Virus record (IMG/VR): IMGVR_UViG_3300009182_000100
Coordinates: 1-45,751 of that record
DNA length: 45,751 bases
Source: a virus
Reading direction: 5' to 3' (one strand)
Shown: positions 1 through 45,751 of the stretch, in pieces
How positions within the stretch are numbered: the stretch's first letter is position 1
How the letters are laid out: each line of letters begins with the position of its first letter
Translations under genes and position numbers: made by a program
Notes under the pieces: generated by a model
Databases searched by the model: none
What the model was told of the DNA's origin: nothing
What the model saw: the letters and a program-made list of their open reading frames with translations, nothing else

Positions 1-1028
1 CCATCCGTAAATGCTTGAAAAAGCAACGTCCAGTGTTCATGTGGGGTCCCCCCGGAATTGGCAAATCCGACATTGTTAAACAACTCGGTACTGAACAAAA
101 TCGAAATGTTATTGACGTTCGATTGAGTCTTTGGGAACCTACAGACATTAAAGGTATTCCTTTTTACAATAGTCAACTCGGTACTATGTCGTGGGCTCCT
201 CCGTTAGAATTTCCTAGTGACCCAGAAGATACTTCTATTTTGTTCTTAGACGAACTTAACTCTGCGGCTCCTGCTACACAGGCAGCAGCATATCAACTTA
301 TTCTTAATCGTCGGGTTGGTACTTATCAACTACCAAAGGGCGTTAGTATTATTGCTGCTGGTAACCGCGAAACTGACAAAGGTGTTACTTATCGTATGCC
401 TGCTCCGCTGGCAAATCGTTTCTTACATCTAGAACTTCGTTGCGATTTTGAAGACTTCCATTCTTGGGCAGTACAAAATCGCATCCACGAACAAGTACTA
501 GGTTATGTTGGTTTTGCTAAACAGGATTTGTACGATTTTGACCCAAAGAGCTCTAGTAAAGCATTTGCTACTCCCCGTTCTTGGGTATTTGTCAGCGAAT
601 TATTGGAAGAAGATGATGTTCCGGATAACACACTTACTGATCTAATCTCAGGTGCTATTGGTGAAGGTCTTGCAATTAAGTTTATGGCACACCGTAAGGT
701 TGCCAAGCAGATGCCTAACCCAACTGATGTGCTAGCAGGCAAGATCACTAAATCTGCTATTAAAGAAATATCTGCAATGTACTCGCTAACTATTAGCTTG
801 TGCTACGAACTTCAAGAAGCTGATCGCAAAAAAGTTAAAAACTGGGATTCAATGGCAGACAATTTCTTCGGCTTTATGATGGATAATTTCCCAACTGAGC
901 TAGTTGTTATGGGTGCCAAAGTTGCATTAACTGGATATCAATTACCGTTTGATGCCAGCAAATTAAAAAACTTTGATAAATTCCATGATAAGTATGGAAA
1001 ATACATTATCCAAGCAATGGAAGGTTAA
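1..1028 (+). CDS. MoxR-type AAA+ ATPase (5' end outside window)
   Basis: This is a MoxR-family AAA+ ATPase, a class that couples ATP hydrolysis to remodelling or activating partner proteins, usually together with a VWA-domain protein. A Walker A loop (GPPGIGKS) lies close to the visible N-terminus. It is followed by a Walker B segment (ILFLDELN) and a downstream arginine-rich part (MPAPLANRF) typical of the family. The frame is open back to position 3 (codons for I-R-K-C before the Leu at 15), so the true start is probably left of the window and any in-window start such as TTG at 15 is doubtful. The next gene encodes a VWA protein, the expected partner. A hairpin terminator follows the stop directly. 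Family assignment is secure; the role in the phage is inferred. Confidence 0.88.
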   Translation, partial: IRKCLKKQRPVFMWGPPGIGKSDIVKQLGTEQNRNVIDVRLSLWEPTDIKGIPFYNSQLGTMSWAPPLEFPSDPEDTSILFLDELNSAAPATQAAAYQLILNRRVGTYQLPKGVSIIAAGNRETDKGVTYRMPAPLANRFLHLELRCDFEDFHSWAVQNRIHEQVLGYVGFAKQDLYDFDPKSSSKAFATPRSWVFVSELLEEDDVPDNTLTDLISGAIGEGLAIKFMAHRKVAKQMPNPTDVLAGKITKSAIKEISAMYSLTISLCYELQEADRKKVKNWDSMADNFFGFMMDNFPTELVVMGAKVALTGYQLPFDASKLKNFDKFHDKYGKYIIQAMEG

Positions 1029-1049
1029 AAAACCCCGTGAGGGGTTTTT
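1029..1049 (+). terminator. Rho-independent terminator after the MoxR gene
   Basis: AAAA-CCCC-GTGA-GGGG-TTTTT forms a GC stem with a 4-base loop, flanked by A and T runs. It starts immediately after the TAA stop at 1026-1028. It should separate transcription of the ATPase gene from the VWA gene, which has its own promoter. Confidence 0.85.
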
Positions 1050-1051
1050 AC

Positions 1052-1080
1052 TTGCTATTATGATAAATTTAATGTATAAT
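1052..1080 (+). promoter_or_regulatory. Sigma70-like promoter for the VWA gene
   Basis: TTGCTA at 1052-1057, a 17-bp spacer, then a perfect TATAAT at 1075-1080. It lies between the upstream terminator and the ATG at 1109, with a ribosome binding site (AAGGA, 1098-1102) before the start. This indicates recognition by the host housekeeping sigma factor, hence early or middle expression. Confidence 0.75.
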
Positions 1081-1108
1081 ATATATTCGAACACTAAAAG
1101 GATTTACT

Positions 1109-2380
1109 ATGTCTAAAGTAATGAAAGCAGAACGCCAAAAAAAGCAAGATTGGCTCAATAAAAAATTTACGCCTAATGAAAAAGCTAAAATTCTGGATAA
1201 ATTGATTACTGCTAGAGTTGGCTTATTGCTTCGTCATCCTTTCTTTGGAAATTTAGCAACTCGTCTTAAAATGGTAGAAGCTGACACTTGGTGCAGTACG
1301 CTGGCCACAGATGGCAGGAACTTTTATTTCAATTATGGTTTTGTAAACAAACTTACTCCCAAGGAAGCAGAGTTTGGATTTGCACACGAAGTATTACATA
1401 ACGTATTTGATCACATGGGTCGACGCGATGGGCGAGATCCTGTATTATCAAATATTGCCGCAGACTATGCCGCAAATCAAATTCTTAAAGACGAACGCAT
1501 TGGTACAGTACCTAGTTTTATTAAAATTTTCCAAGACGACACATATCGTGGAATGAGCTACGAACAAATTTATAATGACTTGTACGAAAAAGCAGAAAAG
1601 ATCGATATTAATACTTTAGGTGAATTGCTAGACGAGCATTTAGACGACAGTGACGGTGAAAACGGCCCTGGCGGCGACCAAGACGGTGAAGAAATTGACG
1701 GTAGTGGTAAAGTACGTCCAAAATTAACTGCTGAAGAAAAGAAACAGATCCGAGACGAGATTAAAGAAGCAACAATTGCTGCCGCACAGAATGCAGGCGC
1801 GGGCAAAGTGCCTGCAGGTATTCAACGTATGATTACAAATCTCACTGAACCTAAAATGGATTGGCGTCAGTTGTTACGTATGAACATTCAGAGTATTCTT
1901 AAAAGTAATTTTAGTTTCAGCAGACCTAATCGAAAATCACAACATTCGGGTGCAATTTTGCCCGGAATGATGAACGAAGAGACTATTGATGTTAGTATTG
2001 CTGTTGACATGAGCGGTAGTATCAGTGACAAAATGGCTAAAGACTTTCTAAGTGAAGTTAAAGGTATTATGGATGAATATGCTGATTTTAAATTAGACAT
2101 TTGGTGTTTTGATACTGAAATATATAACTATGCTCAATTTACTGGAGACAATGCAGATGATATTAATGCATACGAATGTAAAGGTGGCGGTGGTACTGAT
2201 TTTGATGCTAACTGGCAATTTATGAAAAATGAAGGCATTGAGCCAAAGCGATTTATTATGTTTACAGACGGGTATCCTTGCGGTAGTTGGGGTGATGAAG
2301 ATTATTGTGAAACATTGTTTGTTATTCACGGAAACGAATCCATAATTTCTCCATTCGGTCAAACTGCTTATTATAAATAA
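1109..2380 (+). CDS. VWA-domain protein with HExxH metallopeptidase-like N-terminus
   Basis: A 423-residue protein of the VWA-like putative metallopeptidase group that commonly pairs with MoxR ATPases. The N-terminal half carries HEVLH at residues 93-97 with a further His in the following FDH, a zincin-type metal site. A central acidic, Gly/Asp-rich linker lies near residues 175-200. The C-terminal VWA domain has a MIDAS motif DMSGS at residues 300-304, followed by GGGTDFD and FTDGYP. The start is supported by AAGGA six bases upstream and by the promoter at 1052-1080. With the preceding ATPase it probably forms a chaperone-like pair. The substrate is unknown, and whether the HExxH site is catalytic cannot be told. 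Confidence 0.85.
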   Translation: MSKVMKAERQKKQDWLNKKFTPNEKAKILDKLITARVGLLLRHPFFGNLATRLKMVEADTWCSTLATDGRNFYFNYGFVNKLTPKEAEFGFAHEVLHNVFDHMGRRDGRDPVLSNIAADYAANQILKDERIGTVPSFIKIFQDDTYRGMSYEQIYNDLYEKAEKIDINTLGELLDEHLDDSDGENGPGGDQDGEEIDGSGKVRPKLTAEEKKQIRDEIKEATIAAAQNAGAGKVPAGIQRMITNLTEPKMDWRQLLRMNIQSILKSNFSFSRPNRKSQHSGAILPGMMNEETIDVSIAVDMSGSISDKMAKDFLSEVKGIMDEYADFKLDIWCFDTEIYNYAQFTGDNADDINAYECKGGGGTDFDANWQFMKNEGIEPKRFIMFTDGYPCGSWGDEDYCETLFVIHGNESIISPFGQTAYYK

Positions 2381-2391
2381 AGTAGTATATA

Positions 2392-2673
2392 ATGTCGCTA
2401 AATAGAGGAACAGTAAATGCATTAAGTGTTTTAGGATTTAGAAAATTATCTTTTATTCCGGAGCATTTTTCTAAAATTGCTATTCATAGTAGGATAGATA
2501 TTACAGATGTAGAACATTGGATTGAATATAACTTAAACAGTAGGTATTCAATTCAACAAAACTATGTTTTAAATAATTCTAGGAAAGTTCAGCAAGTAAC
2601 AGAAATTGGTTTAGAAGATCCTAAAGAATTAACATTGCTGTCATTGGGCTGTCATTACTTACATATAAAATAA
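2392..2673 (+). CDS. Hypothetical 93-aa protein
   Basis: A small protein of 93 residues that I do not recognise. It is basic in its first half and contains no evident signal peptide, membrane segment or known motif. It lies 11 bases after the VWA stop, on the same strand, and 12 bases before the next gene, so it fits a tight operon. No good Shine-Dalgarno precedes the ATG. A TATAAATA sequence at 2372-2379 overlaps the end of the VWA gene and could be a late-type promoter or chance in AT-rich DNA. The reading frame is real-looking by position and length only. Confidence 0.55.
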   Translation: MSLNRGTVNALSVLGFRKLSFIPEHFSKIAIHSRIDITDVEHWIEYNLNSRYSIQQNYVLNNSRKVQQVTEIGLEDPKELTLLSLGCHYLHIK

Positions 2674-2685
2674 AGGAAATATAAA

Positions 2686-2904
2686 ATGGAAAATCAAGAA
2701 ACTGCGCCAACAACTGAAACCCAACCTGCTCAACCAGAGTTAACAGTAACTGACTTAACAAATATTCGTTCACTCATTGATGTTGCTGTTCGTCGTGGAG
2801 CATTCGGTGCTTCTGAATTATCAGCAGTAGGTGCAACATTTGACAAATTGAATGCGTTTGTAAATGCTGTCACTCCTCCTGCTGAACAAACACCTAAAGA
2901 ATAA
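2686..2904 (+). CDS. Small conserved-looking phage protein (72 aa)
   Basis: A 72-residue protein with a disordered Thr/Pro/Glu-rich N-terminus (about 20 residues), a helical core (LTNIRSLIDVAVRRGAFGA, then ELSAVGATFDKL) and a Pro-rich tail. The RRGAF-x3-ELSAVG pattern resembles small unnamed proteins of T4-like phages of aquatic bacteria; this is from memory and not checked. The start is supported by AAAGGAAA upstream. It sits in a plus-strand run ending with thyA. No function is assigned. Confidence 0.65.
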   Translation: MENQETAPTTETQPAQPELTVTDLTNIRSLIDVAVRRGAFGASELSAVGATFDKLNAFVNAVTPPAEQTPKE

Positions 2905-2915
2905 TAAGAAATAAT

Positions 2916-3512
2916 ATGTCTAAAAATACCAAACATGTAGGAAAGATGAAAAATAATGCCGCAAGAATTGCGATAATATATAGAACACTTCCTGGTGATG
3001 CATCGAGCGCATTAGTGGTAGGGACTAATGGATTGCCAGATGCATATCATGATTCATTAATGTCGTTACTCGAAAGTGATGCTGGGCAACAGGCTAATGA
3101 ATTAGCAGATCTGTTATCTGTACGAAGATTCCCGGATGGGGGGCCAATGCTAAGTTGGTTACATACTAACGGGCATTTGAAAAAAGTTCCAACTAATATG
3201 GTATTGATGACACAAAATGCAAAATCTCAAATTCAATTAGACGAACTCAATACAATGATCGCTGAAACAAGAGGTGTTACTCTCGAGGAGCTAGCAATCA
3301 CTGATGGTAATACTTTACCTAAAAAGAAAACAACAAACACAACCACTAAAGAAATTGTGTTACCTAAAGATCCAGAAACAAATACTCTTCCAACAAATGC
3401 CTCAGATATGAGATCATTAGCTGACAAGTTATTTAAAGAAGCCCAAAATTTACGTAAACAGGCTGATGTTTTAGATCCTCCAAAGAAAAAAACTAAACCA
3501 GTAGAAGCTTAA
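2916..3512 (+). CDS. Hypothetical 198-aa protein with Lys-rich C-terminus
   Basis: An unrecognised 198-residue soluble protein. The first ~130 residues look like a folded domain (including FPDGGPMLSWLHTNGHLKKVP). A Lys/Thr-rich linker and a helical segment (MRSLADKLFKEAQNLRKQAD) end in a basic tail. Its last base overlaps the thyA start (TAATG), which indicates translational coupling with thymidylate synthase. It starts 11 bases after the previous gene. There is no signal peptide or membrane segment. Function unknown. Confidence 0.65.
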   Translation: MSKNTKHVGKMKNNAARIAIIYRTLPGDASSALVVGTNGLPDAYHDSLMSLLESDAGQQANELADLLSVRRFPDGGPMLSWLHTNGHLKKVPTNMVLMTQNAKSQIQLDELNTMIAETRGVTLEELAITDGNTLPKKKTTNTTTKEIVLPKDPETNTLPTNASDMRSLADKLFKEAQNLRKQADVLDPPKKKTKPVEA

Positions 3513-4399
3513 TGAGCAATCATCCTGAGTATGCATATCTCGATGCTCTTTTAGATATATTAGAAACTGGGGAGCATCGACCAGACAGAACAGGTGTTGG
3601 TACTATTAGTAAATTTGGTATGCAAATGCGATTTGATTTAACCGAAGGATTTCCTGCAATCACTACTAAAAAATTAGCATGGAAATCTGTTGTTAGTGAA
3701 CTATTATGGTTTATTGAAGGCAGTGGAGATGAAAATCGTCTAAAAGAAATATTACACGGCGATAGGTATTCTGATAAAAAAACCATATGGACTGATAATG
3801 CCAACGCTCCATATTGGGTTAACAAAAAACTACAACGTCATGCCGGCGATCTAGGTCGCATCTACGGTGTTCAATGGCGGCGGTGGCGTAAGCCATTAAT
3901 TCGTATCAACACTGTTGGACTTCAAAATTATGACCAATTGCTTGAATTAATCTCAGGTATTAAAGATGATCCATACAGCAGACGACATATATTAACTGCA
4001 TGGAATCCAGGAGAGATTGAATTAATGGCATTGCCTCCATGTCATGTTATGAGTCAATTTTATGTTAACAATGGCAAACTAAGTTGTCAAATGTATCAAC
4101 GTAGTGCTGATTTTGGATTAGGTATCCCATTTAATATCGCAAGTTACGCATTGTTTACCCATATGCTTGCACAAGTATGTAACTTAGAAGTAGGAGACTT
4201 AATTATTACAATTGGTGATGCTCACATTTATAATAATCACTTAGAACAAGTAAAAGAACAGTTAGCTCGCAAACCATTCCCATTGCCTACATTGAAGTTG
4301 AATCCAGATATTAGTATTATTACAAATTTTGAAATGGAAGATATAGAGCTGATCGACTACAAAAGTCATCCTAATATCTCAATGCCAATGGCTGTATAA
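3512..4399 (+). CDS. thyA: Thymidylate synthase ThyA (phage td type)
   Basis: Converts dUMP to dTMP using methylene-tetrahydrofolate, supplying thymidine for phage DNA synthesis in the host cytoplasm. All family landmarks are present in 295 residues: the N-terminal phosphate-binding Arg motif (RPDRTGVGT), the active-site loop PPCHVMSQFY with catalytic Cys177, the QRSADFGLGIPFN nucleotide-binding segment, and GDAHIYNNH near the C-terminus. Length is slightly above the bacterial enzyme and close to T4 Td. No intron is visible, unlike T4 td. The start overlaps the upstream stop as TAATG. The gene ends five bases before the convergent fibre gene. Confidence 0.97.
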   Translation: MSNHPEYAYLDALLDILETGEHRPDRTGVGTISKFGMQMRFDLTEGFPAITTKKLAWKSVVSELLWFIEGSGDENRLKEILHGDRYSDKKTIWTDNANAPYWVNKKLQRHAGDLGRIYGVQWRRWRKPLIRINTVGLQNYDQLLELISGIKDDPYSRRHILTAWNPGEIELMALPPCHVMSQFYVNNGKLSCQMYQRSADFGLGIPFNIASYALFTHMLAQVCNLEVGDLIITIGDAHIYNNHLEQVKEQLARKPFPLPTLKLNPDISIITNFEMEDIELIDYKSHPNISMPMAV

Positions 4400-4403
4400 T
4401 AAC

Positions 4404-5681
4404 TTAAACGACTAATACTTCAATAACTCCAAAGCCCTCGGATTGAGTTCCTAGGGCTTTTCCTATGATAGCTCCACCAAATACATTGGAGGCAGCAATT
4501 CCATATCCAGGTATGCTACTAGTAACGATTAGATCACCCTGTTTAATATGGCCCTGAACTTTGCACGGAACACGGCCTTTTAAGGCAATATAGGGGTGAG
4601 TTTCGTCGTTTCCGGCTTCAGAATTCATCATATATGCTGGATTTTTACTCACTATGCCCGCTACCCTTGTATCAGCAAATGTTGCGGTAACAGTAACTTC
4701 TTTCTCTCCGCCAATTATCAAAACAGTTCCTACATCGTAGACTGCATCTGCTTCATAACGTTCAGCCAAGTCTGCATAAAGTGCAGATGACGCAATAGTT
4801 GTTAAGATTTTAGTACTAGGATTATAAGTAATACCTGAATCGATGTAAGCTAGATTAGTAGAAGAACTTATAAAAGGTACGTTAAACGATACGTTAGTAA
4901 TTGTGTTAACACCTATAATTCCTTTAGTATAAGTAGAAGTTGTTGAAAGTAATGAATTTAATGATTCTGCTGCGGTTCCCCAAAAATAACTACTAGTCGT
5001 TAATCCGGTTACTGCGGCTCTACTAGATCCAGTTATAGCATCTGCACCAAATAAAGAAATACCTTTTACAATTTTTGTAAATCCAGGATTGCCGGCAGAA
5101 GGGGCTGTATAAGTAGGATAGTTTGGTGATTCTAAATAATCAGTATACATGTTATACGATTCACCAGATACTATAGCAACTACCGTATTATCTACTCCCA
5201 CAATAGCTTTGATATTATATATCGGAATATCAGGAGATCGAATATCATATTCAAAATCTCCTCGCCAAGTTGCTTTTAAATCAGCACCAGATAGTGGACC
5301 TATTAATCCGTATTCAGTACCTGTCCAGATTTTTAATTGAGCATTAATAATATCATACCATAAATCGCCAATAGCTGGCGTAACATTTTTTGAAAGGTCC
5401 AATGAATCTATTATTATTGTAGGTACAGATCTCCAATGTAATGAATCATAAACATTTAAAGATTTATATTCAGAATTATACCAAATTTGACCGTCAATTG
5501 GTTTAACTGGCGCAGTAGTATTTGAAAAATTTTCTAATAATTTTAAGAAATTTTCATTTTGTATTTCACCATACCCGGCATAATTTCTACCTAAAAATTG
5601 TAAATCTGTAGTTTGATCAATTGAAGCATCTTGTACCGTAGCAACAACTATTCCATTTGTTTTATTAAGAATATATGGCAT
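4404..5681 (-). CDS. Tail fibre/virion protein, paralogue 1 (425 aa)
   Basis: One of three adjacent paralogues sharing an N-terminal module. Here it shows YAGYGEIQNENFLKLLENF, then PIDGQIWYN and a second repeat GDLWYDIINAQLKIW; the first ~140 residues look like the virion-attachment part. The middle is Ser/Thr-rich and variable. The C-terminus (about residues 300-425) has a DLAERYEAD...YDVGTVLIIGGEKEVTV...TRVAGIVSKNPAYMMNS pattern seen at the tips of fibres in T4-like aquatic phages (from memory). It is last in the minus-strand structural block, so probably a distal or accessory fibre. Structural role is well supported by context; receptor binding is inferred. Confidence 0.75.
   Translation of the reverse strand: MPYILNKTNGIVVATVQDASIDQTTDLQFLGRNYAGYGEIQNENFLKLLENFSNTTAPVKPIDGQIWYNSEYKSLNVYDSLHWRSVPTIIIDSLDLSKNVTPAIGDLWYDIINAQLKIWTGTEYGLIGPLSGADLKATWRGDFEYDIRSPDIPIYNIKAIVGVDNTVVAIVSGESYNMYTDYLESPNYPTYTAPSAGNPGFTKIVKGISLFGADAITGSSRAAVTGLTTSSYFWGTAAESLNSLLSTTSTYTKGIIGVNTITNVSFNVPFISSSTNLAYIDSGITYNPSTKILTTIASSALYADLAERYEADAVYDVGTVLIIGGEKEVTVTATFADTRVAGIVSKNPAYMMNSEAGNDETHPYIALKGRVPCKVQGHIKQGDLIVTSSIPGYGIAASNVFGGAIIGKALGTQSEGFGVIEVLVV
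4431..4462 (+). terminator. Probable terminator for the thyA unit, inside the convergent fibre gene
   Basis: AAAGCCCT at 4431-4438 pairs with AGGGCTTT at 4453-4460; an inner GGA/TCC adds three pairs around a TTGAG loop. A T-run follows on the plus strand. The hairpin lies within the last codons of the minus-strand fibre gene. On the minus strand no T-run follows, so it is better oriented for plus-strand transcripts coming from thyA. Confidence 0.55.
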
Positions 5682-5692
5682 CTTTTGTTCCT

Positions 5693-7093
5693 TTATGGTC
5701 TTACCGCAGTAATACTTAATTGTCTTGAATTGTTAGAACCGGCAAATACAAAATTAACTGTGTAAGTTGCTGTTGTAATAGAAGGTTGAATTGTATTAGT
5801 AATCATAGTACTAGTAGTATATTCACCGGCAATATTTAATGTAGCTGTACCAGCAAAGGTATTAAATGGTGAAACTCCTGCATATGTAAATGTAGAGGAA
5901 GGTATGCCACCGGTGACTTTAACAAAGAAGTTAGTACCCACAGTTACTGGATTTAAATATGATGTACTGGTTGAGCTTGTACTATCAGTTCTTATCACTT
6001 CATTCCATACGGTTGATTGTATATTAGTATAAGTTACTGTACTGGTCCACAACCATTTTACCTGAGTCGTAGACCCAAGTTTTAATAGAGTTTCTGTACC
6101 TGTCCATCGATAAGGTATTATTTCATTTGGTTCCCACCAAGGGTATTGTTGCTGACTATATTTTTGATACAACGTAAAAAGTCTTACAGATGTTTCAGTA
6201 TTATAACTACATATTACTTTTGCCTGAGAGCCCGGTCGATATGTCTGTATATCAAACATTTTTGCAAGATCTTTTGAAATAGCAAAATTTGCAGCATTGT
6301 ATGCTATAAGATTTAAATTAGTCGACGTCCAGTCACCAGAAGTAGTAGTTGCAGTAGACGAGCCAAATGGAGTGATATTATAATTAGCTGTGAGGTCAAT
6401 ATTTGCATGACTCTTTACATCCCATCCATCAATGAGCAAGGTGCCTAATACTTCTAAATCATTAAGTATTGTTATTCCATTAACAACACGACTCGCTACT
6501 CCACTATATTGTCTGCTAGAATTAGGTAAAAGCAAAGCTGCATTAGCAGAAGACATCAAAAATGATGCAGTAGTAACTATACCAATAGTTGATCCATGTG
6601 CAAAAATAGAACCAACTCGTTGTGACACCCCAGTGTTATTATCTATAATATTAGAAGATGTTGGAACTATTCCAAAAGTACCCAATAATCCAGATGTTGC
6701 AGGACCCACTAAATTAAAACTGTCACCATCCCATATTTTTAATTGGGTATTAATTGTATCATACCAAAAATCACCAATGGCAATTGTGGAAGTAGTAGGT
6801 GCCACTCCACTAACATGTGATCCGTATGTTGGCTGAAACGATACCCCATCATATACTGTTAATCTATGGTTAGTTTTATTATACCATAATTGCCCAACCA
6901 ATGGACTAATCGGACTGATTGACGAGGTAGATGCAGAATTAGTTAATAATTTAATAAAATTACTATTAATATATTCTCCATAATTATTAACATTTTTGCC
7001 CACTAATGTTAGGCTGGATGAGTAATTATCAATATCGCCCACTGCAATATTTGATAAAACTGTTCCATCTGTATTATATATTGTATAGGACAT
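5693..7093 (-). CDS. Tail fibre/virion protein, paralogue 2 (466 aa)
   Basis: Second member of the paralogous trio. The N-terminal module is clear: LVGKNVNNYGEYINSNFIKL, PLVGQLWYNKTNHRLTVYDG, then GDFWYDTINTQLKIWDG followed by LVGP. The remaining ~300 residues are Thr/Ser/Asn-rich beta-type sequence unrelated by eye to the neighbours, with a Trp-rich part (YPWWEPNEI, VKWLWTSTVTYTN). No tail-collar or chaperone domain is seen at the C-terminus. One base separates it from the upstream gene (7095) and 11 from the downstream one, so all three are co-transcribed. Shared anchor with divergent distal parts fits alternative or stacked fibres. Confidence 0.72.
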   Translation of the reverse strand: MSYTIYNTDGTVLSNIAVGDIDNYSSSLTLVGKNVNNYGEYINSNFIKLLTNSASTSSISPISPLVGQLWYNKTNHRLTVYDGVSFQPTYGSHVSGVAPTTSTIAIGDFWYDTINTQLKIWDGDSFNLVGPATSGLLGTFGIVPTSSNIIDNNTGVSQRVGSIFAHGSTIGIVTTASFLMSSANAALLLPNSSRQYSGVASRVVNGITILNDLEVLGTLLIDGWDVKSHANIDLTANYNITPFGSSTATTTSGDWTSTNLNLIAYNAANFAISKDLAKMFDIQTYRPGSQAKVICSYNTETSVRLFTLYQKYSQQQYPWWEPNEIIPYRWTGTETLLKLGSTTQVKWLWTSTVTYTNIQSTVWNEVIRTDSTSSTSTSYLNPVTVGTNFFVKVTGGIPSSTFTYAGVSPFNTFAGTATLNIAGEYTTSTMITNTIQPSITTATYTVNFVFAGSNNSRQLSITAVRP

Positions 7094-7094
7094 T

Positions 7095-8867
7095 TTATAT
7101 TTTTATATGGTAAAAAATTGATGAAGTTACTGATGCAGTTGTTGAAGTAGTAACATTTAGCAAATACGGAACCCTAAATGTTCCACCTGAGCCAACTCCG
7201 TATCTGGTTCCTATTACATTATATAAATTACCATAGGTACCCACTTGCTGATATGCGGTGCCGTCACATAATAAGAAAGAACTCGAAACAGTCGATGTTC
7301 CAGACGGAATGATCATACCTGTGTTCATTATTGCAGAATATATATCAGATAAAAAGTTTTTCTTGGAAATACTTTGAAGATCTGTTGCATTAGTAGAAGT
7401 ATCTAAAACTAATAGTGTTTGATTTGCATTAGTAGTAGAAGTAGATCCGCCAACCGGAGAATTAATAGCCGACCTATCTAATGTAGTTGTCATTGTTACA
7501 GATGTAGAACCGTTAAATCCTACTGCAAGTGTTGAGGTTGAATGTCCGGAAATTTGAAAATATCTAGTAGTTTCTAAGGTTGTTGCAGTTGTAACAGATC
7601 CAAAAATTCTAACATATGTAGTTGCACTACCTATATTTTTTACAAATATTCGTTCAAACGGCATTGCTGCTGACCCAATTGCCTGTGTTTGTGTACTGGG
7701 AATAATATTAGCACCAACAGTTAATAAATTAGATATTGTTGTTAACCCTAAAACATTTAAATTACCCGATACTGCTGCATTACCACCAATTGATGCAGAT
7801 CCATCCAACGTTAATCCTATGGTACTTACTGATGAAGTTGTTATTCTTATATTATTTTTAAAAGTAGCAGTACCACCAACTGATAATACTACATTTTCAA
7901 CTGTTGAAGTATTAATACCTATGTTACCGTATCCATTCGATCCATTGAAAACTATATAAGAGTTATTATTAATTCCTATTTTTAACGAAGATGATGAATT
8001 ATTAAAATTGATAACAGCACCTGAATTAACTGTTGTATATAATTCTAATTCCTTGGCGGCAACTCCGGAGGTGCTGGGTCTTCTAACAAATAAACCTTGA
8101 GTAGATTCAACAATGAGTGATCCTCCCATTAGTTGTCTTTGAGAAGACGGCCACGTGTTTTTTAAAACTTCGCTACCTTTAACTAGTACTCCATTTGAAA
8201 TTTCCAAAGACGATGCTCTGTCTGCTAACCCATTAAATTTTGCAGAAATTTTATAATTAAGATTTATACCAATACTTAAACTAGAAAATCCATCAATAAC
8301 TGTTCTAGGAGTAAACACATTATAAGATATTATCGATATAACTTTGCCATTAACCCAATTTAATAATACCGGAAACAACTCTCCAAAATTACTTTGTAAT
8401 GTAACACTTTCGACACCTGTTTTAGCAATACCTGTAGACACAGACGGACCTACTAATTTCCATGTGTTACTATACCTAATAAAAACTTGAGTATTACCGG
8501 TATCGACCCAGACATCACCTTCTACAAGATTTACACCATATTCAATACTAGGATCATTTGCTTGTTGATATATTCCATTGGCGCTTGGCCAGCGGGCACT
8601 TGAAATTTTACCATTACTAATTCTTAATACACCCCGTGCAGGATTACTAGTATCATACCATAGTTGACCTGCTATGGGACTTTCAGGAGCATTGGGACCA
8701 GCAAAATTTTCTAATAATTTTAGAAAATTCTGGGCCAGTATCTGTCCATATCCGGGATACCCTTGCCCAACTAAATTTAAACTAGTGCTATAATTATCAA
8801 CTATAGGACCTTCAATAACTATGACATTAGTTTTGCCAGGATCAGAAAATTTAAGTGTATATGCCAT
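7095..8867 (-). CDS. Tail fibre with C-terminal tail-collar domain, paralogue 3 (590 aa)
   Basis: Third paralogue and the longest. The N-terminal module reads LVGQGYPGYGQILAQNFLKL, PIAGQLWYDTSN, and GDVWVDTGNTQVFIRYSNTW. The centre is repetitive beta-rich sequence (for example GTATFKNNIRITT, GNAAVSGNLNVLGLTTISN), typical of fibre shafts. The last ~70 residues form a phage tail-collar domain: GMIIPSGT...FLLCDGTAYQQVGTYGNLYNVIGTRYG...TFRVPYL. Tail-collar domains occur in T4 gp12 and many adhesins. It probably contributes to cell attachment; the receptor is unknown. Adjacent genes are separated by one or two bases. Confidence 0.82.
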   Translation of the reverse strand: MAYTLKFSDPGKTNVIVIEGPIVDNYSTSLNLVGQGYPGYGQILAQNFLKLLENFAGPNAPESPIAGQLWYDTSNPARGVLRISNGKISSARWPSANGIYQQANDPSIEYGVNLVEGDVWVDTGNTQVFIRYSNTWKLVGPSVSTGIAKTGVESVTLQSNFGELFPVLLNWVNGKVISIISYNVFTPRTVIDGFSSLSIGINLNYKISAKFNGLADRASSLEISNGVLVKGSEVLKNTWPSSQRQLMGGSLIVESTQGLFVRRPSTSGVAAKELELYTTVNSGAVINFNNSSSSLKIGINNNSYIVFNGSNGYGNIGINTSTVENVVLSVGGTATFKNNIRITTSSVSTIGLTLDGSASIGGNAAVSGNLNVLGLTTISNLLTVGANIIPSTQTQAIGSAAMPFERIFVKNIGSATTYVRIFGSVTTATTLETTRYFQISGHSTSTLAVGFNGSTSVTMTTTLDRSAINSPVGGSTSTTNANQTLLVLDTSTNATDLQSISKKNFLSDIYSAIMNTGMIIPSGTSTVSSSFLLCDGTAYQQVGTYGNLYNVIGTRYGVGSGGTFRVPYLLNVTTSTTASVTSSIFYHIKI

Positions 8868-8869
8868 AA

Positions 8870-9535
8870 TTAAATTCCATTATTACTTAAACTTTGAATT
8901 CGTATAGTGTAATCAATTTGAATTAACCTATTCAAAGATTTTTGTACAGGGTGAAAAATAACGTGAGTTAATAATAATCCTGAATTTGGTCCGGAAGAAC
9001 TATAAGATTTTAAGCCTAGTTCATCAAATACATATGCATCATCAGATAAAGTTGCATTATCAAACGCACGTTGATCACTCGGTTCTCCAAAATCCAGTAA
9101 ACAACTTACTAAGACATCGGTATATGCAGTACCTGAAAGATGTCGAGTTTCCATAAAATTTCTTGCAGGATCTAATGAATACGACTGTCTAGCATCTACA
9201 GTTTTATAATAAGTTTGATTATATAATGCTGCAACATTACCTGTACTATTAGGTGTTAGATATGTAATAATTCCGGTTGGATCGACTCGAGTTCCCCCGT
9301 TTCCAAATACCATTTCTCCAATACTACCTTCGTTTTGATTCGATATACTTTGTGCCAATGCAATAGAAAAATTTTCGTAATGGATAGCATTACGTTTATC
9401 AACATATACTTCTTTACTAACAGGATCAAATATTTTAATATGACCCTGAACACCAACTCCACCTACTTCGTTAGGTTTAGATTGCGGAGGTAGTGTAGTA
9501 TCGGTCGACGAATTGCTCATGTTATTATCTTTCAT
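8870..9535 (-). CDS. Putative virion protein between fibre and protease genes (221 aa)
   Basis: An unrecognised 221-residue protein, probably structural by position. After a polar N-terminus it contains HIKIFDPVSKEVYVDKRNAI, suggestive of a short beta domain. The C-terminus has LLLTHVIFHPVQKSLNRL and ends in IDYTIRIQSL, which looks like a baseplate or fibre-adaptor fold ending in a strand; this is impressionistic. No signal peptide or membrane segment. The start could be ATG at 9535 or the second Met at 9520. GGATAA lies 11 bases before the first, AAAGA before the second. A late-promoter-like ATAAATA on this strand is only six bases upstream of 9535, which would favour 9520. Confidence 0.6.
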   Translation of the reverse strand: MKDNNMSNSSTDTTLPPQSKPNEVGGVGVQGHIKIFDPVSKEVYVDKRNAIHYENFSIALAQSISNQNEGSIGEMVFGNGGTRVDPTGIITYLTPNSTGNVAALYNQTYYKTVDARQSYSLDPARNFMETRHLSGTAYTDVLVSCLLDFGEPSDQRAFDNATLSDDAYVFDELGLKSYSSSGPNSGLLLTHVIFHPVQKSLNRLIQIDYTIRIQSLSNNGI

Positions 9536-9567
9536 AATGATATTTATCCATATAATTTATTCAGCAG

Positions 9568-11232
9568 TTAACTTCCATATCGGAAAATGTTTGTTCTTGG
9601 CCATTTTTGTCCAGTGTTAGGGGAAACACCCAAATTAACTTTTGGCCCAATAAATCCATTATCGGGTCTTTGTTTATAAAAATACAAATATCTATTTGGT
9701 GATCCTTGTAAATCAGTTGGATCAGATAGTCCTAGGTTATAACTAAAAATTTGTCCAGTTTTTGCAGTCGATGTAATGTATTTTAATGCATCGGATTGTG
9801 ATGCCCGTGGATTTGTTTCTAGAAAACATGCCAAAACTCCCGTAACTTGTGGACTTGCCATAGAAGTTCCTGATTTTTTTTGTATATAAAAATTAGTATT
9901 TCTACTATCAGGCACAGGGAATACATTAGTTGTAGTATTTACACTGCTCATTATCTGTTCTCCTGGAGCATATATATCTACTCTTGGACCACAATTACTA
10001 TACGATAATTTTGAGTCAACTGCCCCGGCACTAATTGCTCCTACACAAATAACACCGGGAAAAGCAGAAATTGAACCTCTATTATAATAAACCGTACTAC
10101 CAAATGCAACATAATAATTATTATATTCATTAGATGCTATGGTACTATATAATGATATTTTATGAGAACTATTGCCGGCCCCAGACACCACAATAACCCC
10201 CATTTGCATTAAATCATACAAATCCGCTTCAAGAGCTGCACTTCTTCGTAAGGTATTAATAAATCCTCCAGCATTATAAATTCCCCAATTAGTTAATTGA
10301 TTAGAAGTAAATGGTCCGGTATATACAGTACCATTGTAGCTAACTGATGTACAACTAGTTAAATTAAACGAATATGGTGTTGGCCCGTAACTGTGATTAG
10401 TTATTGTGGGATTTTTAATACCTGTAACAGGATTAATTAGTTTATTTGTATGCCAAACTTTAACATAATCTAAAAGATAATTACTGTTAACCGTATACGG
10501 GTTTATATTATAAATGTTAGAATCGTGTGCCCATCCTTGAGTATTCCCGGCTGTGGTCCCCGCAACATGGGCGCCGTGATCATTATTGGTATTAATATAA
10601 GGAGTATACTCGTAGGTAGCAATTTCCCCACCTGTTACTTGAGGATTTAAACTAAACCAATTATATTGAGTAACTCTACTGCCACCTGTTCCGTCTACAT
10701 TGACTGCATATTCTGGATGAGCAGGATTCATATGTCCATCTACAATGATTACATCAACATTTTTTCCACTTGCTGTTACATTAATTAAAGTATTATAAAA
10801 ATATTTTGTCGCACCATCTTTGCCCCAACCTGATCGTTGCACTCCTTCAACGCATCTTAGAAGTCCCCAATTTTTTGGAGAAACATTTGTATAATATACA
10901 TCTGATTTATCCCATATTACAGGTGGAGCGCCTTCAGTCCATGTAGGAGTTAATGTTTCTTCACCTATATCTGTATGAGTATTTTCCAACGGAATTATTT
11001 TTGTTCCCTGTTCTTCCATGCTTAACTCCACAGCTAATACTCTAGGATCTTGAGATAGTTGATATGCTTCTTGTTCAGTTAACATGTAATTTGTATTTCT
11101 ACTTACAGGACGACGATGAGTTATATCCACTTCTCTATCGGGTATGAAAAGATTTCCGCCAGGTGTTTCCATATCCTTATAGAATCCGTCTAAGTCTTCA
11201 AAATTATGTAGAGTTATAACATATTCTTTCAT
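9568..11232 (-). CDS. Subtilisin-like serine protease (S8 family) in the fibre cluster
   Basis: A 554-residue subtilase with a complete catalytic set: Asp165 in IIVDGHMNPAHPEY, His219 in NDHGAHVAGT, Ser457 in GTSMASPQVTG, and the oxyanion Asn354 in VVSGAGNSS. The first ~110 residues, before the catalytic core, contain a segment LTEQEAYQLSQDPRVLAVEL that resembles an inhibitor-I9 propeptide, suggesting autoprocessing. No signal peptide is seen. It sits between a collagen-repeat fibre gene and a putative virion protein, in the same transcription unit as the baseplate, so it may mature or be carried on the tail. Catalysis is well supported by motif; its substrate (own fibre, host surface protein or none) is unknown. 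Confidence 0.92.
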   Translation of the reverse strand: MKEYVITLHNFEDLDGFYKDMETPGGNLFIPDREVDITHRRPVSRNTNYMLTEQEAYQLSQDPRVLAVELSMEEQGTKIIPLENTHTDIGEETLTPTWTEGAPPVIWDKSDVYYTNVSPKNWGLLRCVEGVQRSGWGKDGATKYFYNTLINVTASGKNVDVIIVDGHMNPAHPEYAVNVDGTGGSRVTQYNWFSLNPQVTGGEIATYEYTPYINTNNDHGAHVAGTTAGNTQGWAHDSNIYNINPYTVNSNYLLDYVKVWHTNKLINPVTGIKNPTITNHSYGPTPYSFNLTSCTSVSYNGTVYTGPFTSNQLTNWGIYNAGGFINTLRRSAALEADLYDLMQMGVIVVSGAGNSSHKISLYSTIASNEYNNYYVAFGSTVYYNRGSISAFPGVICVGAISAGAVDSKLSYSNCGPRVDIYAPGEQIMSSVNTTTNVFPVPDSRNTNFYIQKKSGTSMASPQVTGVLACFLETNPRASQSDALKYITSTAKTGQIFSYNLGLSDPTDLQGSPNRYLYFYKQRPDNGFIGPKVNLGVSPNTGQKWPRTNIFRYGS

Positions 11233-11233
11233 A

Positions 11234-12079
11234 TTAGGCTTCCAATTGCAATAATGTTAGTGTTACATTGACAACTGCTGAGGAAGAATCTTTATTAGTA
11301 ACTGACATATATAATGTAGTTGTTACCGGTGACTCACTATTGAATCCAAATACACCCGGAGTAATTAATTGAGTCAACGAGCCTGAAGTTGTGATAACTT
11401 CAGCAATAACACCAGTGCCCGGTAGTGCATCTGTTGCGTCAGTTCTAGTTAAATCATTAGTTCTAGCCGCTGTGCTGGAATAAATTCTAACCCAGGCAGG
11501 ACGATCAGTAACAATGTTGGATAATAGATATGATTTATAAGCTACAATTTGACAATATCCTGTAGTTCCGGAGGTTAAATTTCCCGTAGTTCCGACTAGA
11601 TTTGATCTTGATGTTAACCCTAATCCCGTGCCAATTGACGCAGGTTGCCATTCGACTGCGGTTGAATTCCACAATAATGCTTGTCCATTAGTAGGAGTAT
11701 ATGTTCCTGTAGTATTAACGTCAATAAATTCGCTGATACTAGTTGCGGTATAAGCAAGGGGGGCTCCTACCAGTAATGAATAGGCGCCACTTGTGGATAT
11801 TGCTGCACTGTTAACCCAAGTGGTATTATAATTATTACCATCTATTTTAGCTAATACTTGACCGGTAGAACCACCAACGGGTACTCCTAACCCATTAGTA
11901 CCAGGAGTGCCAGGGGTGCCTGCGGCGCCTTTAAATGCAGCCGATGATGACAGTTCCCTAATTATTTGAGTTCTAAGAGAACTCCAGGCAACTCGCCTAG
12001 TGAGGTTGTTATCCACTATAACAAATGTTGTAGCATTTGTTATAGTAGATAGCGTATTTAATAAAGTAATATTTGGCAT
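11234..12079 (-). CDS. Fibre protein with short collagen-like repeat (281 aa)
   Basis: A small fibre-type protein. Residues ~1-45 form an N-terminal segment. It is followed by a short collagen-like stretch (GAAGTPGTPGTNG) and the common fibre motif VPVGGSTGQVLAKIDGNNYN, then a beta-rich C-terminus ending in SVTNKDSSSAVVNVTLTLLQ. Collagen-like triplets support trimerisation in phage fibres. It lies one base after the giant gene in transcription order and one base before the protease, so it is tightly co-expressed. It may be an accessory fibre attached to the giant protein; that link is inferred. Confidence 0.75.
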   Translation of the reverse strand: MPNITLLNTLSTITNATTFVIVDNNLTRRVAWSSLRTQIIRELSSSAAFKGAAGTPGTPGTNGLGVPVGGSTGQVLAKIDGNNYNTTWVNSAAISTSGAYSLLVGAPLAYTATSISEFIDVNTTGTYTPTNGQALLWNSTAVEWQPASIGTGLGLTSRSNLVGTTGNLTSGTTGYCQIVAYKSYLLSNIVTDRPAWVRIYSSTAARTNDLTRTDATDALPGTGVIAEVITTSGSLTQLITPGVFGFNSESPVTTTLYMSVTNKDSSSAVVNVTLTLLQLEA

Positions 12080-12080
12080 G

Positions 12081-15000
12081 TTAGTATCCTTCCAAGTTTT
12101 CGCCGTTTTCGTCAGTCAATGCAATACCATTGGCATAAAGTATTTTATCCCCTCCATAGAAATACATATCCGGCAATGTAGCAGAACGTTGACGCAAGAA
12201 TTGTGCTCTATTACCCCGTGTATCAATTGAATTTGAGTCACTGAACAATGAGGTTGATGTATTTTCGTTCCATAATTTGCCTGTTCTCTGAATAACAGTT
12301 ATTCGTGTACCTGTATTAATTGTTTCATTAATATTTAATATTAAAGTCTGTGTTGCAGTAATTATACTAAATTCAGGTAAAAGAGTAGTTATGCTATTTG
12401 GTTGGGCATAATACGAAACTGATTTATCATGGACGTCTAGTGAAGTTTTTCTTAATCGGCGACCGCCATAATAAACTTCTACTTGATCAATTGCTGCTGG
12501 AGGATTTACCATTGTACTGGTAGTTAACAATTGTATTCCGCTTGAGAAATTAGAAACTGAAGCAGGTAAAAATACTCCAGACACATCTCCCGATGAATTC
12601 ACACTATAATTAGTAAGAGTGTTTGTTAATGTACTGATAATATATGTATTAGTGTTTGAACTATTGATATGTTGTATATTAATATTTTCTTCAGTATTAA
12701 TTTTTTGATTAATACTTTGATCAATAACTGTTGTGTACTGATCTGAAAATTTAGCAGGCCCTGTTCCTAATGTGCCTCTTCTTAACCCACTTAGTACATT
12801 ACCATCTTTAGCAGTGTATTCAATTCGTTCCCCGTCGAGTAATATAACACCGGGTAATCTTAAAGTAGGATTAGGCTGGAATAAATGATCTCCATCTTCA
12901 ACAAAAATTTGAGTATCAGTATATTGTAACGGTTGTGATAATCTAGTAGAAAAATATGTTGACAATCTTGAAAAATATTGACGATTGAACATATCGGAAA
13001 ACATTCTATAACCTAGTATAAGTTGACCAACAGACGGAGGGTTTACAACAGTAATAATAACATTAGCGTTGTTTCCTATTTCTATAGATTCAGCGAATAC
13101 AATTGTTCTATAATCATCGAGCACTTTATAATCATAACCTGCAATTAACCACTGATTATTTGCTGTAATCCATACAAATGAGTCATTATATACTATGCCG
13201 CCCCTTAAAGAAACAGATCGTGCATTATTTAAAGTAAACCGTTCTGTTCTAATCATTGTATTATCATGGTCAGTAAATGAAGTTATTTTTACAGTACCTG
13301 TACTAATCGCCGATGTGAGATTTAATTGTGTACCAGTAATGATATATTCATAATCCATTAATGGCATTACAGCTATTGCATCTCCATTAGTTATAGTGGG
13401 TAAAGCAAGTGTAAACGTTTGATTTATACCATTAATTGAAAAGTCATATCCAGGACGAAGCTCTTCTCCATTTACAAATACTTTAACATTATCTAAATTA
13501 TACACAGAAGGTCTGCTATTAACGGGGTCAATTGCAAAAGTCGTTATGTTGTTAGAGATTTTGTAATAAGTTACCCATGGAGGTAATAACCTAGTTCTAG
13601 TTGATGTTGTTAAAATCTCAACTATTACTTTATCACTTACAGGTTGGACACTTCTAATTGTAGAATCAAGTGCAAACGTTGACGTTGACGTTGCAACTGT
13701 AAATAATTGTTCATGCACTCGATTAAATTTAGGAAGTAATCTATTAAAAAACCATGCTTCAACATCATATATATTCCCAGGTGTTAATCCCTGTAGTTGA
13801 ACTGATGCTCGGTTGTTCGTTGATGATACCGGTTTTAATATATATCCAAAAGAATATCCTTGCCCAATAGCAGTAGACGGACCCACTTCAATGCCATTGA
13901 ATAGAACATATACACTTCGTACATCATCAATATACAAAGAACTTTCAACTACAATGACCCAATTACCAGGATTAGCATTATCATAATCCGGAGTAGTTGA
14001 TTTGAAATTACTATCGGTTGTTGCATCCGACCCGACTGTAATATATGTATATCCCACACGTATATTATTTGGTTGAGCCGGTATTACTATTTCATCTCCT
14101 ATAATAGAGTATTGTGTGTTCTTAGTAAAATTTTCAGAAGCTACCCTGTCAAATTTTATTCCATTACCGTATACTAAAAATCCAGCAGGAGTTTGATATA
14201 AAAAGTTTAATTTAGCTCTGGTATTAGATAAAGTTTTTCCTAAAACTCCTATTACACCAGTCATTACAAATGGGTAGGAAGGAGTTGATACGGTATAAAC
14301 ATTAATACCCAATGCATCTCGAACCTGCCCCGGAACACATTCTTCTGGTGCATAACTATCTATAGCATTTAAAAAATTATTGCCATCAATAACAATATCT
14401 TCTGGTCTGTATCCTATTATTTTAGAATTGCTAAAGTCAGGAATTGAATCTGAGTTTATTAGGCTATCTAAATAACCATTTGTTCCCGGATTAGTTTTCC
14501 AAAATTCTAATTGTGTGGAACCATATATTGATACTTGTAAATTGCCAGATACCATAACAACGGATGGGTTTAAAGTATATACTGTTACTACTGCCCTATT
14601 TTTACCGTCAGTGGATGGTGTTATCTTGTATACAATAGGATTATTCCAAGGAGGCAATGGCCAAGTAGAATAATCTACGCTGCCGCCGGCAATTCTGTTA
14701 TCTCCGCCCGGAGCACCAGTACTTACAATTGTAGAAGCAGTAGTACTTAAAACAATTTTAGCTTCTTTTGCAGTATTATAATATACTCCAGTTTGGATAG
14801 TTATTGAAGATGTAGATGCCACTGTTACAGTATTAATATATTCTAATAATCTACCATTTAACGGGATATTTTTAATAATACTTAGTAGTCTAAATGCAGG
14901 TGGTATTTTTGAAGCCGGTGCCTCGCCAGTTGATTCATAGTAATATGGTATATTTGATACTGTTCCATTAGAATTATAATAAGGTTCGTCCCAAAATGCA

Positions 15001-18000
15001 GATGCTGTACTACTTACCGCATATCGTAAACGAGTAATAATTGTATTATCATTAACAATCTGTTGTATCTCATATCCGGTACTAAATGAATCATCGAGGA
15101 ACGCCTCTACGTCAGGAAGAGGCTGGGCACTATAATAAGTCGGTGTTCCCCAATATATAGGTGCGGTAGAAGTGATAATGATTCCACCGCCTGTTGTTTG
15201 CCCGGTAATTCGGGCCGGCGTATATAACCCTGTATTTGTAGGAATTCTTGTTAAATCTTTATTAAATATCGCTGGATCAAAGAGTTGCAGATAACTATAT
15301 CCCATTCCGGAGACCACTGACGAAAATCCAGTTACTGTATTATCTGTTTTAATTGCTGTCCATGTTGAGGTAGTCCCACCTAATGACGAGCTAAAATATG
15401 GAAGAGGAATAGTTATTGACACTACTCCTGTGGTTGTAAAGTTAGTGTTAATTCTGATTCCACTGATTCCATTTCCATATAATCCACGTACCCCCGTTAA
15501 TGATATGGAATCATTTACTTCGAGACTTGTACCAATCAATCCTGAAAGAACAATGGTCAATGTAGAATTAAAGGCTGTGCCGGATGAATATACCCTAATG
15601 GGATATAAGGTAGGAGCACCACTACTAAACGATATGCCATCTTGAAAAACTGTTGATATTGTTGTATTCTTTCTAAAATATTCACCAGGGTTGCTACCTA
15701 CTACTGATAGTTGCATTCCGGCTACTAGCCCTGTTGAATCCGCTAGTTGGACACCTTCGTACCCTTGGTTCAACGGAGAAAGAAATGTATCTATTATTTT
15801 ATAATCACTAATTGAATCATACCATGATATAGTATCATACGGAGTATCTAGATTATCCCAATTTGAAGATTGGTTAAATGTAAGTCCTTGAACTACTGTA
15901 CCAGGAAACTCTGCTCCAGAGATTAATAATGGTAATTCGTTACCTGGCATACTATCAGTAGGATCGTATAAGGCAGTTATTCTGTCAATGGCATTATATA
16001 ATTTTATATTTTTAACATATGAAATTTTAAATACTTGACCAAACGACGGAAGCTGATTTAAAAATATAAATTTAGCATAATGTCTAATTTCTTGAGGAGT
16101 TAACGAACTATTAACAACACTTGTATAATATCTATAGCGATGGTCTACTGGTTTTTCTCCTTCCCAAGAATTTTTAGGAAACATTGCGGTAACATTGGTC
16201 GGGTTACTTTTAATGTCGGTTTGATAATATTCAATTGTATAATCTGTAGAAAATATTAATTTTCCATTAAGCAACGGAACAATTTGTGTTTTGTCTGCAG
16301 AAGGCAACCATGATAATGTGAATTTATTGGTTACACCGTCACAAATAAATTCATCAGATGCATTTAAATCTGTTAAATCACCAACTAATGAAACTCTATC
16401 AAATTTCATACCAATAGTATTTTCTCTAACTGTATCATTAAGCATTATTACTGATACTCTAGCAACATCGGTAACTGCTCCTCCACCCGTAATAGTTACG
16501 CTAGGTGCAGTTATATATCCACTACCTGGATTGGTAACTATTACTTCATATAGACTACCATTTCTAATATATGCATCTGCGGTTGCACCGGTTCCTGTAT
16601 CACCTGTTGCGGAAACAATGGATACTATAGGTCGTTGTGTATAACCTGATCCTACATACCCAACCTTTATTAATCCTACATATAATTTATAATTATTATT
16701 CCAATCTTTCCAAGGAGTTGTGGTTATTAATCCTGTAGTAGCAGTTGATACAGGGACTATATCAAAAGAATTAGTTGTTCTGTTATAAACTGAAGGGAAA
16801 TCAAAATCAGTTGTGGATAAATTGGCCTGTTCTAAATTGCTATATATTGATGAGTAGCTTCTTATCTTAGTACGATACGGTTTAATTTCATTAATGTATT
16901 TTTCAAAATATAACTCATTGTTCAATTGATATACTGGATGTTGATTCAATAATCCGATATTATGTGTTACATTAATAAATGATGTTTTAAATGCCCAATC
17001 TAATAATTTTTGTTCAGTTAGGGCATACTTTACGGCAGTAAAAAAGAACAAATTCCAGTTTATTTTTAATTCATTAATAAAAATATTATCACGCAATGCC
17101 ACAAGAATATAATATATTTCTAAGTCGGGAGTCTCATCATATGAAGTTTCATCAATATCAGATTTATCATATGCATATTTTCCTAAATTAAAATCCCATA
17201 ATGTGTCAAGTAATTTAATTGTACCATTTTCTTTATATATAATATTATATGAAGGTGTAAAATTTCCATTGTTGGATGTCTTTTCAAGTATAATAAATGA
17301 ACCGTCACCTCCATTGTTAACTTGTACATAATTACCAACTTCAATATCAGTAATAGAAGGTAGTGCAAATAAATCTGATATGGTGTAATTAACTGATTTA
17401 AATTTATTAAAAGTGTCAGATTGCCAATCAATTATTTTCCAAAATAAGGTAGTATTATATTGTTGAGTATGTACTTTAACCCAAGATCGTTTTGTATAAT
17501 CAAAGGCGTGTTTTGTCCATTTATTTCCACTTGTACTATTAATTTTTACAATGGCAGTATGTGGTCTTACAATTGCACGTATAGGACCGCTAGGAAACTC
17601 ATTTCCCGAATTAGTTATTGTAACTGAAACTAATTTTCCATAATTATCTATTTCAGTTACAAATTCTGCGGAGATAGCACTATCTGTAAGTACAATAATT
17701 TTTGGAGAAATAATATATCCAAACCCCGGATCTGTAATAACTACACTTTTTATTTTTCCATTATCTGCATAACAAATTATTTCAGCTTGTTTATATTTTA
17801 TAGTATCTATTCCAAATAACGTATCAAGATCTTCAACTAATACATCATATTCATAAGATGCTGCTACGGGGATTTCTTCTTTCTTATTAAGATTTTCAAA
17901 CGAATAAATTCCAATAATTCTATTCTTTAACAATACAGAATTTACAAAAGATACTAAAGTACGTAATGCTTCTATTCTATTTTTAAATAATGTTTGTTGA

Positions 18001-21000
18001 GGTCTAATACCTATTCCATATCTATTTCTATCAGTTAATGATATACTAGGAACAAGATTGCCTAAGGAGTCATGTCCTATTAGACTGTCAAATAATTTTT
18101 TCTCTAATAATGTATTAGGAACTGATTTGAAATCATTCTCATTTAATAATACCCATTCCGTATGTTTTGGTATAATTGCATTATTATCAATTGCAATATT
18201 TGCATTAATTCTATTACCAATTAATAATGATTGTACATTAGCAAATGCGATTGCATTGGTCGATAATATTTCTATGAATTTTAAACCATTAGATACTGGA
18301 TCTGCAATATAACTAGCAACCTGATATCCACTTAATCTTCTATTTTTAATTCCAGGTAATGTAACCTTATTTTTAACCCAGAAATAATATACATTTTCAA
18401 AAGATCCTGTTACATTATTAAATAATTGTTTAATTGAAATTGCACTATTGTTAACATACTTCGGTTGTCCACTAATACCATTAATTAATCCTTTATTAGT
18501 ATCTGCCTGAGCTGCCCATTCACTGGGTAATAAATCTGATTTAACCCATTCATATACATCGATAGTTGCTCCTGGAAATAATTTACCCCAATTATTTTTT
18601 CTAAATATTTCATCGCCTTGTTCGTACCATTGATATTTTGCTGTGCTTAGATCCCACCATAGTTGGCCAATATGATCGTCTATCCAACTAGTTGCTGAAT
18701 CAACAATTATTCCTGCAAACCCGATTGAATATGTTGCTGGATCAAATGCTGCCCTATATGTTAATTCTTGATCAGCAAGTCCTGCAATTTTACCTTTTAA
18801 AGGATCAATAATATCTAAGTATTCTATAACTTCTTCTTTTAGGGTATCAATTAATGAAATTCGATGTATTCCAGAAACATCAACTGTATCTTCCTGTTTT
18901 CTTAATAATTTCCAACTTTGGCTAGCTGTATTAATTTTATTAAAAATATAAAATTTAGATTGATCAGTATTACTAACCACATCAGCTGCGGGAGCTCCAA
19001 CAAAAACATTATCATTAGTAACTACTAACGAAAATCCATATTTACTGCCGGATATCGTTCCAACATCATTTAATTCATCTGCCTGAATAAATTTTTCACC
19101 AATTTTATTATATAGGTATACTGTTCCGCCATCGGGTACACTACCATAAAATTTAGTTGATGAATTATCAAATGTAGTTTCGCCTATATTAGAATTTTTA
19201 TCAAATGTTTGAGTTTTACTTCTATTCTTTCCCAGTGCTCCAACACCGATAGTATTATTATCTTTACTAATAGATATAGAATAACCAAATTTTAAATCAC
19301 TAGCTGGTAGTGGATTACTTATAATTTGATCTAATGTAAACGTTGCAGCCAATGCTGTTCGTTCCTCCATATGCTGAGCATAGTCTTCTGGATATAATGT
19401 ATTATTTCGTACTATTAATTCATCAAAAAGACTTTTATCAGTATTACTAAATGCAATATCAGACGTTATTGTAAATGCAAGTCCTGCTGATCCGTTATAG
19501 TTGAGTGCTGTAACAGTCAATATATGTGTGCCCTGAGTAACAGATATTTCTCTACGAGTACCCGAAACTCCATATGCGTATGCAATTAATTCATTGTCCA
19601 AATACACAACTGCAAAATCATTAACGGATATTTCAAATATGAATGTACCGGTTCGATTAAACATAACAGAGGTTGAAAAATGTAGCACTGGTGCGCCGTC
19701 TGCATTCCATACCGCATGTCTCTGCATAAAATCATTCCATGAATAATCAGGATAGCCTGGACTTATTGGAGTTGTTGCTACAACAAATCCATAATCAGTA
19801 TCTGTGCTTCGTCGAGCACCCCTTAGGCCGTCTGCTAATTGTCTAGAATCTAAAACATTAAACTTTGTTCCTAACCCATTTTCCATCCAATATCTAATGT
19901 CAAACTCGTTGGGATATAATTGTGCGTCAGGGTGATTTTGATATGCACTAATTACTCTTGCCCTGGAATCTACTATAGGGGTTCCTTCATTTAATCCATC
20001 GTTAATAACTGCATCTACTGCTCGTTGTGCATCATAAATTGCTGCATCTTCAGGATGCGCTGACCTATATGTAATCCAATATTGATTAAATCCTGCAAGG
20101 CCATTAGTCATCCAGTATAAAATTGTTGTTTCCCCATAATATACAGGAGCTAATAAATTTTCTGCAAGAGCCAATATAACTTGGGCACGAGATGCTACAT
20201 ACTCAACTATATTTCCCAAATTTTTATATATTGCAACTTTACCATATGGCTCGTTGGAGTTCTTGGCATAAGGTGCAGAAATTAACATGTATGTTGCATC
20301 ATTTGAAATTGCAATATCGTACCCAAATTTGCCATTTGCTCCGAATGGGGAGTTAATAGTTTGTTCGAGCTGTAACTTATTATTATAAGTTTGTACTACT
20401 CCTCCCGTTGTAGATGCATTATATTCGGGCGCACTGATTGCAAACCCTCTAATACTGCCCACAATTTTATGACCCCAATTACTACCATTAGTTAATGTTA
20501 CGGCAACAGAGGGGCGTACCGATAATACATTTGTTAAATGTGCAAATCCTGTAATTGTTGCTGTTGAAGTTGCATTAGTTGCAGTTGTTAAATTTAATTT
20601 ATAAGCAAAAACATATCCCGTAGAAGAACCAGGAGCACCTACTAATAAAGTAGTCGAGGTTGTTGCAACAACTTGATTAATAGCAATTGAATAACCAAAT
20701 TTGGAATTAGTTGCCGTAGTAGTCAATTGACCATACGGATTTACCAACACAATGTTAACATCAATCTTTCCATGATCTTCAGATCTACTACTAATTTTAA
20801 CTAATCCCTCATTTTCCCAAGACTTTATTGCACCAGTACCTGTGCTTAAAATTACAGTACCCGTGCCTATTGAATGCGAGCTAATTGAACTTGCTAACGG
20901 TGCACCGGTGATATATAACTTTTTACCTATATCGTATTGTAGAGCGTGACCAAAGTCACTAACATGAGTTGAGGAAGCATATGTTTTATCATTTGAATTT

Positions 21001-24000
21001 AGGACATAATCATATTGACGTTTCCATTCATTGTTTACTCGATTGTAAACTTTAACTCTGCCATAATTATACATTGCAGGCGTATGCCAGTTGGGTGATG
21101 ACACCAGCAGTACTGGACTATCGTCAGATGCCCAAATAGACGATCCAAATTCTTGATCAAGTGGGGTACCTGCTGTGTTTACAACAGTTACCTTGTAATT
21201 TTTAATTTTTTCATAAACTTGCCATTTATTATCAGTACCACTATCGATCCATATCTTATCACCTATATTAAATTTCAACAGGTCGCCAATTTCTGATAAG
21301 TGGGCAAGATTTGGATATCTAACATTTTCAAATCGATATAATCCACCATAATTTATTAATTTAGCATTTTCAATACTAGTCAGCGAGGAGGCAACTGCAA
21401 ATTGATTTATAGATGGAATAGCCGTAACGATATAAACCCCATTAACTTGTTCATTAAATCTGACTACAGAAATAATGTCGCCTATAGTAAGATTATGATG
21501 TCCATCAGTAACAAATGTTATTTCGCTAGTCGGCGCACTGACAAATACTCCGGTTACTTTTGATAATTGTTTAGTATATCGATAAACTGCCCAGTCACTA
21601 TTCTCTAAAAATCCTAGCCATACAGTAATCCCATCTTGTATCATGGCGTTATTTGCAATATCTAATAAACTGTTTTTACTATATGCCGTGGTTGTAACAT
21701 CATCAAGGCGGACATAACCCGCAGTAGTTAATACTATATTGTTATTAATTAATGTTCCAGAAATGGACGGTATTGTATTAGCTGCAGAATAATCATCAGG
21801 AGTCAATAACAACTTTGAAGTTGTTACATAATTAATTAATGGATTAGCATCAACTGGAGTGTTATCAACAAATTTAACAACGTATGGATTTTCTAAAGCA
21901 GTTCCCTCAGGTAACGTAAATTCTATTTCATTATAAGTTTCAAAACTTCCATAGTTTCCTATTCTAAATGCCCATTCTTCTTTATATGATAATTCTCCCT
22001 TATTACTAAATTGCTCTGCTTTTGACAGTTTATTAACTGCATTTTTAGTTCCTTTATCTTTTATAAATCCTTGATAAAATTTATATTGGCTAATAGGGTT
22101 AGAAAAAATATTATTTAAATAACTTCTAGGAGTATATCCAGTAAGATGCTGTGCCAATCGTTGCTGACCAGAATCAAAATTATCAATATTTAAACTATAA
22201 AAATCTTCAAATTGATCTACCTTATAATCAAAATTAGGTAACAGTTTTGATATAGGTTTACTGGGCAACTGCGCCCATTTAGTAAAATTAAATTCTTTAG
22301 AAGAATCAATTTTTGTCAAAGACTGATAATATTTTCCATTATATCGCACAACTGCACCAGGTACGTATAGTTTATAAGATTGCCAATCAGTAATATTAAC
22401 ATCATCAAAAACAAACCCAGGACTGAATAAATCACCATTCCAGTTTTTAGTTCTAAATCCCGAAAGTTTAATACGTTGTTGTTTATAACCCGTAGTAATA
22501 TCATATATAGTATCATTGAATACTGTATAATTATTAAAAACTAATGCATGTTCTTTTTGTACAGAATTTAATATTGCAAAAAATAATCCTTCATTAGCAT
22601 CTGTAGTTTTAATGGTACAAACAGTATCTTCTCTAGACATAGTAAATCTATCGATAGGATATGGTTTTCCGTCAGCTTTTAATAAATTATATTCGTATTT
22701 TTTACCAGATATATCATCCACTACAGAATTAGGAAAATTATATTTTAAACTATTTGCAAAAGGAGATAATGTAATTAAATTGCCATCTGCAAAATTTTGA
22801 GTAGTCCAATATAAAAATTCTTTGCCTGTAAATTTCCAATTTAAAATTTCGTTGAGATCAGTATTAAAGTCATCAAAAATAAATCCTTGTTTTTCAAGAA
22901 ATGCGCCATATCCTATGATTATATCATATACTTCTTGTACTGAAGAAAATACAGTACCATATGGAATTTTAACTATGACATTTTCAAATGATTTAGAATG
23001 TTGTGCAGATGCTCCCCCCGTAACTGGTAACTCTGGCAATTGCTGATATAATGATAGATCAAATGATGTTTCTGCATTGTGCCCTATCTTAACTCTATAA
23101 AATCTATTATTATATCTTACTAATTGCCCTTGTTTATAATATCGTGTAGTAGATGAACTAGCAGATGTTATATCAACTGAGCTCAGGCCCGCATTAACAT
23201 TGTTTACAACATTAGACCAATCAGTAAATTCTTCAGACACGCCGCCAACTTTAACTGCACCATCTACAGAAGTTTTTATCGGTTTTAATATTTCAAAATA
23301 AGGATTTTTAATATCGTATCCTTTAATTTTAAAATTACCATTAGAACGTTGAACTATAATTCCGGATATTCTAGAAGTAGTAATGGGATTGCTAACATTT
23401 AAAATTAAAGAATAATCTTCCGACGGTAATATAACTCCAGGACTTGTTGATGTTGGATTAATTGAATCAATAATAATTTGCAATTTGTCTTTAGAAACAA
23501 ATCCAGCCATCTTATGAAACAAATTAATATCAAGATAATCTATATCCTGTCTTAATTTTTTAATATAATGTTGATTATCTCGGCGACCATTTTCTGCAAC
23601 ATAAACTCCATAACCAGCAATCTGATTATCATTTTCGCCGTCAATTATTAAATTTTTAAGATTTAAATAATTTGTATTATATATAACTTGACCTGCTGAA
23701 TTTATTGTAGTTCTACTTAAATCATATTGTGTGGCACAAAATTGCACAGGATTAAGAATAGCCAGTGCCGCACATACTGCAAATGGATAATTACTTGTTA
23801 ATATGGTCCAAGAATTATCTACAGGCCCGCCGCTTCCAAATTTCCAGTTAGCAGTTTTATCAAAATATGTATTATCTAATGTTAACAGATTAATTAAATT
23901 TGGTAATAGATTTCCATTAACATCAACTGGAATAATATTTAATAGTCCTGGGCGAGCATAATTGGGAAGATACGTATTTGTTCCTCTAACATATCCATTT

Positions 24001-27000
24001 TGCAAATCAGTCCATAATAGTGTATTAGTTGATCTATACGGCGGAAATCCGTAATATCGAGTCCACCAAGAGGGCCGATCAAAAAATCCAAGCATCCGAA
24101 AAGGGACCAAATTTGGACGCGGCGTCTCATAAAAATAGTACATAAATCTAGTTATAGAGACAGGTTTCTTAAATATCTTATCAAGTGCTCCGTCATAATT
24201 CCAAGTTTCTTTACGTAGGGGATCAAATGTACTATTGGTTGTACTATCTAAACCATACGTCCCTGCCCATGTAGAAAAATCAGCTTCAATTATTTTATTA
24301 AAATCATCTTGATTATAATTTAAATTTCTAAATATCCCAGGTTGTGCTGCAATGGAATCATAAATTTTATTATTAAATCTAACTTTAATATTATTATAAA
24401 CACGTTTCTCATATTCTAAAATGATATTATCTCTATAATCTCCATATGGTAGATAAAAAGAACCATCGTGTGCCAAAATAACGAATTGAGCAATAGTAGT
24501 GCTTACGCTTACACTTACAATTGCAGGAACGGTGGCAGGATACATTCCTAATTTAGAAGGAGTGGGGGGAATATAACATCCGGTTGTATCTAAATAGCAA
24601 TCGATAGTTAATACGTCATTTACAGCCAATGGTACTATTATAGTTATTGAATTAGTAGTATCATCAAACTGGTATTCATTTCTAGTACCAATTAATTGAA
24701 TACCGTTACGATATACAATAACTGATTGAAAACTTAAACGATTAATATCAAAATTAAAATTAATCGGGTAAGAAACAATTGTAATATCAGTAATTGTAAT
24801 AGTTCTTACAATTTTATTTTTTCCATATCCTAACATATCAGACGTTCGATATAAAGAATTAATATCTTTTCCGTCATTTATAATAGTTAATGCTAAATCA
24901 AGTGCATCAGATGGGGACAAGTTACTATCAATTTCTTTAATTACTCTTAAAAAATTTAATTTAAATTGTTGATAATCCTTACCAGCATTTCTTATTGCGT
25001 TTACTACATTATGTTCTTTTTTTCCAAAAAAGAATTGTGCAAATACCAACGGGGTAGAGCTAATAACTAAGCGAGATCCGTATTTTGTGTAATTCGATAT
25101 ATCTCTTAAGTTATTAATAATACTACTACTGGTGTTATTGATCATTGTTGTCAAATGATCTGTTAATTCGCCCAATGTTAAACTATTTAAAGATTGATTT
25201 AATGGATTATGTGATAAACTAATAGGAGTTTCATAATATCCATTCTTATTAGGCATCTGGTCAGTAAAGATTTTTAATAATACAACATCATTAGCAGAAA
25301 ATGTAGAAGATGTTGTTACGTTGACCTGTTTAGCTGATGAAACTACTGTAATAGGAATTTTTACATTATTAATATATGCAAAAACAACTATATTTGTATT
25401 GATAGGTAAATCTAAACAAGTTAATGTTAATGTGTTTGTAGTAGCAACAATTGTTTGAAATTCTATTATAGGAATTTTATGTTCAACTCCAGGAGCCCAT
25501 ATATTAACCAGTGTACCATTTAATTTTAAAAATGTATCTCCTGTTGAGACCGCGGAGGGTATATTATCTGTTGTAATTAATATAGTATCTGCTATAAAAT
25601 AATTTTTAAACAGATAGCTATTACCATTAGTTTGATATTTTAATGGAAATCCTAATATAGTATCATTGTTTCCTGTTCCTATTTCATATCCAAAAATTTG
25701 ATTTCCTGTAAAATTATTAGAATCATTAATTTCTGTATAACTAATCCCAGCAGCATTAAACAAATCAAATAAAGGTGGTTGATTTATTTTTGTATGTTGT
25801 TGTGCATATATCCATTTAGTTGAAATGTTATCAAAATGCCAACTGGTACCGGACAAAGTAGATCCTAATTTTACAGTTAACGAATTTGAATTTACTGGCG
25901 TACTATCTAGAATTAATTTTAATATTGGGATCGGGCCTGTTATATCAAAATTAACTTTATATATTTTTCCACGAACATCATAATTAGTGTCAGCATTAAA
26001 AATTATTCGATGCCCTTGTTGAAGCTGAATCCCATCAACATAATATCCATAAGAATTATGTACTTGTGAAAATACATCAACTGTAGTAACATCAATCAAA
26101 TCAACATTTTGAACACTTGTAATTCCAAAGTTATATAATTTTAAATTTGCTCTAAATTCAATGATGGGACGTTTTGCGATAGTATCAAGTGGAATGATAT
26201 TAGGTAAATTGTTTATTTCATTTGAAATTTTAATAATGTCTTTATGAAACCATCTATTATATTGTGACCAGGAATTCATGTCAACACTGGCTCTATTAAT
26301 AGTAATATATTCAGGTGTCAACGGTACCGGTCTATCTGCATCAAAAGAATAATTATCAAAAGTAGAAGTGTCAAATGTTTCATTTAATACTGTGGATATT
26401 AGTCCGTATGATGATAAAGAATTAAACTCGATTAATATAATTGAAGACCCGACTCCTTCTACTATATACTCTTTATTCCTATACTTTAATTCAACGTTGG
26501 AAGAAAATAAAAGTTTCATGCCATTACTTAATGCATATCCATTACTCATTACATATGATTGTTTTCCAATTATATTATTTTCAATTGTAAAATTTTCTAA
26601 ATTACTAGGAAATTGAATAGCCACAGGCCCGATAGGTAGCCAACAATAATTGTTAAAATTAACAAGTTTATCCCAATCAATTAATGGGTCAAAAGAATAT
26701 GTGTTAGATTTAAATAATTTATTAAGATCGTTAGTTAATCCCCCCTGATTTTTTATTTCATTAATTAAGTCATCATATGCAATTACATCAGTTATATTAT
26801 TAATTGAATCTTTTAAAACTAATGCAGGTTCGAGAGCATAGCTATTTCTTAATTCGGAAGTATCTGTTAGATAAGAATCAGTTAATGGATTATAACTTGG
26901 TGTTAATTTAGACCCCACGAACCCGTCAATTCGTTCAACTTGGGGCGTTTGAATTAATTGATCAATTGTACTGGCTAAAAATTTAGAATTTTTAGCAGTT

Positions 27001-27047
27001 CGCAAAAATTCTGGTAATAAATTAACTGATTTTTTATTGTCTGCCAT
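12081..27047 (-). CDS. Giant virion protein (4988 aa), baseplate/fibre mosaic
   Basis: A single uninterrupted gene of about 15 kb directly after the gp6-like gene, where T4 has genes 7-12. The N-terminus (LLPEFLRTAKNSKFLASTID) resembles large virion proteins of T4-like aquatic phages (recollection only). Visible modules: two Y-x2-G-x2-V-x-YN-x2-Y-Y carbohydrate-binding-like segments near residues 1300 and 1558; FG-GAP-like propeller repeats around 2035-2280 and 2580-2700 (KFGYSI..., VGAPGSS); a PA14-like domain around 2430-2530; a GQLWWD motif near 2795 like the one in the three fibre paralogues; GSGY/GFGY repeats near 3100 and 3460-3500; and DGERIEYTAKDGN near 4737. The start overlaps the gp6 stop region with GCGGAA upstream. 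Probably a baseplate-linked adhesin; possible fusion of T4 gp7/8/10-like roles is speculation. Confidence 0.85.
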   Translation of the reverse strand: MADNKKSVNLLPEFLRTAKNSKFLASTIDQLIQTPQVERIDGFVGSKLTPSYNPLTDSYLTDTSELRNSYALEPALVLKDSINNITDVIAYDDLINEIKNQGGLTNDLNKLFKSNTYSFDPLIDWDKLVNFNNYCWLPIGPVAIQFPSNLENFTIENNIIGKQSYVMSNGYALSNGMKLLFSSNVELKYRNKEYIVEGVGSSIILIEFNSLSSYGLISTVLNETFDTSTFDNYSFDADRPVPLTPEYITINRASVDMNSWSQYNRWFHKDIIKISNEINNLPNIIPLDTIAKRPIIEFRANLKLYNFGITSVQNVDLIDVTTVDVFSQVHNSYGYYVDGIQLQQGHRIIFNADTNYDVRGKIYKVNFDITGPIPILKLILDSTPVNSNSLTVKLGSTLSGTSWHFDNISTKWIYAQQHTKINQPPLFDLFNAAGISYTEINDSNNFTGNQIFGYEIGTGNNDTILGFPLKYQTNGNSYLFKNYFIADTILITTDNIPSAVSTGDTFLKLNGTLVNIWAPGVEHKIPIIEFQTIVATTNTLTLTCLDLPINTNIVVFAYINNVKIPITVVSSAKQVNVTTSSTFSANDVVLLKIFTDQMPNKNGYYETPISLSHNPLNQSLNSLTLGELTDHLTTMINNTSSSIINNLRDISNYTKYGSRLVISSTPLVFAQFFFGKKEHNVVNAIRNAGKDYQQFKLNFLRVIKEIDSNLSPSDALDLALTIINDGKDINSLYRTSDMLGYGKNKIVRTITITDITIVSYPINFNFDINRLSFQSVIVYRNGIQLIGTRNEYQFDDTTNSITIIVPLAVNDVLTIDCYLDTTGCYIPPTPSKLGMYPATVPAIVSVSVSTTIAQFVILAHDGSFYLPYGDYRDNIILEYEKRVYNNIKVRFNNKIYDSIAAQPGIFRNLNYNQDDFNKIIEADFSTWAGTYGLDSTTNSTFDPLRKETWNYDGALDKIFKKPVSITRFMYYFYETPRPNLVPFRMLGFFDRPSWWTRYYGFPPYRSTNTLLWTDLQNGYVRGTNTYLPNYARPGLLNIIPVDVNGNLLPNLINLLTLDNTYFDKTANWKFGSGGPVDNSWTILTSNYPFAVCAALAILNPVQFCATQYDLSRTTINSAGQVIYNTNYLNLKNLIIDGENDNQIAGYGVYVAENGRRDNQHYIKKLRQDIDYLDINLFHKMAGFVSKDKLQIIIDSINPTSTSPGVILPSEDYSLILNVSNPITTSRISGIIVQRSNGNFKIKGYDIKNPYFEILKPIKTSVDGAVKVGGVSEEFTDWSNVVNNVNAGLSSVDITSASSSTTRYYKQGQLVRYNNRFYRVKIGHNAETSFDLSLYQQLPELPVTGGASAQHSKSFENVIVKIPYGTVFSSVQEVYDIIIGYGAFLEKQGFIFDDFNTDLNEILNWKFTGKEFLYWTTQNFADGNLITLSPFANSLKYNFPNSVVDDISGKKYEYNLLKADGKPYPIDRFTMSREDTVCTIKTTDANEGLFFAILNSVQKEHALVFNNYTVFNDTIYDITTGYKQQRIKLSGFRTKNWNGDLFSPGFVFDDVNITDWQSYKLYVPGAVVRYNGKYYQSLTKIDSSKEFNFTKWAQLPSKPISKLLPNFDYKVDQFEDFYSLNIDNFDSGQQRLAQHLTGYTPRSYLNNIFSNPISQYKFYQGFIKDKGTKNAVNKLSKAEQFSNKGELSYKEEWAFRIGNYGSFETYNEIEFTLPEGTALENPYVVKFVDNTPVDANPLINYVTTSKLLLTPDDYSAANTIPSISGTLINNNIVLTTAGYVRLDDVTTTAYSKNSLLDIANNAMIQDGITVWLGFLENSDWAVYRYTKQLSKVTGVFVSAPTSEITFVTDGHHNLTIGDIISVVRFNEQVNGVYIVTAIPSINQFAVASSLTSIENAKLINYGGLYRFENVRYPNLAHLSEIGDLLKFNIGDKIWIDSGTDNKWQVYEKIKNYKVTVVNTAGTPLDQEFGSSIWASDDSPVLLVSSPNWHTPAMYNYGRVKVYNRVNNEWKRQYDYVLNSNDKTYASSTHVSDFGHALQYDIGKKLYITGAPLASSISSHSIGTGTVILSTGTGAIKSWENEGLVKISSRSEDHGKIDVNIVLVNPYGQLTTTATNSKFGYSIAINQVVATTSTTLLVGAPGSSTGYVFAYKLNLTTATNATSTATITGFAHLTNVLSVRPSVAVTLTNGSNWGHKIVGSIRGFAISAPEYNASTTGGVVQTYNNKLQLEQTINSPFGANGKFGYDIAISNDATYMLISAPYAKNSNEPYGKVAIYKNLGNIVEYVASRAQVILALAENLLAPVYYGETTILYWMTNGLAGFNQYWITYRSAHPEDAAIYDAQRAVDAVINDGLNEGTPIVDSRARVISAYQNHPDAQLYPNEFDIRYWMENGLGTKFNVLDSRQLADGLRGARRSTDTDYGFVVATTPISPGYPDYSWNDFMQRHAVWNADGAPVLHFSTSVMFNRTGTFIFEISVNDFAVVYLDNELIAYAYGVSGTRREISVTQGTHILTVTALNYNGSAGLAFTITSDIAFSNTDKSLFDELIVRNNTLYPEDYAQHMEERTALAATFTLDQIISNPLPASDLKFGYSISISKDNNTIGVGALGKNRSKTQTFDKNSNIGETTFDNSSTKFYGSVPDGGTVYLYNKIGEKFIQADELNDVGTISGSKYGFSLVVTNDNVFVGAPAADVVSNTDQSKFYIFNKINTASQSWKLLRKQEDTVDVSGIHRISLIDTLKEEVIEYLDIIDPLKGKIAGLADQELTYRAAFDPATYSIGFAGIIVDSATSWIDDHIGQLWWDLSTAKYQWYEQGDEIFRKNNWGKLFPGATIDVYEWVKSDLLPSEWAAQADTNKGLINGISGQPKYVNNSAISIKQLFNNVTGSFENVYYFWVKNKVTLPGIKNRRLSGYQVASYIADPVSNGLKFIEILSTNAIAFANVQSLLIGNRINANIAIDNNAIIPKHTEWVLLNENDFKSVPNTLLEKKLFDSLIGHDSLGNLVPSISLTDRNRYGIGIRPQQTLFKNRIEALRTLVSFVNSVLLKNRIIGIYSFENLNKKEEIPVAASYEYDVLVEDLDTLFGIDTIKYKQAEIICYADNGKIKSVVITDPGFGYIISPKIIVLTDSAISAEFVTEIDNYGKLVSVTITNSGNEFPSGPIRAIVRPHTAIVKINSTSGNKWTKHAFDYTKRSWVKVHTQQYNTTLFWKIIDWQSDTFNKFKSVNYTISDLFALPSITDIEVGNYVQVNNGGDGSFIILEKTSNNGNFTPSYNIIYKENGTIKLLDTLWDFNLGKYAYDKSDIDETSYDETPDLEIYYILVALRDNIFINELKINWNLFFFTAVKYALTEQKLLDWAFKTSFINVTHNIGLLNQHPVYQLNNELYFEKYINEIKPYRTKIRSYSSIYSNLEQANLSTTDFDFPSVYNRTTNSFDIVPVSTATTGLITTTPWKDWNNNYKLYVGLIKVGYVGSGYTQRPIVSIVSATGDTGTGATADAYIRNGSLYEVIVTNPGSGYITAPSVTITGGGAVTDVARVSVIMLNDTVRENTIGMKFDRVSLVGDLTDLNASDEFICDGVTNKFTLSWLPSADKTQIVPLLNGKLIFSTDYTIEYYQTDIKSNPTNVTAMFPKNSWEGEKPVDHRYRYYTSVVNSSLTPQEIRHYAKFIFLNQLPSFGQVFKISYVKNIKLYNAIDRITALYDPTDSMPGNELPLLISGAEFPGTVVQGLTFNQSSNWDNLDTPYDTISWYDSISDYKIIDTFLSPLNQGYEGVQLADSTGLVAGMQLSVVGSNPGEYFRKNTTISTVFQDGISFSSGAPTLYPIRVYSSGTAFNSTLTIVLSGLIGTSLEVNDSISLTGVRGLYGNGISGIRINTNFTTTGVVSITIPLPYFSSSLGGTTSTWTAIKTDNTVTGFSSVVSGMGYSYLQLFDPAIFNKDLTRIPTNTGLYTPARITGQTTGGGIIITSTAPIYWGTPTYYSAQPLPDVEAFLDDSFSTGYEIQQIVNDNTIITRLRYAVSSTASAFWDEPYYNSNGTVSNIPYYYESTGEAPASKIPPAFRLLSIIKNIPLNGRLLEYINTVTVASTSSITIQTGVYYNTAKEAKIVLSTTASTIVSTGAPGGDNRIAGGSVDYSTWPLPPWNNPIVYKITPSTDGKNRAVVTVYTLNPSVVMVSGNLQVSIYGSTQLEFWKTNPGTNGYLDSLINSDSIPDFSNSKIIGYRPEDIVIDGNNFLNAIDSYAPEECVPGQVRDALGINVYTVSTPSYPFVMTGVIGVLGKTLSNTRAKLNFLYQTPAGFLVYGNGIKFDRVASENFTKNTQYSIIGDEIVIPAQPNNIRVGYTYITVGSDATTDSNFKSTTPDYDNANPGNWVIVVESSLYIDDVRSVYVLFNGIEVGPSTAIGQGYSFGYILKPVSSTNNRASVQLQGLTPGNIYDVEAWFFNRLLPKFNRVHEQLFTVATSTSTFALDSTIRSVQPVSDKVIVEILTTSTRTRLLPPWVTYYKISNNITTFAIDPVNSRPSVYNLDNVKVFVNGEELRPGYDFSINGINQTFTLALPTITNGDAIAVMPLMDYEYIITGTQLNLTSAISTGTVKITSFTDHDNTMIRTERFTLNNARSVSLRGGIVYNDSFVWITANNQWLIAGYDYKVLDDYRTIVFAESIEIGNNANVIITVVNPPSVGQLILGYRMFSDMFNRQYFSRLSTYFSTRLSQPLQYTDTQIFVEDGDHLFQPNPTLRLPGVILLDGERIEYTAKDGNVLSGLRRGTLGTGPAKFSDQYTTVIDQSINQKINTEENINIQHINSSNTNTYIISTLTNTLTNYSVNSSGDVSGVFLPASVSNFSSGIQLLTTSTMVNPPAAIDQVEVYYGGRRLRKTSLDVHDKSVSYYAQPNSITTLLPEFSIITATQTLILNINETINTGTRITVIQRTGKLWNENTSTSLFSDSNSIDTRGNRAQFLRQRSATLPDMYFYGGDKILYANGIALTDENGENLEGY

Positions 27048-27049
27048 TT

Positions 27050-30000
27050 TTAAGTTCCGCTCGATGTTACAATTAATGATTGTGAATTTAATTGTGATGC
27101 GGTGATAGCATCAATTATTTCAATGTCTGAAACAGTCGCACTACTAATAAAAATTTCATTAGACAAACATGTAATTTCGTATAGGCTACCAAAACTTCCA
27201 ATGTTTTTAGGAGTAATGATAAAATTAGTTATATCAGGCGATAAGGAATTCATTACATACGTCGACAATTCACTAAAATAAAATGATTGCCCAAACTCCC
27301 AATTTTCAAGTACAAAAAATTCATTTATTGCGGTTAATATTCTAGTTTTTAAATCATTATCAGTAGTGGGCTTTTGTGAATTTCTTACTGCTTTAAATTT
27401 AGCTTGTAAACTATTTGACGCATTAGATCCAAACAATATCTTATATTTTACTGAATGAAAAATAATCTCATCGCTTATTGATTTTATTGGCTCTAAATAT
27501 TCTAAATAATTTTGTTCTAATTCGCTACTAGTAGGGGTTAAAGGTTCAGTGGGTATATTTCCCAATAACCAACTTCTAATTGCATTATCATATCCGGTAG
27601 TTAATACATAAATGTCCATGATATTTGATTTGCTAGGATCTACTCTACGAGTGGAACTACTATTATGAACATATTGAAAACTTAAACCGCTGCGTCCTAC
27701 TCGAGCAAAATATTGATTAGTATATACTAATTGTTGCAATGTGTTTGACCAATACTTAACTACGTTTAGTGTGGGATTATAAAAATAAAATAAATCTCCA
27801 TCAGCAACTGCATTTGAACTGTTTATAACAGCTATTTTATAGGTAAAAAAATCTGATTCTGTATCAAAAGACAGTATTCCGTCAACTAACGTATATCGCA
27901 AGCCGTTTGTTGTTTTTTTAAAATACACAAAATTAGTTTTAGCATTACTAACCAAATCAACATGCTCGGGATTAACAATACTAGTGAAGGCATCGGGATC
28001 TTCTATTTGTCCTGTATTATTATAATTATAGAAACTTACTTTTACTTTGTTAGGCTCTACATATCCGTCTGGTTCAATTATCGGGCCATCTATTTGCCAC
28101 TCATAATTTAATCCAATATTACTAGAAAAACTGTTACCTTGCAACCAAATACCTGAGATATTTCTATAAACATTATTAATCTTTGCATTAACATTGATAT
28201 AGTAATCCCCATTATTAGCAGTAACAGCAGCAGAAGGAGCGCCTGACCCACTTAACCAAGCTCTATTTGATTGTGGTTGTGGGTTAGTTTCAAGAACTAC
28301 AATTTTATCTTTAATAATGGAATTGGTAGAAAAATCATAATTTATAGAACTAGTATCTATATAGAAAGATGTATCGGACGAACTTTCAAATATAAAATCT
28401 AAATTTCTATAACGGACTTTATAATTTTTTCCTGTCCAAACAAATGCAATTATCCAACTACTGTCCAATCCCACATCGTCAACATTACCTTGAACAGATA
28501 AATTAAAATCATTTATAAGATTTAAATTAGAATTTAAAATTATTTCCCATTGTCTAGAACTAACATTTATAGTTAAACCAAAATTGCGTTGTCCCATGCA
28601 TAAATTGACAATTTCAGTCTCAATTGAATTATTTAATATTTGAACAAATTTTGGAATTACTTCCACTGGAATTGCGCCCGAGGGGATGCGTGATGAAAGA
28701 ATTACAGGACCAGTTCCGTTGTCTAGTTTGCCGGCTCCATTATTACTGCCATCACCGATAACTTGATAAACAGAGGTCCACACATAATCTTTACCGCCAT
28801 TGGGTACTATCCCGGATACAGGAATTGATATTAAATTATTATTTTGATCAAAATATTTTCCGGAAGTAGGAATAAATTTAATTAATGATCCCGGTAATGC
28901 ATATCGTAAACCAACATCTGAGTAATCCCCAATAGACACAGGACTTGCAATTGTTTTAAAATACCCGCTACTTTGACCGGGAGTTTTATTAATTTCCATC
29001 CAGGATAGTTGTAATGACACCAATGAAGGATTACTATAATTATTAAAATAAAACGATCGCAAGGCAGGGGCTGCTACTATGGGTGCTAACTTATTTTTAA
29101 CCACTGCAAGTACTTGATTTTTGCTAGTAAATTCAAATTCAAAATATGATTCTGACGGTTCTTGATATAAAATACCATCATTAGCAAATATATTAGTTTT
29201 ACTATAATTTCCGGTTATGTCTGATAAATCAAAATATTTGCTCAACCCACTACTGACTCTATTAATGCTTTTTATCTTTAATATATCAGTACCTGCACTT
29301 AACGGAGCAATATTGTAATCTTCTCCAGTAATCATTCTATTTTGCAAATAATAGTTTTGAGGTGCTTTAGTTTGAATGCTAGCGTTGCTTTCTGGTCCTG
29401 CACTATTATTAACAGTGTATTGTAAACTAAGTGTTAATTGCAAATTATGAGATTGTCCTAATGAATTAGTATATGGCAGCTGAATAACAACTCCACTCAT
29501 TTGTTCAGGTTTAATTACATATGCTTTACCATTACTTTGTCTGTAAAATAATTTAAAATTACCTTTAGGTAAATCACCAAATACTCCATCTGCAAAATTC
29601 AAATCTATTTGATCATTATCTCTAGGGCTGATTGCATAAATGGTTCGTAAATCTTTATTGAGACTATTATATATAACATTATTGTTGTTGGATGTTGTAG
29701 GAACATCTGTCCATAGCGTTGAATAGTTACCTTTTGCATCCAATTGCCATAACCAAACGTCAGTATCATTAATATCAGGGGTATTAATACCTACAATTTC
29801 ATTTGGAACTGGATTATCTAATGAGAATGAAACAAGACTCATAGTGCCTTGTTTAAACATGGTAAAAAATCCTGTGTCAGGACTACCTGTTCCTTGATTG
29901 TCATTTTTATAAACAAAACTAAATGCACTACCTGGTTTAGGAGGTGCTTCATATATGTAGGTATTATTGTTAAAAGTACATGGAGTTACTTCAAATCCCA

Positions 30001-30619
30001 TAGATACTCCATCAATATTTTTATTATAAGTGAATAACGGAACATCTGTTGTTGAATTATTAAAATAATATTGTTCTGTTAATATACCATTTAGTGTTTT
30101 TCTATCAGCAGGATTTCCAAAATTAGAATTCATTGTAGAATTTATTATATTAATAAATTGCTGATACCAATTGGAATTAGTAGCATCATTCCAGCCAATT
30201 GTGGTATTGGCCAAGTTAGTTCCGTTTGAATCAATTACACTATCAGTTGTTGCTATTGCTGTAATTTTTAAAAACCCAGTCGAAGGAACATTTCTCTTTG
30301 GGCGGTAACTAATTAATTGTGCAAGTCGTAATATACTATCTCGACGTTGTGCAGTTTCTAAAAAGTTTTCACGGGCATTTAAATCAATACGAAAACTTAA
30401 ATTTTGTCCTAGATATGCAATAAGATCAATTAATGCAATATATTCACTACTATCAATAAAATCATTAAAATCTTCAGGATAATTTTCCTGAAGATAAGAT
30501 ATCATAGTGCGTTTTAATGTTTCAAAGTCGTAACTTTTAAAATCAGCATTGCGAAATGATTGGTATAGCTTTGTCCAATCCTCGCCGGCTAATAGTTTTG
30601 TGTTGGTTGAAGGAATCAT
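27050..30619 (-). CDS. 6: Baseplate wedge protein, T4 gp6-like (1189 aa)
   Basis: A gp6-like wedge protein, which forms the inner ring that joins baseplate wedges together. The N-terminus is diagnostic: YDFETLKRTMISYLQENYPEDFNDF, then SSEYIALIDLIAYLGQNLSFRIDLNARENF and RRDSILRLAQLISYRPKRN. The C-terminal part contains LKTRILTAINEFF, typical of the baseplate-J/gp6 superfamily. At 1189 residues it is nearly twice T4 gp6 (660), the extra length lying in beta-rich central insertions. It follows the gp25-like gene as in T4-like clusters. No Shine-Dalgarno is obvious; an AATAAATA on the coding strand at 30638-30645 lies 18 bases upstream and could be a late-type promoter. Confidence 0.92.
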   Translation of the reverse strand: MIPSTNTKLLAGEDWTKLYQSFRNADFKSYDFETLKRTMISYLQENYPEDFNDFIDSSEYIALIDLIAYLGQNLSFRIDLNARENFLETAQRRDSILRLAQLISYRPKRNVPSTGFLKITAIATTDSVIDSNGTNLANTTIGWNDATNSNWYQQFINIINSTMNSNFGNPADRKTLNGILTEQYYFNNSTTDVPLFTYNKNIDGVSMGFEVTPCTFNNNTYIYEAPPKPGSAFSFVYKNDNQGTGSPDTGFFTMFKQGTMSLVSFSLDNPVPNEIVGINTPDINDTDVWLWQLDAKGNYSTLWTDVPTTSNNNNVIYNSLNKDLRTIYAISPRDNDQIDLNFADGVFGDLPKGNFKLFYRQSNGKAYVIKPEQMSGVVIQLPYTNSLGQSHNLQLTLSLQYTVNNSAGPESNASIQTKAPQNYYLQNRMITGEDYNIAPLSAGTDILKIKSINRVSSGLSKYFDLSDITGNYSKTNIFANDGILYQEPSESYFEFEFTSKNQVLAVVKNKLAPIVAAPALRSFYFNNYSNPSLVSLQLSWMEINKTPGQSSGYFKTIASPVSIGDYSDVGLRYALPGSLIKFIPTSGKYFDQNNNLISIPVSGIVPNGGKDYVWTSVYQVIGDGSNNGAGKLDNGTGPVILSSRIPSGAIPVEVIPKFVQILNNSIETEIVNLCMGQRNFGLTINVSSRQWEIILNSNLNLINDFNLSVQGNVDDVGLDSSWIIAFVWTGKNYKVRYRNLDFIFESSSDTSFYIDTSSINYDFSTNSIIKDKIVVLETNPQPQSNRAWLSGSGAPSAAVTANNGDYYINVNAKINNVYRNISGIWLQGNSFSSNIGLNYEWQIDGPIIEPDGYVEPNKVKVSFYNYNNTGQIEDPDAFTSIVNPEHVDLVSNAKTNFVYFKKTTNGLRYTLVDGILSFDTESDFFTYKIAVINSSNAVADGDLFYFYNPTLNVVKYWSNTLQQLVYTNQYFARVGRSGLSFQYVHNSSSTRRVDPSKSNIMDIYVLTTGYDNAIRSWLLGNIPTEPLTPTSSELEQNYLEYLEPIKSISDEIIFHSVKYKILFGSNASNSLQAKFKAVRNSQKPTTDNDLKTRILTAINEFFVLENWEFGQSFYFSELSTYVMNSLSPDITNFIITPKNIGSFGSLYEITCLSNEIFISSATVSDIEIIDAITASQLNSQSLIVTSSGT

Positions 30620-30665
30620 AATTTATTGTAGATACCATATTTATTGAAATAATTAACCATATATA

Positions 30666-31103
30666 TTATTGTGCCGTTAACCCAATTTTTTGATCAAACA
30701 TTAATTTTAATGTAGATGTTTGATCAGTATTACGCATACTGAGAGCAACTTCAATCAAAAAACCTCTTTCATATTCATTAACTTGTATTTGAGTAGGATA
30801 TACTCTGGGATCAAAATTACAAATTTCACGAATATCGTTAGTTAATAAATTTTTAATTTCGGGAGTTAATGGTTCCATTAATATATCCCATATGATTGTA
30901 CCAAATTTAGGATTCATTAATCGCTGTCCCTTTCGGGTATTAAAATGATTTAGCAAATCTTGTTTGATTAAATCAAAATCATATAATTTAGATCCTCTGT
31001 TGTCTGGATTTGTCGTGCTAAATCCTTTATAATAATGTGTTAAACTATTAGTATGTTGACTGTTATAATCAGTTACATTAATTTCTAAATTCTTATAAGG
31101 CAT
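30666..31103 (-). CDS. 25: Baseplate wedge protein, gp25-like
   Basis: A 145-residue member of the GPW/gp25 family, a sheath-nucleating wedge component shared with contractile injection systems. The core shows FNTRKGQRLMNPKFGTIIWD followed by LMEPLTPEIKNLLTNDIREI and FDPRV, the region that carries the EPR-type signature in the family. The length is close to T4 gp25 (132 aa). It lies 10 bases after the spike gene and 46 before gp6, the expected neighbours. The start is supported by GGATAA upstream, overlapping an AATAAATA sequence. Confidence 0.93.
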   Translation of the reverse strand: MPYKNLEINVTDYNSQHTNSLTHYYKGFSTTNPDNRGSKLYDFDLIKQDLLNHFNTRKGQRLMNPKFGTIIWDILMEPLTPEIKNLLTNDIREICNFDPRVYPTQIQVNEYERGFLIEVALSMRNTDQTSTLKLMFDQKIGLTAQ

Positions 31104-31113
31104 GATGTATTTA

Positions 31114-33399
31114 TTATCCGCCAGAACCAGTCTTTATAGGGTTTCCACTGCCATCGACTAAAATGCCGCCGGCACCTGTACCCACTGTTTTACTTTGTAG
31201 TTGCCCAAGGAAACATTCATAAAATCCTTTTTTCTTAGCATATATATCAGGGGTACAAAATCCCACTGCATGTATTGCTTTTTCAACATAATCAGGAGCA
31301 GTTTGTGCTGCTTTACATCTATCTAACATATACTTAACGCTAACTTCAGCTGCTATAGTTGGGTCATTTAATAATTTTGGATTAGATAATAAATCTTGAC
31401 TAATCATAGCACCGTATCTAGCATAATTACTTCTACCAGTTAATTGAATATATCCTCGACCTATAAAATTGCCGCCGTCACCCGGTTGTGTGTTTCCTAA
31501 CCCCTTACCTTTTGATGTTGTATAACCATACAAAAATTCAGGTAATGAATTATTGGGATTTCCTGCATATTTCTGTGCAAGATCTTTATCTCCTTTAAAC
31601 ACGCTGGGAAATACTTGTAACAATCTATCAGCAGAATAATTAAATCCCTCTTCTACTAACTTCCAACGACATTCTCCTCCTGCAATACCCAACAATGCAG
31701 CCACTGCATTTGGACTTGTAATTCCGTATTTGGCACATGCCGCTTTAAGGGCGCCGATGCCTGCCTGGGCACCTGCTGCATTAATATCTTTAGCATATTC
31801 CGGCGAACATGTTCCTGGAATAACTTCAGCTGAATTGGCAGGTTCTTGTTTACCAACGGCGGGATTGGGGGGAATGCCAGCGGCACTTCTATCTGCTAAT
31901 GTAACATCTGTAGCTTCTGATGAGTATTTTATTGGGTCAATATTTTCATGTTGGGGCCAAGGTTCGTGTGTTGGCACACGTTGCATGATAGTTTTAATTG
32001 TTCCTGTATTATAGAATTTTGCATCACTCCATCCATACGGAACTTGTTTATCTGGTAAACTGAATATAGGAAGTTTAGGCGGAACATCTGCAGAACTTGC
32101 TATGTTAGGTGCTGCTGCACTGGGTCCGTTTAAGTGAATATTTGACCCCGATACTAGTATATTACTATTTGCACCCAGATTAAGAACCCCTGCGGTACCT
32201 ACATTAATATTACCTTCAGCAGCTATACTGAAGACGCCCTGTGCTGCTAAATTAACAATAGCACCTGACTCAAGTTCATAATTTGACCCAATTGTTATGT
32301 TTGCAGTATCTCCTATTGTTTCATTATGTGATCCCCTAACAGCAATTTTTTGATCTCCATCGACTACTAGGTAGTTATATCCAGTAACATTAGTTTCCAT
32401 GTTTTTTCCGGCAAATACATTTATGTTACGGCCTGCTTCAAAATTGATATCTCTATCTGCTCTAAAATTAAAATCTTGTTTAGTATGGATACTAACACTA
32501 TCAGTGGCAAAAATATCAATTTTTCCATTTGAAGTTAATTCAATCCAAGCAGTGCCCTTACTGTTACCTATGTAAATTAAATCATGACTGTTGTGCATTA
32601 ATATTTGATGGCCGGTGCGTGTTCTTAATCGAACAAGCTCATTTTGTCCGTTAACATCACCGTCGTCCATGACAAACGTACTTCCGCCGAGCCTACTAAC
32701 AGGCGCTTGTTTATTTCCTTCATACCCTAACTTACCTGTTTTTGCACCAGAGCTAGTATCTAACGGACCAGGTGTTGATATACCAAAAACATGACTAGGC
32801 AGTTCGCGCCTGGCACTAGATGAAGTCACACCGCGGATAGTGTCCAATAGTAATCCTTGTTGAACTAGTCTATCTGCAAATGGGTGTACTGGTTTGTCAA
32901 ATCTTTCAGGGTTAGGATTCTCTAATTTTTTTGATCCTTTATGAAACTCTGCAACAGGCAAATAATCAGTACCATATTTTCTACGTTGTTCTTCAGTGAT
33001 TGCTACTCGCTTACTGGCTGCTATTCCCGGAATCATATGATTTTGGAATATATCATTAACACATCCTATCCAATATCCTTGATTAGGATCTCCATCAATG
33101 AATATAACCATAACTGTGGTTCCTATATCAGGAGGTATTGCCCAAAATCCGTAACTTTTTTGTACATCATTAAAATCACTGCTGTTTGTTCCTTCATGTC
33201 TGATTGATGTACTTCCTGCAAATGGACTTAGATAACGAACAGGATATGTTTCACCTTGTATTTTAGTTGAGCCAGGCAATCCTTTAATTAATGCAACTTC
33301 CATTCCTCCCATATAGGTTGGATCAAGATGATTTGTAACTTCAGCTAAGAATGGGCCCGGAGATGGGAGTGGTGCTCGTTTTCTTGTTTCAATAGACAT
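31114..33399 (-). CDS. 5: gp5-like central spike with C-terminal GH19-type lytic domain
   Basis: The central tail spike that punctures the outer membrane and locally degrades peptidoglycan. Residues ~10-125 form the gp5-type OB domain (GPFLAEVTNHLDPTYMGGM, and SYGFWAIPPDIGTTVMVIFI, GDPNQGYWIGCV). Residues ~260-430 are triplet beta-helix repeats (DINFEAGRNINVFAGKNM, GNINVGTAGVLNLG). Residues ~540-750 resemble GH19 chitinase/endolysins: ECRW with candidate catalytic Glu576, EEGFNYSAD, then GGNFIGRGYIQLTGRSNY. In T4 gp5 (575 aa) the lysozyme domain lies between OB and helix; here the lytic module is at the C-terminus and of a different family. No Shine-Dalgarno is apparent before ATG 33399. Substrate is probably peptidoglycan; chitin-like polymers are less likely. 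Confidence 0.92.
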   Translation of the reverse strand: MSIETRKRAPLPSPGPFLAEVTNHLDPTYMGGMEVALIKGLPGSTKIQGETYPVRYLSPFAGSTSIRHEGTNSSDFNDVQKSYGFWAIPPDIGTTVMVIFIDGDPNQGYWIGCVNDIFQNHMIPGIAASKRVAITEEQRRKYGTDYLPVAEFHKGSKKLENPNPERFDKPVHPFADRLVQQGLLLDTIRGVTSSSARRELPSHVFGISTPGPLDTSSGAKTGKLGYEGNKQAPVSRLGGSTFVMDDGDVNGQNELVRLRTRTGHQILMHNSHDLIYIGNSKGTAWIELTSNGKIDIFATDSVSIHTKQDFNFRADRDINFEAGRNINVFAGKNMETNVTGYNYLVVDGDQKIAVRGSHNETIGDTANITIGSNYELESGAIVNLAAQGVFSIAAEGNINVGTAGVLNLGANSNILVSGSNIHLNGPSAAAPNIASSADVPPKLPIFSLPDKQVPYGWSDAKFYNTGTIKTIMQRVPTHEPWPQHENIDPIKYSSEATDVTLADRSAAGIPPNPAVGKQEPANSAEVIPGTCSPEYAKDINAAGAQAGIGALKAACAKYGITSPNAVAALLGIAGGECRWKLVEEGFNYSADRLLQVFPSVFKGDKDLAQKYAGNPNNSLPEFLYGYTTSKGKGLGNTQPGDGGNFIGRGYIQLTGRSNYARYGAMISQDLLSNPKLLNDPTIAAEVSVKYMLDRCKAAQTAPDYVEKAIHAVGFCTPDIYAKKKGFYECFLGQLQSKTVGTGAGGILVDGSGNPIKTGSGG

Positions 33400-33400
33400 G

Positions 33401-36400
33401 TTATAATTTATTTTTTATTGTACTAACTAATTTATCCAATGGACTAGACCCATTAGAGGCGCTTCCGAATTTTGAACTTATTGTATTAGATATCCCTTGA
33501 TCAGGAATTGATATATTTCCAGTCAGTCCTGACAGTTGAGATTTAGCACTTGCTAGTTTATCAGTAGCAGATGCTACATCAATTGCATTAAAATTTCCAG
33601 TTAACTTTAAAAAAGAATTTAATTGATATGATGGCGCAGATGCTAGTGCCGAATTAACTAAATCAAGAGGTAATAGACTACCTGATATATTTTTAACATC
33701 ACTAACACCGTATAAATTTGCCAGTCCAATTGCCCCGCTTTTAGCAGTAACTTTGTTAACATATGTCATATCAGTTTCTACTGCCGGAGCGGTTGCATAT
33801 GGAGGACTTGGTGGGATATTCTTCATGTTGTTAGGAGAAATATAATCCAACACTATCCCAGCTGCTGCAGATTGATTAAGATTAACACCAGCCGGTAAAT
33901 TTGTTCCTATATTTCCTATTTGTCCAAGGACGTTACTTTGAAATCCCGAACCCAGTCCTGATAATTTAGAAACATCTAATCCTACTCGAGCACCAATTGC
34001 ACTGGGGTCAGACAATGACCCACCAAATGCAGCAATTTTATTTCCTATACCGCTGACCAACGACCCAACGTTTCCACTTAATCCATTTACTACCCCAATG
34101 GCCGATGTTCCTAATTCTTTATTTGCCCCTATCAAATTAGTAATTGCGTTTGAATTTAATGTTGTTGGATTAATAGTCGACCCAAATTTAATATCCAATC
34201 CCGTAGGGTCTGTTATTGCTGATGGTAATTTAAGTGCTGCTCCTTCTCCTATTCCAGATCCTATATTTGATATTTTAAGAGAATTTGTAATATTATTAGA
34301 ATTAATTAAACTAGCTAACTTGTTTATCGAATATGGAGATGGAGTATTTCCTAAAATAATATTTGAAGCGGCTGCTAGCGAGGCACCTGATCCAAGATTA
34401 GTTTGTGTAATATCAGCAAGTCCTGCCGAGTTTAACCGTATATTAGATAAAATATCAGTTGGTAGTGGATTTCCTATATCAAGAGCACCTGACGCTAAAT
34501 CACCGGCCCGCAAAGTTACACCAGGAGTTTCCGCTAGCATTTCAGTATTTAAACCGCCAAATCCGCCGGTTGCATTGGTAAAATTACTTAATTCGTCTGG
34601 CAGGCCGGGACTAGGCAACCCTCTACTTAATTGTTCCATAACTGTTGATGAATCAATACGTTGACTAGGTGATTCTGCTCTAGTAGTATCAGGGATTACT
34701 GAATTTTGAGGATCAACACTTACTATTTTTAAATCATTAGGATCAGTCGGAGTAATATTTAAATCTAATATTTGTCCTGGTATGCGTATAATCTCTAAAC
34801 GTTGTTTAAACTCTCCATTCTTGAATGTACTTGATGCTTTTTGAACAGAATATACTCCACTAAATGGAATAAGTTTTGGATCAAATTTCATCATTCCTGT
34901 ATCAGGATTTATATCAATAGGATTTTGAAAATTTATAGTGATTAAAATTTGACCATATATATGATCAGCTTCACCATCTGTAGTTTTTCCTCGAGAATCG
35001 GGGGTTGATACATAATTGCCTACACCACCTGTGGCTATATAAAATGGATCGCCTGAAATTTCTATCTCACCGGTGATCATACTAGCTTTAGAATCTATTA
35101 TAGCACTATGCATCTTCTTAGACATTTCAGAATATGCATCAGTTTTAGGTTGTCCTGCATTTCCTCCAGTTTGTTGAACAGGAGTGATTTCTGTTTTTGA
35201 AGGAGGTGTCGGCATCTGCTGACTTTTTACAGTTTCTTGAGATATAGAATTTTGTTTAACATTAACACCATTGTCGGGTGCTGCACCTGTTTTAGCTGAC
35301 GGCACATCTTTATTACCCATGGCGGCAGGCACCGCTTCAAAAAACAAAGTATTAAAATTTAATTTAAAATTTATTATATCTATATTTTTTCCTGTATAGA
35401 TATAATTGTATTGACGAAGACTTATTTTTTTTAAATTAGCAGCATCAATTTGTGATTGTCCATATGTTGGAATTTTGGTATAATGAACTTTATACGGAGT
35501 AACTACATATGTAAAAGTTTGATAAGGATTTTTAGTTTTTTCGTCATATATATCTAAATTTTCTGTTTCTATTTTAACCATAAAATAGTCTAACATACCA
35601 TATTGATCTATATTCTTTTTTACATCGCGTAAAATATCTCTTGAGTATTCACTGTCACGAACAACTGATGAAATTATTTCATGTATATTTGCACCTTCAG
35701 GAAATTGAACTACTGTTTTGTTTGGAGTATATTTAACAGCCTCGGGTTCTTTAGCTTGTTGGCTAGGGCTGGGTTGAGTTGACCCCTGTGCATGATATGC
35801 AGTTGCTTTTTCAGCAGTAGCAGGATCAACCATTTTATATAAAATATTATCTTTTAAGATTTCTGCTAATTTTGAACTTGCAATTTTATTTTGAGTATCA
35901 CCCGTCCACCCTTTTCCGTCTGCCCAAGAAGGAAATTTTACTTTATATATGTTATGCTTATCGGTAGTAGAAACTTTGCCATCTTCGCCTTCTATAATAG
36001 ACACTTGAAAGTTCATATTCATCATAAAAGTATCTAAAATTTCCCCAACAGTATTCCCATGCATCTGTATAGGTTTTTTAACTACGTTTGGTTCGCCAAA
36101 AGATCTTTCATTAAACGGCACTGCTGAACATCTATACCTTGTACCTTTTTCACTTATGTCAACTTCAATTCCAGTAAGCCCTAATGGAAAATATCTAGTT
36201 GCTTTGGGAATCTTTACAGGATCAGGAAAATCACCTTGGTCAGGATATCCCCAAAAATCCATTTTTAACACAAAGCTAGCTTGTAGATATGATGCATATC
36301 CTGCAGATATTGCTGCAACGTGTAATGCTTCAATAAAACCGTTAATACTATATGGCTCAATTACTTCAAACTTAATCTGTGTGGGTAATGTGGTGCCACC

Positions 36401-36886
36401 GCCTGCGGTAAATGCCATTAAAGTATCTATGCTTATGTCTTCAATGAACATGTCAAATCGTCCTGGACTTTCAGCATTAAATCCTTCAACCATTTCATTT
36501 CCATAATTTCTTAATGGTTGTTTTTTTTCATTTTCTGATATATCCAATCTCCTAGGATCAACAAATCCCGGCGTTCCCCTGCCGCCACTTTGGGGTGCTG
36601 AGTTAATTCCGCCTGCGGTAGTGGCTGTCATTTTTGAATTGCCCTTGCCTCCAGATTTTAAAATAACTAATTCTAATTCACTTTCTCTATATTTTTTAGG
36701 ATCAGACAAATATCCTTTTTTTAATCCAGCTAGGGTAAAATTATAAGTTATTGATCTATAAGAATTTAAAACATTAGGCTCGCCAAGTTGATCTACTGCA
36801 ACTTTACTCGCATCACGTTCTCCTTTAGAAGAATCAGTAAAGGGGTAATTCTCTCGAATTACCTTATCCATTTGACGTTCATTCAT
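33401..36886 (-). CDS. Probable baseplate hub protein (1161 aa)
   Basis: A large virion protein upstream of the spike, in the position of a hub (gp27-like) component. The N-terminal ~700 residues look folded, including YSINGFIEALHVAAISAGYA, FVLKMDFWGYPDQGDFPDP, and a stretch on Pro-rich linkers (TPPSKTEITPVQQTGG). Residues ~760-1161 are low-complexity Ser/Asn/Gly/Leu/Ile repeats such as ISNIGSGIGEG and GLGSGFQSNVLGQIGNIGTN, probably a flexible or fibrous tail. It is spaced one base from both neighbours. AGG lies close upstream of ATG 36886. The hub role rests on synteny with gp53, gp5 and gp25; I cannot show homology to gp27 by eye. Confidence 0.7.
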   Translation of the reverse strand: MNERQMDKVIRENYPFTDSSKGERDASKVAVDQLGEPNVLNSYRSITYNFTLAGLKKGYLSDPKKYRESELELVILKSGGKGNSKMTATTAGGINSAPQSGGRGTPGFVDPRRLDISENEKKQPLRNYGNEMVEGFNAESPGRFDMFIEDISIDTLMAFTAGGGTTLPTQIKFEVIEPYSINGFIEALHVAAISAGYASYLQASFVLKMDFWGYPDQGDFPDPVKIPKATRYFPLGLTGIEVDISEKGTRYRCSAVPFNERSFGEPNVVKKPIQMHGNTVGEILDTFMMNMNFQVSIIEGEDGKVSTTDKHNIYKVKFPSWADGKGWTGDTQNKIASSKLAEILKDNILYKMVDPATAEKATAYHAQGSTQPSPSQQAKEPEAVKYTPNKTVVQFPEGANIHEIISSVVRDSEYSRDILRDVKKNIDQYGMLDYFMVKIETENLDIYDEKTKNPYQTFTYVVTPYKVHYTKIPTYGQSQIDAANLKKISLRQYNYIYTGKNIDIINFKLNFNTLFFEAVPAAMGNKDVPSAKTGAAPDNGVNVKQNSISQETVKSQQMPTPPSKTEITPVQQTGGNAGQPKTDAYSEMSKKMHSAIIDSKASMITGEIEISGDPFYIATGGVGNYVSTPDSRGKTTDGEADHIYGQILITINFQNPIDINPDTGMMKFDPKLIPFSGVYSVQKASSTFKNGEFKQRLEIIRIPGQILDLNITPTDPNDLKIVSVDPQNSVIPDTTRAESPSQRIDSSTVMEQLSRGLPSPGLPDELSNFTNATGGFGGLNTEMLAETPGVTLRAGDLASGALDIGNPLPTDILSNIRLNSAGLADITQTNLGSGASLAAASNIILGNTPSPYSINKLASLINSNNITNSLKISNIGSGIGEGAALKLPSAITDPTGLDIKFGSTINPTTLNSNAITNLIGANKELGTSAIGVVNGLSGNVGSLVSGIGNKIAAFGGSLSDPSAIGARVGLDVSKLSGLGSGFQSNVLGQIGNIGTNLPAGVNLNQSAAAGIVLDYISPNNMKNIPPSPPYATAPAVETDMTYVNKVTAKSGAIGLANLYGVSDVKNISGSLLPLDLVNSALASAPSYQLNSFLKLTGNFNAIDVASATDKLASAKSQLSGLTGNISIPDQGISNTISSKFGSASNGSSPLDKLVSTIKNKL

Positions 36887-36887
36887 A

Positions 36888-37184
36888 TTAACCTAATACT
36901 TGTTTTAATGTTGATGCTTTAGGAAGATAGAGTTTAACTCCTGCTACTAAGTCAAATACCGGATCTTTAATAATAGATTTATTTCTTACTGCAAAAACCC
37001 ACCATAATTTAGCATCTTTATATAAGTCGTAGGCTAATAAATCAGGGCGATGCTCGTAGGTTGCAGTTAACTGAAATAGAAGATCATCAGTTTGATTGGG
37101 TATATCTCTAAAATTAATAACATCAAGATAATTATTTGTTATTGATGTATTATAATAGGGACTGGTCTTTGCATAGGTAGTCAT
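36888..37184 (-). CDS. 53: Baseplate wedge protein, gp53-like
   Basis: A 98-residue protein resembling the gp53/LysM-like baseplate wedge family, which clips wedges together. The signature run is YEHRPDLLAYDLYKDAKLWW followed by VFAVRNKSIIKDPVFDLVAG and LYLP, the typical 'dLAydlYgd..lWWviA..N.i.dP' pattern. It is half the length of T4 gp53 (196 aa), consistent with the compact form in many contractile phages. Its start overlaps the upstream stop by one base and has AAGGA nine bases ahead. Confidence 0.88.
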   Translation of the reverse strand: MTTYAKTSPYYNTSITNNYLDVINFRDIPNQTDDLLFQLTATYEHRPDLLAYDLYKDAKLWWVFAVRNKSIIKDPVFDLVAGVKLYLPKASTLKQVLG

Positions 37185-37888
37185 TAAATAAATCCTTGTC
37201 TCATAAATTCACCTGCGTTATAACCTGTAACAGAAAATCCTTGCATTTCGGCTCTACTATACATAGGCATAAGGGTAATTGCAATTGTAGACACTACAGG
37301 TACTGAAGTTTTACCAAACGTTGGATCATTTATTGTAAAATAATCCACATTATCCGGCATCTCAATTCGATAAGATGTGATAGCCACTGGTATGTTATAT
37401 AACATGCCTATACCATTAGCAAATAATCTACATACTGGAGGTGGTGCACCACTGTCTGAATCTTTGCCAAAGCGCATTCGTGTTAAAGATATTAACAGAT
37501 GTGAAGTTGCAAGATAAATTTTTGCTTCAGTGGCAGTTTCTACAGAAAATTTGCCAGAGATTGATATAGGAGAAATATTACTACGTTGATAAAAATTAGT
37601 TGAAAAATTTGAATGTAAAGGTTTCATTTCAGCATATTCTGCTTTGGCTTCATAGGACACTGTGGGTGTGTAGGGGAATATTATCCCTCCATTATTTTTT
37701 AATTCGTTATTTGGGCCACTGTGTAATGTGGTAAGATATTTGGGCGGAACCATGATCCTAACTCTATGATCATCGCTGGCTGTATTGCCATTGATGTCTG
37801 TGATAGAAATATTTGTAACAGGATCTGTGGGCGGCTCTGCTCCTTCAGGAATCCCCTGAACTTCTCTTTCTCCAAATTTATCTGTCAT
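37184..37888 (-). CDS. Probable baseplate/tail-tube-cap virion protein (234 aa)
   Basis: First gene of the minus-strand structural block. After a Pro-rich N-terminus it has IFPYTPTVSYEAKAEYAEMK, then NFYQRSNISPISISGKFSV, TEAKIYLATSHLLISLTRMR and PPPVCRLFANGIGMLYNIPV, a beta-rich pattern like tail-tube or baseplate-tube initiator proteins. T4 gp48/gp54 occupy comparable roles, but homology cannot be shown by eye. The start is supported by AAGGA (37899-37903 on this strand) and lies in a divergent intergenic region with the sigma-factor gene. Structural role by context; exact identity unsure. Confidence 0.68.
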   Translation of the reverse strand: MTDKFGEREVQGIPEGAEPPTDPVTNISITDINGNTASDDHRVRIMVPPKYLTTLHSGPNNELKNNGGIIFPYTPTVSYEAKAEYAEMKPLHSNFSTNFYQRSNISPISISGKFSVETATEAKIYLATSHLLISLTRMRFGKDSDSGAPPPVCRLFANGIGMLYNIPVAITSYRIEMPDNVDYFTINDPTFGKTSVPVVSTIAITLMPMYSRAEMQGFSVTGYNAGEFMRQGFI

Positions 37889-37945
37889 AATCTATAATTC
37901 CTTATATAGTATATTTAACCAATAAATAAAACACCATAATAACCA

Positions 37946-37973
37946 TTGACAAAAGCAGTTTTCATGTTATAGT
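37946..37973 (+). promoter_or_regulatory. Strong sigma70-like promoter for the gp55-like gene
   Basis: Consensus TTGACA at 37946-37951, a 16-bp spacer and TATAGT at 37968-37973. An AAGGA ribosome site at 37983-37987 precedes ATG 37999. The -35 box is contained in one arm of an 8-bp inverted repeat (ATTGACAA 37945-37952; TTGTCAAT 37973-37980) that brackets the promoter and could be an operator. Confidence 0.72.
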
Positions 37974-37998
37974 TGTCAATATAAGGATAATAAAAATA

Positions 37999-38925
37999 AT
38001 GACATTAAGCATAATTCCACCCGTACCAACGCATACAGGAAGAAAAGTAAAATACCTAAATAATCGAGATTTATTAGCAGAGATACATCGTAGCAAATGC
38101 TCTTTTTCATCATTTGCTAAACCAGAATACAGTCAACATGATATAATTTTGACTAATTTAGATAAAATTAATATCCGAACTGTGGCAGATGCTAAACGTA
38201 ATAAAGCAAAACGATTAGGAATAGCAAGTTTTGCCCTAGCAAGAGCAAGCGGCGATAAAAAAATTAAACTAAGCGAATGTATTCCGGACTATAAAACTGT
38301 AGACAAAACTAGTGTAGTATTTAGGATTATGTCATATGAACATATTCCATTAGCACCAGGAAGAAAGAAGACTACTAAAACAACTGCAGATAGTCATGAT
38401 AAAGTAAATTTTCCACCTTTTCAACATTGGAAATTTAATGACGAAGACGAATTAATATGTGTAGGTAAAAGTCATTGGAAAGGTACTGTGGAAAAAGGTA
38501 AGTTTTCAAAGGATCATGGACGCATTACTGAAAATCTGGGAAAGATGTACATCAAATTAAGCGAACGATATGCACAACGATCCAATTGGCGTGGATATAC
38601 GTATGTGGAGGAAATGCGCGGACAGGCAGTATTACAATTAAGTCAAATTGGATTACAATTTGACGAATCAAAATCAGAAAACCCATTTGCTTATTACACA
38701 GCCGCAGTTACTAATAGTTTTACTCGTGTATTGAACATTGAAAAGAAGAATCAAAATATTCGTGACGATATGTTAGAGTCACATGGGCTAACTCCAAGTT
38801 TAACTAGACAGAATCAGCAAGAGTACGCAGAAGAAAACGCACGGCAAGCAGAACTATACAAAAATTTCCGTATGCCGAAAAGCGAAGAAGAAAATCCCGA
38901 AGAAAACGAAGAAACTGACCTTTGA
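37999..38925 (+). CDS. 55: Late-transcription sigma factor, T4 gp55-like
   Basis: A gp55-like sigma factor, which directs host RNA polymerase to phage late promoters (TATAAATA in T4). The diagnostic region is residues ~180-255: LSERYAQRSNWRGYTYVEEM, GQAVLQLSQIGLQFDESKS, then NPFAYYTAAVTNSFTRVLN and EKKNQNIRDD, matching the sigma region-2-like core of the family. At 308 residues it is much longer than T4 gp55 (185), with an extra N-terminal ~150 residues of basic sequence, as in gp55 proteins of T4-like cyanophages (recollection). It has its own near-consensus host promoter, fitting early/middle expression, and is followed by gp47 and gp46 as in T4. Confidence 0.88.
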   Translation: MTLSIIPPVPTHTGRKVKYLNNRDLLAEIHRSKCSFSSFAKPEYSQHDIILTNLDKINIRTVADAKRNKAKRLGIASFALARASGDKKIKLSECIPDYKTVDKTSVVFRIMSYEHIPLAPGRKKTTKTTADSHDKVNFPPFQHWKFNDEDELICVGKSHWKGTVEKGKFSKDHGRITENLGKMYIKLSERYAQRSNWRGYTYVEEMRGQAVLQLSQIGLQFDESKSENPFAYYTAAVTNSFTRVLNIEKKNQNIRDDMLESHGLTPSLTRQNQQEYAEENARQAELYKNFRMPKSEEENPEENEETDL

Positions 38926-38950
38926 CTTTAGCCATTCTATCTGCTAAACT
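38922..38950 (+). promoter_or_regulatory. Sigma70-like promoter for gp47/gp46
   Basis: TTGACT at 38922-38927 overlaps the gp55 stop codon; after 17 bp comes TAAACT at 38945-38950. AGGGGA at 38958-38963 precedes ATG 38972. This would let the recombination genes be transcribed independently of gp55. Confidence 0.6.
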
Positions 38951-38971
38951 CGTTGTTAGGGGAATATTTTA

Positions 38972-39985
38972 ATGGCATTGTTTAAGAAAGTAGCAGTATT
39001 TACAGATTTACATGTTGGCCTAAAGTCAAATTCTGCAACCCATTTAAGAGATTGCGAAGAATTTGTTGATTGGTTTATTGATGAGGCTAAAAAAGCCAGG
39101 TGTGAAACTTGCATCTTCATGGGAGATTGGTCACACAATAGGAATAGTCTTAACTTGTTCACTCTCAATACCTCATTGAGTTTGTTAGAAAAACTAGGTG
39201 CAGCATTTGAACAGTTCTACTGGTTCCCAGGTAACCATGATTTGTTCTACAAAGACAAGCGTGACATTCATTCGAGTGCTTTTGGTCGGCACATTCCAGG
39301 CGTCACTGTTGTAGACAGTATATGGACCCGGGATGATGTTACACTTGTACCTTGGTTAATAGGTGATGAATGGAAAGGTATGAAGGACATTAAAAGCAAA
39401 TATATCTTTGGTCACTTTGAATTACCTAAGTTTTTTATGAACGCTATGGTACAAATGCCTGATCACGGAGAACTGAATGCTGAAGATTTTAACGGCCCCG
39501 ACTATATATTCAGCGGTCACTTCCACAAACGTCAAACTAGTAATCGAATAATATATATTGGTAATGCATTTCCACACAATTTCTCAGATACAGGGGATGA
39601 TAAACGTGGTATGATGACATTAGATTGGGGCGGAAAGCCTAATTTTATTGATTGGCCCAACTGTCCCAAGTATAGAACTGTAAAACTCAGTGATCTAATT
39701 GACGATGCTCCTAATATAATGAAATCAAAGATGCATATCAAAGTAAATCTTGACATTGATATTAGTTACGAAGAAGCAAACTTCATTAAAGAAACTTTTA
39801 TCCGAGATTATGATATACGTGAGATTAGTCTTATTCAAGATAAAACCAACATGGATGGCACTATTGAGGACAATCCAGATGCAACCTTTGAAAGTGTTGA
39901 CCAAATTGTCACTGAGCAGCTAATAAACATTGATAGTGATCAGTTTGACAAATCAACTTTATTAGAAATTTATAATAATCTATAA
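38972..39985 (+). CDS. 47: Recombination nuclease subunit gp47 (SbcD/Mre11-like)
   Basis: The nuclease half of the gp46/gp47 (SbcCD, Rad50-Mre11) complex, which resects DNA ends for recombination-dependent replication. Calcineurin-type metal-binding motifs appear in order: DLH at residues 12-14, GDW at 51-53, GNHD at 87-90, GHFE near 150, and SGHFHKR near 187. Its 337 residues match T4 gp47 (339). AGGGGA lies eight bases upstream of the ATG. Its stop overlaps the gp46 start as TAATG, implying coupled translation of the two partners. Confidence 0.95.
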   Translation: MALFKKVAVFTDLHVGLKSNSATHLRDCEEFVDWFIDEAKKARCETCIFMGDWSHNRNSLNLFTLNTSLSLLEKLGAAFEQFYWFPGNHDLFYKDKRDIHSSAFGRHIPGVTVVDSIWTRDDVTLVPWLIGDEWKGMKDIKSKYIFGHFELPKFFMNAMVQMPDHGELNAEDFNGPDYIFSGHFHKRQTSNRIIYIGNAFPHNFSDTGDDKRGMMTLDWGGKPNFIDWPNCPKYRTVKLSDLIDDAPNIMKSKMHIKVNLDIDISYEEANFIKETFIRDYDIREISLIQDKTNMDGTIEDNPDATFESVDQIVTEQLINIDSDQFDKSTLLEIYNNL

Positions 39986-41763
39986 TGTTTCACCTACAAA
40001 ATATAACTGTAAAAAATTTCCTGTCAGTGGGAAATCAAACACAAGCCGTTGACTTTGACAAGCAAGCATTAACACTGGTATTAGGATCTAACCTTGATCT
40101 AGGCGGAGATGATACCGGTTCTCGCAATGGTACCGGTAAAACTACCATTGTTAACGCATTATCGTATGCATTGTATGGTCAAGCCTTGACTAATATCAAA
40201 AGAGAAAACTTAATTAACAAAACTAACGGTAAGGCTATGTTAGTTACTGTTGAATTTAAGAAAAATAATACAAAATATCGAATCGAGCGGGGACGTAAAC
40301 CTAATTTATTAAAACTATTCGTTAATGACACTCAGTTAAAGACTGAAGAATCCGAAGATGACAGTCAGGGTGATAGTAGGGAAACACAAAAATCTATCGA
40401 ACGTATGCTGGAAATGTCGCATACGATGTTCAAACATCTAGTAGCACTCAATACATACACTGAGCCGTTCCTGTCTATGAAGGCGGCGGATCAACGTGAG
40501 ATCATAGAACAGCTACTTGGCATTACGTTGTTGTCAGAAAAGGCCGAAGCACTTAAATTATTAATAAAAGAAAATAAAGAATTGATCACTGTTGAACAGT
40601 ATAAAATAGAAGGCATCAAAGGTGCCAACGAAAATGTACAAAAAAGTATCGATAGTTTAGGTATTAAGAGTAGTGCCTGGGAAAATAAAAAGACTTCGGA
40701 TATAGAAAATATTGGTCGTGCTATGATGCGATTGGAAACAGTTGATATTGAAACAGAATTATCAGCACATGCCCAACTTAAACTTTGGTTTGAACACAAT
40801 ACAAAGATAACAAATCTTAATAAACAGCGGGCAACTTTGCAATCTGCTGTGGGTCAGGCTGAAAAAAATCTAACAAAGTATACACGAGAATTAGGAAGTC
40901 TAGCAAACAAAACATGTCACGCATGTGAACAAGAACTTCATGATCATAAACATGAAGAAATGACCAATAATGCTACGCAACATTTGGTCGAAGCAACAAA
41001 ATACTTTGATAAAGTATCAATAGACTTAGAAAAGATTGTAGATGAAATAGGTACAGGCGAGATTTCTAGACGTCCGCAGACATTTTATGAAACTGAGGCA
41101 GAGGCATTAGGTCATAAAAACAATTTAGATAGTCTTGAAAAAAGTTTAACTAATAGAATTGACGAATTAAATCCATATGAAGAACAAATAGAAGAATTAA
41201 AAAAGACTGCTATTCAAGAAATCAATTGGGATATTATCAATACATTAACTAAACTTAAAGATCATCAAGATTTTTTGTATAAGTTATTAACTAATAAAGA
41301 TAGTTTTATCCGTAAAAAGATTATTGATCAAAATTTAAGTTATTTGAACAAACGATTAAGCTATTATATCGATAAACTCGGACTACCACACATTGTTATT
41401 TTTCAAAATGACCTAACTGTTGAGATCGCACAACTAGGACAAGATTTAGATTTTGATAATCTTAGCAGGGGTGAACGTAATCGATTAATTTTAAGTATTA
41501 GCTTTGCGTTTCGTGATGTTTGGGAAAGATTATATCAGGGCATTAATTTATTGTTTATTGATGAATTAGTAGATGCCGGTATGGATAGTGCAGGGGTTGA
41601 AAGCGCATTAGCAGTTTTGAAAAAAATGGCTAGAGAACGAAATAAGAATATATACTTGATATCGCACAAGGATGAATTGATTGGCAGAGTGAATAATGTA
41701 TTGCGTGTGGTTAAAGAAAACGGATTTACTTCATATTCAAACGATGTAGACTATGTCGACTGA
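39985..41763 (+). CDS. 46: Recombination ATPase gp46 (SbcC/Rad50-like)
   Basis: The ATPase half of the gp46/gp47 end-processing complex. Walker A is GSRNGTGKTT at residues 45-54 (Lys52). Long coiled coils run from about 190 to 440 around a zinc hook CHAC (Cys311, Cys314). The ABC signature LSRGER is at 493-498 and Walker B LLFIDE at 522-527, followed by the switch His in LISHKDE. Length 592 residues, close to T4 gp46 (560). The start is coupled to gp47 (TAATG) and its last 11 bases overlap the next small gene. Confidence 0.96.
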   Translation: MFHLQNITVKNFLSVGNQTQAVDFDKQALTLVLGSNLDLGGDDTGSRNGTGKTTIVNALSYALYGQALTNIKRENLINKTNGKAMLVTVEFKKNNTKYRIERGRKPNLLKLFVNDTQLKTEESEDDSQGDSRETQKSIERMLEMSHTMFKHLVALNTYTEPFLSMKAADQREIIEQLLGITLLSEKAEALKLLIKENKELITVEQYKIEGIKGANENVQKSIDSLGIKSSAWENKKTSDIENIGRAMMRLETVDIETELSAHAQLKLWFEHNTKITNLNKQRATLQSAVGQAEKNLTKYTRELGSLANKTCHACEQELHDHKHEEMTNNATQHLVEATKYFDKVSIDLEKIVDEIGTGEISRRPQTFYETEAEALGHKNNLDSLEKSLTNRIDELNPYEEQIEELKKTAIQEINWDIINTLTKLKDHQDFLYKLLTNKDSFIRKKIIDQNLSYLNKRLSYYIDKLGLPHIVIFQNDLTVEIAQLGQDLDFDNLSRGERNRLILSISFAFRDVWERLYQGINLLFIDELVDAGMDSAGVESALAVLKKMARERNKNIYLISHKDELIGRVNNVLRVVKENGFTSYSNDVDYVD

Positions 41764-42043
41764 AGAACTAATTAAGTATAAGGATATGTATTCGCAACTT
41801 ATGTCAGAAGTAGTTAAGTTGCACAATACACATCTGGTGTTTATTAAAAGTTTGGGGAGAGATTCTGGAGAAATGACCAGAAGACACATCCGTCAAATTG
41901 AAAGTATTTCAACACAAATGAAAAAACAAGGGATAAAGGTTTACAGAGAGAATTTAATAAATGTAAAAGCTGCGGAAAAAGCTGAAAAAGCTAGAATCAA
42001 AGCAATCCCAAAAAAACGTGGAAGACCACCTAAAGGAAGATAA
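41753..42043 (+). CDS. Small basic protein with C-terminal AT-hook-like motif (96 aa)
   Basis: A 96-residue, helical, strongly basic protein. The C-terminal KKRGRPPKGR matches the AT-hook core (RGRP), which inserts in the minor groove of AT-rich DNA. The N-terminal ~75 residues look like a helical, possibly coiled-coil region (ELIKYKDMYSQLMSEVVKLH). It overlaps the gp46 end by 11 bases and stops directly before the next ATG. DNA binding is inferred from the motif; the function in replication or packaging is not known. Confidence 0.72.
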   Translation: MSTEELIKYKDMYSQLMSEVVKLHNTHLVFIKSLGRDSGEMTRRHIRQIESISTQMKKQGIKVYRENLINVKAAEKAEKARIKAIPKKRGRPPKGR

Positions 42044-42238
42044 ATGTCATCAACACAACAAATTAAAGATCAAATGGAAGAATTTCTCGTAGAGGACGCA
42101 AAGTTTACAGCAGGTAATGCTGCTGCAGGTACTCGCGCACGTAAGGCATTGGGCGAACTAGCTAAAGCTGTAAAAGCTCGTCGAAATGAAATTACTGCTG
42201 AGAAGAATGCCCGCAAGGAAGCCAAGGTAACAACATAA
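42044..42238 (+). CDS. Hc1/histone H1-like small protein (64 aa)
   Basis: A 64-residue helical, basic protein with AKFTAGNAAAGTRARKALGE and LAKAVKARRNEITAE. The G-N-x-A-A-G-T-R-A-R-K-A-L pattern is that of the Hc1 histone H1-like family of bacterial nucleoid proteins. It may coat or condense DNA, or modulate recombination with gp46/47. The start ATG follows the previous stop immediately, with AAAGGAAG upstream as ribosome site. Family likeness is strong by eye; the phage role is inferred. Confidence 0.75.
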   Translation: MSSTQQIKDQMEEFLVEDAKFTAGNAAAGTRARKALGELAKAVKARRNEITAEKNARKEAKVTT

Positions 42239-42241
42239 TCT

Positions 42242-42670
42242 ATGACTTGGTACCATAAAGGTGTAATAGTTACAGAACTGCCTGAAGATTGTGTGGGGTT
42301 TGTTTATCTTATCTCATGTAACACCTCTGGTAGGCTCTATGTTGGCAAAAAATTAGCAAAATTTGCAAAAACAACCTATAAGACTGTACAATTAAAAAAT
42401 GGTACCAAAAAGAAAAAGAAGATCCGAAGCAAAATTAATTCGGACTGGCAAACATATTGGTCTAGTTCAGATGAACTTAAAAAAGATATTGAGTCTCTCG
42501 GGCAGGAAAATTTTACAAGAGAAATATTATTTTATTGTAAAAGCAAAAGTGAATGTACTTATATAGAAGCAAGAACCCAGTTTGAAAGAAAAGTATTGGA
42601 ATCAGATGATTATTATAATGGACAGATAAGTTGCAGGATACACCAGTCTCATATAAAAGGCAAGATTTGA
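42242..42670 (+). CDS. GIY-YIG-like nuclease (142 aa)
   Basis: A small protein built around a GIY-YIG fold: GFVYLI at ~residues 20-25 and LYVGKK at ~34-39 correspond to the two motifs, with a following basic insertion (NGTKKKKKIRSK) and a C-terminal helix containing YIEARTQFE, where the Glu is a candidate metal ligand. It ends in YYNGQISCRIHQSHI. Similar short proteins recur in T4-like phages (recollection). It lies three bases after the Hc1-like gene but has no clear Shine-Dalgarno. Its nuclease target is unknown. Confidence 0.7.
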   Translation: MTWYHKGVIVTELPEDCVGFVYLISCNTSGRLYVGKKLAKFAKTTYKTVQLKNGTKKKKKIRSKINSDWQTYWSSSDELKKDIESLGQENFTREILFYCKSKSECTYIEARTQFERKVLESDDYYNGQISCRIHQSHIKGKI

Positions 42671-42738
42671 TAAATATTAGTGCCAGTCGCGATGCGTCAA
42701 CATCCACTGACTCTAACAGTTATGAAGGAACTATCAGC

Positions 42739-43362
42739 ATGCCTATTTACCTCTATGTAAAAACCCACAACAAAACTGGGTTAAAATATCTCGGCAAGAC
42801 TATTTCTATCGATCCGCATTTATATCAAGGTTCGGGCACCGTTTGGAGGCGTCATATCAAAAAACACGGATATGATGTAACTACTGAAATTTTGCTCGAG
42901 ACTACTAATCCATCTGAAATCAAAGAAGCTGGGATATACTATTCAAATTTATGGAATATTGTAGAATCTAAAAATTTTGCTAACATAGTCCCCGAAATGG
43001 GAGATGGTGGTGCGATGCCATGGTCTGTTGAAAGTAGACAAAAACTATCTAACACAAACAAAGGCAGAACATACACCGACGAAACTAAAAAGAAGTATTC
43101 AGAAGCACAAAAAAAACAATCACATCATTTAAGTAAAAAAACAAAAGAATATCTAGAAATTCCAGAAAATTACAAAAAAAGATGTAACCAACTAGCAGCT
43201 AATTGGAATATTCCAGGATACCGAGAACGGATGTCTAAGAAAATGTCCTCTCTAAAATGGTGTAACGACGGTATTAGAAATTATCGAAAGTCTGTTATTC
43301 CAGAAGGAATGGTTGCGGGTAAGTTACATCGACATGGCTCCCACATTATAAACAAAATTTAA
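42739..43362 (+). CDS. GIY-YIG homing-type endonuclease with NUMOD3-like repeats
   Basis: A homing-type endonuclease of ~207 residues from ATG 42739. GIY-YIG motifs are PIYLYV and KYLGKT, with a downstream Glu in EAGIYYSNLWN. The C-terminal half has NUMOD3-like DNA-binding modules: RQKLSNTNKGRTYTDETKKK and a second around QKKQSHHLSKKTKEY. The frame stays open upstream to 42631, but that start overlaps the previous gene; I prefer 42739 because AAGGA at 42725-42729 is well spaced and the GIY motif then begins at residue 3. No interrupted gene is visible around it, so it may be free-standing. The structured non-coding segment follows immediately. Confidence 0.8.
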   Translation: MPIYLYVKTHNKTGLKYLGKTISIDPHLYQGSGTVWRRHIKKHGYDVTTEILLETTNPSEIKEAGIYYSNLWNIVESKNFANIVPEMGDGGAMPWSVESRQKLSNTNKGRTYTDETKKKYSEAQKKQSHHLSKKTKEYLEIPENYKKRCNQLAANWNIPGYRERMSKKMSSLKWCNDGIRNYRKSVIPEGMVAGKLHRHGSHIINKI

Positions 43363-43786
43363 TCGGTATAAAGCTCGCACCTGCTAATTTCTGGTGCCCG
43401 GATACCTGGATCTAAGATCACAGGGAGGGAAATCTCTTGCCGATAAGAGTGCTCATCTACTACCCGAAAGGATGAAGATCGCATAATTGCTTGCGGTTTA
43501 GATGTTTGAAGATAAAGAATAAGCAAAATGAAGGGATAGTATGCCCTACGTTTATGTATATGTTAGTGTATATACATAAGCCGCCGCTGGATAAAGACGC
43601 TGCTCGTGGTACAGGCCAACCGCCACTGTAATGCAGTAACACTAAGTGATATGTTCAACTCGAATAATGTTTCTTTGCCCTACCTGGGCAAAGTGTGACT
43701 GAACAATCTGAATAATATTAAATATCCTCTTCGAAGATAATAAATGCTCTGAGTGTAAGCGAAAGAGCAAATGAACGCAGTTCATT
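43363..43786 (+). ncRNA. Candidate structured non-coding RNA (gene-free segment 43363-43817)
   Basis: The only stretch over 300 bases without a gene. It is visibly more GC-rich than its surroundings (about half G+C in 43381-43440 by hand count) and packed with inverted repeats: GCACC/GGTGC (43377-43381, 43393-43397); CCTGGATC/GATC-a-CAGG (43405-43424); CTCTT/AAGAG (43434-43438, 43445-43449); a 10-bp perfect stem TTATGTATAT/ATATACATAA (43552-43561, 43570-43579); TGTTCA/TGAACA enclosing TTTGCCC/GGGCAAA (43652-43705); and AAATGAAC/GTTCATTT (43769-43787). No open frame of note covers it. It could be a free-standing phage RNA, part of a group I-like element with the endonuclease, or a long structured leader. 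Boundaries and strand are inferred. Confidence 0.45.
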
Positions 43787-43794
43787 TATAAATA
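43787..43794 (+). promoter_or_regulatory. T4-late-type promoter box TATAAATA
   Basis: A perfect T4 late -10 box, TATAAATA, 23 bases upstream of ATG 43818. It follows the AAATGAAC/GTTCATTT hairpin directly. A gp55-like sigma factor is encoded in this window, so late transcription of the downstream genes is plausible. AGGA (43807-43810) is the ribosome site. Confidence 0.6.
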
Positions 43795-43817
43795 ACAAAT
43801 ACATTCAGGACATTCAT

Positions 43818-45197
43818 ATGGACATGCACCAATTATCTGCTAGGTTAAGACAAATAGAAAATTCTCCTAAGCAATCTATATTTGAAAGTATAGGGCAAGG
43901 CGATCAATATTTTCGTACTTGGGAAAGGGATATTCACCCTGTACTATGTGAAGTTGCATTACAACCTGATCAAATTCAACAACTATTTAAAAGCATAGAA
44001 ACAGGTGCAGGTAGAAGTATGCTAGGCAAAGCAGGTGATGCTGTCAAGGGTGCTGCGGATAAAATTAGTGATGTGTGGTTTAATAAGTTTGGAGGTATGC
44101 TACAAAGTAGTGGTCCTGTTCAAGCATTTGATCAAAAGTTTGAAGAAATTAAAGCAAGTATTGCAGCAAAGAATCCTGAACTAGCTGCAAAGTTAGCCAA
44201 GTATGGTGAGTTTGCAAAAGCAAATCCCAAGCTACACAAATTCTTATTAGGCATTGCAGGTTCAGCAGCAGCCGCATTAGGTGTAGCAGTTGCAGGTGGT
44301 ATTGGTGCAGGGGCGTTAGCAGTAGGCACAGGAACTGGAATTGCTGTGGGTATTGTTAACATTGCTGACCGTTTATTGCAGGGTCAGAAAGCTAGCACAG
44401 CAATTGGTCGTGGTGCCACAGCAGGTGCTGTAGCTGGAGTAACAGCAGCCGCAATGACTGGTATCGGTAAATGGGCCGCAGGTCTGCGTGAAAAAGTAAT
44501 ACCGATCGGTGATACTGGACTTGAACAAATAAGTTATAAGGCAACACGAAAGTTGAGTTCGTTTGGTATGGAACATACTGAGATGACTCAAGGGTTTAAT
44601 GTTACTGTTGATAAAGATGCTGCAATGGCAATTAAATCGGCTGTGAATGCTATGCAGAATGGTGATAGCTCAGCATTCAGTCAACTCCAAGATGTTGCTC
44701 TATTGATCCATTCTGCAGATTACAAAGCACGAATGAAAGATATTGCAGGTGCTGCTAAGGACCTTGCATTTAACAACGACAGCCTGTTGCAGTGGATCAA
44801 AGGCCTAACGCAGGCAGCATCGTCCATTGGCGGAGCAGTAGCAGGACAGGCCGCTGGAGAGAAACCTGCACCGGTAAAAGAATCATTAAACAGAAATCAA
44901 TTAAACGAATTATTTGGCATCACGGGCAACAAGGTAGATGCTAGAACATTAGAGAAAGCCTGGACAAAAGCAGATAGTCCAACTGACAGTGAAGAAGTCG
45001 CCAAAATATTACAAAGTGCAGGAGTTGATCCTACTGTAATTTCTAAAGCATACACAGATATGTCACTACCGGCACCTGTAGGTAATGTTGAACCAACAAT
45101 GAATGCAGAACCGGTAAATATTAAAGACATTCTTGATCAAATATTAAAATTATTGCCTCCAGATCAACAACAAGTATTAGCATATCTTAAGAAATAA
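43818..45197 (+). CDS. Gly/Ala-rich protein with hydrophobic core (459 aa), unknown
   Basis: An unrecognised 459-residue protein. Residues ~1-130 are helical and charged. Residues ~140-225 form a long Gly/Ala-rich hydrophobic stretch (FLLGIAGSAAAALGVAVAGG, TGTGIAVGIVNIADRLL, ATAGAVAGVTAAAMTG), which could span membranes or form glycine-zipper helices. Residues ~350-459 are polar, including NRNQLNELFGITG and ILKLLPPDQQQVLAYL. A late-type TATAAATA box and AGGA precede the ATG. It may be an internal or ejected virion protein, or a membrane-active one; nothing decides between these. Confidence 0.65.
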   Translation: MDMHQLSARLRQIENSPKQSIFESIGQGDQYFRTWERDIHPVLCEVALQPDQIQQLFKSIETGAGRSMLGKAGDAVKGAADKISDVWFNKFGGMLQSSGPVQAFDQKFEEIKASIAAKNPELAAKLAKYGEFAKANPKLHKFLLGIAGSAAAALGVAVAGGIGAGALAVGTGTGIAVGIVNIADRLLQGQKASTAIGRGATAGAVAGVTAAAMTGIGKWAAGLREKVIPIGDTGLEQISYKATRKLSSFGMEHTEMTQGFNVTVDKDAAMAIKSAVNAMQNGDSSAFSQLQDVALLIHSADYKARMKDIAGAAKDLAFNNDSLLQWIKGLTQAASSIGGAVAGQAAGEKPAPVKESLNRNQLNELFGITGNKVDARTLEKAWTKADSPTDSEEVAKILQSAGVDPTVISKAYTDMSLPAPVGNVEPTMNAEPVNIKDILDQILKLLPPDQQQVLAYLKK

Positions 45198-45208
45198 TAG
45201 GAACTTAT

Positions 45209-45751
45209 ATGAAAATTTCTCAACTCGTAGCAACAAAAACAAAAACACCATATTATGAAAGTGTTGCTAGCAGATTACCAAGAGGTATTAAAAATCAAAA
45301 ACAACTTTTAAATCTTGGATACAGCATTGCAGTTAAAAATATTGGATTAGCAAAAGCAAAAACATTAAATGAAAACTTTGCTGTTAAGTTGATTAATTCA
45401 TATCATCGTCAATCATTAAATGAAGGCGTAGGATCATTCTTAGGCAAGGCTGCTGGACATGTAGTCGGCGGCCTTGGAGCAGCCTGGCGTGATGCTAAGG
45501 CAGGATATAAAGCTGCAAAAGGTTCATGGGATGATCCGGCAGATGGAGCAGCACCGGCAGGAGGAGCAGCACCGGCAGATGGAGCAGCACCGGCAGGAGG
45601 AGCAGCACCGGCTGGAGGAGGAGCAGCACCGGCAGGAGGAGCAGCACCGGCAGGAGGAGCAGCACCGGCAGGAGGAGCAGCACCGGCTGGAGGAGCAGCA
45701 CCGGCTGGAGGAGGAGCAGCACCGGCTGGAGGAGGAGCAGCACCGGCTGGA
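45209..45751 (+). CDS. Protein with C-terminal Gly-Ala-Pro repeats (3' end outside window)
   Basis: The frame from ATG 45209 stays open to the window's end (181 codons). An AGGA ribosome site lies at 45199-45202. The N-terminus (KISQLVATKTKTPYYESVAS) leads into a helical region and a Gly/Ala segment (GVGSFLGKAAGHVVGGLGAA) that echoes the hydrophobic Gly/Ala core of the preceding protein. From about residue 110 the sequence becomes a low-complexity array of Gly-Gly-Ala-Ala-Pro-Ala units, probably an extended flexible or polyproline-like arm. It lies 11 bases after the previous gene and is probably co-expressed. Function unknown; total length unknown because the gene is cut. Confidence 0.7.
   Translation, partial: MKISQLVATKTKTPYYESVASRLPRGIKNQKQLLNLGYSIAVKNIGLAKAKTLNENFAVKLINSYHRQSLNEGVGSFLGKAAGHVVGGLGAAWRDAKAGYKAAKGSWDDPADGAAPAGGAAPADGAAPAGGAAPAGGGAAPAGGAAPAGGAAPAGGAAPAGGAAPAGGGAAPAGGGAAPAG
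45537..45751 (+). repeat. In-frame minisatellite encoding Gly-Ala-Pro repeats
   Basis: Eleven copies of GCAGCACCGGC(A/T) in 18-bp units, with three 21-bp units carrying an additional GGA codon and two copies with GAT replacing a GGA. All units keep the reading frame of the gene starting at 45209. The array runs off the right edge. Variation of unit length and GCA/GCT codon choice suggests slippage and unequal exchange. Confidence 0.92.

Follow-up and report, generated by a model that had tools for sequence, protein, structure and literature searches.

A giant protein in the gp7 position of a phage tail operon belongs to a known jumbo-phage baseplate family and contains gp10-type domains

The 4988-aa protein encoded in the tail operon of the window, a complete IMG/VR fragment record of 45,751 bases, is probably (with a probability of roughly 0.6) a modular wedge scaffold that occupies the gp7 position and has built-in modules for the docking of fibres. 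It belongs to phrog_10938, an established family of giant baseplate proteins that many jumbo phages and hundreds of environmental phages are known to carry; what is new is that gp10-type, docking-like domains lie inside the chain. A sequence-only reading had proposed that wedge and fibre roles between gp7 and gp12 are merged in this polypeptide, and this idea is partly supported: gp10-type domains do lie within the chain, but it gives no gp7 or gp8 signal by profile or among the structural matches of the 2221 residues modelled, and the fibre genes are separate and lie downstream. A single chain may perform tasks that in T4 are divided among several proteins.

In the preferred model, one giant chain per wedge would take the place of gp7, so that six chains, about 3.3 MDa in all, would be present per virion. 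The N-terminal helices would join each chain to the gp6 pair, and the chain would then run outward through the baseplate. The gp10-type domains might dock the fibre proteins encoded downstream, by analogy with phage CBA120, in which the gp10-like XD domains of TSP4 are the platform for other tailspikes (PMC10253068). On the host-facing side would be the two rare inserts (residues 2281–2570 and 3881–4050) together with the carbohydrate-binding module, the first of these inserts being a candidate for an exposed, host-specific part. The features on which this model is built are collected in Table 1.

Table 1. Coordinates in the window of the giant gene, the modules of its product and the neighbouring tail genes
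Feature	Coordinates	Strand	Evidence
Fibre-like paralogue, ~130-aa N-terminal domain in common	4404..5681	-	
Fibre-like paralogue, ~130-aa N-terminal domain in common	5693..7093	-	
Fibre-like protein with C-terminal tail-collar domain	7095..8867	-	PF07484 E 5.6e-9
Giant virion protein gene, 4988 aa, 555.7 kDa	12081..27047	-	
Residues 4515-4711, tandem gp10 domain 2-3-like modules (T4 gp10 185-424)	12915..13505	-	hhalign prob 79, E 1.6e-5
Residues 3881-4050, insert rare among relatives	14898..15407	-	
Residues 2690-3760, second conserved core	15768..18980	-	AlphaFold2 mean pLDDT 74, pTM 0.42
Residues 3557-3685, beta-domain like TSP4 187-250 and T4 gp10 157-256	15993..16379	-	VIA-align Z 8.5 (rmsd 1.5 over 64) and 6.7 (rmsd 3.1 over 75)
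Residues 3470-3523, GSGY beta-repeat common to cyanophage gp14 and gp8	16479..16640	-	
Residues 3085-3149, two GSGY beta-repeats	17601..17795	-	
Residues 2281-2570, insert in <15% of relatives (except about 2311-2330)	19338..20207	-	
Residues 2237-2266, FG-GAP-type repeat	20250..20339	-	Pfam PF14312 E 1.2e-5 (whole-protein score; no single stretch passes alone)
Residues 1555-1578, carbohydrate-binding module 5/12	22314..22385	-	Pfam PF02839 E 7e-7
Residues 763-827, gp10 domain-2-like module	24567..24761	-	hhalign prob 43, E 2.5e-4
Residues 526-606, small beta-domain like CBA120 TSP4 and T4 gp6 172-275	25230..25472	-	VIA-align Z 7.4 (rmsd 1.8 over 59) and 5.1 (rmsd 2.5 over 66)
Residues 12-132, weakly like helical domain of neighbouring gp6	26652..27014	-	hhalign prob 80, E 1.4e-5 (large gap in alignment)
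gp6-like baseplate wedge gene, 1189 aa	27050..30619	-	phrog_10646 930 bits; phrog_219
gp25-like gene	30666..31103	-	PF04965 E 1.8e-10; phrog_43
gp5-like hub with GH19 lysozyme/chitinase-type domain	31114..33399	-	
gp53-like gene	36888..37184	-	phrog_7145 E 1.5e-23; PF11246 slightly below cut-off

The gene is, as had been read from the sequence, one uninterrupted frame, which starts with ATG and runs for 4988 codons with no internal stop; the opposite strand has stops throughout. At the base composition of the window, the chance of an open frame of this length is ~10^-161. When the gene was compared with those of three relatives, dN/dS was 0.14–0.59 in every comparable 500-codon block, a sign of purifying selection over these stretches. 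The product has a pI of 5.3 and contains 10 cysteines. No direct DNA match of the window was found among phages.

On the same strand, the gp6-like, gp25-like and gp5-like genes, a gene for a 1161-aa virion protein, the gp53-like gene and a gene for a 234-aa virion protein lie upstream of the giant gene. Downstream are genes for a 281-aa protein (with residues 71–280 covered by its best profile match), a subtilase, a 221-aa protein and the three fibre-like paralogues, which have ~130 N-terminal residues in common. Two relatives retain the 221-aa gene and the fibre genes downstream of the giant gene, each with four fibre-like paralogues rather than three. The statement that separate gp7, gp8 and gp10 candidates are missing from the block was too strong with respect to gp10/gp12-like proteins, because one of the fibre-like proteins ends in a tail-collar domain.

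Membership in phrog_10938 is indicated by a score of 920 bits over four stretches that span residues about 3–3455, and at least 552 relatives of the giant protein are present in IMG/VR. In 28 of the 28 IMG/VR contigs examined, a single frame of 4047–5454 aa holds the profile matches, the N-terminal match extending back past a stop in one of them. The first 1600 residues matched 57 phage records in a tblastn search, nearly all of jumbo size, and the homologues of cultured jumbo phages (RaK2, PA5oct and Atu_ph07 types) are of 3326–4555 aa. The size is therefore ordinary for the family, and the earlier view that such a frame is rare in phages has to be given up, the more so because gp7 of the cyanophage P-SSM2 has 5195 aa. 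The window protein is longer than the cultured homologues and has inserts of its own; homologues longer than it were seen only among the IMG/VR relatives.

The placement of the giant gene right after a gp6-like gene, which had been pointed out for the window, is confirmed there and recurs among the relatives, with gp6 immediately upstream in 79 of 80 IMG/VR loci. RaK2, PBECO4, CBB, phAPEC6, PA5oct, Atu_ph07, Phosso, AP-J-162, SCTP-2 and Vibrio 2.275.O likewise have a single giant frame in the slot after gp6, the N-terminal ~1600 residues of which are homologous to those of the window protein (25–28% identity where tested). In Atu_ph07, PA5oct, RaK2, Phosso and PBECO4, as well as in XbC2, the homologue comes immediately after a gene with a baseplate-wedge annotation; a large gene takes the place of gp6 ahead of it in SCTP-2 and Vibrio 2.275.O; and gene 58 of AP-J-162, next to the gene for a wedge protein of 1198 aa, has a 4455-aa product that has been classed among the structural proteins (PMC11242549). 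The family is widespread, chiefly in environmental phages, and is annotated only as "virion structural protein".

That the giant protein is part of the virion, as had been supposed, is supported in relatives by mass spectrometry. PA5oct gp355 is a virion protein according to an ESI-MS/MS note in its record, and 21 virion peptides have been reported for CBB_236, which lies beside the gp6 gene CBB_237 and is identified as a homologue from the gene numbering (PMC5259590). Similarly, 17 virion peptides came from phAPEC6 gp245 (382 kDa), which is taken to be a homologue in view of its size and of the wedge protein next to it, gp244 (PMC7247149).

Domains of the gp10 domain 2–3 type are found in the giant protein both by profile and by structure. 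Ten segments of the protein were aligned by hhalign with eight profiles of gp6, gp7, gp8 and gp10; against a best E-value of 0.03 in 80 reversed-target nulls, the modules at residues 4515–4711 and 763–827 matched gp10, and the N-terminal segment matched the helical domain of the neighbouring gp6 (Table 1). The gp10 match covers residues 185–424 of T4 gp10, but the N-terminal domain of gp9/10 (PF07880) has no match in the window. BLASTP of the giant protein against T4 gp6–gp12, gp14 and gp53 gave nothing significant.

AlphaFold2 models (46 sequences) were made of two segments of the protein, 2221 of its 4988 residues in all. The model of residues 1–1150 (mean pLDDT 85, pTM 0.81) matched a structural protein of Atu_ph07 over its full length in a viral library (TM 0.76), together with a handful of other full-length matches that are mostly unnamed or uncharacterized proteins, and neither model matched an entry of the PDB at an E-value of 0.001. 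In VIA-align comparisons, in which Z values of 5–8.5 on 60–75 residues are moderate and T4 chains were assigned to gp6 and gp10 by their length, the small beta-domains at residues 526–606 and 3557–3685 resemble TSP4 and T4 baseplate proteins (Table 1); the latter also matched T4 gp6 (Z 5.9, rmsd 2.4 over 75) and phi812 baseplate proteins (Z 6). In the region of residues 763–827, the structural match to TSP4 runs on to residue 821, the sequence module being 774–821. The best 14 VIA-align matches of the model of residues 2690–3760 all came from tail, neck or baseplate structures of phages. A sequence search of solved structures with the giant protein and two family profiles returned no wedge protein; the central family profile gave one tailspike match (E 2e-4). 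The structural comparison of the two models shows a moderate likeness to T4 wedge proteins through gp10-type folds, and no gp7 or gp8 fold is listed among their matches.

The profile comparison gave a similar picture, with gp10-type domains found and neither gp7 nor T4 gp8 found in any segment, although the same procedure aligned T4 gp8 with cyanophage gp8 (prob 98), gp7 with gp7 (96) and gp6 with gp6 (97). The giant protein matches neither Pfam Gp7 nor phrog_964, its hhalign probability against gp7 is below 10 (92–96 in the controls), and the KGIExS core of gp7 is not present. PF09215 (gp8) is absent from the window and its relatives, and in seven cultured-phage relatives no match was found to PF09215 or phrog_964 (gp7), both of which do match in T4 and P-SSM2; homologues of gp7 and gp8, which would speak against a merger, are thus not detected by profile in the genomes of these relatives. 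This absence fits a giant chain that would cover their roles, although strongly diverged genes would be missed as well. The combination of gp10-type domains with the lack of gp7 and gp8 by profile in seven relatives offers a testable picture of how jumbo-phage baseplates compare with that of T4.

Some matches to other families are misleading, because a ~50-aa GSGY beta-repeat is common to otherwise unrelated tail and neck proteins, including gp14, gp8 and gp7 of P-SSM2. The match to phrog_460 ("head closure Hc2") was rejected on this ground, the repeat being shared with cyanophage gp14, as were the matches to phrog_438 (cyanophage gp8) inside the giant frames of relatives, which do not indicate gp8. 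Within the giant protein, the repeat at about 3456–3524 matches cyanophage gp8 (E 2.6e-5) outside the part of gp8 that aligns with T4 gp8.

A true fusion, in which diverged gp7, gp8 and gp10 domains in one polypeptide replace all three T4 proteins, would account for the giant gene in the gp7 slot, for the tandem gp10-type domains at residues 4515–4711 and for the lack of gp7 and gp8 matches in the seven relatives. It is unlikely, because no segment gives a gp7 or gp8 profile signal where T4–cyanophage controls reach probabilities of 92–98, and no such fold is among the matches of the modelled parts; an outer baseplate of six copies of a single ~556-kDa chain that replaces gp7, gp8 and gp10, with docked fibres, is accordingly doubtful to the same degree. 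A gp10 role is not proved by the small beta-domain fold, which is that of domains 2–3 of T4 gp10 and of the XD domains of CBA120 TSP4, and which occurs also in tail adaptors and tailspikes. If the protein replaced gp7 only, as a wedge scaffold like the giant gp7 of cyanophages, the unrelated beta-modules would be spacers or decoration with no gp10 role. Such a protein has a precedent in P-SSM2 gp7 (PSSM2_111), which is of the same size class in the same slot, between gp6 and a separate gp8 that has been kept, and which has small beta-modules, among them GSGY repeats, in common with the window protein. However, the gp10-type domains recur and match gp10 domains 2–3 in tandem, which makes this possibility decidedly improbable.

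The likeness to P-SSM2 gp7 does not extend to a detectable common core. Profile–profile comparison matches the N-terminus of P-SSM2 gp7 to the C-terminal region of T4 gp7 (prob 91.5–95.7), and P-SSM2 gp7 keeps the KGIExS motif region of T4 gp7; in contrast, the window protein could be aligned in this way with neither the P-SSM2 core nor T4 gp7, the latter of which it resembles in genomic position but neither in sequence nor in profile. Giant proteins in the gp7 slot are therefore already known, from two apparently different families. That the chain is a tail-fibre or host-adhesion protein that merely adjoins gp6 is suggested by the carbohydrate-binding module, the FG-GAP-type match and the beta-rich modules, but is very improbable, since the linkage to gp6 is strict even between very distant phages, the chain has two long conserved cores and the fibre-like genes are separate. 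DUF4815 (PF16075), presumably the mark of VrlC-type proteins, has no match in the window or in any of the giant-family records searched, and an assignment of the giant protein to this type was rejected. VrlC has been proposed as a gp7 substitute in pelagi- and cyanomyophages (PMC7029224).

The subtilase (S8) gene inside the tail operon (9568–11232, minus strand) has intact D, H and S motifs of the catalytic triad (VIIVDGH, HGAHVAG and GTSMASP). It was considered as a processing enzyme of the giant chain and rejected, because in two relatives it is not kept among the genes downstream of the giant one. In RaK2, PBECO4 and XbC2, an oppositely oriented gene for a ClpA-like ATPase directly follows the giant gene. 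Elsewhere in the window, two adjacent genes on the plus strand (42242–43362) may, judging from their sequence, encode homing-endonuclease-type proteins.
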